Of a DNA stretch of 64,000 nucleotides, positions 1 through 64,000 are shown piece by piece. A model generated the notes under the pieces. That model was not told the DNA's origin. It saw nothing but the letters and a program-made list of their open reading frames with translations, and made no database searches. A program made the position numbers and the translations under genes. The stretch's first letter is position 1. The number at the start of each line of letters is the position of its first letter. This stretch comes from Pyropia yezoensis (Eukaryota; Rhodophyta; Bangiophyceae; Bangiales; Bangiaceae): NCBI GenBank assembly GCA_009829735.1, contig CM020619.1, positions 8,112,375 through 8,176,374 of the forward strand, written 5' to 3'.

Positions 1-2245
1 ACTGCAACGCGCGGTGGTCACAGCGGATGAGGAATTTCTCACCCTCCAGGTAGTGACGAAGTGACGTCACCGCCCACACCACTGCGAGTCCTTCCAACTC
101 GGTGACTCCGTAGTTCTTCTCGGCCGAGTTCAGCCCCTTACTAAAGTATCCCACCGGCAAGTACTCCTTGTCCGGCTGCTGCTGAAGCAACACACAACCA
201 AGTTGGTCGTAGCTAGCGTCCACATCCAGGATGTAGTGGCCTCCCAACCTGGGAATAGCCAAGATGGGGGGCTTCAGCAGAAGGTCCCGAAGAGTCTCAA
301 AGGATTCCTGCTCCGCCCGACTTGGGGGAGGCAGGTTCTTCGGTAGCGTTGAGCTCACTAGCTCATTCAACGGCTTCGCCACCTTGGCGAAGCCCTTGGT
401 GAAACGTCGGTACACGTTACACATCCCGAGGAAGCTCCTCATCTGGGTCTGGGTCCGGGGGTACTGAGCCTTACGAATGGCCCTCAAGTTCTTCTCGTTA
501 ACACTGAGACGCCCCGGATGGACAACATGTCCCAAGTACTCCACCTCTTGAGTAAAGAGGTGGCACTTACTCGCCTTCAGTGACACACCGGCGTCAGCAA
601 GTAGCTTGAACACCTGGCCAAGATGGCCAATGTGTTCCTCCGGACTTCGGGAGAACACAATGATATCGTCTAGGTACACAAGACAGAACTGCCACCGTAC
701 TCCGGCCAGAATCATGTCCATAGCGCGCTGGAAAATTGCCGGCGCGTTACACAGACCAAACGGTAGACGCTTGCACTGGTAGGTACCACAGTGACAGGTA
801 AAGGTAGTTTTATGCCTGTCCTTCGGGGCAATGGGAATTTGCCAGTACCCCGCGGTACAGTCCAGGGTAGAGAACATGTTTGCCTCCCCCAGAGAGTCCA
901 GACAGTCATCTATCCTAGGTAGGGGATAACTGTCCTTCACCGTGCTCTCGTTGAGCTTCCGGTAGTCGATACAAAACCGGGGGGTCCCATCAACTTTGGG
1001 GACGATAACTACCGGACTCGCCCACTCGGCGTTGCTGGCCTCGATCACATCGAGGGCCTCCATGCGAGCAACTTGCTCCTTAACGAGGGCCCTTGAACGA
1101 GGTCCTCCCCGATACGGTTGTTGGCGTATAGGGGGTGCACCGGGCTTCAACTCTATCCGGTGTTGGGTGGCTCTCATGAGTCCCAATTGACCATCCCACA
1201 ACTTGTGATATTGGTCCAAGAGGCGTTCAACTTGAACCCTCAACCTGGGGGGGACACCCTCCATGTTCACATGGGGTCGAGGAGAGGCGGCCGACTTGGC
1301 TTGATGCTTCTCCTTTCCGGACTTCGGGTCGCTACTTGCGCCCGCGTTGAGGGTGACCGCTACTACCGGTCCCTCGTGTTGGTCGATATAGCCGAACTTG
1401 GCTCCCAACTTGAAGTACTTGGGCGTCGGGCTCAGGTTCATCACCTGGATCCTCCACGGGACTCCGGCCTTGGAGTCCATCGTGCCAAGGGCAACATGCA
1501 CTTGGTGCTTGCGAGCAAGACGGGGGTGAGGGTGCACCAACCCGTTCCCCGTAAAATCAGTTACAACATCAACGTGCGCCACCGAGTTGGGGGGCAACGT
1601 GACTTTGCGGGCTAAACGCAGGGTAGCAGTAAACCCTTCCCTCACCGAACAAACAGGCTTCGACTGTGAGACTGTCACAGGAGCCACAGACTTTCCCTTA
1701 CCAAGGATGGGGATAGTCTCCCCATTCATCAACTTGACCCAGTACTCAGGGCCACAAATCAAAGGCACTTGTGTAACAACATAAGGGGTACCCAGAAGCA
1801 GGGGTACCGATATATTCTCGCCTACTCCATAGGTCACGTCGACCTCATGGGTCCCCAACCTAGTTGGTAGGGTCACGGCACCAAAGATGGGAAGTACCCC
1901 ACCATTGATGTCAATTATATGGTCAGCTTTGGACCTCCAGCGTTGGAGCTTCACCACCTTTGGTAATAGCGACTTGCGTATCAAGGAGGCTCCTGACCCG
2001 GTATTAAGTACGATACGGGTACAGCATGCACGGCCGGGGGCAAGTTGCACCCGTCCAGCCACCTGGAAGTTCTCACCCGTCAGCACCGCGATGACCCGAC
2101 GTGGGTTTACGTTCTTGGGGAGTCCTACCCGAGGTGGGCGGACTCCCTTAGGTCGCCGCAGTATCAGGCACGGTTGGTTCGTCCTCCTGGCCCACTTGGC
2201 CGAGGCTGCCGTTGTGAGCTTCGGACGACCAGCCCCAACGGTCAT
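1..2245 (-). CDS. pol: Gypsy Pol polyprotein, family A copy A0, 3'-truncated by window
   Basis: About 748 codons of Pol are present: aspartic protease (DTGSGAS type), reverse transcriptase with its YLDD box (minus strand near 670-680), and the start of RNase H, cut just after the RCDH motif. No stop is evident up to the edge. The ATG at 2245 overlaps the gag stop as ATGA, and the frame also stays open back through the slippery heptamer at 2248-2254. Compared with copy A1, the RT motif LDCNAGY reads LDCTAGY and WRIP reads WQIP. The Asn to Thr change is in a conserved RT stretch and could impair this copy. Integrase and chromodomain lie outside the window. Confidence 0.9.
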   Translation of the reverse strand, partial: MTVGAGRPKLTTAASAKWARRTNQPCLILRRPKGVRPPRVGLPKNVNPRRVIAVLTGENFQVAGRVQLAPGRACCTRIVLNTGSGASLIRKSLLPKVVKLQRWRSKADHIIDINGGVLPIFGAVTLPTRLGTHEVDVTYGVGENISVPLLLGTPYVVTQVPLICGPEYWVKLMNGETIPILGKGKSVAPVTVSQSKPVCSVREGFTATLRLARKVTLPPNSVAHVDVVTDFTGNGLVHPHPRLARKHQVHVALGTMDSKAGVPWRIQVMNLSPTPKYFKLGAKFGYIDQHEGPVVAVTLNAGASSDPKSGKEKHQAKSAASPRPHVNMEGVPPRLRVQVERLLDQYHKLWDGQLGLMRATQHRIELKPGAPPIRQQPYRGGPRSRALVKEQVARMEALDVIEASNAEWASPVVIVPKVDGTPRFCIDYRKLNESTVKDSYPLPRIDDCLDSLGEANMFSTLDCTAGYWQIPIAPKDRHKTTFTCHCGTYQCKRLPFGLCNAPAIFQRAMDMILAGVRWQFCLVYLDDIIVFSRSPEEHIGHLGQVFKLLADAGVSLKASKCHLFTQEVEYLGHVVHPGRLSVNEKNLRAIRKAQYPRTQTQMRSFLGMCNVYRRFTKGFAKVAKPLNELVSSTLPKNLPPPSRAEQESFETLRDLLLKPPILAIPRLGGHYILDVDASYDQLGCVLLQQQPDKEYLPVGYFSKGLNSAEKNYGVTELEGLAVVWAVTSLRHYLEGEKFLIRCDHRALQ

Positions 2246-2254
2246 TCGTTTCCC
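2209..2254 (-). promoter_or_regulatory. Predicted -1 frameshift signal, copy A0
   Basis: Slippery heptamer G-GGA-AAC lies at 2248-2254 in the gag frame, six bases before a hairpin at 2209-2241 (CCGTTGGGGCT paired with AGCTC-A-CAACGG). A slip of -1 enters the pol frame exactly. Relative to copy A1 one stem base is changed, turning an A-U pair into a G-U pair, so the stem is kept. Confidence 0.7.
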
Positions 2255-4188
2255 GCCGACTTGGCGTCCGAATCTGAGGGCGGGGAGGAAGACGACGAGT
2301 CCGAGGACGACGTGTCCGCCTCCTCCGCCGAGGGTGTGGCGACCGCGACGACCGGTCGAGACCCACCCTCGCGGCGTGAACGTACTTCGTTCGTAGCCGA
2401 CTTCTTACTCGCATTCCTAACAAGTTGTTGGATGCGTTTACTCAACTTGGGGCAATCATATGCCCAGTGTCCATCGGAGTTGCAGTTCCAACACCGATTG
2501 TCTGTTCCGGGAGGGGTCTTCCCGACTGGGGAAGACGAAGAGGTACCCTGGGAAGTTCCCACGGAAGCTACCACCCTCTCCTTGCGGATTCGGCGTGCCT
2601 CTCTCAACTCTCTGGCTCGGCGCGCCTCCTCCCGTTCCTTGGCCAACTCGGCTTGACGCTTCTGGCGTTGTTCCTCCCGCAACTTGCGGTAGGCCTCGCC
2701 TCTGCGGTAGGCGAACCTAGCCAACTCGGCCAGGGTCGCCCGGGCAGTGTTATGCTCCCGGGTCTCCATCCGGACTGACCAATGGAGTCCCTCCACAAAC
2801 CGACTCTTCACCACAGCTTGTGGATGAAGAAACCCACAAAGATTGTTGAGCTTACGGACTCGCTCCGCAAAGGACAACTCGTCCTCCGCCTCTTCCTGAT
2901 GGGCTTGCGTAAACTCCTCGGCTTGAGAAGCCAACGCTGCCTCATCAACCATGGCTCTCAACAACCAGTTGACGAGCTCCAAATAGGACGTCACCTCCCC
3001 AGCGCCTCCACTTAAGGAGCTGGGCATGACGGACATAAGTTCTGTCCGTAGGTCGCCCTTTGTAAACTCCTGTAGCATGTAAAAAGCCATGCCTTCACTT
3101 ATGGCATTGTCGTCACAGGCTTTTGTGAAACGACGTAGGAACTCAAAGACACGGAGGGGGGGAGTTCCGTCCCACTCCGCTTTGTGCCCAAAAGAATGAA
3201 GTGCATTCTTCTTGGCACGGCCCATGGCTCGGGCCTGGTCAGGACCATACGCCACCGACTTGTTGTGGAGGGCGTAGGTCTCACAGTCAAAGATCCTCTG
3301 GTAGACCGGGTTGGCTACCTGGATCTTGGGCGGCACCTCACGTTGAGGGAACAGCCGCTGTGGCACTGGGGTAAGTTCACTCTCAGTGCCTGTAGTCCGG
3401 CGCGGCGCGCTTGGTGTGGCTGCCGGCGTTTCCGGGGGGAACTCCCCCGTGAAGGGCGTACGCCCCACCGAGTATGGTGTGGCTCCCTCGTTGGGAGTCA
3501 CAGGTGTCGCCCCCAGTTCGGGGCGACCAGAGATAGGTGTAAGGGGGGATTCCCCCTGCGCCTGCGGGCTCGAAAGCCCCAATCCGGTTTGGACATTAAG
3601 GCCATCTGGCAAACTCGCCACAATCTGATTCAGAATAGTATTCGTCATCGTGACCACCAGGTCCGGCAAAGTCTGCCGCAACACATTGGTCGCCTCCCGA
3701 CGGACAGTTTCCGCGAGGAGTGGATTGACGACTCCAGTTGAGTCTCGGTCCGCCTCCGGGAGTCCACCTGAGGGGTAACCACATTCCTCAGGGGTCTCAA
3801 CCGGGGGCATGGGCGCGAGCCCATCGCCGACCAACGGAGGTCCGCCGTCCTCCGAAAGCCTAGTTGGCGACGGCTCCAAGCCAAAGTTGGCTCCAACCCG
3901 ACTGGAACCCGCGGGGACAGTCCTGACCCCTTGGGACGTTCCCGTTGAGTATACCACACGGTGGCCAGACTTCGGCCCACCCACATCAGAAGTGTCACCC
4001 GAGTGAACTCCCGACTGAGTCGGGGTGGCCTGTTGCCCGCCCGTACTTCCAGTCCTGCTGGCTTGAGGGACCTCTAGTCCCTCTGCGACCCCAGGTAAAC
4101 CCACCTGTGTCTCACCAGTATTCAAAGGCACTGAAGTACGTGCGTCACCCGTGTACTCCCCGGACGACGGGGGGTCCGAGCTAGCCAT
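2242..4188 (-). CDS. gag: Gypsy Gag protein, family A copy A0
   Basis: Gag is the structural protein of the retrotransposon particle. The 648-residue frame starts at the ATG at 4188 (a GTG lies 8 codons upstream) and ends in TGA at 2242. It has a Pro/Gly/Thr-rich N-terminal half and a capsid-like region (motifs FLRRFTKACDDNA and NWLLRAMVDEA) that matches Gag of family B. A basic, Glu/Arg-rich segment then leads to a CCHC zinc knuckle (CWNCNSDGHWAYDC) and a Ser/Asp-rich tail. The last codons GCG-GGA-AAC-GAA-TGA contain the heptamer GGGAAAC. Protein and length match copy A1. Confidence 0.93.
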   Translation of the reverse strand: MASSDPPSSGEYTGDARTSVPLNTGETQVGLPGVAEGLEVPQASRTGSTGGQQATPTQSGVHSGDTSDVGGPKSGHRVVYSTGTSQGVRTVPAGSSRVGANFGLEPSPTRLSEDGGPPLVGDGLAPMPPVETPEECGYPSGGLPEADRDSTGVVNPLLAETVRREATNVLRQTLPDLVVTMTNTILNQIVASLPDGLNVQTGLGLSSPQAQGESPLTPISGRPELGATPVTPNEGATPYSVGRTPFTGEFPPETPAATPSAPRRTTGTESELTPVPQRLFPQREVPPKIQVANPVYQRIFDCETYALHNKSVAYGPDQARAMGRAKKNALHSFGHKAEWDGTPPLRVFEFLRRFTKACDDNAISEGMAFYMLQEFTKGDLRTELMSVMPSSLSGGAGEVTSYLELVNWLLRAMVDEAALASQAEEFTQAHQEEAEDELSFAERVRKLNNLCGFLHPQAVVKSRFVEGLHWSVRMETREHNTARATLAELARFAYRRGEAYRKLREEQRQKRQAELAKEREEARRARELREARRIRKERVVASVGTSQGTSSSSPVGKTPPGTDNRCWNCNSDGHWAYDCPKLSKRIQQLVRNASKKSATNEVRSRREGGSRPVVAVATPSAEEADTSSSDSSSSSPPSDSDAKSAGNE

Positions 4189-4287
4189 GTTGGCTGACGA
4201 TCCGTATGACACGGTCCAAGTCCACCGTTCCTCTGAGACAGAGGGCCCCTTACACCCGGGTGCACCCGGAGGTAAAGTTTATCTCTG

Positions 4288-4305
4288 TCCCCTGCTGCTC
4301 CACCA
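4288..4305 (-). other. Primer-binding site, copy A0
   Basis: On the minus strand, TGGTGGAGCAGCAGGGGA begins two bases after the 5' LTR. TGG complements a tRNA CCA end. The implied tRNA would have acceptor strand GGAGCAG; I cannot name it. The same 18 bases occur in family B. Confidence 0.8.
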
Positions 4306-4307
4306 AA

Positions 4308-4776
4308 TGTGGCAAAAACCATTTGCACACACGGCACCCAAGTTGGGGCGGTGTACAAGGGCTGCCTCCCGTGTCGGGGGAACCGGAAGAAGTGCAAGTC
4401 GCACACACTCTGTCCCTGTTGTGGGGCAAACCCCCCACGGACAAACAAGAGGATGGTGTGTGGTCCAACAGTTTCTTGGTCGGGACGGGGACGCAGGGCC
4501 AAGCCCCGCTGTCCCTCCCCTTATCCCCCCAGGGTCCACTCAGAATCTCGCCACTCAGAATCTCCCACCCCAGCACCTGCCCACCGGGCGACACGAAAAT
4601 TCAAGACGATAAATGCAGAAAACCCTCAAATCCAAGTTGGATTTACTACTAAGCTAACTATCCCAAACTTAGGGAATATGGACCCAAATGCAGGGGGAGG
4701 AACGGATCAGGCTAGTGGCCTGCCGCCCCTTGCATGGCACGTGTTGCCCCCCTACCTGGGGGTCAATACTGCCACA
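4308..4776 (-). repeat. 5' LTR of family A copy A0
   Basis: The LTR is 469 bp with TGTGGCA...TGCCACA terminal inverted repeats. It is nearly identical to the LTRs at 49446-49914 and 58355-58823 and to the solo LTR at 10886-11349. Confidence 0.95.
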
Positions 4777-7700
4777 GAAAGTGCTCTCGGACATGCGCAT
4801 AGCGCGTGAAAAGAGGGCGCCGTAGCGAGCCCGAACGTGGGAAAAAGGAAAAGGAGCAGAAGTGTATTGAAAGGGGTACGAGAGAATTCCACGGCGGGCA
4901 TGTAGGGCGCCAGCTGCAGAAGTCACAAACGCGCCCGCACGCCAGATACGAGTGGGCTCCATGATGCTGTTTGTCGCGCCGTGGACGGTGGATGATCTCC
5001 GGTGGCATCTGACTTGGGCAGGGCTGCCAAACACCCCGCTCTTCTTCTGGTCACACTCATTTGTGTGTGCCAATCTTACGGAATATTGAGAATGTGCACA
5101 AGATGTATGTACTTGGTATACCGTATACAGCGGCCCTGTCCAGTTTCTTTCGAAGCTTTTATACCGTTTATACCGTCATAACACGTGACGGTACGCGTAC
5201 TGCGAACGGGCATGAGCAGTTCACGACGGCGGCGACGAGGCACAACTGCGGCACTGCCACCACTGAGCAGGTGGTGCAAGCCGCCGCGTTGGTACCGCTC
5301 GTGCGACTGGTCGGGGGAGTCGGCTCATGAGCGGGCTGCACTGCCGGCATGCCGGACCGTACATATAGGGCGTCCCGTATAAAGTGGACGTGCTCGTGTC
5401 GTGATCATGTCAAATATTGGCCACCGGACCGATCGAATGTACACTGCACGACCCGTGCACGTCCACTTTTTACGGGACGGGCTCGCCACGTGGTGTGTAC
5501 ATGGCTGTCGCCATCGGTGTGGCGTCCTGCGAGAAGCGGAGCTGCGCAGACCTGTCAATAGAGTCCATGGGGGTTGCATGAAAAGGACAGGTCATAGTTG
5601 CACTGACGGGGGGGAGAGGGGGGACGGGGGTACAAGTGCAAGGAGCCTAGGAGGTTAAGTCTGCAAGAGGCAGACACAGTGGGTGGTAGGGTGGCAATGT
5701 GGCGAGCGGCATGTGAGATGATGGGGCGGCAGTTGCTGGACGACTGGCGAGTCAGAAGCCCTCTTATGGGCAACCTCAGCCGGCTGTACGCACTCGCTGG
5801 TCCCTCTCAGTTGGAGCCGCGTGGGTCGGCGCGTTGCGCATTCGCCACCATGCGCCATTACACACACCCGATCCACGGTGGCTGTGCTTGCCGAAGCCCA
5901 TTGCAGTGCGAACGTACCAGAGCCGCCATCCGCCATCGATTCCAGCTCTGGCGGGGTCGCATACTCAGAGAAGCCCGGAACGCGAGGTGTTTGACGCTCC
6001 TGCCAGCGTCGACCGCACCCGAGCCGTCAGAGTGATCTCCGGCGACGTTCGTTGCCGCAGAGAACAGCTCCTTGCCGCCACAGCCCGCAGGCATCCGAGG
6101 TGCAAGGAGACGGGCCAGGGCGGCGGCGCCTGCGTCGCGGCCAAAGGTTTGCGTGCAACAGTGGGGGGTACGGGAGAGTGTGACAAGCACCAAAATCCGG
6201 TGGACGTGCGTGGAGACGGCGGGTGGAAAGGACTGTCGCGCAGATATTTACTCGTAAATCTTAACAAGGTGTGTCGCCCAAGTCTATATCTCCCCGCATC
6301 AGCCCATCTGATTGGGTGACCTGCAGAGTAAGTGATGTGCAAGGGCTCAATCTTCGGCCCTTTTCTTGAGGGATTACTGTCGATTTCACACGATTGCCTT
6401 GTAGACGATGCTATTCATCACAACCTTCCGCAGTCTACCAAGGCCTTGAGAGACGACACAGTGCACCGACGCCCGCGGCCCGCCGGCATGGCGGCGGACC
6501 CGGAGGGTAAGTCCGACACCTGTGGCTGCTACAGCCAACCGACCCGGCTGTTTGAGTGCCACACTGCCACGGCCACCGCGACGAGGCAGCCCATGACCGG
6601 ATGGGACTTGGCTCGAGTGCTGCCGTGTCCGTCGGGGGGCGGCACGATGTCGCCATCGTCTGGCTTTGTTAAGAGGCTGCATGGCGCTGCTTCCTGCCCA
6701 TTTGCGTGCAGCTGCGGCGGCGGCGGATGCGGCCGTGGCGGAAGTTTCCTCCACGGTCCGCGCTGGAGCGGGGTGGCCGGAGCTACGGCAAGGACGACGA
6801 CGATCCTGTGGTTAGCCGAACGGCCGCTGCGAGGACTGCGGCGCCACCGCGGCATTGGCCATGGGGAGGTGCCACTGTTGCTCCATCGCCTGGCTTTTAA
6901 AACAATGTAGGACGGCCTGCCAGCGACGTGTACTGCCTGCTTGGCTTCTTGGCGTGCAGGCGGTGGGTGTGGCGGCATTGGCTTGCGGGTGCTGAGTGTG
7001 GTGGCGCTGGCGTGCTGGTGCTCGGAGTGGTGGCATTGTCAGCAGCTGCCCGCAAAGGCCACACGGGATGGCGGTCGCGGCAGCTGCGACTTCGACAGCG
7101 ACGATAAAGTTGGCCACAACGGGTTGGCAACCGGCTGCCGCCCGGGCTATGGCGAGACTGCTATCGTGGCCTCTGCATAGGCGGCCTTTGCGTACACGAC
7201 TCTGTGTCCGGGTGTGCGGAGCGAGCGCCGCGGCAGTGCGGGGCGAAGATGTGCTCGCCGTGGTGAGGCACCTGTAGAAGTGATGGTCCAGGCGACTGCG
7301 GCGGCTTCAACGGCGCACTTGATTGCATTGTATGGGACTCTCCCTTGCGCCGTCCCGACAGCGGGTGTTCATGCACGACGACAACGGCGAGGTCGTGCGG
7401 GACCGGTTGTCAGTCGGCCACCGCCCGGAATGTGGCGCCCGGCATGTGGCGCTACTGCGGCTGCTGATTTTGCACGCGGCGTTTGTGGCGGTCCTGGTGG
7501 CGGCGGTGCAAGCGGCTGCGCTGGCCGCATGCTGGCATCATCTGGCGCCCTCCGTGGCGTTGTCCCACCAGGTCCTGGCGTTGGGTCCAACCGGCTTCTG
7601 CGTGTCTGTCTTTTTGGCTGTGGCGGCAGTGGCGGCGGCTGACAAGCGCCGCCCCGTCAGCCGCTGCTGGTGGACAGTAGCAACAGTGTGGTGGCGCAGC

Positions 7701-8468
7701 AGGGGTTGCCAGTCGGCGGCCGCCCCGGTTGTGGCGCTACCGCTTCTGCGCCGTTGGCGTGCGTCGCTCGTCCACCTACGAGGCAACACCTTGTGGTGCG
7801 ACCCGGGAGTTGCGGCCGTGGGTGGAAAAGGCCTGCCGGCGAGAGGGTTTGGATGCGGTGGCTGTACTGGTGGCGGCGGGGAGGGCTGCGATGGCCTTAA
7901 GCGTGCATCGTCTGAGGTTCTCTCCTTGGTCGTATCGCGAGCGATTGGTGTTGTGCACAATCGGTGTGTGACGCCGGCGGCTGTTGGTGTGGAGGCGGCA
8001 GCGTCGGACTGAGAGGACCGCGTTGTAAGCATGATCGGCGCTGCAGCGCCGAGAACGGCGACCACGCGGCGGCATATGACGCTGTTCTGCGTCTGTGGGG
8101 TTGTTGGCCGTCGGCATTGTGGGGCTGATGTCTCCATCGTCTGTACTCTACCAGTGCGCCGCGAGCTCAAGCGGCGGTGGCTGCAGGGCATCGCGCAGCG
8201 GGGGTGTATTGGGCTGCAGGAGTTGCCCAATCACACCGCGCATGGCGGCAGCGTCCACCGTGGTCCGTCCGTCGGGCTCTCTTGATGCGATTGCCACGGA
8301 TGGAGCTTTTGAACCTACGGGTTCATAACCGGGATCGGCGGCTTGGTGTTGAACGTGCCCTGCCAGCAACGGCGCACTCAACCCCACCTCGTACTGCTAC
8401 CCATCTCTTCGCACTTTGCTCCCCAATATCACGCTCACGCCCTCACTGCGCGGCCCGCACCGCTTGCC
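4777..8468. other. Non-coding, GC-rich spacer with degenerate repeats
   Basis: I find no convincing gene in these 3.7 kb. The MITE-like inverted repeat at 5371-5479 is the clearest structure. From about 6400 to 8330 loosely repeated modules recur, such as the core CCATCGTCTG near 6650 and 8130 and GGCGGCCGCC...TTGTGGCGCT near 7700. They look like a decayed satellite. The many open frames here are GC-driven and mutually overlapping. Confidence 0.6.
5371..5479. repeat. MITE-like inverted repeat
   Basis: Two arms of about 33 bp (5371-5403 and 5446-5479) are inverted repeats with roughly three mismatches, starting CGTCCCGTATAAAGTGGACG. The 42-bp centre contains no coding sequence. The arm resembles Tc1/mariner-type termini, but I cannot see a clean TA duplication. 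It could be a foldback element. Confidence 0.55.
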
Positions 8469-10107
8469 ATGTCGTCCGCGACCCTTGATGGCTCCATCGC
8501 CAAGCACGTCCATAAGTGCTCCTTCTGCTGCCGCTCATTTTCTGGGGCGGCCAGCAGGCAGCGGCACATGAACACGGCGCACGTGCGTGAGCAGCTACTA
8601 ATGCTGCCGCCTACCGACACGGACGCAGAGGAGGAAAGCCCTGTTGGTGGGTCGAGCGAATCCACTGGCGGTGCGCTTCGCGACTCGTTGGGGGGCGGCA
8701 GCGCGGGTGTTGTGGAAGACATCCAGCCAACCGACACGGCGGCGGAGGGCCGTGTAGCTGAAGCCGCCCGCGCTGTTGCCGCGGCGGTTTCCTTCGTGAA
8801 TGAGAGCGCCGAGGAGACGAACATTCGTTCCTGCAACGACGGCGCGGCTAGGGGCACTCTGGCAGGGCTGCGCCTGCCCATGGGTGCTGTGCGGCATGTG
8901 TTTTCTTCCAGCATCGCCGCACGTGTTCGAGACGACTACGAGAAGATGTCTGAAGCGTCTCTTTCGGTGCCGGTGGCCAGTCCGTCGCAGGCCCTGGTCC
9001 CCAGCAAGCTCACCGGCGCTGGGATGCGGAAGGTTCTTGAGTTCACGGTGTCGGCGGGAGGGTGTGGCCTTTCTCTTGCTGACCAGCACTCCCTGGCAGA
9101 GACGCTCTACGCGGTGGAGGCCCAGTTAGACTACTCGGCTGGCGACCATGACGTCTTCAAGGCCCTTATTCTCACCCCGGCGTCGTCTGCGTCTGGAACC
9201 CGCACGGAGCAGAACCAAGTACTTGCCCGGCTGGGGTGGATGGAGGTCCCCATCGTCATCAACGACCAGGTGCGCATCATCTACTACCGTGACCTCCTAA
9301 AGGTGGGCGTGGACGCAGTGCAGTCGGCAGCAAACGTGGACCTGCTTGGCGGAGAGCTGTACGATGCCGCCGACGGCTCTCGGCGCCACTCATGCTTCCT
9401 GGACTCGGACCTGTTCAACAGGGAAGTATCCTCTGTCCAGAGTCTTCACGGTCCGGAAGCTTGCCCTCTTGTTCCTAACCGCTGACATCCCGCGGGCTGT
9501 GCTGCGCATGAGCACCCCTGGTGTTTGGGTGGCGGTGGGGGACGTCCTTGGTCTGCCCGGTATGAAGGGTCTGGCCGATCTGCTCGAGGTTGACACGGCG
9601 ACCACCATCACGGTGGCCAAGACCCTCGCCTTTGCGCAAAAGTTTGAGTGGGACGCGTCTCGTGACGCGCAATATTTGCGCGCCACGCCCTCTTTCAAGG
9701 GACGCCCGTTGTACGACCACCCCCGGTACTTAAACGACTGCGGTGCGGTGTGCTGGGGACAGCCGCGTTTGGTGCTGCGCCGCGTTGCGGACACCACACG
9801 CCATTGCGTTGTGGTTTGGCGCATGCGTCGGGTGGAGGCCCGCCGAGGTTGCGTCCTCACGGCGCACGGGTGCCGACGGCTGGCGTGGAATGTACTAGAC
9901 TCGGACACCACGTGGCCAGCTATCGACATCGTCGATGTTGACAAAGTTCTGCGCCTAGAGCATGTGCTGCCGGACTGGCAGGACTTGGCGGACCGGGCGG
10001 GCATCGACGCCATGTTGCCTTCAGAGCACACGACCTCGCAAGAGCGACGCCAGCAGCGGCTTTTCGTGAACGAATTCTACCCGTGGACGTCGCGGGCCCA
10101 GTCTTGA
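8469..10107 (+). pseudogene. Plavaka-like transposase with C2H2 finger, copy A (internally deleted)
   Basis: A 339-codon frame (8469-9485) opens with a C2H2 finger (C-SF-C, 12 residues, H-MNTA-H) and matches the N-terminal part of copies B and C (for example GWMEVPIVINDQ, DSDLFNRE). The 3' part (about 9480-10107) is in another frame and matches the C-terminal ends of copies B and C, finishing FVNEFYPWTSRAQS. The middle (about 600 residues in copy B, with the YPI...GYIPHIP and DLLHVWKLG motifs) is missing, so this is an internal-deletion derivative with a frameshift at about 9470-9490. Start chosen at the ATG preceding the finger. The class is inferred from the other copies. Confidence 0.7.
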
Positions 10108-10885
10108 GCGGGTGCCTGGTAGTCAACGGTACCGGCGGCGTGATGAACCATTGCGACACAGTCGGCGCGCTTACCAGCGTTGCGGTGCGCGATTGGCGCG
10201 GAAGCTATTCGCTTGGGTTGCGTACTTTGAAGGCGCGTGTTGCCTGCGCTGGTGGTCTGGTCAACCGCGACGGCAATTGCGCTGAGTGGTTCCCCGCGTT
10301 GTCTCTGATGTTTTCTTCAGAATTTTCACCTTCTTCGAAGGCGTGGTCGAGATGGTCGTAGAGATGTGTGAATTTGTGTTTGTGGGTAGGAGGCGGTGCT
10401 GAGTGAGTCACAGCATCGTGCCACCTCCAGACGGCAACGCTTAAGTACCATCCTGTAGTGCACACCTTCCCGACACGCCCTGGCCCGCGTCCACACACGT
10501 CAAAGAGCATCCACACACGTCAAAGAGCCTGAAGAGCATTCAGGGGAATTCAAGGGCGTCGCACCTCTCTGCTAACGGCCACACCCCGGCTCTGGCTCAC
10601 ACCAATCGAGCAGGGTCCCGCCCGCTGCTACCAGTCCTGGCGACCCCGCCCGCCACCCGCTGGTCCCGTCACCCGCTGGTCATTGGCACGCCCGTGGTGC
10701 AACCGTGTGCATTCCTGCAGCCCTCTTGGAGGCTGCAGGGGGGCCTCCAGGGTTGTACAGACGTTCCACCTCCTCAGTTGTGCCTTGGGTTGAGACTTCA
10801 CCTCCGCGCTACCACCTACGACGGCGGCGCCGGCCGTGCTGCCGGCGCAGACGCTAAGCCACCCACCGCAGCGGACGAAGCGGCT
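10108..10885. other. Non-coding spacer
   Basis: No gene seen. A short direct repeat ATCCACACACGTCAAAGAGC occurs near 10490-10530. The last bases, CGGCT at 10881-10885, are the target duplication of the solo LTR. Confidence 0.6.
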
Positions 10886-11349
10886 TGTGGCAAAAACCAC
10901 TCGCACACGCGGCACCCAAGTTCAGGCGGTGCGCAAGGGCTGCCTCCCATGTCGGGGGAACCGGAAGAAGTGCAAGTCGCACACACTCTGTCCCTGTTGT
11001 GGGGCAATCCCCCCACTGACAATCACGAAGATAGTGTGTCCGCCAACAGTTTCTTGGTCGGGACGGGGAAGCGAGGCCAAACCCCGCTGTCCCTCCCCTT
11101 ATCCCCCGCAGGGTCCCCTCAAAATCTCGCCACTCAGAATCTCCCACCCCTGCCCACCGGGTCACACGAAAATTCAAGACGATAAAATGCAGAAAACCCT
11201 CAAATCCACGTTGGATTTACTACTAAGCTAACTATCCCAAACTTAGGGAATATGGACCCAAATGCAGGGGGAGGAACGGGTCAGGCTAGTGGCCTGCCGC
11301 CCCTTGCATGGCCGTGCTGCCCCCCTACCTTGGAGTCAATACTGCCACG
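10886..11349 (-). repeat. Solo LTR of Gypsy family A
   Basis: This LTR aligns along its whole length with the 469-bp family A LTRs but is more diverged and 464 bp long. It is flanked by perfect 5-bp direct repeats CGGCT (10881-10885 and 11350-11354). The terminal CA has become CG. No internal sequence adjoins it. This is the expected product of LTR-LTR recombination, and it fixes the target duplication of the family at 5 bp. Confidence 0.93.
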
Positions 11350-11389
11350 CGGCTGCTGCCGCCGCAATATTGGTGCTGGCGCCGCCGCC

Positions 11390-11930
11390 GCCGCCGCAGC
11401 CGCCCCCGCCGCCGAAGCTGCCGAGGATTGGGGTGTACAGTCCCCCCCCTACGTGGCGTCGCCGCCGCCGCATCCTTCGCCGCCGCTGCCGCGGGTGGGG
11501 GTGCGCAGTTCCCCCCCAGCGTGGCGTCGCCGCCGCCGCATCCTTCGCCACCGCTGCCGCGGGTGGGGGTGCGCAGTTCCCCCCCAGCGTGGCGTCGCCG
11601 CCGCCGCATCCTTCGCCGCCGCTGCCGCGGGTGGGGGTGCGCAGTTCCCCCCCAGCGTGGCGTCGCCGCCGCCGCCTCCGCCGCCACCGCTGCCGCGGGT
11701 GGGGGTGCGCAGTCCACCCCCAGCGTAACGTCGCCTCCGCCGCCTCCGTCGCCGCCGCTGCCGCGGGTGGGGGTGCGCAGCTCCCCCTCAGCGTGGCTTA
11801 GCCGCCGCCGCCTCCGTCGCCGCCGCTATCGCGGGTGGGGGTGCGCAGCTCCCCCCCAGCGCGGCGTCGCCGCCGCCGCATCCGTAGCCGCCGCTGCCGC
11901 GGGTGGGGGTGCGCAGTTGCACCCCCCTGC
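11390..11930. repeat. 68-bp tandem repeat, about 8 units
   Basis: The marker GCGCAG recurs at 11503, 11571, 11639, 11707, 11775, 11843 and 11911, each 68 bp apart, with a variant unit at 11435. Units are rich in GCC and GTGGGGGTG. The overlapping frames through this array are artefacts of its composition. It begins right after the solo LTR target duplication. Confidence 0.95.
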
Positions 11931-11941
11931 CCAAAAAACGT

Positions 11942-12557
11942 GCCGCTACAGCCCTCGGCGCCCCCTCTAGAGGACGCCGCGCATGCTCGTGCGGCCAACC
12001 TGCGGCTGGCCGCGAGCACCGCGTTCACGCGGCTCGCCGTCGCCGCCACCGGAGTCGTCACAGGAAGTGACAATAAGACTACTCGCCAGAAAAGCCTGCA
12101 CACCCAAAGTGCCCTAAACTACCAGATATCCGTCACAGGATAGACGACCGGACACAAGCCGGAACTCCACGGTGCACGCCCGGCCGCTTTTCGGTGAGCT
12201 CTCGCGTCTAGAAAACGGCGATAGGCTGGCATGTGCCGCGATCCTGCGTGCCGCCACAGCCCTCGGCGCCACCCCTAGAGGACGCCGCGCATGCTCGTGC
12301 GGCCGACCTGCGGCTGGCCGCGAGCACCGCGTTCACGCGGCACGCCGTCGCCGCCACCGGAGTCGTCACAGGAAGTGACAATAAGACTACTCGCCAGAAA
12401 AGCCTGCACACCCAAAGTGCCCTAAACTACCGGATATCCGTCACAGGATAGACGACCGGACACAAGCAGGAACTCCACGGTGCACGCCCGGCCGCTTTTC
12501 GGTGAGACTCGCGTCTAGAAAACGGCGATAGGCTGGCATGTGCCGCGATCCTGCGAG
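11942..12557. repeat. 308-bp tandem duplication
   Basis: The block 11942-12249 is followed directly by a near-identical block 12250-12557. Both contain CCCTCGGCGCC near the start, GTCACAGGAAGTGACAATAA in the middle and GGCATGTGCCGCGATCCTGC at the end, with few substitutions. No gene is seen inside. Confidence 0.9.
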
Positions 12558-12799
12558 TCTCTGCAGACATTGCTGCATGCCCCTGTCTTAAGCAGCCAAT
12601 GAGCAGTCGACCCTTTCACAGTCGCGGGAGCACTGGCCGTAAAGCTGCTATTAAGCGATGGAATACGCATCATGCGTAGTGATTAGGCTGCTGCTTGCAG
12701 ACGGCGAGCGAGCTGCAGCACTTGGCCGTTTCCACGAGCGACTTCCCAGGCCAGCCCTGCTAGACATCCCCGGCTTACGACCCCGCTCGTTGAATGGAA

Positions 12800-13361
12800 G
12801 GGTGCCATGGCGGTGCGCGTGGACTGGCGTCGGCCCCGCCCGCCTTCCCCATTTCGCTGTTGGCACCATGACGCCTATGTGCAGGCGCAGCTGCCGCTGT
12901 GTACTCCCTGCTGCTCGTCGTCGCGGCGTGGCCACAGCGACCCCGCGCCCGCCCTTCCCATCTTGCTGCTGGCGCCGTAACGCAGCTTTGCAGGCGCCGT
13001 TGCCGCAGTGTCTTCTCCGCTTTTCGTCGAGGTGGCGTGGCCGCAGCGACCCCGCGCCCGCCCCTCCCATCCTGCTGTTCGTGCCGTGGCGCGGCTGTGC
13101 AGGCGCCTCCGCCTTCGTGTCTTCCCCGCTGCTTGTTGTGCCGGCGTGGCCACATCGAACCCGCGCCCGCGCGTCCCATTTCGCTGCTGGCGCAGTGGCG
13201 TAACTTTGCCGGCGAAGATGCCGCCGTGTCCTTCCTGTGGGTTGTTGTGGCAGCGCGGCCGTAGCGGCGGTGTCGCAGCCGTAGGCGCACAACCCCCCTC
13301 CCTTCGATATGCACTGTGCGTCGCGGCGGCGTGTCTAGTTTGTGGGAGGCCCTCTGCCGCC
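12800..13361. repeat. 109-bp degenerate tandem repeat, about 5 units
   Basis: The marker GCGTGG/GCGCGG recurs at 12817, 12926, 13035, 13144 and 13253 with an exact 109-bp period. Each unit contains CCCGCGCCCGCC followed by CCCAT and GCTGCTGGCGC. Units differ by many substitutions but few indels, which suggests an old array. Confidence 0.88.
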
Positions 13362-14136
13362 CGATCGCCCCCGACGTGTGTCTTGAAGGTGCTGTGTGGA
13401 ATTACTGGGGTCGCTGCCGTCGTGTCCGCCCTGTTGTTCGTGCTGGTGGCGCGGCTGTTGGGGCAGATGTGCAGCCCAAGCTACGCCAGTATCCTTCTCC
13501 CATAGTGTGTTTTGTCGTGTCTGCGTGGTGTCACCGTTTGGGCTTGGCCCTCGCACGTTCGATTGTCTTTTGTGCTGGTGGTGGCGGCGTGCAGCAGGTG
13601 GGCTCACCGACGCCCTATTCTTCCCGCGCCATGTCGAGGCGGCCTGTTCGAGGCTGCGTCACAGCTGACCACCCTCGCGTGCTTTTGTGACGGCGCCGTG
13701 GCAGTGGCGGCGTTGTCACTACCCGCCCCACATCGCTATCCATTGTGGTAGTGCGACAAGGCAGTGGCTGGGTCCCCTCTGCTCTACCCTCCCCATGCTG
13801 CTGCTTGTCGTTGCGGGGTGCCGCGGTTGTGGTGGCATCGCCTGTGTGCCTGCGCTGGGCATGCTCCTATATATTGATGTCCGTTCAATCCAGAAAGGCG
13901 ACAAGGGGGAGGACCGCGGCATGAGGATGTGGGAGGCGTCTAAAGGGATGGACCTACAGTGTTCAGTCGGCCACGGATGTCACGGCGGAGATACCCATGT
14001 CGCGCGAAAACAACACTACAAGCATGGCACATCGTCCACATCCACACTCCCCTCCAACCGATGGCACTCAGGACGCGATCAAAATAGGGGCGACGGTCCA
14101 ACCTCTGCCGTCAAAGGCTCTCACCAGCTCGTAGCC
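13362..14136. other. Non-coding spacer
   Basis: No gene is supported. Weak continuation of GC-rich repeat-like text to about 13830, then ordinary sequence up to the stop of Plavaka-like copy B. Confidence 0.5.
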
Positions 14137-17100
14137 TTAGAGGTAGCCGACAGCCTTGCGCGTTGTCCAAGGGTAGAAAGCGTTAACGAAGAAGCGTGCG
14201 CGGTGGTTCTCCATGCGGGACATGTTCTGCTTGGACGGCATCACATCCATGCCGCAACGGTCGGCGAGGTCATGCCAGTCGGGAGCAATGTGCTCCAGGC
14301 GCAGTAGACGGCTCACGTCCACCACCTCAATGGCAGGCCACAGACTCTCCGGGCTCTCGAACTCCCAGGCCAGCCGTTGGCACCCGTGCGCCGTCAAAAC
14401 GCAGCCCGGCCGAGGGGCCGCCACGCACATACGACTGATGACGACACAGTGGCGCTTGTTACGTCCGACCTGACGAATCTCGAGTCGTGCTTCACCCTAG
14501 CGCACTTCCCCATTGTCTCCCTGGTACCGAACGTGGTCAAACCATGGGGTGCTGTGAAACGACGTGGTAGCTCGCAGGAACTGGATGCGCGATGCCGACC
14601 CCCACTCAAACTGCGCTTCAAACTTGAGAGTCTTGGCGATCGTAACGGCCTCAGACACGTCGAGTTCCAGAACGTGGTTGAGGTCAGAAAGTCCCGACAG
14701 ACGACAAAGGCTCTCAAGCGGGACTCGCACTCCACGGGTGCTCAGATGTAGGACGCTGAGCGGTACTGCAAGCACGTCCTCCGCGTGCGAGTCCGTCACG
14801 GCGTTCCGCTGCTCCACGATCTCTTCGTCCTCGGACAGGTCTTCGTCGTCACTGCCTCCGTCGGAGATCCTGCGCAGCACCTCGGACTGCGCCTGCTCCC
14901 CGCGCATTATCTGCAAGGCCAACGTGGGACCGCGCTTGTTGGACCTCTGGTACATGCGCTTGCAGATCTTTGGAGGGACTCATTCTGGCTCGTATCACCC
15001 TCCCACAGGTTCCCGCGCAGCTCAAGCTCAGCTCGCAGGTGACGCATCAACCGATGCAGCTTGAAAGTATGCACAAGAACGAGAAGAATCTGGGCGCAAC
15101 GGCCAACTTTTCGTGCCGCGTCGACCATCGTTGTCACCTCGGCAGCCGTCGTGCGCAACGTGTCGCGCTTGTTGTCGCCCATGAGCATACCGCCTAGCTT
15201 GACGGCCTGGCAAAACATGTCCTGGATCGCGTCCTGCACGGGCATGTCACCAAAAAGAGCGTGGTAAGCGGTGCCGTCGCCTGTTGAGATGCCAGCGGGG
15301 ACGGGTTGATGAGTCTCCTCGTCGTCTTCAGGCCCCAAGTCGTCGTTGTCATCGTAGACGGCTTCGTCGACGCCTTCCTAGTCCACCGCCTGTGCATGCA
15401 CCGCCTCAAGGCGCTTGGGATCTGCAGGTCCGACAAGGCCGGCGACAATGTGAGGCCAGTGCACGGAGAAGTGGCGCCAGCTGCGACCCGTCAGCGTCGA
15501 CTGCTTCACACTCGGTGGCACGAAACAGCTGCAAGAAAAAAGAGGGAGGTAAGAACCCGCGGAGGTGGTGCAGCAGTCAGTGGCTGTCGGTCGCAGATGC
15601 TGGCACGCGCAGCTTACCATCCCTCGCAAACAACTGAACTCAACAATGAATCCTTCGAGCTTACCCGGGAGCCTCTGCCTTGACTCGGCACCGCCGACCA
15701 ATCTCAAAAGCGCGGAGGTTGAGCACGTCAAGCGACTGCTGAACTGGTCCCAAAACAGCGCCTTCTTCGACAATACTGACAGCCTTGAGAAAGCCCGGGA
15801 TGCGCTGAGCCAAGGTCCGCAGCACCCCCAGCTTCCACACATGTAGCAGATCGAAAGACGTGACGCGGAAGTAGCTCATGCTTCCGGTGCTCAACCCGTG
15901 CATACTGCCGAGAGCTGGGGCAAAGGCCCCAGCGCTGTGCGCCTTACCAAGAGGGCCCCTCAGAGACACCCGAGGGTCCACGAGGCGCCTCTCAGCTGCC
16001 GCCAGCTGCGCCTCAAGTGTCTGGATGACGTCCCGAGGATCCTCATCGGCGGTCTCTGGCGCACAAGAAGCGCCGTGCCTAATATGGCAGAGCGTACAGA
16101 CGTAGGTGCTCCGGCTGCCCATGAGGGCGTAATTGCTGCGCTCTTCCACGTAGTCGACCACCACAGACCCGATACGCGCCACGAGCAGCGCCGTGCCCAG
16201 GTTGGGGATGTGGACAGGAGTTCCCGTCTCACTGGCACGCGAGAACCGGCGGAGCACGACTGCCAGACAGCGTTGCAGAAGGTCGTTCCGGTCGTCACTG
16301 ACAGCTAAGACGGCCTTCGCGTTGCGGCTCACCGCTTTCGGGATGTGGGGGATGTACCCGACAGTGACCCATTGGTTGCCACCGTCCAGCACGCTCGGAA
16401 ACTCCGCCCGGATGGGGTACACGTAGGCTGCGCCACTCCACGACACGACAGCTGCGTGCGCATGCAGTGACGCAAAAAGAGGGCGGGCACGCTGGCCGTG
16501 CAGGGCCGTGATGGCCGCTGCTTCCCGAACAAAAAGATCCGAGTTGAGAGTGGAGGACCGCTGAGCAGATCCGTCTCGGGAGGGTGGAAGGGCGCCGCCT
16601 AACACGTCCAGCCTCTTCGCCGACCTCACGGCGTTGACAGCCACGTCAAGCAGGTCTCGGTGGTAAAAGAAGTACTCCTTTCCTCCCACCACGATTGGTA
16701 CCTCAAGCCAGTTCAGCTGCGACACGATGCGGTGTTGCTCTTGGCGGAGCCCGCCGACGAAGGCGCCCTCCGTGGGAAACTCCTGCGTGAAGATCCCGCC
16801 TTCTTGTGCGTTCTGGGTTGCCTCAAGCTGCGGCAAGAGACCTCCCAGGCTGGCGTGGTCCGTGCGAGACAGGCCGCACCCCCTTGCACCAAGGGCGAGC
16901 TTGAGAAGCGACCGCATGGCTGAACCGCGGAAACCAGAAGGACCGTCTCCCAGCCCTGCGCGAACAACAGGCTCCGACAAGGGCGCCTCTGGCAGAGCCT
17001 CATAATACCCGCGGATGCGCGCTGCCACGCTCGTGGCAAACACATGACGGACGGCACCGGCGGGGGGACGCGGCCCTGCAATGGTGCCGCGGGCAACACC

Positions 17101-17475
17101 ATCACATGCACGACGGGTGAGAAACTCGGTCGCCGACTCGTTGACAAAGGCACGCGCCGCTTTCATGGTGGCCAACCCGGTCCCCTGGGAGAGACCACGT
17201 GCAGCCATGTTCACAGGAGAGACGTCGTCTTCGCCATCCGCTACCATAGTCTCCTCCTCGCCACCCACGTCCACAACATCTCCCAGAGCTTCCGCACCGG
17301 CCGCTGCTGCCTCCTCGGCATAGGCCGCTGGCGCCGCCGCAGCATCGGCCGCTGGCGGCGCGGGCTCGCTTGACGGCGTGCTGCCAGCCATGAGGAGGTC
17401 GCGGTCGCTGTAGGAAGCATTCATGTGACGCTGACGGTGGACCGCTGACGAGAAGCCGCGTAGACAAAATTAGCA
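14137..17475 (-). pseudogene. Plavaka-like transposase, copy B (most complete, broken)
   Basis: The main exon (15665-17475) keeps the AVVSWSGAAYVYPI...GYIPHIPKA block and DLLHVWKLGVLRTL. Both resemble Plavaka/CACTA transposase motifs (YPV...YLP and DLLH...G). A 136-bp intron (15529-15664, GTAAGC...TTTCTTGCAG) restores the frame into CFVPPSVKQ, matching copy C. Downstream, GNLWEGDTSQNES and the C-terminal NAFYPWTT block lie in different frames, so at least three frameshifts separate 15378, 14955 and 14430. The N-terminal finger is destroyed: a TAA lies between the two cysteines and the last His is Tyr. It is not functional as written. The family name is inferred from motifs only. Confidence 0.72.
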
Positions 17476-18469
17476 GTTGTGGTTGAACTTAGAGATCCCG
17501 CACGAAGTTGGCTTAAGCGCCATGAAGCTGAGGAAATTGCGAACGTGTAAGACCCCAACGGCATCCGCAACTCGAAAGGCACGCCAGCACGAGCGTCCGG
17601 CAGCAGCGAGCGCACACCTCCACAGCCACCGCGAGGAAGAGCACCCGTTGGGCGCCCAAGTCCGTTGTCACGCAGATAGTCACTGCACCGACACCGCCAG
17701 AGCAGCAGTGTCCTCCGCTGCCGCGATGCAGAAGTCGCCCGACCACTCGCAAGTTGTCCTTCAAGAACGTCGCAGCCGCCCTAACCCTGCTGCACGAACG
17801 CGCGCTTTGAGCATGTCACCTCAGGGCAGGCAGCGCAGGCCGACTCAATCGCAGATATACACGCAGACCCAACACGACTCGAGCTCCCGACGCCACGCCG
17901 GCGGCCGTCGCCACGCGCGCCACCACCGCAGCGAGAGCATAGGGCAATCAACTGCATCATGGGCGGTGCGATACCGTAGGACGGGGGGGCAGTTGTTGCA
18001 GCCGCCTCGTGACGGCAATCAGTTGCAGGGGACGCCAGGCAGACTGTCCCCGCAGAGGCGTCGCGCCAGGCCCCTTACGGTCGCCGCGGTGAGGCACTTA
18101 TCCATGACTGCTCTTGACACCAAACGGGCGCTCCCATGTGCGCCACTGGCGGTTCTTGCAGGCGCCTCCGCGAGAGACGCTGCCCACCAATGCGGAAGGT
18201 GTCCGCCAAGCGGTAGCCAAAAACCTCGATCATTACCGCGTGGCTCAGGAAGCTTTGAGGTGCACCCACCGACACGCGCGGCACGATCCTGCCAGGCGCT
18301 CGACAGAATGGGGTAGCCAACGGACGTGGCACACACCGGCCATTCTCCAACGACGCCGTCACGGGCACCCGCCGCCGCGACGCTGACCAACGGGACAAGC
18401 GGCAGCCGACATGGCACACAGTGCGCAGGTGAGGTAAGCACCAGGGCAGCACCAAGGCCACGGAAGGCT
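17476..18469. other. Non-coding spacer
   Basis: No supported gene between Plavaka-like copy B and the family B LTR. GC-rich without clear tandem order. Bases 18470-18474 (CCACC) are the target duplication of the Gypsy B element. Confidence 0.55.
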
Positions 18470-18474
18470 CCACC

Positions 18475-19045
18475 TGTAGCATCCCTGGCCCCGACTTGGC
18501 GCCGACCCGGGACTACAAGCAGAGGGCACCAGGTGCCAGAACACGCCCGCCGTGTGGTGATGGTTGGCGGCCGTGGCCCGTGCCCGGCACTGGGATGCGG
18601 TGGACTACGCTATCCACACGTGAGAGAGGGATTGCTGATGGGTTTTTGCATACTTGTGAGGGACTTGATTTGAGAGAATTTGAGTGTGAGATTAGTGAGT
18701 GGGAATAGAATTAGTAGTGATAGTGGCCCCCGACCTGACGAGGTTAGACTCGGGTCGGGGCCACTCGGGGTTATGGGGGGGCTACGTGGCCAACGTGCCG
18801 AGGCTCCCCCAGATGCACGTTAAGAGGGACAGCGAGGCGCCCTTGGCCCGCGCCCTCAGGAAAAAGACAACTGCGCGTTTGCTTTCCTCTTCCCCGTGTG
18901 CACTACCGTGCGTATCTGTTTGCTCTGCGAGCAGGCACGTGAGGCAACAGGCATACCATTCTCGTAGTTCCCCTTTCTGTGTTACCTGTCCCTTTCCCCC
19001 GAGGGATATTGACACGTGTCTGAGAGGATCGAGTTTTATACCACA
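18475..19045 (+). repeat. 5' LTR of Gypsy family B
   Basis: 571 bp, starting TGTAGCATCC and ending TTTTATACCACA. It is unrelated at sequence level to the family A LTR. Confidence 0.95.
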
Positions 19046-19049
19046 TATT

Positions 19050-19067
19050 TGGTGGAGCAGCAGGGGA
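19050..19067 (+). other. Primer-binding site, family B
   Basis: TGGTGGAGCAGCAGGGGA begins four bases after the 5' LTR and is identical to the site in family A. Confidence 0.82.
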
Positions 19068-19257
19068 TGATTGGAGTGTTTGAGAAGAGACATTTGGGAG
19101 CAGCGGTTGGGTTGTTCCTGTTCTGTCTTTTTCGGTGGTTTGGGAGTTATTTGCACCCGGTCACGGGAATCCTATTCCTGGCTCTCCAACCCCTCTCTTG
19201 TGGTCTGGCGATCTTTGGACACGCAGGCAACTGGACTGTGGCTGTCAAGAGACCAAC

Positions 19258-21018
19258 ATGGCTACCCTCCCTGGCACGACGGTGCCCGAAGGGGTAGACC
19301 CCGCGTCCCTTGACGCATCCCTGGTCACCGCGGGGGACGGTGCCCAACCCGGCGTTCTCCCTACGGGTGAAGCGGACCTGGGTGTGACATCCGGTAGCGG
19401 ACTGGAGTCCACAGGCGGCCAAGCACCACCTGCTCCCGTTCCTCCGGCTGTTCCTCCTGTGGGAGCCACCCCGGGGTCAACGGCGTTTGAGTCCGCTCGC
19501 AGCAGACGTCTCCCTCCTGTCGGTTCTACTCCTCAACCTCCAGGGATAGCCCCTGGTGTGTTTACTCCTGGACCCACACGTGGCAGTTGGGTGTATACAC
19601 CTCTTCCTGTGGGCACTAGCGATGCCAGAAGCACCGTTGTGACTGGTTCTACGGGTCTCCTTGAGATTTCGACTCCTGGGACCGGCCAAGCTTTTCCTCC
19701 CCTTGCATCCTATGGGGCGGGGAGCTCCAAGACAGGTAACCGGAGCAGCCGAAGGCGTCGGTGTCATCGCCGTCGCTCTAGCACCAGCGAGACCAGTTCC
19801 TCCAGCTCTGAGGAGGGATATGATTGGGATGCATCTCCAGGTCCCACCCGGCGCAGGCTAGTCGAGTTTGACTTCCCTGCCCACCAAGTGGGAGATGCCA
19901 CCCTGAACAAGGTCACGTATTGGGGTAACTACCGGCTGGAGAACCAAGACCAAGGTTACACCCGGAAAATGGCCAAGAAGATGGCGTCCCTGAACCGGCG
20001 AATGCAGCCGAGCTTCGGGGGACATCCTAAGTTTTCCGGGAAGAGACCGGCGCTTATCTTTGCCTTCCTGCGCCGGTTTGTCAAGGCATGCAATGACAAC
20101 GATGTGTCCGAGGGCAAGGCTCTCTACCTCCTGGTTAACTTCATGACCGGAGAAGCGGAACAGCGGTTTGCACAGGTTCTACCAGACTCTGCCGGACACA
20201 GTGTCGGACGTACCGTCGCGAGTTATCCGGACGCGGTCAACTGGCTCCTGTCCAACTACGCTGACGCGGACTCTCTGCGTAAAGCAGTCGGCAGGCTGAA
20301 CCGGGCAACCATGGAAAGACAAGAGACTCCAGAGGCGTTCGCCCGTCGTGTCCGGGAGATGAGCGATGCTTGTGGCAACCTTTACCCTGAGGACAGGCTC
20401 AAGATGATCTTCTCGGAAGGGCTTCCTGAATATCTTCAAGTGGATGCGGAGAACTACAACCAGGAACATCAAGAACATACCTCCCAGCAGTTGATGGCCT
20501 ACACCCAGGGCAAGTACCGGCAAGCCAGGGCCCTCCAAGCTCCCATGGTATCAACTCCCAAGCCGCTGTCGCGAGTTCGACCCGGACCCGACAAGTATAA
20601 GGGAGGTGATAGCCCTGTACCGGTACTCGCAGTTGGCGAGGCCTCACCCATGGGGTCAGGGGACAAGTGGGGCGGCTTCGTTTCCAAGGAGCAACCATCC
20701 CTGGTCGCCCCCAAGCAAGTCAAGAACCAGCGGTTCCGGTCTTGTTGGCTGTGCCAGAAGGAGGATCACATGTCCTACCAGTGCCCGACCATTCCCAAGG
20801 ACCTCCAGGAGAAACTCAAGCGTCAAGGACTGGTGTTTGCAAAGGCGGTCAACTGGGCTGACCGGCGAGCACCCTCCAAGATGGACCAGGCACAGGTACA
20901 CGCAATCCGAGTGGCAACCTTACAGAGCATCACGGAGGCTCTGGCAAGGGAAGCTCCTACGGACTTTGACCTGGAGACCGAAACCTCTAAGGAGTCCTCG
21001 GACCCGGGAAACGAGTAG
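19258..21018 (+). CDS. gag: Gypsy Gag protein, family B
   Basis: A 586-residue Gag starts at the ATG at 19258 (context CAACATGGCT) and ends in TAG. The N-terminal third is Pro/Gly/Ser-rich, followed by an Arg/Ser-rich patch. The capsid-like region (FLRRFVKACNDNDVSEG, AVNWLLSNYADAD, ARRVREMSDACGNLYP) aligns with family A Gag. A CCHC knuckle (CWLCQKEDHMSYQC) follows. The last codons CCG-GGA-AAC-GAG-TAG hold the slippery heptamer. The frame extends upstream only by a GTG at 19135 inside the leader, which I do not favour. Confidence 0.92.
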   Translation: MATLPGTTVPEGVDPASLDASLVTAGDGAQPGVLPTGEADLGVTSGSGLESTGGQAPPAPVPPAVPPVGATPGSTAFESARSRRLPPVGSTPQPPGIAPGVFTPGPTRGSWVYTPLPVGTSDARSTVVTGSTGLLEISTPGTGQAFPPLASYGAGSSKTGNRSSRRRRCHRRRSSTSETSSSSSEEGYDWDASPGPTRRRLVEFDFPAHQVGDATLNKVTYWGNYRLENQDQGYTRKMAKKMASLNRRMQPSFGGHPKFSGKRPALIFAFLRRFVKACNDNDVSEGKALYLLVNFMTGEAEQRFAQVLPDSAGHSVGRTVASYPDAVNWLLSNYADADSLRKAVGRLNRATMERQETPEAFARRVREMSDACGNLYPEDRLKMIFSEGLPEYLQVDAENYNQEHQEHTSQQLMAYTQGKYRQARALQAPMVSTPKPLSRVRPGPDKYKGGDSPVPVLAVGEASPMGSGDKWGGFVSKEQPSLVAPKQVKNQRFRSCWLCQKEDHMSYQCPTIPKDLQEKLKRQGLVFAKAVNWADRRAPSKMDQAQVHAIRVATLQSITEALAREAPTDFDLETETSKESSDPGNE

Positions 21019-21046
21019 GGCAGGCACTCTCCCCAAGTGTCTTCCC
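21006..21046 (+). promoter_or_regulatory. Predicted -1 frameshift signal, family B
   Basis: G-GGA-AAC at 21006-21012 in the gag frame is followed after five bases (21013-21017) by a potential stem at 21018-21046: about ten pairs including one G-U and one mismatch, with a 7-base loop. The -1 frame is open from the heptamer into pol with no stop and no ATG at the junction. Confidence 0.75.
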
Positions 21047-24000
21047 GAACCTCCAACGGCAGGGTACTTCTACCTGCTCCCCCTTTGCGTGCCGAGAGAA
21101 AGGACGGCGGTTACCTGCTCAACCGGTAGCCGCCTGGACACCCTGTTTGTTCAAGGGGACATTGCTCTTCCTGCGTAAAGAAAACCTCAAGATTAATGCT
21201 CGTATGCGTGTGGGGGATAGCCTCCCCCAAGCTGTTACGCCGGTGGTTGACACGGGAGCCGGACCAAGCGTCATCACTGAGAACCTGTTACCTCCGGGCT
21301 GGCGTCGACATGCCTGGAGAGCGCCTACCCGGACCCATATCGTCGACGCTTCGGGTCAAACCCTACGACCGCTTGGCCGTCTTCCTGTCGCCATCTATGT
21401 CAACAATGAACCAATGCTTTTTCCCTTTCTAGTAGTCAAGACCCTATCAGTCCCCCTCATCCTAGGCTGGGACTTCCAGAAGCAGCATGTCAAGAGCATC
21501 CTACCCGGAGAAGGGAAGGTCCAGTTCAACCATGGGTTTGTGTCACCGGTATTGGAGCATCTGGACGCCAAGGTTCGTGTAGCCAAGAGCAAGAGGGAAC
21601 GCATCCCACCCTCTACCTTGACTCTCTTCAAACCGGTGCTCCTACCTCCTCGCTCGGAGAGCAAGGTTCAAGTAACGACCCGGATTGCAGGTCAATGCCT
21701 GATCTACGGACGTAAGGGATTTCTGGCGAAACACCGGTTATACTTGGCCCACGGACATCACAAGAAGGTAGAAAGGCACACCCCGTTCCCGGTGCTCATC
21801 GTCAACGTGAGCCGGAAGCCAATAACCCTCGCCAAGGGCACCCGAGTTGGTACAGCAGAGCCTTACCGGGGATCCGCCCGTGCTATGAGCAAGGAAGACC
21901 TCCTGAACCTGCAACAAGAACTGGCATCCAACTTGACGGCCTTAGACGTACCTCCGAAACAAGAGCAGGCTGGCAGCGCTACTCCGAAACCCGAACAAGC
22001 ACCACCCGGGATGCCGAAGGTCAAGCGAGAAAATGTCCCTCTCGACTTGAAGGAGGCACTGGAGAAGCTTCTCCAGGAATATCGGCACCTGTGGTCGGGA
22101 GAGCTGGGCAAGATGGACGCCACTCTACACCGGATTCAACTCAAGCCGGAAGCTAAGCCAGTGCACATGCAACCATATCGGGCCGGACCTCATCGCCGGG
22201 ATGAGATTGAGAAGCAGGTTAACAAGATGCTCAAGATGGATGTTATCGAGCCGTCTGATGGCGAGTGGGCTTTCCCGGTGGTAGTCGTCCCGAAAACCGG
22301 CGGTCACTTCCGTTTCTGCGTTGACTACCGGCGCCTGAACGAGATGACAGTCAAGGACGTATACCCGATACCCCGGATGGATGATTGCCTCGAGTTTCTT
22401 GGTGATGCCACCCTCTTATCGACGCTGGATTGTAATGCCGGTTACTGGCAGATCCCTTTGGCTGACGAAGACAAGGACAAGACCACCTTCACGTGCCACC
22501 TGGGACTATTCCGGTGCAAGCGTCTTCCTTTTGGTCTCACCAATGCTCCGGCAACCTTCCAAAGAGCCATCGACATCATCCTGTCCGGGCTAAGGTGGAG
22601 AACATGTTTGGTCTACCTGGACGACATTATCGTTTTCTCCAAGACCCCAGCGGACCACCTGGAGCACCTTCGGGAGGTCCTGGCCCTCCTGTCCAAGGCT
22701 GGAGTTACCCTCAAGGCCGAGAAGTGCCACCTGTTTGAGACTGAGGTGGAGTATCTGGGGCACGTGCTGAGTCCGGGGGAGCTCCGAGTCAATGAGAAGA
22801 ACATCAAGGCCCTCCGGCATGCACGGCAACCCAAAACCCAGACGGAACTCAAGAGCTTCCTGGGTATGTGCAACGTCTATCGCCGGTTCGTATGGGACTA
22901 TGCCCTGATTGCCCGGCCATTGACCAAGCTTACCAGCAAGAAGCTTCCCGCACAACTCCCGGTGTTCGACGAGAAGCAGACCGCGGCCTTCGAAGAGCTC
23001 AAGAAGCGCCTGACCACCACTCCAGTACTGGCGTTACCCAAGCGGGAGGGCCAGTTTGTTCTGGAGACTGATGCCTGTGGCGTCCAGGTGGGGTGCTCAC
23101 TACTCCAGCAGCAACCTGATGGGCACTTCCTCCCGATAGGCTACTACAGTCGCGTCTTGACTCCAGCCGAGAAGAACTATTCCACGACGGAGCGCGAGTG
23201 CTTGGCAGTCGTCTGGGCTTGCTTCCTGTTACGGCCATATCTTGAAGGACAAAAGTTCCTCATCCGGACGGATCACGCCAGTCTAAGGTGGCTGCTATGC
23301 ATGGACAGCAGTCAAGGAAGGGTCGCCCGGTGGCGCCTACGCCTTTCGGAGTTCAAGTACACGGTGTGCACCAGAGCAGGGAGGGAGCACCACTGCGCCG
23401 ACACCATGTCCCGGCTGGAGACTCCTGCAGCCGATACCGGTCCTATCCCGGAGGAAATACCTTGCTTCATCCTCCCGAATGTCGGACGTGGCTGGCATGC
23501 TCCCCTGTATGAGACACCTGAAGCTGATCAACCGGTGACTATTCACCGGATGCTGGAGGCACAACTGACGGATCCTCAATGCTTGGAGCTTCGCCACCAG
23601 ATGGACCTGAACCGGAACAGTCGTTTCTCCGAGTCTACGGACGGACTCCTAGTACGGGTGTCACCCTTCGATGGGGCCACTCAAGTCTACGTACCCCGGG
23701 GCCTACGAGCTGACATCCTACGCCTGGAGCACTCGTCTCCCCAGGCCGGACATCCTGGTATCAATCGGATGTATGCTTCCATGAGACGACACGATTACTG
23801 GGAAACCATGGCCAGTGACGTCCATAAGTACCTGGAGGCTTGTGTGTCGTGTGCAAGGAACCGGTTGTCCCAGAGGAAGAAGACTTCTAAGCTACGCCTA
23901 TTCCCTGCGGCGGAGCCCTTTGGAAGCTTAAGCATGGACATCCTGGGGCCCCTACCTGAAACATCCAGTGGCAACATATACCTGCTCATCATATGTGACC

Positions 24001-25106
24001 GGTTCTCCAAGTTCACTCGAGCAATCCCGCTGAGGACCATCACGGCTCTGGATGTCACGTCAGCCTTCTGCGAGTACTGGATAGCTGCCTACGGCCCTCC
24101 AGACTCCGTCTTAACCGACAACGGTCCCCATTTTGCATCCCTGTTCTTCCAAGGAGTCAGTGACCTGATGGGCATCAAGAACTTGTACACCACGACGTAC
24201 CACCCGCAAACGATCGGCCAGGTGGAACGATTCAACCGGACCCTAGTAGACATGCTACGGCACTACGTGGAGGAGCACCAAGAAGACTGGGACGAGCTCC
24301 TGGCTGTCCTCACTCTAGCCTACAACTCCCGAGTTCACCGGACAACGGGGGTCGCTCCACTCGACTTTGTCACCCCAAGGCGGCTGACCAACTTCTCCCT
24401 GGAAAGAATACCAGATGGTCTCCAGCCTGCACTGAAGTCAGGTCCCAAGGCAAAGGATGAGTTCCTGGAACAACTGAAGCTCCTGCTCCCAAGAGTCAAG
24501 GAGTCAATCTCGAAGACACAGGAGCGATACAAGCGGGGCTATGACAAGGGCGTTCGGGAAAAGAACAAAGAACTGGGTGGTGGCGACTGGGTTTTTGTGG
24601 ACAACCATAGCAAGACCCGGGGGAAGCTGGACTCGAAGACGGATGGACCTCATGAGATCCTGAATGCGGACGGTTGGACCTTTCTTCTAGACGTGGATGG
24701 CTCCCCGTACCGCGTGAGCAGCGACCATGTCACCCGAGCTCCACCGCCAAGCCAACGGGACTTGACCCGGCGCAAGCGGGCCGCAGTACCCTGGCTATCC
24801 CAAGAAGAAGGTCGGGAATATGTCTACGTCAAGTTTGTGGACCATGCCTGGAGAGACGGACGCCTGTACCTGCGAGTACGCTGGTTCGGTTTTAACCCGG
24901 CAGATGATACCTGGGAACCCTCAAACCGGCTACCCATCGCGGATGTCTGTGCCTACACGCGACGGAACGGGATAGAGGGCACTCCAGTGGCCAGAGCCGG
25001 CAAGATTCTGGAGTCGGACTCGGAGGAGGACCAAGAGGATGGGGCCAACCAAGACCCTCGGGACGAGCCGAGTTCATCCGCAACGGATGCGGAACAAGAG
25101 GATTGA
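21006..25106 (+). CDS. pol: Gypsy Pol polyprotein, family B (made by -1 frameshift)
   Basis: The pol frame is continuous from the heptamer at 21006 to TAG/TGA-type termination at 25106. An ATG is absent at its start, so synthesis as a Gag-Pol fusion is inferred. Domains in order: aspartic protease (VVDTGAGPS), reverse transcriptase with YLDD at 22614-22625, RNase H (ETDACG, TERECLAVVWA, RTDHASL), integrase with H-H-C-C zinc site (EHSSPQAGHPG, CVSCARN), catalytic D-D-E (MDILGP near 23935, LTDNGP near 24112, ERFNRT near 24224), and a C-terminal chromodomain at about 24814-24940 (RVRWFGFNPADDTWEP). The frame is intact. The chromodomain places it with chromoviruses. Confidence 0.93.
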   Translation, partial: GKRVGQALSPSVFPNLQRQGTSTCSPFACREKGRRLPAQPVAAWTPCLFKGTLLFLRKENLKINARMRVGDSLPQAVTPVVDTGAGPSVITENLLPPGWRRHAWRAPTRTHIVDASGQTLRPLGRLPVAIYVNNEPMLFPFLVVKTLSVPLILGWDFQKQHVKSILPGEGKVQFNHGFVSPVLEHLDAKVRVAKSKRERIPPSTLTLFKPVLLPPRSESKVQVTTRIAGQCLIYGRKGFLAKHRLYLAHGHHKKVERHTPFPVLIVNVSRKPITLAKGTRVGTAEPYRGSARAMSKEDLLNLQQELASNLTALDVPPKQEQAGSATPKPEQAPPGMPKVKRENVPLDLKEALEKLLQEYRHLWSGELGKMDATLHRIQLKPEAKPVHMQPYRAGPHRRDEIEKQVNKMLKMDVIEPSDGEWAFPVVVVPKTGGHFRFCVDYRRLNEMTVKDVYPIPRMDDCLEFLGDATLLSTLDCNAGYWQIPLADEDKDKTTFTCHLGLFRCKRLPFGLTNAPATFQRAIDIILSGLRWRTCLVYLDDIIVFSKTPADHLEHLREVLALLSKAGVTLKAEKCHLFETEVEYLGHVLSPGELRVNEKNIKALRHARQPKTQTELKSFLGMCNVYRRFVWDYALIARPLTKLTSKKLPAQLPVFDEKQTAAFEELKKRLTTTPVLALPKREGQFVLETDACGVQVGCSLLQQQPDGHFLPIGYYSRVLTPAEKNYSTTERECLAVVWACFLLRPYLEGQKFLIRTDHASLRWLLCMDSSQGRVARWRLRLSEFKYTVCTRAGREHHCADTMSRLETPAADTGPIPEEIPCFILPNVGRGWHAPLYETPEADQPVTIHRMLEAQLTDPQCLELRHQMDLNRNSRFSESTDGLLVRVSPFDGATQVYVPRGLRADILRLEHSSPQAGHPGINRMYASMRRHDYWETMASDVHKYLEACVSCARNRLSQRKKTSKLRLFPAAEPFGSLSMDILGPLPETSSGNIYLLIICDRFSKFTRAIPLRTITALDVTSAFCEYWIAAYGPPDSVLTDNGPHFASLFFQGVSDLMGIKNLYTTTYHPQTIGQVERFNRTLVDMLRHYVEEHQEDWDELLAVLTLAYNSRVHRTTGVAPLDFVTPRRLTNFSLERIPDGLQPALKSGPKAKDEFLEQLKLLLPRVKESISKTQERYKRGYDKGVREKNKELGGGDWVFVDNHSKTRGKLDSKTDGPHEILNADGWTFLLDVDGSPYRVSSDHVTRAPPPSQRDLTRRKRAAVPWLSQEEGREYVYVKFVDHAWRDGRLYLRVRWFGFNPADDTWEPSNRLPIADVCAYTRRNGIEGTPVARAGKILESDSEEDQEDGANQDPRDEPSSSATDAEQED

Positions 25107-25251
25107 GAAGAAGGGAACGGGTATATCAAGGAGAACACGCAATACAAGCATGGAACAATCAAGGAAAACAAGCACCCGCTCGGGCAACCCTTCTCTCCGC
25201 CTCTTCCCTCCTCGCTTCTCCCAAGACCCTCACCCTCCTTGCCTCCAACTA

Positions 25252-27367
25252 CTACTCCCGGTGCGGACGCTGAGCCGCGGGAGTGTCCTCCAGCGCTGCC
25301 TCCGCGGCACGACGGGAACCGGAGGAAGACGGGATGACGTAGTGCGGTGGACGCGGTGCATCCCGGTATGACGCCATCGGAGTAGTACCGGTAGTTGCCG
25401 GGGGCTCCCGCTCATCCAGATATGCCCGTCGGCGCCCCGGGAAGCCAGTGAAGGTTTCTGACCACTGCTGGGCCAAGCCATGCCGCGTCAAGGTCGCCAG
25501 AAGTTCGCCAACCACCGGGCTGTTCGACATCTGGCCGCTGTCCGCGCAAGCAAACACCCGGTCAACCACGTTGTTGAAGACGCTGGCGTAAATGCCCAGC
25601 ACCAGGGAAGACCCGACGCCCTCAACCTGCACCGGAAAACGACCCAGCTGGCCTTCAATCATACCGACGTCGTACTGGTCGCATGTCGGGCCACCTTGGT
25701 TCAGGTACCAGTCCGGCACCCGGAAGCAGGTAAGGCGCAGAGTCGGCGCCGGAATCTCGAACCGCCCCGAGGATGACACCACCGGACGGTCCACAACGGC
25801 CCCCGAAACCGGAGTACCCAACTCCAGCGGAGGCACAGCGCCGCCGGCGTTGGAAGAAGGCGTCCGAGGCGGAGCGGCCGGAGTGGAAGGCGACCGCACG
25901 GTCACCCCCAGACTCGCCGCAGACAGGCGCGGTGCCGGAGGAGCTTGAAGTACCGGCACAGCCGGAACAGGGCGTGAACGCGCCGGCGACGGTTCAGGCG
26001 AGGCCACCGGGGCGACAGGTGCAACAGGAGGAAGCGGAGCCGCCGCAGACGCCTGACCGACCGCCGCGGCCCATCCCGACTCCTGCACCGGCGGCCCAAC
26101 TGGCAGAAGATCAAGGGCGGCCGGGGCAGGAAAGCTACCTAGCTGCGGCCACGCCGGAAGCGGCGTCGCCAGCTGCACCTTGGCCGGAGAAGACTGGTAG
26201 ACCACCTGCGCCCAACCGAAGCCATCTTGACGCGGGCGGTTCTGGTCGGCAATCGCGTTCAAGAAGTTCCGGTCATGCACCGGCACCAGACGCCGGAAGT
26301 AAATCATCGCCTGGAAGAGCCCTTTGTACTCTTCGTCCTGGCTGCACAGGAAGTCGACGGTCAACTTGTCGACAATCCAGACCATCAGGAGGTCAGGGAG
26401 AAACCAAAGCCGGTTGGACACCAAGACCTCGTGAAGCCAGTGGTTGGCCGCCAAGACTGTCATCTCGGACGTGTACATCATGTACGGGGTCGAGTGGAAG
26501 AAGCCCTTGATCGACGCCTGAGTCAAGGCGTCCAAGAAGTACCAGGTGAAGGGGATGCTGGAAGGAGCAAACCCGACCGGGATCTCGACTTCCTGCTGCT
26601 GCGGGATGACCTTGGGGTAGTACGCCGCCCGGTTAGCCTTATCCAGCTTCCAGAACTCCTGATGGTTGCAGCTCACGAGGGTCACGCTGACGGCCGCGTC
26701 GCTCGCCTTGCTCCCGTGCCGGTGACAACTTGGAGTACTTCCGGGTCAGGAAAGGCGGCTCCAGAGCGACCATGCTCGGACGGGGGTCGCAGTTCAGGCT
26801 CCCCGACCCCTTGAGCGCCTCGTCCCAGACCTTGAGCGCCCGGTGGACGTACCCTTCCTCCTCCGGCCACCGGAGAGCGGACGCGGACACGCGACGCTCG
26901 GTCAAGGGCAGATCCAGCACCAGCGCGAAGGGGAGATCCTCCAGACGAGCAACCCAAGAGGAACCCGAGAAGCTCTGGGAGCGGTCCTGTGCCAGGCGCA
27001 TCTGGTCCGCCGTGTGAAGACGAGCCTTATCCATCTCTGTCAAGACCCCGCGCTGGAGTTCCTTGCGCCAGAGGTCCAAGCAATTCTGCTGGCACTGGGC
27101 CGCGCCGGCGTTGCCGACCACCGTGGAGTAACGCCGGGCCGCCAGAGGGTCCTGCCCAAGAAGCATCTCCGGGAGACCCACCGGGGGGGTCTCGACCGGG
27201 TGCATCACAGAAGCCGGGGGAAAGCGATCCGTCCCCGCCGTGGCGACCGGCGCCGACATCGACACCCGAGGAACCGGAGGCAGGAGAGGGGCGCGACTAC
27301 CCGAGTTCTCCTCCGCAACACTCGCCGCCGGAACCACGGGCCCAGCTTGGATCTCGGAACTGGACAT
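25252..27367 (-). pseudogene. Antisense ORF protein of Gypsy family B (one frameshift)
   Basis: Opposite to gag-pol, between pol and the 3' LTR, two abutting frames (26639-27367 and 25252-26685) make one protein of about 700 residues broken by a single indel near 26690-26740. It stops 146 bp past the pol stop, so the two genes converge. Start chosen at the ATG at 27367; the frame also extends into the LTR. It is related to the antisense protein of family A: shared motifs are LVS...EF...YYPK, EV-P-GF, WL-EV and RP--DG in the same order. The C-terminal part is Pro/Ala-rich. I recognise no known domain and do not assign a function. Confidence 0.7.
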
Positions 27368-27537
27368 GACGTCCAGACTCCGGGGGAACGCGAGGGCCAA
27401 GGTGAAGGAGAGAAGGGGGGCAGAGAACCGGAGCAGGTGATCGTGACCAGGGTGAAGACGCTCGACCTCGGCACCGGTGTGGACGTGCTCGAAGCTGTGC
27501 ACGGTGGCACCTGGTTCGGCCCGAGGACGTGCCGGAC

Positions 27538-27551
27538 TAGGGAGGGAGCTA
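27538..27551 (+). other. Polypurine tract, family B
   Basis: TAGGGAGGGAGCTA directly precedes the 3' LTR and would prime plus-strand synthesis. Confidence 0.75.
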
Positions 27552-28122
27552 TGTAGCATCCCTGGCCCCGACTTGGCGCCGACCCGGGACTACATCCAGA
27601 GGGCACCAGGTGCCAGGACACGCCCGCCGTGTGGTGATGGTTGGCGGCCGTGGCCCGTGCCCGGCACTGGGATGCGGTGGACTACGCTATCCACCCGTGA
27701 GAGAGGGATTGCTGATGGGTTTTTGCATACTTGTGAGGGACTTGATTTGAGAGAATTTGAGTGTGAGATTAGTGAGTGGGAATAGAATTAGTAGTGATAG
27801 TGGCCCCCGACCTGACGAGGTTAGACTCGGGTCGGGGCCACTCGGGGTTATGGGGGGGCTACCTGGCCAACGTGCCGAGGCTCCCCCAGATGCACCTTAA
27901 GAGGGACAGCGAGGCGCCCTTGGCCCGCGCCCTCAGGAAAAAGACAACTGCGCGTTTGCTTGCCTCTTCCCCGTGTGCACTACCGTGCGTATCTGTTTGC
28001 TCTGCGAGCAGGCACGTGAGGCAACAGGCATACCATTCTCGTAGTTCCCCTTTCTGTGTTACCTGTCCCTTTCCCCCGAGGGATATTGACACGTGTCTGA
28101 GAGGATCGAGTTTTATACCACA
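27552..28122 (+). repeat. 3' LTR of Gypsy family B
   Basis: 571 bp, about 99 percent identical to the 5' LTR and followed by the CCACC target duplication. Confidence 0.95.
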
Positions 28123-28127
28123 CCACC

Positions 28128-29479
28128 CAGGCCCCCTCCCAGGCGCCCTCGGTGCGGTGTGAGACGACAGCAGCAGGTGCGGCCACCTCCCGCGGTTTAC
28201 AGCCGCCACGCAAGGTGCCACCACCTCCGCGGCGGTCAACGGCGAGGCGCAGTCGGGTGATCTTGCACGGCATCAAACGCGCCGATGCAGCCACGGTGCA
28301 ACTTAAATGCGGCAACGGTGGTGGACGCGCACACAGCCCCTGCAGGCACGTCAGGCGACAGCAGGCGCGCCCGCACGTGGATAGCACGGAGGCCACCTTA
28401 ACCTACCAGCTCAGCTCCACGGCGGACTCACGCGGGCGGCTGCCAGGCACGCCATCAGCTGCCGGATGCAGGGCGCGCGGGCAGGCAGAGGACCACATAC
28501 TGCGGCGGACGCACCACTCGGCGCGCCCGGAGACATGGCACACAACACCTAGTCCGGGGGCTGTGGCGACCATTCCTGATGCGGTGGCGCCAAATTGCGG
28601 AGCACCTTCCGACACAGCGCGAGGGGGTGACGACAAACAGTGAATGGACACAGAGAAGACCTACGAAGTGGGCGGAGTTTATGTTTCATGAAAACGAGGT
28701 TCAAGCTGTCCCATAGGGGAGGGCTATGTTGCGTGCCACGTTTGAGAAAGCGAGCCTTTGCCAATGAGAATGCAGCCCACGTGCAAAACATCATGACACG
28801 TCGCATAGTTTACGAATGTTGGTGGACAGTCACCGGCCGCAGGCTGCGATCTCGTCTGGCGCACCGTGTGCTGCGTGACCCCCTTGCGTAACCCCCGTTT
28901 GTTCCATTGTGCCGTGACCGCTCAAAGCATCGCCGCAGAGCGCTGCTGCCTCTGCGTGGCCCCTTTCAGCAGCAGCTTTCCATCATGATGATGCCCATCT
29001 TCTCCCACGACAACACGGCGTACGGTTTGGTGCAGCGGAGCGGCTGATGGATTCATTTGTAGAGCGTGCAGCTGTTTTACGTGCGCATCGTCTGTGGTGC
29101 CGCGAAGATGGTATGTGCTGTCGTGGGTGCTGTGGCACACGCCGGAGTGCCTGTCGTGGCACACGGCGAAGTGCCTGTCGTGACACACGGCGGAGTGCCT
29201 GTCGTGACACACGGCGGAGTGCCTGCCGGGCTGCGGGTGGATCTGTTGGCGGCCAGGTCGGCCTTCCCTGCCCCGTTTCGGCTCGTCCGCAGTCTCGCGC
29301 GCATGCAGGGCGCTCAATCCAGGGCCTCTATCTGCCCTTAAGAGGAGCTCTTACCTGTCCCTCCGGCCGCCAACGTCCAACCATCGCACTCTTCCGACGA
29401 CTCCTTGCCTCCGAGTCCGCTCTGTCTGCTCCCTCCCGCCCTTCAGGCCTCCAGTTCTCTACCCCACCACCGACGCTCC
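28128..29479. other. Non-coding spacer
   Basis: No supported gene. 28130-28600 is GC-rich with loosely repeated GCGGCCACC-type text. A 24-bp tandem repeat lies at 29131-29229. Confidence 0.5.
29131..29229. repeat. 24-bp tandem repeat, about 4 units
   Basis: Consecutive copies of GTGCCTGTCGTGACACACGG plus CGGA, with small variations, occur without spacers. Confidence 0.9.
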
Positions 29480-31368
29480 ATGAACCTGCGAAACCACATC
29501 GCAATGGCGTGTGGCGACTACTTCACCCCGCAAGACCCTCGCCGCGCGACGATGGGGCAGCCTATGGCTCCGACGGCTGGGTTCTTCCGTGGAGTTGCGG
29601 CGGCTGTAGCCAGCGGGGGGGCTTGGACAGCGGCTCCTCACTGTATGGTGCCTGCTAATCCTGCCTGGACCGCGCACGCGTCGACGGCCTTTGCCGGCGT
29701 TGCTGCTGGCGGATCTCATCCTCATGGCCAGCCCTCTCCGCCTCCCCAGTCTCTCCCTCCAAGCGGCCCGCCCTCCACGCCTCCAACGGGTCCCTCCGCG
29801 GCTTTAACAAGTCCTGTGCGTCACCGCCGTCGCACTCGTGCGTCGACCGTGCGCCCTCGGTCTGCGTCCCCCGATCCGTCCGGAGCGGGGGGTCCTGCCC
29901 GTCCGGTTCGGTGGCTGCATCCGGCGGCGAGGAGGAGGACGAGCTCACCGTGGCAGACGTGCTCACAGCCGTGAAGCGCAGCTTCGCCATTGTTCGCGGC
30001 GCCATCACGGAGCAGCAAGCGACGACGAATGATCTGGGCCGCCAGTTGGCGGCCGGCATGACCAAGATTGACCGCCTGGCGGTCGCAGTCGAGCAGATCG
30101 CCAACTGTCGCACGGAGGACCACGCATTGATGACGCGTCTGGGGAAGAAGATCGACGACTTGATCGATTGCCTGAAGGCTGATGGTGGAGATGGGGAGAC
30201 CAGCGAAGCCGCGGAGGACCCTCACGCTTGGGTTGGTGTTGTGCGGGTGCGTTTTTACGTGTATATGGGATCGTGTCGCAGGTCTAACTTGGTGTGGGCG
30301 TGACGGAGAGGAGTAGGGGAGGCCATTGGTCCAGGCACACGACCGAGGGAGTACGTCGTGCTCTATGCCTTTGCAGCAACTGACGACACTTGTGACTCTG
30401 AGGGTGGGTTCTGGTTTGGTGCTGCTTTTCCTGATGTTCTTGTTGTATATCTTCCTGCTATCCTCCTTCCACAGAAGAACGTGCTCATCAAGCTTGAACA
30501 GGACTTTATTAACGCCCGGACGCCGTAGGAGGCATACAAGACGATGGGGGAGCACAACCTCACGCTGGTGGACCTCGTCGCCGGGCACCTGGGCATCACG
30601 GAGGAGGAAGCCAACGCGAAGCTCATGACGCGGATCCCTTCCTCTCGGCGCCGGAACAGCAGGGCATCCAGCACAATCGTCGCGTACCGCTACCTCCGGC
30701 GCGCCGTCTCGCACTTCTACGAAAACCTGGGAAAGGCGGCCGTCAAGGGCTTCATCTCCAGCGTCAACGACAGCACTGGGATGGCGCGCCAAGTATTGGT
30801 GACCGGCAGCCGGACTCGGACGGTGCTCACCCTCACGCGGGAGGCGGCCATCCATCTCCTCACGGGCGACCGCTACATCTCGGAGGGCTTTGGCAAGAAA
30901 GCGCTTCTGGCGGGCGCGTCCAACATGTTTGCCGCTCTCGGAGCGGGGCATCTCGTTGAGAAGTCGTCTCCAGACAGTGCGGACAAGACGATTGTTTGCA
31001 TCCTCGCCCAAATGGCCTTGGGGTCCACGAAGGTTCGGGAGCACCTCAAGCTCCGTGCTTACGGCGGGTTGGCGGCGCAGGCCACCGCTGCCGGTGTGAA
31101 TAAGGGACACCGGCAGCCGTGGATCCGGGAGCTGACCACGCTCGACCGGGTGTACTGGCGCTTGCCGGAGACTTGCAACGGGCTGCGTTTTACTGACGCC
31201 GCCTCACCCCTGCGCGCAACCGCTAACCGCCCGCCTACGCTGGCGTCGGGTGCGGTTGCTGCTGGTGCTGGTGGAGCCGTTGCGGACGGCGGTGACGATG
31301 AAGACGACGTCGAGGACGGCTACTCTGCGGAGGCCGTTGGAGACGGGCTGCTTGAGCAGCTCGATTGA
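29480..31368 (+). pseudogene. Unrecognised repetitive gene, copy 1 (broken)
   Basis: The product is unknown to me. The 5' part starts at the ATG at 29480 and is Pro/Arg/Ser-rich. A frame change near 29880-29925 leads to a helical, likely coiled-coil segment (DVLTAVKRSFAIVRGAITEQ, KIDRLAVAVEQI). An intron ends at 30474 (pyrimidine tract, ACAG). Exon 2 (30475-31368) has an in-frame TAG at 30526-30528, then an intact 274-residue stretch with AVSHFYENLGKAAVKGFISS and an acidic C-terminus. Copy 2 at 38967-40620 shares the order of segments and the intron position. Being multicopy next to transposons, it may belong to a mobile element, which is inference. Confidence 0.6.
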
Positions 31369-32589
31369 GCGTGGCCTGTGTTGGCGTCAATCGGGGACGC
31401 TGGCAGTGAGTGCACTAGCCTATTGTACGTGGGTGGCCGCGTGGGTAGTGGATCCTCGAGGGCGCGTGGAAGTGGCTGGGCTGCGTGGGCGAGTGGGCGA
31501 GCAGGAGCCGGCATTTGTTGATGCCACATGATGGACCGAGCGTTAGGGAGTGGCGTGTTGTTTCTGGTTTATCGGGACATGTACTACCCGGCACGTGAGG
31601 AGGGTGAGGGCCGGCCCGCTCCCCGAACAGCCGGAAAAAACACATCCCGTACTTTTGCACCCTGTATGCTGCTGCCCTGCCGCCCCACTGCCACCCGGTG
31701 CGGTCCTGACGGGGACCTCATTAATGCGCCGTCGACTAGGCACCGCATTAGGGCCCGTGCTCAGCGCGACTTCTCGTAAGCGACACACGGGATCACACAA
31801 GAGTCCGCAGTGGTCTGCTGTCTGGTCTCGAGCTGGGCGAACTGCTATATGACGAATGTCCGCTAGTCCGCTGGAACTCCCGTGGCGAGCTGGGAACTGA
31901 ACGCAACCGAAAAACCGCTTTGTTCTGATCGTCACGAAGACGTGCCATCTGGCGGTTTCCTTGGATACTGATTGCTCTTCGCGGAAACCTTAAATAACGC
32001 GCTGGGATCGTCAGGGTTCTCGCCAATGAATAAACCCTTGAAAAATCGCTCGGTGTGCGACACCCCGGCGCCTGGCAGGCTGCGGTTTTTTGTCTCACGT
32101 CGTCGTGAGACAGCTAAGGAAGGGGCCAATGGGGGCCCGGGATCGCCAACGTGGCCGGCCGTCTCGTGGTCGAGGCCTGCCGTCTCGTGGTTGGAGGTTT
32201 TAGGTCCCCCCCTCGCAAGAGCCCTGTTTGAGACTGCATTGGCACCAGCAGGCCGCAGGCCGGTAAGTGCCCGAGGGGGGACCCGACCACTGCGCCAGCG
32301 GCCAACTGCGGCAACCGGAGGCCGTCCACCGCGCGCTTACGGACGAGTCCTCGGGCATGGCAGCAGGTCAGGCTCAACTAGTGCCCATGGCTACCCACCG
32401 CGGCGGCGGCGGTGGGCAGCGCTTGTCGTGCCTGCCGCCGCGCCTGTCATCGCCGAAGGATGCGGCCTGACTTGGGAGGGCTGCTGCTGCGCGGGCTGAA
32501 CTGCAGCCGGTCACCAACAAATCTGGCGGCGGCCGCGGCGGCATTGTCCATGCTCCTCGCCACCGCTGCCGCCACCAACCGACGAGGCT
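31369..32589. other. Non-coding spacer
   Basis: No gene supported. A perfect 8-bp-stem hairpin GTCTCACG-TCGT-CGTGAGAC lies at 32092-32111, and CCGTCTCGTGGT is repeated 21 bp apart near 32158 and 32179. Confidence 0.5.
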
Positions 32590-33260
32590 GCCGCTGGTGA
32601 CAGGGGCGCTCACCTTTGACTGACGAGGCCACCGCTGGTTGGGGGGCCGTGCAGGTGCGCCGCAGCGCCACCGGTTCTCACCCGCTGTAGCTTTGGCGGC
32701 GGCGGGGCAAGTGTCACCAGTTGCCGCCGCCGCCGCCGCCGCCGACCGACGAGGCCGCCGCGGGTGGGGGGGCCGTGCAGGTGCGCCGCAGCGCCACCGG
32801 TTCTCACCCGCTGTACCTTTGGTGGCGGCGGGGCAAGTGTCACCAGTTGCCGCCGCCGCCGCCGCCGCCGACCGACGAGGCCGCCGCGGGTGGGGGGGCC
32901 GTGCAGGTGCGCCGCAGCGCCACCGGTTCTCACCCGCTGTAGCTTTGGCGGCGGCGGGGCAAGTGTCACCAGTCGCCGCCGCCGCCGCCGCCGCCGACCG
33001 ACAAGGCCGCCGCGGGTGGGGGGGCCGTGCAGGTGCGCCGCACTGCCGCCTGTTCTCACCCACCCTGGCATCGGCGGCGGCGGCGCAAGTGTCACCAATC
33101 GCCGCCGCCGCCGCCGCCGCCACCGAATGACGGGGCCGCTGCTGGTGGGGAGGCCGTGCAGGTGCGCTGCACTGCCACCCGTTCTCACCCACCATGGCAA
33201 CGGCTGCGGCGGCGCAAGTGTCACCAGTCGTTGCCGCCGCAGCCACTGACCAGCAAGGCG
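32590..33260. repeat. 126-bp tandem repeat, about 5 units
   Basis: The marker CCGTGCAGGTGCG recurs at 32647, 32773, 32899 and 33025 with a 126-bp period; the next is at about 33154, with a 3-bp indel. Units contain GTGTCACCAGT and a (GCC)n run. Long frames on both strands here follow from period and indels divisible by three. Confidence 0.93.
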
Positions 33261-34195
33261 GCTGCTGGGGGGGTATTAGCTGGGCTGGCTGAGCTGCTTC
33301 TGGAGCTCACTCACCTGCACGCAGCGGCGGCGGCTCCACTGGCGCTGACGGCCGCGGCCAGCGCCGCCACTGCGAATGCTGCCGACGGACAAGACAGCCG
33401 CAGGGCGGGTGGCGTCTCGGCGTCTTGAACTGTCGCCGGTGAATACCCTCCCTAGGGACAGCGTCGGCGGCGTTGGTCGCGCCTGGCGCCACTGAAGCGG
33501 CGACGCTTGGGACGGCTGCCGTCACAGCTACCGCAGCCACCACCAGCGGCAGGCGCGAAGCCGACCGCGACCGCCACCCGATGCTGGTCGCCGCCATCGA
33601 CATCACACGGTGGCGGTAGGCGCGCTGGCAAGGTCCTTCCCATGAGCTAGCGGTGGAGGTGATGGTGGCAAATGGACATCCTGGGCAACCGCCGACGGCG
33701 GTGCATCAATAGTGGAGCATTGCAGCTGCCCAGGTGATGGCATCAGTGCTGCCGGGTCATTGTCCGGGTCAGCCCATAGGAACTGCGTGGACGACATTGC
33801 TGACTACTGCGATAATGTCTTTAGGCGGTGGGATGACTGTACGGGCAGGAACGTGGGGGTGTGCAGTTGGCCCTGAAGGCGAGGGGATGAACGGCGAGGC
33901 GATCATGACGGCAAATGCGGCGACTGAGCATGCCGGGGTCAGGTGCCTGGACATGGGGTGGACGCATACCTCCACACAGGGACTGATAAGGGTACGTAGG
34001 GTCTGCATGGATTGCGTATCGCGTTCGCACGTAAAGGTGGACCATGCAGAAAAGAGGCATACACTTGAACGTGACCAAGACATCAACGAAGACCCATAAC
34101 AACAAAGCCAAGCAGACGCACGACCACATGAGCGCTATTCTCTCAAACACCCTATAGGGGACAAAGAAGACCTCCCTAGTCGGAGGACGGGAAAG
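33261..34195. other. Non-coding spacer
   Basis: No supported gene between the 126-bp array and the stop of Plavaka-like copy C. Confidence 0.5.
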
Positions 34196-36897
34196 TCAGA
34201 CGTAACGCTGCGCGCGCGTAGTCCAGGGGTAGAACGCGTTCGTGAAGAACCGCGTGGCCCTGCGCTCCTCCGCCGTCCGCGGCTGGGTGGAGGGCATGGG
34301 CAAGAGGTCGTGCCTCCCCACAAGATCTCGCCAGTCGATATGGACCTGCTCCAGGCGGAGGACCGCGGATAGCTCATCTGCCTCGAGGCGGGGCCACTCG
34401 TCGTCGGGCGACCCGAAGTCCCACTCCAGCCGCTGGCAACCAAACTTCGTGAGGACACAGCCTCGATGAGCATCGGCACGCCGCAAGCACTGCCCCACCA
34501 CACAAGGACGACGAACGCCCGCCACCGCGCGTAGCTCGACTTTCACCATGCCCCACTGCGTCTCCCCCTCAGCGTCCTTGTACCGGATGTGTGAGAACCA
34601 AGGCGCGCCTCGGAACTTCACACTGCCGCGCACGTGCTGGCGCTCAGGTGGGGCGCCCCACTCAAACACAGCATGCTTGATGATCGTGTTGACCATGAAG
34701 GCCGTGGAGGTAGGCGGCACACCCAACGCGTTGGCCAGTCCAGCCAGTCCCGGCCGCTCCGCTACGGCTGCAAGGGAGGCGGTCACTCCGCGCTTTGAAG
34801 TCCTCAGCTGCTGCGTTGTGTCGTCGTCCTGCTCCCCGACATCACCCCCGGCGGCCGCGGCGGCCACTTCTTGGGCCGCCGCTAATAGGTCAGCGTCACG
34901 TTCATCCGCCCGCTCTTCCTCGTCAAAAGCCTTTAACACGTCAGTCTGCGTCTCTGCGGCCCGCAGCATCTGCAGCATTAGCGAGCGGCCAACCCTGTTC
35001 GTGCGTCGGAACATGGCCTCTAGGGACGCGTGTGCCGACTCGTTGAGGCTGGTGTCACCCTCCCAAAGGTTACCTACATTTCGCGGCTCTTGCAGCAGGT
35101 GGTGTGCGAGGCGGTGTAGCTTTGTGTTATGCACCTCAACGAGAAGCACCTGGATTGTGTCGACCAGCTCGTGGGCCAGCTGAGCCATCCTCTTGGCCTC
35201 CGCCTCCGTGGCCACCTCCGGGTTCGCCTGGTTGTCGCCAAACAAGAGCCCGTTCAGCTGAGCGGCTTGGCACATCATCTGCAGCACCGCGTCCTCCACA
35301 AAGGCGTTGCCAAACAGCTCGCGGTAGTCAGGGTCGTCGAAGAGAAGGCCGGCACGGTTGGCTTGGCCGGCCGCCCCTTCCTTGGACGCGTCCAAGACGG
35401 TGCCATCCGGCTCCACGGGCCGGCCCAAGGACCGCAGCGTCGTGCGCGACGATGTTAGAAGGGAAGGCGGCTCCCGCCACCCCGCTGGGCCAATGAGCCC
35501 GGCCACCATATAGGGCCAATCCACGCAGAAATGACGCCATTGACGCCCCTTCATAGTGGGCTGCTTGACTGAGCGCGGCACAAAAAATCTGGAGTAATGA
35601 AGCCGACCAAGTATGAGGCGCAGAGAATTGATGAGGAAGGTGGCAACGCAAGTCAGGAAACAGCGCTTGGCATTGCTCCGCACCCATCTTTCACTTTCAA
35701 ACCCAGAATGGCTACGCAGGTGACCTTCTGCCGCGTGCGGTCGGTCTTCCCATTACTCACCACCTTGGGAATGTTGGGGATTAGCCCGATCGTCTCCCAG
35801 GCACCGCTACCTCCACGCGCGTTGACGACAAAGATCCGGATGGGCTAGACGTCGTACGCCCCGTTCCAAGAGATGACTGCTTCATCAGCGTGCAGCCTAA
35901 TGCCTAGGACCTTCGCGTCCGGTCCGTGGATGCGCTGCACATCGGCTTGCTCCTCCAAAAATAGGTCGGAGTCCATCGTCCGCGAGTGGCGCCGATCGCC
36001 GTCCGGGCCAGGTGGAAGAGCCTCACCCAGTAGCTGCACGTCATCGGCATTGCGCAAAGCATTGATGGCGCAATCCAGCGCGTCGCGGTGGTAGTAGTTG
36101 TACAGGCCGTCGCCCACGGACAGGAGAACACGCATCCACGAGCGATCAGCCAGCACACGCGCCTCCTCACGGCATACTGCCGTGACAAGGCTGTGCGGGG
36201 TTGCCAGCTTATCGTGCAAATTGGCCTCACCCATCTGACCGTCCTGGTCGGGCACCATGGCAAGCAGCACCTTGGCCAGCATGAGCTGGTCGGGCTTGGA
36301 CATCCGGCCGCCACCACAAGTGACAATGAAGCGGAGCAGCAGCTCAAGGGCGGGTGTGTCAAAGAAGGTAGGGCGCTCCGACAGCGCGGGGTCGACGCAC
36401 GGCACCGCCTCGTCCGCCTCAGGCATCGCCGCATACAGTGCGGCGATCCTTGCCGACACACTGCCAGTCATTCTGGGCAACTGCAGCCCGTCAAACGCCA
36501 GAGACCCTCGCTCCATCCCGTCGTCGCGCGTGCGGGTGGCGTCCTCACCGTCGTTGGTGCCGTCAGGATGCGCCTCGTCCTCGGAGTCAGACTCGAGCCC
36601 AGGGTCGCCCTCCTCCTCGTCGCGAGTCACAAGGGCAGAGATGTCGTCATCCTCGTCGCTGTCGACGGAACGCCCATCGACGTCCGCGTTCACGGCGGCA
36701 GCGGCGGCCGCAGTCGCCGTCGCGTCGACCGCCTCACTCCCTGCTCCCGGCAGCGCCCCATGCTGGTCGGGCGCGGTCGGCTCACGCCACCCAGGAGGCG
36801 GCAACAGGCGGTCCTTGTCGGGATGCGTCGCCGCCATGTGACGAGCGCGGTGCAGTGACGACGAGAACGATCGCGGGCAGTACCAGCACGTACGCAT
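34196..36897 (-). pseudogene. Plavaka-like transposase with C2H2 finger, copy C (broken, internally deleted)
   Basis: The N-terminal frame (35845-36897) starts with MRTCWYCPRSF, an intact C2H2 finger (C-WY-C, 12 residues, H-MAAT-H), then a long acidic linker and the DSDLFLEE and HADEAVISWNGAYDV blocks. A frameshift at 35845 separates it from YPI...GLIPNIPKVV. About 250 residues, including the DLLH block seen in copy B, are then missing. The frame resumes after an acceptor-like site near 35592 into FFVPRSVKQ, at the same residue and phase as copy B. The 3' frame runs to 34196, with GNLWEGDTSLNES and the C-terminal NAFYPWTTRAQ. It is diverged from copies A and B, so this is an old family. Confidence 0.72.
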
Positions 36898-38966
36898 GGT
36901 GTCTGGGTTGGTCGGACGCCAGTGGGGGGACAGGCAGGAAGAGTGGGAGCGGCAGATATGGCAGAGAGGGTACAAAGAGTAGACAAAAGGTGCTTGCGAT
37001 GCGTCAGATGCGGAGCCCCTCACACACCCACGCCACTGACGGGCTCTGTGCTCTTAAGCTCCTGCCAGCCTCAGGAGCGGGAGAAATTAAAGAGCGGGAT
37101 CGAAACCCCTCGCCCCCGTGGTCGGAGCAAAAAGCGCGACCTCACAGACATCAAGCACGCCCCTCGACTGGGATCGAATCTCACGCACCTCCTGTCTGTG
37201 CGAAAGAGTCCCGGACGCCGCCTGCGAGCACCATAGACCGGATGCCCCTCCCAACGCGCTCACGAAACACGGACAAGCCGGTGGCGCCAAGCGCAACGGA
37301 CACGCAGGCGCGGGATCCTCCATCCACCGCCATACACTCCGTACGGGCGGGACGGGAGAGGGCGCTCCACAACCACGCCATTTGCTCATCAGCCAGTGGA
37401 CCTGTGCGGCCGTGAAAAAGAAAGAGCAGACTTTCGTAGCACTGCAGCACGCCACCGCCACCTCTCGAGCTCCAGACAGTGAGAATGCTGAATAAACCAG
37501 ACCATGGCGCCAGCCACATAAGATCATCCTACAGCGCGTGCGACACAGAGAGCTCTCGCGCCTCAGCTGAAGCAAGAAGGTGCCACGCGAAGAGGCACGT
37601 CACCGATCCCTCCACGCCACTCAGCCGGCGCCTGGTGCAAGAGCTGCGTGCAGAGGACTCGCCAAGTGCACGAAAGACGCGGAACGCACCTTGGCCGCCG
37701 TGGTATCTTGTCAGGGTGGGGCAGCCATTGTGAAGCAGTGGCCCGTCTGCGAACATGGCCGTGCACGCCGGCGGGGCATGATGGACACAGCCGAAGACGA
37801 CAAGACGTGCGGCTCCAGCCTCGTTGGTCCTCGAACCGTATCCGTTGCTCCGAGATCGTGAATTGTGTGGCAAGCTGCGTACTTGCATCAAATAGAGTCC
37901 ACTTCGATACAAAAGCGTGAGAATAGTTCCAGAACTCGGTACATCCAGCCATGGAAATGGAGAATGTGCTGCTGTAAGATCGTCCTACAGTGTGCGAGAG
38001 CCAATATATGGGCGCATGCTTTAAAATTAGATGATACAGTCCCGTCAATTTACTGAAAAATTAGGACGGCGTGAACTCGGCTCGACCGCTCAGCTAGAGT
38101 CTTTACGAAACTGATTGATACTTGGGGATTCGTGCATGACTTGGACCCAGCGCTCCCGCCGATGTCGTTGGCCCACTGCGGCTGGTCTGTGGTCTACGGG
38201 AGTCCTTGTCCCCGTGCTGTTCCGTTGTGCTGCGAACGGATCGCCGTGACGGCGTGTCAGCGCTCCTGTGGCAGCGAGTAGCTGGCGACGTCCCACAGTG
38301 GGGTGCGCTTCCTTTGCGGGGTACGTGGCGCGCCCCATTTGTGATTGACACACTGGACCTAACGGCTCATCGTCTGGGCGTGCTCACCACGAGGAGACCC
38401 GGAGTCTCGCTGCTGTGATAAGTGCTGCATGCTCCGTGGCTCGCAATTGCAGTAAGCTTCGTCTTTTCCATTCCGAACCCGCATGCGCGCACCTTCTGTC
38501 TTGACCGTTTTGCTGCGCTCTGTACCCCGACCGTTTCGCCGACGTCCTCCCGCCCTTTTTTGTGCCTGTGACGATTGTGACGGTGCAATGCGGCTGCCGG
38601 CGAGAGGTGTGGCGGCGTGCTGGTGGGGCTGCTGAGCGGGTGGCGCGGCGCAGGAGTGCTACGCGCCAAGCAGCCGACGCTGCGGGAACCGGCTATTTCT
38701 CAGAGTGCGCACGTGGTGAGGAGCGCGCTGCGCTGCACCTGCAGATTGAGTCGGAATGGCGGGCTGCGTAACAGGTACGCATCTGATGGCAACTGGGAGC
38801 TGGGCGCTGGTATAAGAGTGCCGTGCTTGAGACGAAGGCAGCCACATCCGACGTGCACCCATTTACCATCCCGTACGCTTGCACTTCCCCTTCCCTGCTG
38901 CCACCCTCGTTTCTCACCTTGTCACTGCCACTTCTTTGTGCTGTCTGGCTCTCCCCTGTCCGCATT
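36898..38966. other. Non-coding spacer
   Basis: No gene supported. 37400-38060 is less GC-rich than its surroundings. A short direct repeat TAAGATC(A/G)TCCTACAG occurs near 37518 and 37974. Confidence 0.5.
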
Positions 38967-40620
38967 ATGCAACGTACTACCAACACCGCACAGGGAATGC
39001 CTGGCGCCGAAGGCCGCCCCCCCTCGGACTACGTGCAGCCTCCGTCTGCCGCCGGGCCGCGGCTGCTTCCGTCGGCGTCGTTGGAGTATGGGCCCAACGG
39101 CTTGTCCTTTTATTCACCGGAGTCTCTGCCGGGGGGGCGGCCGTCGGTGCTGCCCGCGAGCCAGCGCTGTTGGGCATGCGTGGGCTCTACTACAACCGTG
39201 CCGGCCGCTCGCTGCTGCACGCGGACAACCTGCCGACTCCCGCCCATCCTATGGCGGCCTAGTCGGCGTCCCCACTCTCCACGGGCACGTACGGGTCAAC
39301 CGCGGCGGCCGCCGCAGATTCGCGTGCCGGCTCGGCTTGTGCCTTGAACGGTGACTTGCCGCCTATGCCGCTGCCATCGTACGATAGTCGACCTCGTAGG
39401 GCGGTTGGCAATGCTGTCCAGCTTAACAGTGACCTTCACGAAGGGGACGCTGTGGCGGCTGGCGACCGCTCGCTCGCTCTCCCTGGGGGGCGCTCACGAG
39501 CTCGGGTTGGGGACTCTTCCCACCCGCACGCTCAGAATTGGTCCTCCGACGCGTCTACTATGCCTGTGCACTGGGGGCGCCGTCGCGTCCCCCCCATGGA
39601 GCTTGACATTCGCCCTATGCGCAACGGCGGCGCCCCTGACTCGTCCACCACGCACATAGCAACGCCTCCGGCGTCCCTGACGGGGCAGGCGGACGCCCCT
39701 GCAGCGCCATCCGCAGCGGCGCCGGCAGTGCCGCCGCCAGCAAGCCGTTACACAGGCGCGGAGCGGTCTCTTCCTGCTCGTGCTGCTAGTCATGCGACGC
39801 CCCCGACCGGTCGTCGTGGACGGGCTGGTGCGCGCTCTCGTTCTCCGTCACCCAAGCGCCGCGGTACGGCCGGCTCTGCCGGCGTCCGGCCTGCCGCTGC
39901 TCAACCGGGTGCCCCTGTCACCCTGGATGTGGTGGTCCGCGCATTGGCTTTCGGATTTAAGGCCGTTGACAACAGGCTGTTGCGGTTGCAGAAGAGCGTA
40001 GACGGCATCTCGAACGTGGTCGGTACGAGTGCAGGCAAGCTAGACAACTTCAATGTTTGGGCGCAGTCTGTAACAAGCGCCCAGGGAGTGACGGCGGCAG
40101 CGCTGGCGGAGCTGCAGGCCGCAAGCAGCGGTAATGGTAGCGGAAGCCCTGCGGCAGCAGCAGGTAATGGGACTCCCGCGCCGATCGACAGGGAAGCCGA
40201 AGTCGACGAGAACGCGGTCGCACGTGGCAAGGCCGACAGAGTGAAGGTATGTCTGTGTCTGAGTGGTTGGGATACATGCCGTGCTGTACAACCCCTGTCT
40301 CTTCGTCGACAATTTTTATGTGCTCAAGCATGGCTTCTAACGTTTGCCACCTTGATGCTGTCCGTGCGCTCGCTCACACTCCCGATTGTGCTGGTTTTGG
40401 TCCACCCCTGTGCTTTTCAGGACCTCCTGCTACCCGAGCTGCGAAAGAACCTCTGCAACGCAGCAGACGCTACCAGCGTCTATCAAGCGAGCTCGTCGCA
40501 CAACCGCATGCTACTGCGTCTGACCATGGAGGAGTTGAGCCTGTCGGCGACGGACGCGAGCGCGTTCCTCCATTCACGCGTGCGGTTCCCCTCCAAGTCC
40601 CGCTCGGGCCGCACCATCAA
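38967..40620 (+). pseudogene. Unrecognised repetitive gene, copy 2 (C-terminally truncated)
   Basis: This copy parallels copy 1 at 29480: ATG at 38967, a Pro/Ser/Arg-rich N-terminal part with a frame change before 39344, a helical segment (VVRALAFGFKAVDNRLLRLQ), then an intron at 40247-40420 (GTATGT...TTTTCAG, phase 0, 174 bp) and exon 2 beginning DLLLPELRKNL. The intron length is a multiple of three and free of stops, so the frame reads through it. Similarity to copy 1 ends near 40620. The frame continues to 41188 in unrelated GC-rich sequence. No known domain recognised. Confidence 0.55.
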
Positions 40621-41404
40621 GACAGTTAGCCGCACCCAGGGGACAACGGCCGCACGCCAAGCACCAGCAGGGAGCCGACGGCCCGTACAACACCACAGCC
40701 GGGGGAGTGACAGCCCGCCCGCTGTTGCCTACCACGTCGCGGCACCCAGGGGACAATGGGCCCCCCGCGCAGCACTCGCTGCGTTCAGCGGTGTTCTGCG
40801 TCCGTCCGCCGCCAATCAGCAAGCACGCCGGTCCGAGCGGCACCGCCCCATGCTCCGAATGGTGGCCGTCGCAGCTGCTGCGGCCGGTCCGCGACGGCGC
40901 CGTGGGCCGCTGGCCGCGGGTACCGCGGCCGGCTGGGAGCGGACGCCGCGGGCGCCCGCACCAGCCGCGGCTGGCGGCGGCACCCAGCGGGCTGCCATCC
41001 GCCGGCCCCGCGACCTCGTACCATTGCAGCACTTCAATTGCGATAGAAACAACTCCAACACCTGTGTTCGACCTCGATCCGATTCACTTGATCACGCGCT
41101 GCACACGCGACTGGCGGCCTCGTGGGTGGCTTCGGTATCCTTGCAGCTGGCGACCAAAGTAATAGAACGCCGGATTATTCGCGAATAGAGCCTGCATAAA
41201 AAGCGACTAAATCTCCGCATTCGCCAGGGTGCAGATGTTCGTGACGATTTGCATAACCTGTGACGGTGGCGCCACGGCTGGACGCGCCCTCACACGTCGT
41301 GTCGGTGCCGCTGGCCACTTCGCCGCCTCCCAGAGCGACTCTAATGGCGCCACGGACCAAGTCCTGGTGCACTGACACGCCGGCGCCCCGCGCACACACA
41401 CGAC
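40621..41404. other. Non-coding spacer
   Basis: GC-rich sequence with GCACCCAGGGGACAA twice (near 40632 and 40741). No separate gene supported. Confidence 0.45.
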
Positions 41405-44400
41405 CTAGTGTCTATTCTACCTTGCAAAAGCTTCATATGAATCCGTCCAGAGACTCATTTGAAGCTCTTCTCGGATCGCCCGATGCAGCACCCATTCACA
41501 TGAAATCGGGTATTCATCCACCTACGAGATCACTCTCTGACGCTTCACGGCGGCCGTGCACCGCGAGCCACTGTTGGCAACAGCTGAACACAGAGCGCGT
41601 GACCACGAGACTCTGTCGCCGCATGAAAAATTATAGGTGCTCGTCGACAGCTGCCCGCAACACCGCCCTGTCAACGCCCCGTCCCAGCAGTGCCACTTCT
41701 TCAACACGCCCCCCCCACGATCCCGCCGGCTCATCTGCCCGCCCTCTCTGCCACCACTCGATACCGACGGGATCCACCGGTGTGGCGCCATCACGTGACA
41801 GAACCCACCGAACCAGACCGGTCTGTAGCCAAAGCACGTCGCTCGTATGCGTCTACCGGCCCCCCCCATGCTGGCAGGGGGCCCTTTTCGAGACACGGTC
41901 GCTGACCCACCCTCGCGGCCCATTCGTCCGTTGCCACTGCCAGCCCACCCCCCGTCCCTCCCCCTGCCCCGCAACGCCCCGGTCAGCTGGCCGCTCTCCA
42001 AACCGCTGTCCTCACTCAACGTGGACCCCTGCCTGGCGAGATTACACCACGTGCACCGCGCTGTGGCCCCCTCCAACACGCGGTAGCTTCTCGCGCGATC
42101 GCTACATACAGTCCCACTGTTATACCACAACATGGGAGGCGTGCGCACGACGAGGGAGGTGCCAGTCCCTCCTGCGCGCCCCCCCTTCCACCCGCCTCCA
42201 TACATCGTCACACTCCGTCTATGCTGAGAGCGCTCGCCGTCACGAACGTTGGCACTCGCGACGCAGCCACGCGCATCCCATAGGGTCGCCAACAAATTTA
42301 CCCAAGCGCTGACAGCCCGCCCGACGCGCGACACCTTGGTGCCCGCCCACAGTAGATTCACTTCACCCTCGCCATCCCGTCGCACACTCATCGCATGCGT
42401 GCTCCGCATGTGGCCTGCGAAGCAAGATCTGCCGGTGCGCGGGCCACACAGAAACGCCTCCTTGACTCCCGGGGTATCGCGGCAGGTTGAGCAAACAAGA
42501 GAAGTCTTGTAGGAGCACTCCAGACACTGGCGCTGGGCCAAGTGGTTGGTTGATGGATGCCGCCGCTTGGTTGTGGGTACCAAATGCGTGCCCACCCCGT
42601 ACGCCAGGTGCGTCACATCCTCCTCAGGATTGGCAGGCACCGCCCGCTGCCGTGTGCCGGTGACGTCAAAGGTGTTGTCGATGAGCTCGGTCGCGAGTAG
42701 CTCGTAGAACTGAGTCTGCAGGAGTGTCGCGGCAGGCCCTCTTGCGCCATGGTACAGCATCCACGAGTCGACAAGGCAGATGCCCAGCAACGAGTGGTTG
42801 ACACGCGTTGACCAGTCGTGTGTGCCCAGCTTCTTCTCAAGCCGCAGATCGTCCTGCCGACAACGGTTGTGCCGGTCAATCTGAGAGCAACTGCCATAGT
42901 AGATCTCTGCCACACGAGGTTGACGAACGATCAGGGACACCCGTTGAGCTCCACCCTCTTCCGTTTCCCGCCACCGCAAGCGCTCGTACGGGGTGCCCGG
43001 TTGGTTGCTGGAAGCGGAGGCAATAAAGTACGGCCTCTCGCGATCCACCCATACCACGGCCATCAGGTCCGGCCGGCCGGACTCATCTCGATGGACCATG
43101 GTCACTTGATCCCCTCGACCGCAGAGCTCGCGAGCGGAGAGGAACGCCAGAGGAAACAGCCGATGTGCTGTCTTCACGACGCCGATGAAGCGTAAGCCAG
43201 CCGCCTTCAGAGCCATGGCCGCCCCAACACTTGCGAAATAAGAATCGGCGCACACAATCCGGTCCGTCCCCGACCATGGCTCCACCAACCGCATCATGAT
43301 GACAGTGCCGTGGGCTCCGGCACGTTCCTCCTCAGTAAAGCTCGCATGCTGGTCCGCAGAGGTGGTGACCACGTGAAGCCGCAGCATGATCCCGCTCCGG
43401 CCGCAGGCGGCGTCTTGAATCTCACAGCCGTTTTCGGGCTTCCGATCGATAGCTACGTAGTTGGGCAAGCCCCGCGATATCCAGTGACCCCCTTGACCGT
43501 ACCACCGCTATATCGACTCATCCACGCAGATGGTGTCACCGGGGGTGACACTGGCTGCACGGTGGGCATTGATCGACCGCACGAAGTCGTTGACCAGCCC
43601 CCATCGTCGTTGCTCCGATCCCGGGTCAGGTGCGTCGGCATCTCCCGAGTTGCTTTGACTGAAGGCCAGGCACGACCAGAGGGTGTCAAAACGACGGCGC
43701 GGCATTCCCGTGCTGCACCCAAACGCTGGTGCAGGCAAGTGCTTAGTCCTCGGAGTGGTGGGCCACAGCTCGGCACGTGTCCCAAACTCGAAGCGCGTTG
43801 AAAGAAGGAGGATGCCAAAGAACTTTAAAACCTCCCCCGGTGTGGTAGTCGGATGGCCCTTGACCACCAACCTTGCCGAGGTCAAGACCACCATCCGTGT
43901 CAGCTGGACGGGCGGGAAGACAGCCAGAAAGTAGTCCAGTGGCGAGCACGTACGCCCGGTGCCGACAGAGTCCCCCCCCTCCGTGATAATCTCGCCGCCA
44001 AGCGTGCGTACGGACCACTGGCCGCGTGCGGCAGGGCCACCGATTGGCTGCAACACGTCAGCAGGCTCCCACTTGAAGCCGTGGGCCACGACGGGTGTTG
44101 GCTGCGCTGTCGTACCCGTCGCGGCGGCGGCAGCTGCGGCGGACAGGGGTGAGGAAGAGAGTGCGGGGAGAGCCCGCTGGCTTGGGGGGTCCGCAGGGGA
44201 CTCGAGGGAGGAGGACGCCAGAGGAAGGCCCGCCTGGCTCGGCCGGTCGCACTGAGGCTTGCGAGGAGGGAGTGGGGAACGGGGACCACGTGACAGGAGG
44301 GGAGCACCTGGCCCGGCAGTGGACGCGCCGCCGACTGGCCCATTCACTTGGCTGCCCGCCTCGGCCAAGGTCTCGAGTGGAGAAGGGGTGCCGTCGGCCG

Positions 44401-45444
44401 AGGGAGCGTATCCGGTCCGCACGTTCCGCAGCCCAAGGCACTTTTACACCTTGTACCCGGACATGCGCCAGCGCGCTGTGACCGTCGTCACCAACCGGTT
44501 GTTTTCGTTCTTGTCTCTGCAAAACGCCGTCACGCAACCGTCTACCAACTTGGTAGTTGCAGCACTTCCGTACAGCCGCGCACACTCAGAGAAGTGCTTG
44601 ATGTGCACGGCCTTGGCGTGGACTGCTGCGCCAATGCTCAATCGGCTGTCCGACTTCCCCATGGTTAAAAATCCAGCGCGGAAGGGAAAAGCGTAGGTCA
44701 GCGTAGGGGGGGGCCAAGAGGTCAGAGGCGGGGGGCGGGCAGGGGAAAGTCCAAAGGGGGCGCGGGGCCGCGCGGGAATCCAGAGGGGTGGCGGGGGGGT
44801 CTGGAAAAGTTCTCAGGGGGGCACTGGGCCGGGGGGGAAGCCAGAGGGGTGGACGGGGGCGGAGAGGTAGGGGTGTTCTCGGAGATGGCGGCAGAAAGGC
44901 GGGCCCCGTCACCAGCTGCTGCCTCCTTGCGCCGCGCAGACGGAGCGGCAAACCAGGAGGGGTCGAGCGCGTGACCGTCCCCCATGCCATGCACCCGCGA
45001 CGGCACGCGACATGTACGTGGCGTCATCCCTCATCCCATGCACCCCGCAGCGCATGCGAGCGTGTGCTGGGGGGGGGGGGTGAGAGCAGATGGGTGGCGA
45101 GGTCGCGCCCTTTTTTCCCGCGCTCTGCTCTGAGCGCAAGCGCGCGCGTGCTGCTTGGGAGGCTCAGGTGGAGCGCTGGGGCGTCTGGCGCAGAGTACCG
45201 GACGGGACTGCGCGGGAGCACAGGAGTGACCTTCTGCGAGACTGGCATGAAAGTCCGCCTTGCCGTGGAACTACTGAGAGTTTAGGGACCATAATTGGCT
45301 CCAAGGTTAATCAGACAGCGCTGACAACGTTTCTGCAGTCAGAAAACAGACAGGAAGACCCAGTCCACGAGAAAACTGGATTGAAGATGAGCTTCATATG
45401 AATCTAAAAGATTCAAATGAAGCTCAAGGTAGAATAGACACTAG
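41405..45444 (-). mobile_element. piggyBac-type DNA transposon
   Basis: A 4040-bp unit bounded by perfect 20-bp terminal inverted repeats CTAGTGTCTATTCTACCTTG (41405-41424 and 45425-45444). Just inside each end sits a 15-bp palindrome arm pair built on AGCTTCATATGAATC (41429-41443 with 41452-41466; 45390-45404 with 45410-45424). It encloses a piggyBac-like transposase on the minus strand. The TTAA target expected of classical piggyBac is not seen at either junction. The right end lies seven bases from the Harbinger element. Confidence 0.75.
41522..44662 (-). pseudogene. piggyBac-like transposase (two in-frame stops)
   Basis: One reading frame runs from the ATG at 44662 to 41522, interrupted only by TAA at 44444-44446 and TAG at 43508-43510. 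The DDE_Tnp_1_7-type core shows three expected aspartate contexts: CVDESI just before the TAG, CADSYFAS near 43246, and SQIDRHN near 42875. A cysteine-rich C-terminal zinc region (CLECSYKTSLVCSTC ... CFAGH) ends near 42390. The last 290 codons look non-homologous, so the true end is probably near 42390. With single stops and no frameshift, it appears recently inactivated. An N-terminal Ser/Pro-rich region precedes the core. Confidence 0.8.
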
Positions 45445-45451
45445 ACACTTA

Positions 45452-45530
45452 GAGCACCTCTATCGGTGCGCCAAAAACTACATGGAAAACGCCATATGTT
45501 TTACATATGCATCATGGCATGTCTACCGGT
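45452..45530 (+). repeat. Harbinger left terminal inverted repeat
   Basis: Starts GAGCACCTCTATCGG and ends ATGTCTACCGGT, matching the reverse complement of 60607-60674 at both edges with a diverged AT-rich middle. Confidence 0.85.
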
Positions 45531-46420
45531 CAACTGCTCAGCACTTTTCCATCTTGGATGCAGTCCAATTCAAGTGTCTTTCCTGACGCGAGAAGTCGCT
45601 GATCTTGCCGCTGCCCTCCCCGCCCCTCGTTGTGCCCTGGTTCGGGCAACACCTCGGCACCACATGGCAGTTGAGGTCCGCCAACAGCCAATCCACAAGC
45701 GACCAGGTCTGCACCCCCCCTCCCCTTCCCGCGCTTGTGGCCGTCCCGCTGTCGCGCACCGTGGCAGTCGGAACGGCGCGCCTGCCAACACGTCGCGCCT
45801 GCGGACCAGTGCCGCATAGGTTTTCTGGTCCTTGGGCCTATCCAGTGTGCCGCGCGTCACCACCTCTCTCCCTCCCCAGCAACCTCCCCGACCACCTAGC
45901 GACCTACCATCTCTAACCTCCGCGCGCCGGCAGAGTGGTTGCCGTTGTGACTCTTCTCGCAGTCCACGACCGGGTCTTGCTGCTGCAGCCCTCGTGCTGG
46001 TCGCCGCCTCTTCCCACCCCTCTCCTCTCCCCTCGCTTCTGCGTTTACGTCACCACGGACAGCGCCCTTCTTGTTGCTATCCACCACTGTGACGTTCCAC
46101 TGTTCCGCCCACCCTCTCCAACCCCCACCCCCGTCTTCATCACTGTCATCAACGGCCGTCATCTCCCCGTCACCCTGCCAATACGCACGTGCTTGTGCGT
46201 CTCGGACACCACCCTGTCCTCTACCTCCACATGCGTCAACCTCTACCTGTCAGCGGGTGCGTCACCGGCGGGGGGCCGCTATTGCTTGTCAACACATGTT
46301 GAGAGCGGTGCTGGGATGGCCGACGAGATGAGCGACTCGGAGGTGGAGACGGCTGTGGTGGTGAGCAGCATGGCGGCGGCGGAAGCTGTGGTGAGAGCTG
46401 CCAACGATGGCTTGGGATGA
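45531..46420. other. Harbinger 5' region upstream of transposase
   Basis: Mostly non-coding. A 34-codon frame from the ATG at 46316 (MADEMSDSEVE...) ends in TGA at 46418-46420, immediately before the transposase ATG and in the same frame. It may be the original N-terminus cut off by a nonsense change, or a short upstream ORF. Confidence 0.5.
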
Positions 46421-47647
46421 ATGGGCCGGGTGCCTGGGTCCGCTCGTAATATTGACCGCGGTGTGAGCCTTTGGTTTTTGAAATACCTGTCTCCTTCCCC
46501 TATGTACAACCGCTCTCACTTTCGTGCACTATTTCGTGTGCCGATGCGTCTGTACCGCGCGTTTGAGCGGGAGCTACCACTCGTCGAGCCACTCCTGCTG
46601 CAAAAAGAGGATTGCACTGGCCGCGCTGGCCACCCCCTACACGTTAAGCTTGTGAGTGCTCTACGTCGTTTGGGGAACGGTGTTTCGTTCGCTGATATTG
46701 ACGACCAAGCTTGTATGTCCATCGAGTCACAGCGGCAGAACTTTCTCCTCTTTTTGCGAGCTGTGCGTACCCGCTTTGGTCCTCGATACCTCAACAGGGA
46801 GCCCACCGCCCTGGAGCTGCAGAAAATCTCTGACGCCTACGGTGCTCGTGGCTTTCCTGGCTGTGTCGGGTGCGCGGACTGCATGACCATCAAATGGAAG
46901 AATTGCCCGCGCGCTTTCAAGGGGCAGTACCACAATCCGAAGGACGGGAAGCTGGCTGTCCTGCGGTGCGAGGCGGTCGTGGACGGCGACCTGTATGGCT
47001 GGCACTGGTTTGATGGGAGGCCGGGTACGAACAACGACGTGACTGTGCTCGACAGCAGCCCGTACTTCATGGATATCCTGTCGGGGCGCCGTCAGATGCT
47101 GCTGCCCAATGGGTACGCGTTGGGAGGAGTGACGCGGCACTGGCTTCTCTACTTGCTGGGGGACTCTGCCTACCCCCGCGGGGCACTTTTCTACCGCCCC
47201 ACTGCCGCACCGTTGAACGAGAAGGAGGCCTACGCGGGGAAGAGGCAGGTGACCGTGCGCAAGGATGTGGAGAGATTTCTTGGATGCTTGCAGGGTCGTT
47301 TCCATATACTGCGCGGGGAGCGTCGCGAGTGGAGTGACGAGACCATCATTCTCATTGCCGACGTTTGTGTCATTGTTCATAACTTGATTGTATGCATGCG
47401 GCAGAGTGGTGAGCTGGAGGAAGAGGCAGCTGATCACGGGGGGGCCCTTCTTGTGGAGGAGTTTTGTGCTGACCTGCCTGTCGATGTGGAAGCGTCCGCA
47501 TCACCTGCTGCTGCCGCAGGACCCGTGCCTGTGGTGGGTCTCGCTGCTCTTTTGGAGCGCAGTCACGTCGTCATGAGCGAGACTGCTCACGAGACCTTGA
47601 CCGCCGCGATGGCAGATCATTTGTGGGACTCGCGCGGACAACAGTAA
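46421..47647 (+). CDS. PIF/Harbinger DDE transposase
   Basis: The 408-residue protein has the layout of DDE_Tnp_4/plant-transposase proteins of PIF/Harbinger elements. Visible catalytic residues are D153 in GCADCMTIKWKNCP, D248 in LLGDSAYP and E284 in RKDVERFLGCLQGRF, the usual signature and spacing. An upstream helical region (residues about 30-110) would be the HTH-like part. The frame is intact. It would cut and paste the element together with the Myb-like partner encoded at 59107-60265. The ATG at 46421 follows an in-frame TGA directly, so the native start may have been further upstream. Confidence 0.92.
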   Translation: MGRVPGSARNIDRGVSLWFLKYLSPSPMYNRSHFRALFRVPMRLYRAFERELPLVEPLLLQKEDCTGRAGHPLHVKLVSALRRLGNGVSFADIDDQACMSIESQRQNFLLFLRAVRTRFGPRYLNREPTALELQKISDAYGARGFPGCVGCADCMTIKWKNCPRAFKGQYHNPKDGKLAVLRCEAVVDGDLYGWHWFDGRPGTNNDVTVLDSSPYFMDILSGRRQMLLPNGYALGGVTRHWLLYLLGDSAYPRGALFYRPTAAPLNEKEAYAGKRQVTVRKDVERFLGCLQGRFHILRGERREWSDETIILIADVCVIVHNLIVCMRQSGELEEEAADHGGALLVEEFCADLPVDVEASASPAAAAGPVPVVGLAALLERSHVVMSETAHETLTAAMADHLWDSRGQQ

Positions 47648-49440
47648 ACCTGCGCGTCGTTATTGACATCTCTGCCGCTGACGGACGGAGGAGCGACAGT
47701 GGGTAGGACAGGGATACGAGACGGCCGAGCTTCACCGCTACCCAACTTCCGAGGCGTTGCGGTGGAAAGGACGGATATAGGGCGTCTATGAGCCGCCACT
47801 AGCACCAGCATTGTGGCACTGGGGTGGGGCGTGGGCGTTCCAGGTGCCCGTGAGCGGCGGCCAACACAATCTTCGTGGCGCTGGTGTGAGGAGGCGGCGC
47901 TCTGGGGAACATGGGGTAGCGGTGTGCCCGAACAATATGCCGCAGGTGTGGGCGTACGCGGTACCGGTCGGCGGTCACCAGCACCCATGTTCTGGCAGAG
48001 GGGTGTGGGCGCCAAGCACTGTGCGACAGGGGAGCGCCCCAAAAACCCGTTTTACTGCGCTGGGAAGGGAGAGAGGAGTTCTACGCGTCTGTGGGCGGCG
48101 GTCAACACGCACTGCGCGGTGATGGGGAGGGGGTATGCAGCACAGAGCACCTGTGAGCAGCAGGCAGGACCCGCTTTTTTCTTTTGCGACGGCGTCCCAC
48201 GGTGGCGGACTCCCCGGCGCTTCCGACAACACCTGCTTTGTGACGCTCAGTTTCAGAAAGGTGAGGAGGGAAGCGGCACATGCGTTGCGGCGGCCGCCAC
48301 GACCAACATTGTGCCGCCGGGGAGCGACTTGGTCCAACAAGGCGCCCTTGGGCGGCGGCCAGAACGATTCTTGTCGCGCTGGGGTGGCGCGGGGGCGTAC
48401 ACAGCGACCACGGGCGGGAGCCAATACGAACTTTGTGGAGCTGGGGTTGGAGGGGGGTGCATGGCGCGGTCATCGGGAACCGCCGACCATGCATCTGATG
48501 CGCTGGGATTGGCGCCCCCGAAGCCCGTGGGCGGCCGCCGATGTGTACTTTGCGGCTCAGAGGGGGGTGCGAGAGAGCGCGGCGCACGTGGACGACCGTC
48601 AGCCCCGACATACTGTGCTGTGGGGGGGGCGCGGAGTAGTGGGCGCTCATCGCTCGCAGCCAACACCTACGGTTGAGCGCTCGGGTCGAAACGAGCCGCA
48701 TGGGGAACCAGTTGGCGGCTGCCACAACGAGCTTTGTGCGGCAGGGATGGGAGATGGGCCAAGTAGGTGCCCGTGGGCGGGCGCCAGTACGCACAGCGTA
48801 ATGCAGGGGTGGCCCAGGGGGGTACAGAGAGCCCTCGGGCTACATTAAATACCATATGTGTGAAGTAGCGGTGGGAGCGGGGCACATGACGGCGTCATCG
48901 GCTGTCGCCAGACGCAACGTTATGGCGCTTCGGTGAGTGCGTGTGGTGCCCGTGGCAGGTTGCCGACACCTACTATGCGGCCCTGCGGTGGCTGCAACAG
49001 ACGGGGCTGCCTGTTGGTGGCCAATAGCGGCAACGCTTCTGTGATGGCGTGGAAAGGTGGAGGACAAAGTGCCTGTTGGCGACCGCCAGCACCTGCGTTG
49101 TTGTGCTGCGGTGGGGGTACTCGGCGGAGGGTTCCCGTGGGCGTTGACCAACGCCTATGTCATGGCGCTGGGGTTGGCCGGGAGCGCACGCGGCGCTCGT
49201 GCGCGTCAACGACGACGAAAAAAATATTTGCCCCGGCGCGGGAAGGCCGGTACAGAGCGCCCGTAGGCGGCCGCCTAAACCAACTTTATGGTGCTGGGGT
49301 GCGAGCGAGGCGTGTCGTGCTCCCATGTGTCGGACATATGAGCCAGGATGTGCTATTGCGGTGGAAGGGGGCCCCTCCGGGTGCCCACCGCGGGCACCTA
49401 GCGCTGCGGGCCTGGCCTGTAGAGGTGCGGCCTAGGCACG
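47648..49440. repeat. Degenerate ~60-bp tandem repeat inside Harbinger
   Basis: From about 47780 to 49330 a GC-rich unit recurs roughly every 60 bp, with the core GGCGGC-GCCA--AC-----TTTGTGGCGCTGGG; examples near 47811, 47871, 48303, 48363, 48422, 48541, 48606, 48661, 48725 and 48786. Units are heavily diverged. It lies between the transposase gene and the nested Gypsy. No gene is supported in it. Confidence 0.7.
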
Positions 49441-49445
49441 TGCCA

Positions 49446-49914
49446 TGTGGCGAAAACCACTTGCACACACGGCACCCAAGTTGGGGTGGTGTACAAGGGC
49501 TGCCTCCCGTGTCGGGGGAACCGGAAGAAGTGCAAGTCGCACACACTCTGTCCCTGTTGTGGGGCAAACCCCCCACGGACAAACAAGAGGATGGTGTGTG
49601 GTCCAACAGTTTCTTGGTCGGGACGGGGACGCAGGGCCAAGCCCCGCTGTCCCTCCCCTTATCCCCCCAGGGTCCACTCGGAATCTCGCCACTCAGAATC
49701 TCCCACCCCAGCACCTGCCCACCGGGCCACACGAAAATTCAAGACGATAAATGCAGAAAACCCTCAAATCCAAGTTGGATTTACTACTAAGCTAACTATC
49801 CCTAACTTAGGGAATATGGACCCAAATGCAGGGGGAGGAACGGATCAGGCAAGTGGCCTGCCGCCCCTTGCATGGCACGTGTTGCCCCCCTACCTGGGGG
49901 TCAATACTGCCACA
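49446..49914 (-). repeat. 3' LTR of Gypsy A1
   Basis: 469 bp, TGTGGC...GCCACA; on the minus strand this is the downstream LTR. Confidence 0.95.
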
Positions 49915-49928
49915 CTCCCCTCTCCTCA
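49915..49928 (-). other. Polypurine tract, Gypsy A1
   Basis: Minus-strand TGAGGAGAGGGGAG abuts the 3' LTR. Confidence 0.8.
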
Positions 49929-50253
49929 GTTCCGACCGACCCGGTCGGCCCTGTGAGGGGGTGCGTAAACGCACGTCTCGGCGTTGGGGGGCGCGACTTG
50001 CTGTCCCCCATCGAGTACGTAACGCGGATGTGGAGGCGGTCACGTTGACCGCCCCTCTCCTCAAGCTTGCCCACTCGGCAGCTTGCTCTTCTCGGTTCAC
50101 ACTTCACCATCACCACCACTTCCCCTTCACCTTCCACGGGGCCGCCCCACGCCGGGGAGGCCACCCGTCTACCCCAGATCCGAGTCCCCCTCAACTCGAG
50201 GCGGGTCTCGTGCCGCTGTAGCCAGGGCGTCTCTCCCCAACTTGAGGAGAGCC

Positions 50254-52197
50254 ATGGCGACCCCGGGAGTGGAGACAGACTCTCTTGACGAACGTATGGA
50301 GGACACCTCCTACGGTGCAGCGCCCGCCGGGACTTCCGGCGGGGGCTCCGCGATTGCTCCGGGGGATGGGACTCCCGCGTCACCCGGCTTTGGGTTGACG
50401 GCGGGATCTCCCCCGGAGGCGGGACAAGTTGTCCCGCGTGAGGCCTTGGGGCGGTGGTTTTACCCCGCTTGGCCTCTATATGAGGAGGGGTTGACTGTTC
50501 TTCGCTGTGGCCGACTTGGCGCAGCGATGGGTCGGGTATGGGACCGCCTACGGGAGAAGTATCCCCGTAGGGTCGGGTTCCCAGCCGGCTTCAGGAAGGA
50601 CCAGTTTGCCTTCCTGGACGACGAGGAGGTCGAAGACGTACAGCGGGCAAAGGCCATGGTGGACCGCGGGGGAACTATCCCGGGTCCCGGCGACTTGCCG
50701 ACCTTTACTTGGGACGCGGTGGCAACTCGCCCCCCGTACCTTCACGAGGCCGATCCGCACACTCATCACTTTGATGTGCGGATGGAGAAGGACTTCCGGC
50801 GAGGTCCCTCCTTGGTGACCTCGGCTCAACTTGAGTTTCCTCAGCAGTCTGCTGCCAGTAAGGAGCAGTACTATCCGAAGAAGCCCGAGTGGTGGCCTCA
50901 AGTTGAGGTCCCCTACGGGTTCCCGGCGTTGCTGCCACGGTTGCTTGACCACTTCGGCTCCGTCATGTTGACGGCTGGCCCTGATCACCTGGTGTGGGCC
51001 ATGTTGGCCACCCAGTGGCTCCTCGAGGTCATGTCGACCTGGGTGTCTTGTGTTCAGCGGCGGGGGATGCTCTGGCATCTCCCCCTCCGGCTTATCCAAG
51101 GTTTGGAACAGCTCACCCCTCAGCTAGTTGCTGAGGGGTGCTCGTCAGGACAACTCACTCTACTTGAGGAGATGCTCCGCCTTCACAAGTTTATCGAGTG
51201 GGAGAGCATTGAGCACAAGTTGCGCCGCCCCACTCGTGGGCCCAAGGACGATGGCGCACTTTGCCAGTTCGTGTGGGTCGCTCGTGAACTTCACGACGGC
51301 CGTGTGGTCCTACGAGAGGGGTTGGGCATCGGGGATTACCCGTATGCCCCGGGGGTGGATCGCCACACTGCGCCACCCCCGGACAAGCCCATAGTTATGG
51401 CCGTGCCCTCATATGATGACCATATGACTCAACCTACTGGGGGGGCCCCAAGTCGGGGTCGCAGTTACACCCGGGTCCCGCCACCTCGGCGTGCCCCTCC
51501 GCTTCCTCCTGTCCCCATCCAGCCGCACGGGAACATCCCGATTAGCGTGGCCGTTGAGTGGTCCACCCGGGTGTCCCGCAACCTGGGGGCCACCCTCCTG
51601 ACGGTATACCCCAAGTTGGTGTTGCCGCCCACGCCTCTAACCTCAGAGATGATGATCACCACGTTGGTGCGAACCATTTCCTGGTTGGCCGCGTCGACCG
51701 CAACCCTACAGAGTTCCGAGACTCCTCAACTTGAGGAGCGCGTTCGTACAGCAGTGGCGACCGCGAGTTGCGAGTCGGTGGCGGAGTTTATGACGGCCGA
51801 GTTGGCTCGCATTGGGGCTATTATGTCCCAGCCAGCCCCACTTGGGCGTGGCAAACGTCGTGCGAGCCGGGCATACTCGCCTCCTCGCCGTCGTCGCCGA
51901 CACTCACGGCGCTCTCCCTCCGTGTCGGAAGACGAGTTGTCTTACCCCGTCTCGGAGTCCTCGACTCCGTCAGAGTCGGAGTCGGTCCGGCGTCTGCGTC
52001 GAAAACTTGCGCGCAAGACCAAGCAGAAGAGTAGCCACGGTCGGCGCCACTTGCGCGACCGTGAGGGGCGCGACGGTTCCGACTTGGAGCCGCCGCCCCC
52101 TCCGACTGGTGGGGAGCGTTATCGCCGTGGGTCTCGCCGCTCGCCTCTACGTGAGGGCGAGGGCCGTGGGGTGGGAGAGTCTAGCATGCATGCCTAG
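50254..52197 (+). CDS. Antisense ORF protein of Gypsy family A
   Basis: A 647-residue protein is read opposite to gag-pol, starting 340 bp inside the 3' LTR at an ATG in a strong context (GAGCCATGGCG). The frame extends upstream only through a TTG at 50083. It stops 112 bp before the pol stop, so the genes converge. The N-terminus is Gly/Pro/Ser-rich, the middle (about residues 65-360) looks globular, and the tail is Arg/Ser-rich and acidic (RRRRRHSRRSPSVSEDE), resembling nucleic-acid-binding or nuclear tails. The middle aligns with the antisense product of family B (25252-27367). No known family recognised. Transcription would have to come from the 3' LTR or internal sequence on the opposite strand. 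Confidence 0.82.
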   Translation: MATPGVETDSLDERMEDTSYGAAPAGTSGGGSAIAPGDGTPASPGFGLTAGSPPEAGQVVPREALGRWFYPAWPLYEEGLTVLRCGRLGAAMGRVWDRLREKYPRRVGFPAGFRKDQFAFLDDEEVEDVQRAKAMVDRGGTIPGPGDLPTFTWDAVATRPPYLHEADPHTHHFDVRMEKDFRRGPSLVTSAQLEFPQQSAASKEQYYPKKPEWWPQVEVPYGFPALLPRLLDHFGSVMLTAGPDHLVWAMLATQWLLEVMSTWVSCVQRRGMLWHLPLRLIQGLEQLTPQLVAEGCSSGQLTLLEEMLRLHKFIEWESIEHKLRRPTRGPKDDGALCQFVWVARELHDGRVVLREGLGIGDYPYAPGVDRHTAPPPDKPIVMAVPSYDDHMTQPTGGAPSRGRSYTRVPPPRRAPPLPPVPIQPHGNIPISVAVEWSTRVSRNLGATLLTVYPKLVLPPTPLTSEMMITTLVRTISWLAASTATLQSSETPQLEERVRTAVATASCESVAEFMTAELARIGAIMSQPAPLGRGKRRASRAYSPPRRRRRHSRRSPSVSEDELSYPVSESSTPSESESVRRLRRKLARKTKQKSSHGRRHLRDREGRDGSDLEPPPPPTGGERYRRGSRRSPLREGEGRGVGESSMHA

Positions 52198-52308
52198 TTG
52201 GCAGCTGCCTTTGTTGTGAGAGTGTGAGGGTTAGGGCTGTAGTTAGAAGCCACTCTGCGTACCACTTCGATTTGAAGCACTCTCTTGGCACTGTTGCTCG
52301 GCCTTCCC

Positions 52309-55300
52309 TCACGTTGAGGGAGGGCTGTTAGGGTCTATCTCATTCCGGGGACAGTACGCCCGGACCTTCTCAGCGGGAAGGTCCTCCACATACTCCCACG
52401 TATCATCCTTGGCATTGTAGCCAAACCAACGCACCCTCAACATGAGGCGGTCAGTGTCCTCATCCCATCCGTGGTCGATGAACTTATCGAACACGTACTC
52501 CTGCGGGCCCTGTTTTGCTGCAGGCAGTGAGGGGAGGCGCCACGCTTCCAAAGCACGCGCCCAAGCTGGGTTGCCTGCAGGCGGTGGTGCAACTTTGACC
52601 ACGTCCTGTCCGTTCACTGTGCGGACCCCATCGTCACTTTCGATGGTGAAGCGCCGCCCATCAGTACGAAGGACCTGGTACGGCCCCTTCGTCTGGAATA
52701 CCAACTTACCCCCAGTTGGGGTGTGTGAGTGGACCAATACCCAGTCACCCTGCTCGGGGACATGCTTGGCGTTGCGTACCTTTTTGTCAAAGGTACGCTT
52801 GTAGCGCTTTTGTGCTTTGTCCATCTCAGCCCTGACTTTAGGGATGAGGTTTTCAAGCCTAGCGGCGAACTCCGCCTTACTCTCAGTAGGAGTAGGCGTA
52901 CTGCCACCATCCTCTCTAGTTGGGAGCGACCGCCGCACAGCAATAGACCGCACGCGACGGGGGGTCACAAAAGCGAGGGGTACTTCCCCGGTAGATGAGT
53001 GAACCTGTGAATTGTAGGCAGTAGTAAGGATAGAAATGTATTGGTCCCACGTCTTCACGTGCTCACTCACATAGTGGCGCTGCTGCCTAACAATAGTTTT
53101 GTTGAAGCGCTCCACCTGCCCATTAGTTTGTGGGTGGTAGGGGGTGGCATAGTTTGCCTTAACCCCCAACATATCCAGCACTCCCTGAAACAGTACAGAC
53201 GCAAATTGCGGTCCATTGTCCGATAGTGTACTATCTGGGATGCCATACGCAGCAACCCAGTGATCTAGGAAGGCTGACACGACCGACATGGCCGGGATCT
53301 CTGCCAGTGGGATCGCTCGCGTAAGTTTCGTGAAGCGGTCACAGATGACCAGGAGGTACTGGTTGCCCTCCTCGGTCACTGGCAGTGGCCCCAGGATGTC
53401 CATCGCCAACGCGGCGAAGGGCTCCTTGGCCGGGAACAATAGCATAGCCGTACTAGGCCGCCGTTCCATCAGACGGTTCTGTGCACAACTTGTGCAGGCA
53501 GCCACCCAACTGTAGATGTCCACCACCATGGACGGCCAGTAGTACCTGGTCCTCAGGGTCTGGTACAGTTTACTAGACCCCAGGTGTCCACCCGTGGGAG
53601 CGTTGTGCTCCCTCTCAAGGATACTGCCCTTGAGAGACGCGGGGACGACAAGTTGCTCGGTCCCCTGGAATACCCCCCTCCTCATGAGGAGGCCATCGTC
53701 TCCCAGGAAGAACCACGTCTCCGCCACTGTATCCAGTGTATCCCTCTGCGACTTGCAGAAGGGATCCTCGGCCTGGGCCTTCACCACCTCGTCCAGGGAC
53801 AGGGGCAAGTACTTCTTGTTCCCTGGCGCCTCGGGGTTCAACGCCTGGCCCGAGCGCGTGACTACCCCCACGATGGGGATGTCCTCATCGACTGGGTTAG
53901 TGTCCAGCCCCTCGGTAGGTACCCGAGAGAGGCCGTCAGCAAGGGCATGTTGCCTGCCAGGTCGGTACTCAATATCAAAGTTGAAGGGTGCCAGTCGCAC
54001 CCTCCACCGATTGAGACGAGTTTTCGTACAGTCCGTCTTAAAGATGAACTGCAACGCGCGGTGGTCACAGCGGATGAGGAACTTCTCACCCTCCAGGTAG
54101 TGACGAAGTGACGTCACCGCCCACACCACTGCGAGTCCTTCCAACTCGGTGACTCCGTAGTTCTTCTCGGCCGAGTTCAGCCCCTTGCTGAAATATCCCA
54201 CCGGCAAGTACTCCTTGTCCGGCTGCTGCTGAAGCAACACACAACCAAGTTGGTCGTAGCTAGCGTCCACATCCAGGATGTAGTGGCCTCCCAACCTGGG
54301 AATAGCCAGGATAGGGGGCTTCAGCAGAAGGTCCCGAAGAGTCTCAAAGGATTCCTGCTCCACCCGACTTGGGGGAGGCAGGTTCTTCGGGAGCGTTGAG
54401 CTCACTAACTCATTCAACGGCTTCGCCACCTTGGCGAAGCTCTTGGTGAAACGTCGGTACACGTTACACATCCCGAGGAAGCTCCTCATCTGGGTCTGCG
54501 TCCGGGGGTACTGAGCCTTACGGATGGCCCTCAAGTTCTTCTCGTTGACACTGAGACGCCGCGGACGGACAACATGTCCCAAGTATTCCACCTCTTGAGT
54601 GAAGAGGTGGCACTTACTCGCCTTCAGTGACACACCGGCGTCAGCAAGTAGCTTGAACACCTGGCCAAGATGGCCAATGTGTTCCTCCGGACTTCGGGAG
54701 AACACAATGATATCGTCTAGGTACACAAGACAGATCTGCCACCGTACTCCGGCCAGAATCACGTCCATAGCGCGCTGGAAAGTTGCCGGCGCGTTACACA
54801 GACCAAACGGTAGACGCTTGCACTGGTAGGCACCACAGTGACAGGTAAAGGTAGTTTTATGCCTGTCCTCCGGGGCAATGGGAATTCGCCAGTACCCCGC
54901 GTTACAGTCCAGGGTAGAGAACAGGTTCGCCTCCCCCAGAGAGTCCAGACAGTCGTCCATCCTAGGTAGGGGATAACTGTCCTTCATCGTGCTCTCGTTG
55001 AGCTTACGGTAGTCGATACAGAACCGGGGGGTCCCATCAACTTTGGGGACGATAAACACCGGACTCGCCCACTCGGCGTTGCTGGCCTCGATCACATCGA
55101 GGGCCTCCATGCGAGCAACTTGCTCCTTAACGAGGGCCCTTGAACGGGGCTCTCCCCTATACGGTTGTTGGCGTATAGGGGGTGCACCGGGCTTCAACTC
55201 GATCCGGTGTTGGGTAGCTCTCATGAGTCCCAATTGACCATCCCACAACTTGTGATATTGGTCCAAGAGGCGTTCAACTTGAACCCTCAACCTGGGTGGG

Positions 55301-56292
55301 ACACCCTCCATGTTCACATGGGGCCGAGGAGAGGCGGCCGACTTGGCTTGATGCTTCTCCTTTCCGGACTTCGGGTCGCTACTTGCGCCCGCGTTGAGGG
55401 TGACCGCTACTACCGGTCCCTCGTGTTGGTCGATATAGCCGAACTTGGCTCCCGACTTGAAGTACTGGGGCGACGAGCTCAGGTTCATCAGCTGGATCCT
55501 CCACGGGACTCCGGCTTTGGAGTCCATCGTGCCAAGGGCAACATGCACTTGGTGCTTGCGAGCAAGACGGGGGTAAGGGTGCACCAACCCGTTCCCCGTA
55601 TAATCAGTTACAACATCAACGTGCGCCACCGAGTTGGGGGGCAACGTGACTTTACGGGCTAAACGCAGGGTAGCAGTAAAACCTTCCCTCACAGAGCAAA
55701 CAGGCTTCGACTGTGAGACTGTCACAGGAGCCACAGACTTTCCCTTACCAAGGATGGGGATAGTCTCCCCATTCATCAACTTGACCCAGTACTCAGGGCC
55801 ACAAATCAAAGGCACTTGTGTAACAACATAAGGGGTACCCAGAAGCAGGGGTACCGATATATTCTCGCCTACTCCATAGGTCACGTCGACCTCATGGGTC
55901 CCCAACCTATTTGGTAGGGTCACGGCACCAACAATGGGAAGTACCCCACCATTGATATCAATCAGATGGTCAGCCTTAGACTTCCAGCGTTGGAGCTTCA
56001 CCCCCTTTGGTAATAGCGACTTGCGTATCAAGGAGGCTCCTGACCCGGTATCAAGTACGATACGGGCACAACAGGCGCGGCCGGGGGCAAGTTGCACCCG
56101 TCCAGCCACCTGGAAGTTCTCACCCGTCAGCACCGCGATGACCCGACGTGGGTTTACGTTCTTGGGGAGTCCGACCCGAGGTGGGCGGACTCCCTTAGGT
56201 CGCCGCAGTATCCGGCACGGTTGGTTCGTCCTCTTGGCCCACTTGGCCGAGGCTGCCGTTGTGAGCTTCGGACGGCCAGCTCCAACGGTCAT
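52309..56292 (-). CDS. pol: Gypsy Pol polyprotein, family A copy A1
   Basis: The 1327-residue Pol is intact. Protease D81 in LDTGSGAS; reverse transcriptase about 395-575 with YLDD at 524-527; RNase H with D676, E716 and D743; integrase zinc site H896, H903, C933, C936; integrase D965, D1025, E1061; a GPY/F-like KGPYQVL at about 1202-1208; and a C-terminal chromodomain about 1264-1312 (RVRWFGYNAKDDTWEY), expected to steer integration to marked chromatin. The ATG at 56292 overlaps the gag stop as ATGA. The frame is also entered by a -1 slip at 56295-56301. Confidence 0.95.
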   Translation of the reverse strand: MTVGAGRPKLTTAASAKWAKRTNQPCRILRRPKGVRPPRVGLPKNVNPRRVIAVLTGENFQVAGRVQLAPGRACCARIVLDTGSGASLIRKSLLPKGVKLQRWKSKADHLIDINGGVLPIVGAVTLPNRLGTHEVDVTYGVGENISVPLLLGTPYVVTQVPLICGPEYWVKLMNGETIPILGKGKSVAPVTVSQSKPVCSVREGFTATLRLARKVTLPPNSVAHVDVVTDYTGNGLVHPYPRLARKHQVHVALGTMDSKAGVPWRIQLMNLSSSPQYFKSGAKFGYIDQHEGPVVAVTLNAGASSDPKSGKEKHQAKSAASPRPHVNMEGVPPRLRVQVERLLDQYHKLWDGQLGLMRATQHRIELKPGAPPIRQQPYRGEPRSRALVKEQVARMEALDVIEASNAEWASPVFIVPKVDGTPRFCIDYRKLNESTMKDSYPLPRMDDCLDSLGEANLFSTLDCNAGYWRIPIAPEDRHKTTFTCHCGAYQCKRLPFGLCNAPATFQRAMDVILAGVRWQICLVYLDDIIVFSRSPEEHIGHLGQVFKLLADAGVSLKASKCHLFTQEVEYLGHVVRPRRLSVNEKNLRAIRKAQYPRTQTQMRSFLGMCNVYRRFTKSFAKVAKPLNELVSSTLPKNLPPPSRVEQESFETLRDLLLKPPILAIPRLGGHYILDVDASYDQLGCVLLQQQPDKEYLPVGYFSKGLNSAEKNYGVTELEGLAVVWAVTSLRHYLEGEKFLIRCDHRALQFIFKTDCTKTRLNRWRVRLAPFNFDIEYRPGRQHALADGLSRVPTEGLDTNPVDEDIPIVGVVTRSGQALNPEAPGNKKYLPLSLDEVVKAQAEDPFCKSQRDTLDTVAETWFFLGDDGLLMRRGVFQGTEQLVVPASLKGSILEREHNAPTGGHLGSSKLYQTLRTRYYWPSMVVDIYSWVAACTSCAQNRLMERRPSTAMLLFPAKEPFAALAMDILGPLPVTEEGNQYLLVICDRFTKLTRAIPLAEIPAMSVVSAFLDHWVAAYGIPDSTLSDNGPQFASVLFQGVLDMLGVKANYATPYHPQTNGQVERFNKTIVRQQRHYVSEHVKTWDQYISILTTAYNSQVHSSTGEVPLAFVTPRRVRSIAVRRSLPTREDGGSTPTPTESKAEFAARLENLIPKVRAEMDKAQKRYKRTFDKKVRNAKHVPEQGDWVLVHSHTPTGGKLVFQTKGPYQVLRTDGRRFTIESDDGVRTVNGQDVVKVAPPPAGNPAWARALEAWRLPSLPAAKQGPQEYVFDKFIDHGWDEDTDRLMLRVRWFGYNAKDDTWEYVEDLPAEKVRAYCPRNEIDPNSPPST

Positions 56293-56301
56293 TCGTTTCC
56301 C
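56256..56301 (-). promoter_or_regulatory. Predicted -1 frameshift signal, Gypsy A1
   Basis: Slippery G-GGA-AAC at 56295-56301, six-base spacer GAATGA, then a hairpin at 56256-56288: CCGTTGGAGCT pairs with AGCTC-A-CAACGG (11 pairs, one bulged A) around a 10-base loop. Spacing and heptamer fit known eukaryotic -1 sites. Confidence 0.75.
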
Positions 56302-58235
56302 GCCGACTTGGCGTCCGAATCTGAGGGCGGGGAGGAAGACGACGAGTCCGAGGACGACGTGTCCGCCTCCTCCGCCGAGGGTGTGGCGACCGCGACGACC
56401 GGTCGAGACCCACCCTCGCGGCGTGAACGTACTTCGTTCGTAGCCGACTTCTTACTCGCATTCCTAACAAGTTGTTGGATGCGTTTACTCAACTTGGGGC
56501 AATCATATGCCCAGTGTCCATCGGAGTTGCAGTTCCAACACCGATTGTCTGTTCCGGGAGGGGTCTTCCCGACTGGGGAAGACGAAGAGGTACCCTGGGA
56601 AGTTCCCACGGAAGCTACCACCCTCTCCTTGCGGATTCGGCGTGCCTCTCTCAACTCTCTGGCTCGGCGCGCCTCCTCCCGTTCCTTGGCCAACTCGGCT
56701 TGACGCTTCTGGCGTTGTTCCTCCCGCAACTTGCGGTAGGCCTCGCCTCTGCGGTAGGCGAACCTAGCCAACTCGGCCAGGGTCGCCCGGGCAGTGTTAT
56801 GCTCCCGGGTCTCCATCCGGACTGACCAATGGAGTCCCTCCACAAACCGACTCTTCACCACAGCTTGTGGATGAAGAAACCCACAAAGATTGTTGAGCTT
56901 ACGGACTCGCTCCGCAAAGGACAACTCGTCCTCCGCCTCTTCCTGATGGGCTTGCGTAAACTCCTCGACTTGAGAAGCCAGCGCCGCTTCATCAACCATG
57001 GCCCTCAACAACCAGTTGACGAGCTCCAAATAGGACGTCACCTCCCCAGCGCCTCCACTTGAGGAGCTGGGCATGACGGACATAAGTTCTGTCCGCAGGT
57101 CTCCCTTCGTAAACTCCTGTAGCATGTAAAAAGCCATGCCTTCGCTTATGGCATTGTCGTCACAGGCTTTTGTGAAACGACGTAGAAACTCAAAGACACG
57201 GAGGGGGGGAGTTCCATCCCACTCCGCTTTGTGCCCAAAAGAATGAAGTGCATTCTTCTTGGCACGACCCATGGCTCGGGCCTGGACAGGACCATACACC
57301 ACCGACTTGTTGTGGAGGGCGTAGGTCTCGCAGTCAAAGATCCCCTGGTAGACCGGGTTGGCTACCTGGATCTTGGGCGGCACCTCACGTTGAGGGAACA
57401 GCCGCTGTGGCACTGGGGTAAGTTGACCCTCAGCGCCTGTAGTCTGGTGCGGCGAGCTTGGTGTCGCCGCCGGCGTTTCCGAGGGGAACTCCCCCGTGAA
57501 GGGCGTACGCCCCACGGAGAATGGTGCGGCCCCCACGTTGGGAGTCACAGGGGTCGCCCCCTGTTCGGGGCGCCCCGGAATAGGCGTCAGGAGAGATTCC
57601 CCCTGCGCCTGCGGGCTCGAAAGCCCCAATCCGGTCTGGACATTAAGGCCATCTGGCAAACTCGCCACAATCTGATTCAGAATAGTATTCGTCATCGTGA
57701 CCACCAGGTCCGGCAAAGTCTGCCGCAACACATTGGTCGCCTCCCGACGGACAGTTTCCGCGAGGAGTGGATTGACGACTCCAGTTGAGTCTCGGTCCGC
57801 CTCCGGGAGTCCACCTGAGGGGTAATCACGTTCCTCAGGGGTCTCAACCGGGGGCATGGGCGCGAGCCCATCGCCGACCAACGGAGGTCCGCCGTCCTCC
57901 GAAAGCCTAGTTGGCGACGGCTCCAAGCCAAAGTTGGCTCCAACCCGAGTGGAACCCGCGGGGACAGTCCTCACCCCTTGGGACGTTCCCGTTGAGTATA
58001 CCACACGGTGGCCAGACTTCGGCCCACCCACATCAGAAGTGTCACCCGAGTGAACTCCCGACTGAGTCGGGGTGGCCTGTTGCCCGCCCGCACTTCCAGT
58101 CCTGCTGGCTTGAGGGACCTCTAGTCCCTCTGCGACCCCAGGTAAACCCACCTGTGTCTCACCAGTATTCAAAGGCACTGAAGTACGTGCGTCACCCGTG
58201 TACTCCCCGGACGACGGGGGGTCCGAGCTAGCCAT
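56289..58235 (-). CDS. gag: Gypsy Gag protein, family A copy A1
   Basis: A 648-residue Gag starting at the ATG at 58235, 100 bases after the primer-binding site. Proline-rich N-terminal half, capsid-like middle (FLRRFTKACDDNA), charged Glu/Arg helix and a CCHC knuckle CWNCNSDGHWAYDC, then a Ser/Asp tail ending GNE. It differs from copy A0 at scattered residues, mostly in the Pro/Thr-rich segment around 57420-57600. Confidence 0.95.
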   Translation of the reverse strand: MASSDPPSSGEYTGDARTSVPLNTGETQVGLPGVAEGLEVPQASRTGSAGGQQATPTQSGVHSGDTSDVGGPKSGHRVVYSTGTSQGVRTVPAGSTRVGANFGLEPSPTRLSEDGGPPLVGDGLAPMPPVETPEERDYPSGGLPEADRDSTGVVNPLLAETVRREATNVLRQTLPDLVVTMTNTILNQIVASLPDGLNVQTGLGLSSPQAQGESLLTPIPGRPEQGATPVTPNVGAAPFSVGRTPFTGEFPSETPAATPSSPHQTTGAEGQLTPVPQRLFPQREVPPKIQVANPVYQGIFDCETYALHNKSVVYGPVQARAMGRAKKNALHSFGHKAEWDGTPPLRVFEFLRRFTKACDDNAISEGMAFYMLQEFTKGDLRTELMSVMPSSSSGGAGEVTSYLELVNWLLRAMVDEAALASQVEEFTQAHQEEAEDELSFAERVRKLNNLCGFLHPQAVVKSRFVEGLHWSVRMETREHNTARATLAELARFAYRRGEAYRKLREEQRQKRQAELAKEREEARRARELREARRIRKERVVASVGTSQGTSSSSPVGKTPPGTDNRCWNCNSDGHWAYDCPKLSKRIQQLVRNASKKSATNEVRSRREGGSRPVVAVATPSAEEADTSSSDSSSSSPPSDSDAKSAGNE

Positions 58236-58334
58236 GTTGGCTGACGATCCGTATGACACGGTCCAAGTCCACCGTTCCTCTGAGACAGAGGGCCCCTTAC
58301 ACCCGGGTGCACCCGGAGGTAAAGTTTATCTCTG

Positions 58335-58352
58335 TCCCCTGCTGCTCCACCA
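58335..58352 (-). other. Primer-binding site, Gypsy A1
   Basis: Minus-strand TGGTGGAGCAGCAGGGGA two bases after the 5' LTR. Confidence 0.82.
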
Positions 58353-58354
58353 AA

Positions 58355-58823
58355 TGTGGCAAAAACCACTTGCACACACGGCACCCAAGTTGGGGCGGTG
58401 TACAAGGGCTGCCTCCCGTGTCGGGGGAACCGGAAGAAGTGCAAGTCGCACACACTCTGTCCCTGTTGTGGGGCAAACCCCCCACGGACAAACAAGAGGA
58501 TGGTGTGTGGTCCAACAGTTTCTTGGTCGGGACGGGGACGCAGGGCCAAGCCCCGCTGTCCCTCCCCTTATCCCCCCAGGGTCCACTCGGAATCTCGCCA
58601 CTCAGAATCTCCCACCCCAGCACCTGCCCACCGGGCCACACGAAAATTCAAGACGATAAATGCAGAAAACCCTCAAATCCAAGTTGGATTTACTACTAAG
58701 CTAACTATCCCTAACTTAGGGAATATGGACCCAAATGCAGGGGGAGGAACGGATCAGGCTAGTGGCCTGCCGCCCCTTGCATGGCACGTGTTGCCCCCCT
58801 ACCTGGGGGTCAATACTGCCACA
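58355..58823 (-). repeat. 5' LTR of Gypsy A1
   Basis: 469 bp, TGTGGCA...TGCCACA, the upstream LTR on the minus strand. Confidence 0.95.
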
Positions 58824-59106
58824 GGCCAGTCGTGCGTGGCCACCATGATCACCATGGCCATGATGGGTGTGGGGAGCCCTCGGGCTGCTCTGGGCCTTGG
58901 GTTTGACGTGTTCTGGTGGGCAGTGGTCGGGCTGGGAAGCCCTTGAATGGAAACTGGCTTCACGTCATTGCGGTGGCGGGGGGTCGCGCGGGTCGGGTGT
59001 GGGCAACGCTGGGTACCTCTTTCTTCGCTATGGGGAGGAAGAGGGACGCACGATGCGCCAAAAAATCTAGCGCCAAGTTGCTGCCTTGCATCTACAATAA
59101 GCGCCA

Positions 59107-60265
59107 TTAAACAAGCTCCCCCTCCCCGTCACCCCCCTCAGTCGTTCTCTCCACCTCAGCTCGTGCGGCTACCTCGCCACGGCTTCTCTCCCCGGCTGAG
59201 GCAACTGCAACGGCGCCCCGGTCCCCGGATACCAGGCGCGCGGATCCGCTCTCGTGCGCCTGGTTGACCTGCTGCGTGCGGGCCAGCAGCTCGCGTACGC
59301 GCTGGTTCTTGTCAGGCCCGTTGGGCAGCATCTCCAGGAGCTTGGCCTCCAACGACATTGCGGCTAGAGTTGCCTTACGTGCTGTGGAATCCTCCAGGCC
59401 AGCCTTGACGCCGGCCATCGACTGAGCCACCGCCGCAACAGCATGCGCGCGTTTCCCTTCCGTCGCGTCCCTGAGCTTCTTGCGCTTGGCCCCAAGGGGG
59501 CGACTGAAGCCAGGCGAATCTGCAGGGATCGTCGCCGCCACTCCCTCCTGAGCCGTCTGCTGCGCGCTGGCATCCCCACCCGAGCGCCGCTTCTCTCCCC
59601 CCCCCCCTAGCGTGCGCTCCGCACCCCCACCGCCCCCGCCTCCGGCCACGTCCTCCCCCCCCGATGCCTCTCCCTCTCCCTCATCCCGCCCTCGCACGCT
59701 GGGAACACCAAAATCCGCAGATTCCCCTCCATTACGAGCCGCACCTCCCCCAGTGTCCCCTCCGCTACGGCCCCCGCCTCCCCCAGCACGTCCGGCAGCC
59801 GTAGGCCGCTGCACGACGTTGGGCGCACTGGGCCCGCCAATCTTGGATGAAAACTTGGGGCAGCTCCGCAGCAGGTGCGCCCGCGGCCACGCTCTTGAAG
59901 ACCGGGTCACGCTTGCCCTTCTTTGTCGTCACCTGGTTGTTAGCCTTAAACAAACGCATGACGTTCTCCTGCGTATCGTCCTCCACTTCTCCGGACGGGA
60001 TGGCGGCACGGTACAGCTTGTCTGCCGCCAGGTACTTCTGCACCAGGCGCTGAAGCACGCCCCAGCGAGAGCGTAGGGAATGCCCGGTTCGCTGGATAGT
60101 CGCCTCCGGCTGCGTTTTGTAGGCCACGGCAGCTCTCTCCCAATACATGTCGCTGTTCATGTCCGCCACCGACTCAGTCGCGCTCATCCACACGCGCGCA
60201 AGGGCCAAGTCCTCGGCGGCCGAGAAGGATGGCCCGCGAATTGCCTTGTTGCTGCCATCCGTTGC
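59107..60265 (-). pseudogene. Harbinger Myb/SANT-like DNA-binding protein (one frameshift)
   Basis: The N-terminal frame begins at the ATG at 60265 (MATDGSNKAIRGPSFS) and shows a Myb/SANT-like helical region with Trp residues (FSAAEDLALARVW, HSLRSRWGVLQRLV), as in the Myb-like partners of PIF/Harbinger transposases. Near 59850-59910 the reading passes to a second frame (59107-59910): a Gly/Ser-rich linker and the NAM-associated-type motif RPLGAKRKKLRDA, then a helical tail. One indel therefore separates the halves, unless an unseen splice joins them. The partner protein normally binds the TIRs and brings in the transposase. It is convergent with the transposase gene. Confidence 0.72.
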
Positions 60266-60606
60266 CATGGGGGCGCCTCGCCGACGCCGGCGGCTTCGCT
60301 GGGAGTGGTACAAGATGGGGAGGGGGGTACGTCGGCCAGTCGCTGGGTGGAAGAACGTGGAGGGCGGGCGTCACTGGCGAGACGTGCCAAGAGCAGCAGG
60401 ATCTCCCCGGTGCGACCTCATGGGACGTCGGCAGTTTCGTGTAGTCAAGACAACTGCGAGAATTCTGTCTCGAGGATGCCTCCATGGGAGAGTGTGATTG
60501 GCTGATGAATATCCATTTGCATATAGAAAGAGCCATCCTAGGATGCATTCTGCTCAGATATGGCTTTGCGAATAGCGTTCTCCATCTCCATATGCCGTTT
60601 TCGAGC

Positions 60607-60674
60607 ACCGGTAGACATGGCCAATGGAAGTATATGGAAATATATGGAGATTAAGCGCACCGATAGAGGTGCTC
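60607..60674 (-). repeat. Harbinger right terminal inverted repeat
   Basis: Reverse complement starts GAGCACCTCTATCGGTGCGC and ends ATGTCTACCGGT, pairing with 45452-45530. Confidence 0.85.
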
Positions 60675-61220
60675 TTGCTAACCTTTCTGCAAGAGTCTGA
60701 ACACAAACAGCCGCCATCGTGTCGGACAGCCATTGGTCAGAACAGCCTCAGGTCGACAGAGCGCCTCGAGAGGTCAGGAGACTCAATGCCGACAGGCACA
60801 GGCTTCTTCGAGCCGGGTCCTCGATATCTGCGCGAAAAGTGCGGACGCCGTCCGGCGTCCCGGCGTTTGTTCTCGGAACGACGGCTGAACAATATTTGCG
60901 TTGTTCATGCGCACCCTGTTGTGCGCTCCTGTTCGCCATTTCGTTCTATTGTCGCATCCATTGACGATGGGTCATGGGTCCAAGTGCGCGCCACCGCCAG
61001 TATGTAGATAGAGTTCGCCGAAGGGGCTACTATATGGAGATCAGATCACACAAGAGGAGCAGCGCGGAGAGAGAGGGGGTGAAGTCAAGGCCCCCGTTGA
61101 CCAAGGCCGGCGCCGCCCTCCCCCCTCGGCTCTCTACTCTCCAGCGCCCTCCCCTGCCGCACGTCCCTGTTGAAGTGGTGTGTCTCAACAGACCCCCCTC
61201 CCCCCCGCCAACCCACCGGT
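60675..61220. other. Intergenic, 3' flank of CABIN1/HIR3-like gene
   Basis: About 550 bp between the Harbinger end and the stop of the gene to the right. No gene or clear repeat seen. Confidence 0.6.
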
Positions 61221-64000
61221 TCACCCCACCAGCGGCATGTGCCACAGCAGCCGCAGGTGGGACCACTCGCGCGGCCGCAGCGGCCACCTCGCGTGGCACC
61301 ACCGCACCACCGGGGCCGCGTCGACCAGCCGGATGATAGGCCCACCCCCGTCGCTACCCTCCCCGCCACCCCCACCCCCACCCCCACCCCCACCCCCACC
61401 CCCGGCACCGCCGCCGCCACCGCCACCGCCACCACCGCCAGGAACCAGGTCGCGCAACAGGAAAACGCCCGTCAGCGCCGCCCACTCATCCACCAGCAGC
61501 CGCACGGCGGCGGCCAGCGCGGGCGGCACGACCAGCCGCGTGTCCCGCCGCCGCGGGAGCGCCGCGGGCGCCGCCGCGGGCGCCACCGCCGCCGCCGCCG
61601 CCGCAGCTGCCGCCGCTGGCGCGGGCGGTCGGCCGCCGCCGGCAAGCGCAGGCCGCGACGGCGACGGCGGCAGTGACGGCGACCGTGGAGGTGGTGGCGG
61701 TGGCGGCGGCGGCGGCTGCGACGCCCCCCACCCCCCCGCGGGGGCGCCCAGCCACGCCCCCCCCTCCGTCGCCATGGCGGCCGTGTAGCTTGCAGAGAGG
61801 CCAATGAGCTCGGCCACCGCCGTCCACGACCGCGCCACCCCCGCCTGGACGGGCGACGGCGGCACGGGCGGACCGGCCACCACGGGGGGGCGGGAGGGGA
61901 AGCCGCCGCCGGGCGCCAGCAGCGGGCCGCCCGCGGGGGGCATTGGGAGGGGCGCCCCCCCCCCCCCCGGGGGCGCCCCCCCCTCCCCCCCCGCGCGTGC
62001 CTGCCGCGCCGCCAGCGCCGCCGCGGCGGCGGCGACAAAGCAAGTCAGCACCCCCTCCCAGGCACCATCGTCCACCCCGTCCTCGGCGGCGCGGCGGCGG
62101 AAGCGGGCGACGGCGCCAAACAGGAGCGCCACCCCCGCCCCCGCCCCCGACGCTGCCGCCGCCGACGCTGCCGACGCGGGCGCCCCCGCGGGCGCCCCCG
62201 CCTCTGGCCGGCCGGCGGCGGTGGCGACGAGCGCGGCGAGCGCCCGCCGCCGGGCGGCGGCAAAGCGGCGCTCGCTCTCCACCACTGGCCCCGTGGGGGC
62301 CCCCCCGGGCACCCACCGGTAGTTCCACATGCGCCACAGGAAGCCGCGGTAGGTGGTGGCGCCGGCGGTGCCCGCCGCGTCGCGCAGCGCAAAGCCGTCT
62401 GGCCGAAAGAGGGGCGCCACCGCCGCGGCGGCGCCCGCCGGGTCGCCGCTCAGGTGGGCGGCAGCGGACGCGGCCGCCAGCTGCGCCTTGAAGTAGTAGT
62501 CGCCGTTTTCTTGCACGTCCCGCCCCCGGCAGGCGGCGAGGCCAGAGAGGATGTCGGTGACCACCGCGGCGAGCCGGGGCGGGGGGGGGGGGGGATCCTC
62601 CCGGGGAGGACGGCGGGGGCGGTGACGGGCATGCCCGCCGGGACCGTGGTGGCGGCGCGCGACCCCGACACCCCACCGCCCCCTGTCGCCCGCTCGGTGC
62701 CGCCACCGCTACCGGCGGTGGTGGCGGCTGCGGTGGCGGGTGTGGCGGCGGCGGCGCCCACCCCGCCTTCCCCTGCTGGCATTACGGCGCCCCCCCCCCG
62801 CTCGGGCGCGGTATGCGGGTAGGCCTCCACCACGTCCAGCGTCGCGTCGTCACGCCGCGCGAGCAGCGCCTTGAGCCGCGCCGCGTGCAGGCCGTAGCGC
62901 ACCTCGGCGGTGGGGACGCCCGCGGCGGCCGCCGCCGACAGCGCAGCGTCCCAGGTGGCGAGCACATCTGCCAGCGGGTGGTGGAGCTTGGCCCGCAGCT
63001 TGGCCGCCGCCCGCAGGTGGAGCCAGCGCAGGGCCAGCAGCGGCTCCCGCCGTCGCACCTCCGCCGCCGCCGCCGCCGCCGCCGTCGCCGTCGCCGCCGA
63101 GTCGGGGCTGGGCGGCGGCGGCGGTGTCGCGGCGCCCCCGCCCGTGGTGGCAACGGTGGCCGCACCATCGTCCGCGGAGGCCGCAAACTGGGCGTCGAGG
63201 CGACGCCCACCCCCGCCTTCCTCAGCGGGCGCACTGCTCCCCCCCCCGTCTCCCGCCGCGACCAGCGTGTCGACGAGCGAGTCGCCCAGCTCCCCCCCCA
63301 CGCGGAGCCAGCCGAGAGCCGCCTCGGCCAGCGGCCGCAGCACCGGGTCCGCGGCCACGTCGGGCTTGCCCGCCACCCCCCACCCGCCCGTGCTGCGGCG
63401 GGCGCCTCCAACCCCGCCACCACCACCCCCACTCCCACCCCCGCCGCCACCCACCGCCGCCGCCGCCGCCGCCGCCGCTGCCGCCGCCACCGCCGCGGCC
63501 GATGCGGTGCGGCGGACGCGCTCCTCGGCGAGCCGCATCCCCGCAACGGCCGCGAGGCCCACCGCCGCCACCGCGGCGGCACGAAGGCCGGGCACGTCAG
63601 TGGGGGTGTCGCCGCCGCCATCGCCGCCGCCACCGCTGCCGCCGCCACCGCCGGCCGATCCGCCACCACCACCATCTCCTCCACCGCCACCGACGGCGGT
63701 GTGAGTGAGCGCGGCGGTCGGCGGCACCCAATCCAGAACGAGGGGACCATCATCCGGGACGAGCAGGTGCGCGGCAAAAAAGTCCACGCCCCCCACCGGC
63801 GGCGGCGGCGGCGGCGGCGGCGGGGGCGGGGGCACCCCCGCGGCGCTCCCACCACCCGCGACGGCCGCCGCGCGCGTGGACGACGGCGGGGGCCCCCACC
63901 CGGCACTCACCAGCGCCTGCACAAAGTAAAAGCATCCCTCGGCGCGGGACAGCATCACCTGCAGCTGCAGCGGGTCCCCCGCGGGGCCGGGGGCGGGGGG
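61221..64000 (-). CDS. CABIN1/HIR3-like histone chaperone subunit, 5'-partial, one apparent frameshift
   Basis: Two frames form one protein: 62450-64000 (open at the window edge) and 61221-62564. They differ by a shift that falls at a run of 14 G (62581-62594), so an assembly or sequencing indel is likely. Conserved blocks between long Gly/Ala/Pro runs recall plant CABIN1/HIR3 proteins in the same order: QVMLSRAEGCFYFVQAL, EVRYGLHAARLKALL, ENGDYYFKAQLAAASAAAHL, RGFLWRMWNYRW and VESERRFAAARRRALAALV. HIR3/CABIN1 is the TPR-type scaffold of the HIRA complex for replication-independent H3.3 deposition. The assignment rests on recalled motif order only. This is probably a host gene, with no transposon hallmark. 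Confidence 0.5.

What the first reader, a model, noticed from the sequence alone, without database searches (positions are those of the whole stretch)
25252..27367. Antisense protein is shared by two divergent Gypsy families
The antisense frame of family B (25252-27367) and that of family A (50254-52197) align by eye in their middle: LV[ST]...EF...YYPK, then EV-P-GF, WL-EV, a Leu-rich stretch and RP--DG. LTRs of the two families are unrelated, so the similarity is not from recent duplication. Retention of position, orientation and motif order argues for an old, selected gene of this lineage: a third retrotransposon gene, read backwards.
Basis: partly seen in the sequence, partly recalled or inferred. 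Interest (0 to 1): 0.88.

Follow-up and report, generated by a model that had tools for sequence, protein, structure and literature searches.

The report
Backward gene in red-algal retrotransposons
Several old families of jumping genes in what looks like the nori seaweed carry the same extra protein gene, written on the opposite strand to their other genes and kept by natural selection; backward genes in this place are known in flowering plants and fungi, but no named protein family that we could search matches this one.

Summary
The antisense frames of families B and A are homologous: profile-profile core score 47.6 against a maximum of 23.8 in 200 column-shuffled controls; local core score 92 against a maximum of 66 in 1000 shuffles. 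The host is taken to be the red alga Pyropia yezoensis, from chromosome sizes.

It is a selected protein gene. Between subfamilies B and E dN/dS is 0.23; 1000 neutral re-deals never fell below 0.53, and no stop appears where about 7 are expected. In 60 of 60 fetched copies, 30 per family, it lies opposite to pol and converges with it. A third divergent family, F, has it in the same place. It follows pol: A-F 37% and 64%, A-B 23% and 45%. One 3' stretch each from families C and D lacks it. Six relatives are in public protein data.

The kind is known: antisense additional ORFs between pol and 3' LTR (Grande, RIRE2, Retand, Boty; PMC7264820). This protein matches no Pfam family, TRP28 included. 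Expression and function are untested; an accessory or regulatory role is inferred.

The parts
18475..28122 (+). Family B Gypsy element, gag-pol on +; LTRs 18475-19045 and 27552-28122 (98.8% identical), 5-bp target duplication CCACC
20991..25106 (+). Family B pol frame (RT, RNase H, integrase; weak protease and chromodomain matches)
25252..27367 (-). Family B antisense gene; in this copy split into two frames near 26.68 kb; convergent with pol, 145 bases between the two frames
26080..26679 (-). Part of the conserved core of the family B antisense protein (EF..YYPK, VEIP.GF, LW.LP)
49445..58823 (-). Family A Gypsy element, gag-pol on -; LTRs 49445-49914 and 58354-58823 (99.4% identical)
52309..56451 (-). 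Family A pol frame, identified by 45% identity to family B pol
50254..52197 (+). Family A antisense gene, 647 aa, open; convergent with pol, 111 bases between the two frames; basic Arg/Ser-rich C-terminus
50536..51378 (+). Core of the family A antisense protein, 37% identical to family F over 289 residues

Best explanation
A clade of Ty3/Gypsy retrotransposons in this genome (families A, B, E, F) carries a third gene between pol and the 3' LTR, on the strand opposite to gag-pol. It encodes a protein of about 640-705 aa: a core of roughly 200-290 residues with Pro/Ser-rich flanks and, in family A, a basic Arg/Ser-rich tail. Shown: homology across families, position and convergent orientation in the copies read, purifying selection on the protein. 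Inferred: it is transcribed from an antisense promoter in or beside the 3' LTR; it is translated; it acts, perhaps in the nucleus, as an accessory or regulatory protein of the element's own cycle, like the antisense gene of maize Grande. I put about 0.95 on 'selected protein gene of this lineage' and about 0.4 on 'nuclear regulator or cofactor'. The confidence given is for the gene statement with an unspecified accessory role.
For: Homology A-B. F joins both: F-A BLASTP E 6e-43; F-B core score 108, shuffle maximum 57 of 1000. Selection, B-E: NG86 0.25 over 671 codons, lowest (0.08) in the 80-codon window holding YYPK; of the five other frames four gave 1.0-1.5 and the one whose third positions coincide with those of this frame gave 0.33; null test. 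Within families, shared polymorphisms in 30 copies each: A 113 synonymous, 27 non-synonymous, 0 stops; B 53, 37, 0. Orientation; of 26 pairs of an RNase H match and a B-type antisense match 1.5-5 kb downstream, 25 lie on opposite strands. Same order of relatedness for pol and antisense protein. Matches with stops inside: 11 of 86 B places, 5 of 62 A places, 5 of 72 places found with P0004.
Against: No transcript, promoter or protein evidence was available. No Pfam or PDB-sequence match names a function. AlphaFold models were poor: mean pLDDT 40 and 31. The Arg/Ser-rich tail that hints at the nucleus is in A; B and F show no such basic stretch. E and F rest on one copy each. The 60 copies were fetched because they match the ORF, best-scoring first, which biases against amino-acid changes and says nothing of copies without it.
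Confidence: 0.85

Rival explanations
1. The open frames are by-products of a GC-rich genome and base composition; the resemblance is chance or shared composition.
For: The window is GC-rich (0.56-0.69 in the stretches sampled) and long spurious frames occur on both strands. Pro-rich tails give some background similarity.
Against: Cores without the Pro-rich tails beat every shuffle; dN/dS far below the neutral re-deal and no stops; in-register homology across three families and outside proteins.
Confidence: 0.01
2. The antisense RNA, not the protein, is what matters: it pairs with the genomic RNA and feeds or evades silencing.
For: Convergent arrangement with 111-145 bases between the frames of A, F and B could make overlapping transcripts; antisense RNA roles are discussed for other elements in PMC7264820.
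Against: Selection acts on codons and amino acids, strongest in the core. An RNA role could exist in addition.
Confidence: 0.04
3. A captured host or foreign gene that rides along without serving the element.
For: Origin unknown; families C and D lack it in the one stretch read of each, so it was gained or lost at least once.
Against: Purifying selection between B and E, and retention through the A-B-F splits in step with pol. Host copies outside elements were not sought.
Confidence: 0.05
4. Mechanistic variant: it is a counter-defence protein that blocks host silencing of the element, rather than a cofactor or self-limiting regulator.
For: Faster divergence than pol and somewhat more than gag (A-B 23%, 45%, 29%), as expected for a protein in conflict with the host; overlapping transcripts could invite silencing (inference).
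Against: No domain or functional evidence; fast divergence is also usual for gag-like and accessory proteins.
Confidence: 0.2

Closest known systems
Antisense additional ORFs between pol and 3' LTR (aORF-3R): maize Grande gene23, rice RIRE2, PvRetro13, Boty of Botrytis
   Same: Position between pol and 3' LTR, antisense orientation, many copies, homologous across related families (PMC7264820, text parts 1 and 2 of 3 read)
   Different: Host is taken to be a red alga; protein without a Pfam match; codon-level selection test here. Sequence comparison with gene23 or Boty proteins was not made: no such sequences were at hand.
Retand lineage with TRP28 / Transposase_28 (PF04195) antisense ORFs
   Same: Same position and orientation; characteristic of a whole Gypsy lineage (PMC11963269, passages read)
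   Different: TRP28 profile finds nothing in this genome or in these proteins. The paper calls Retand non-chromovirus and reports it from eudicots and Liliopsida; B pol here ends in a weak, below cut-off chromodomain match
Antisense accessory genes of deltaretroviruses (HBZ type)
   Same: Protein coded on the strand opposite to gag-pol (named in the PMC11963269 passages)
   Different: No sequence relation tested; an analogy only

Membership tests
aORF-3R class of LTR retrotransposons | ORF lies between pol and the 3' LTR | tested here: met
   A and B in the window. F and E: next to the pol end; their LTRs were not identified
aORF-3R class of LTR retrotransposons | Antisense to gag-pol | tested here: met
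   60 of 60 fetched A and B copies opposite; F; E by its pol end and ORF strand
aORF-3R class of LTR retrotransposons | Present in most copies of the family | tested here: inconclusive
   At least 86 B and 62 A places carry it, 72 more were found with P0004 (none of the 72 lies within 3 kb of one of the 62), but copies without it were not counted
aORF-3R class of LTR retrotransposons | Protein conserved like other element proteins | tested here: met
   B-E dN/dS 0.23; A-B identity 23% against gag 29% and pol 45%
aORF-3R class of LTR retrotransposons | Transcribed from its own antisense promoter (reported for Grande) | not testable with these tools
   No RNA data
Retand / TRP28 (PF04195) | TRP28 domain in the antisense protein | tested here: not met
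   No match at E 10 in five proteins or in the whole genome (the control rang only in E. coli, below cut-off, so sensitivity on a true positive was not shown)
Ty3/Gypsy | RT, RNase H, then integrase in pol | tested here: met
   Family B pol; A pol by homology to it
Ty3/Gypsy | Zinc-knuckle gag | tested here: met
   Family A gag over cut-off, E 1e-5; family B gag below cut-off, E 0.019, but homologous to A gag
Env-like sense ORF | Sense orientation and transmembrane segment | tested here: not met
   Antisense; highest 19-residue hydropathy 1.2-1.5 in A, B and F
Second Gag copy | Profile similarity to the element's own Gag | tested here: not met
   hhalign probabilities 0.03 and 0.34 percent

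The most novel reading that the evidence does not exclude
A previously undescribed protein family defines a lineage of red-algal Gypsy elements in which a needed third gene is expressed backwards from the 3' LTR; antisense accessory genes were thus acquired independently in plants, fungi and red algae, pointing to a general need in the Gypsy life cycle that a sense gene cannot meet.
Probability: 0.4. Interest if true: 0.8.

Novelty: new variant of a known kind. Interest (0 to 1): 0.62.

Why it matters
What antisense genes of LTR retrotransposons do is an open question (PMC7264820). Here is a case with three divergent families, more than 200 genomic places and clear selection on the protein, in a lineage far from flowering plants. 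It gives conserved residues to test, suggests that the arrangement is not peculiar to Retand- and Grande-like elements of plants or to Boty, and offers a marker gene for one clade of elements in a genome whose repeats are dominated by LTR retrotransposons (PMC7423979, passage read). Repeat masking before gene prediction would hide it.

Tried and rejected
Rejected: chance ORF; second Gag; TRP28; Env-like. Led nowhere: Pfam on the antisense proteins, none over cut-off (one sub-threshold DUF6525 match, E 0.11, to the N-terminal piece of B, ignored); PDB sequences with profile A3, none; viral contigs with P0004, 3 pattern matches, none confirmed; two AlphaFold jobs, mean pLDDT 40.3 and 31.3, too low for a fold search, which I did not run. 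could say nothing on A and F: none of the places given (A first 34 of 62, F-type first 44 of 72) paired with the 150 RNase H matches listed; for B it used all 86 places and the first 124 rows.

Results against or weakening: phmmer of A against B alone is marginal; P0004 against B alone is only E 0.008; singletons also show a ratio below 1 (A 0.40, B 0.67), which fits the sampling of best-scoring copies; the pol controls gave shared ratios of 0.36 (A, 4 shared stops) and 0.16 (B, 1 shared stop), so the antisense gene looks no less constrained than pol in A and a little less in B (0.08 and 0.25); 3 of 30 B copies have frame-breaking gaps in the antisense ORF, 0 of 30 A copies. One of 26 RNase H pairs lay on the same strand. 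The E antisense frame ends earlier than B's. Each protein search scored only about 8000 candidates.

Full report
What was checked. Both frames exist.

Host. The window lies at 8112375-8176374 of contig C2 in a genome of 107.5 Mb in 11 contigs; the three contigs that bear the fetched loci are 43.6, 34.3 and 29.4 Mb long. The published Pyropia yezoensis scaffolds are 43.6, 34.3 and 29.4 Mbp, with a genome of about 108 Mbp and 65% GC (PMC7423979, passages read). I take the host to be this red alga; no gene-based test was made.

Elements. Family B spans 18475-28122 with LTRs 98.8% identical and a 5-bp target duplication; family A spans 49445-58823 with LTRs 99.4% identical. Gag has a zinc-knuckle match, over the cut-off in A and below it in B; B pol has RT, RNase H and integrase domains and a weak chromodomain match. 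A pol is 45% identical to B pol over 1291 aa. A partial family A copy lies at 1-4777.

Is the similarity real? BLASTP gives E 6e-7 for the pair. With the Pro-rich tails removed the local score is 92, against a mean of 38 and a maximum of 66 in 1000 shuffles (69 in 1000 windowed shuffles); A against E gives 93 against 68 and 75. A profile of A, F, P0006, P0004, P0001 against a profile of B, E, P0005, P0003, P0002 gives hhalign probability 83-86 and E 5e-6 to 9e-6; the core score is 47.6 against a maximum of 23.8 in 200 column shuffles.

A third and fourth family. A search of the genome for RNase H gave 150 scored places. Three families or subfamilies other than A and the window's B were sampled by stretches of 2.0-2.6 kb beyond pol, one copy each. 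E, close to B, has the ORF at 82% identity. The stretches of C and D do not contain a relative: tblastn with the A, B and F cores finds none at E 1, while the same queries find E and F. A search with the JGI protein P0004 found 72 places at 32-35% identity, none within 3 kb of any of the 62 A places. One was read: family F, whose antisense protein is 37% identical to A over 289 residues and 24% to B; F-B core score 108 against a shuffle maximum of 57 of 1000. I treat the other 71 as F-type without having read them. F's pol lies on the other strand, converging, with 128 bases between the frames; the gap is 111 in A and 145 in B. A search with P0003 shows B-type relatives at 57-68% identity among the places listed, so B has further subfamilies.

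Does it follow pol? Pol identity is A-F 64%, A-B 45%, B-F 45% (those with F over about 360 residues of the integrase end), with D at 27-32% in the integrase. The antisense protein gives A-F 37%, A-B 23%, B-F 24%. Gag gives A-B 29%. The order of relatedness is the same, and the antisense protein changes fastest. Descent within the clade is the simplest reading; D, without the gene in the stretch read, lies outside A, B and F. C was not placed.

Is it selected? B and E differ at 299 sites over 671 codons; dN/dS is 0.25 by counting and 0.21 by YN00; it falls to 0.08 in the 80 codons around EF..YYPK and is highest, 0.72, at the N-terminus. Re-dealing the same base changes at random over 651 codons gave a mean of 0.84 and a minimum of 0.53 in 1000 trials, with 7.1 stops on average; the observed values are 0.23 and none. 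E was picked by its RNase H and pol frame, not by this gene. Within families, shared variants are mostly synonymous: A 113 to 27, B 53 to 37, no shared stops; these copies were the top scorers, so the figure is biased downwards. Orientation was opposite to pol in 30 of 30 A and 30 of 30 B copies, with the distance between the two ends the same to a base (118 in A; 151-152 in B, measured between last matched residues).

Outside this genome. A set of 5.8 billion proteins was searched three times, about 8000 candidates scored each time. Six proteins matched: P0001 96% and P0006 65% to A; P0004 35% to A; P0002 98%, P0005 83% and P0003 56% to B. The source tags are jgi (P0004), eukprot (P0005), ena (P0002) and lgn (the rest); none carries a functional name. 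P0001 and P0002 may be from the same species. The 56-65% relatives suggest that both the A and the B branch exist in another genome; species are not given, so this is inference.

What it may do. No domain is recognised by Pfam and no PDB sequence matches. The low-confidence models are mostly helical in the core. Family A ends in a basic Arg/Ser-rich stretch that resembles a nuclear localisation signal by eye; B and F show none. By analogy with Grande, whose antisense protein is nuclear and has its own promoter (PMC7264820, parts read), I favour an accessory regulatory protein made from an antisense transcript. That step is inference. Counter-defence against silencing is the main alternative.

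What is known. Antisense ORFs between pol and the 3' LTR are reviewed for plants and for Boty of Botrytis (PMC7264820). In Retand elements 97% of clusters carry TRP28 antisense ORFs, a domain that the author finds only in flowering plants (PMC11963269, passages read). TRP28 finds no match here. Among the listings returned for red-algal or Pyropia elements and for antisense ORFs I saw no title or abstract that describes such a gene in a red alga; most of these papers were not opened, and subscription journals are mostly outside the library. I therefore call it a new variant of a known kind.

Noticed in passing
19049-19067 and 58335-58353: Families A and B share the same 19 bases just inside the 5' LTR, TTGGTGGAGCAGCAGGGGA, probably one primer-binding site; the tRNA was not identified.
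   Followed up: partly
1-4777: Partial second copy of family A, 97.4% identical to 54048-58824, cut by the window edge.
   Followed up: no
10886-11348: Apparent solo LTR of family A type, about 91-92% identical to the A LTRs.
   Followed up: no
46421-47647: Open 408-aa DNA-transposon gene on the + strand, Plant_tran / DDE_Tnp_4 (E 1e-45).
   Followed up: partly
41522-43387: 621-aa frame on the - strand with a DDE_Tnp_1_7 match, E 5e-15; piggyBac-like by recall.
   Followed up: partly
15661-17424: 587-aa frame on the - strand with a weak match to the Plavaka transposase profile, below its cut-off.
   Followed up: no
11389-12555 and 32618-33273: Direct tandem repeat arrays; those at 32618-33273 also give long low-complexity frames on both strands.
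   Followed up: no
L062, L063: The 3' stretches of two other Gypsy families (pol frames 1186 and 1255 aa) hold closely similar segments by eye although they lack the antisense gene.
   Followed up: no
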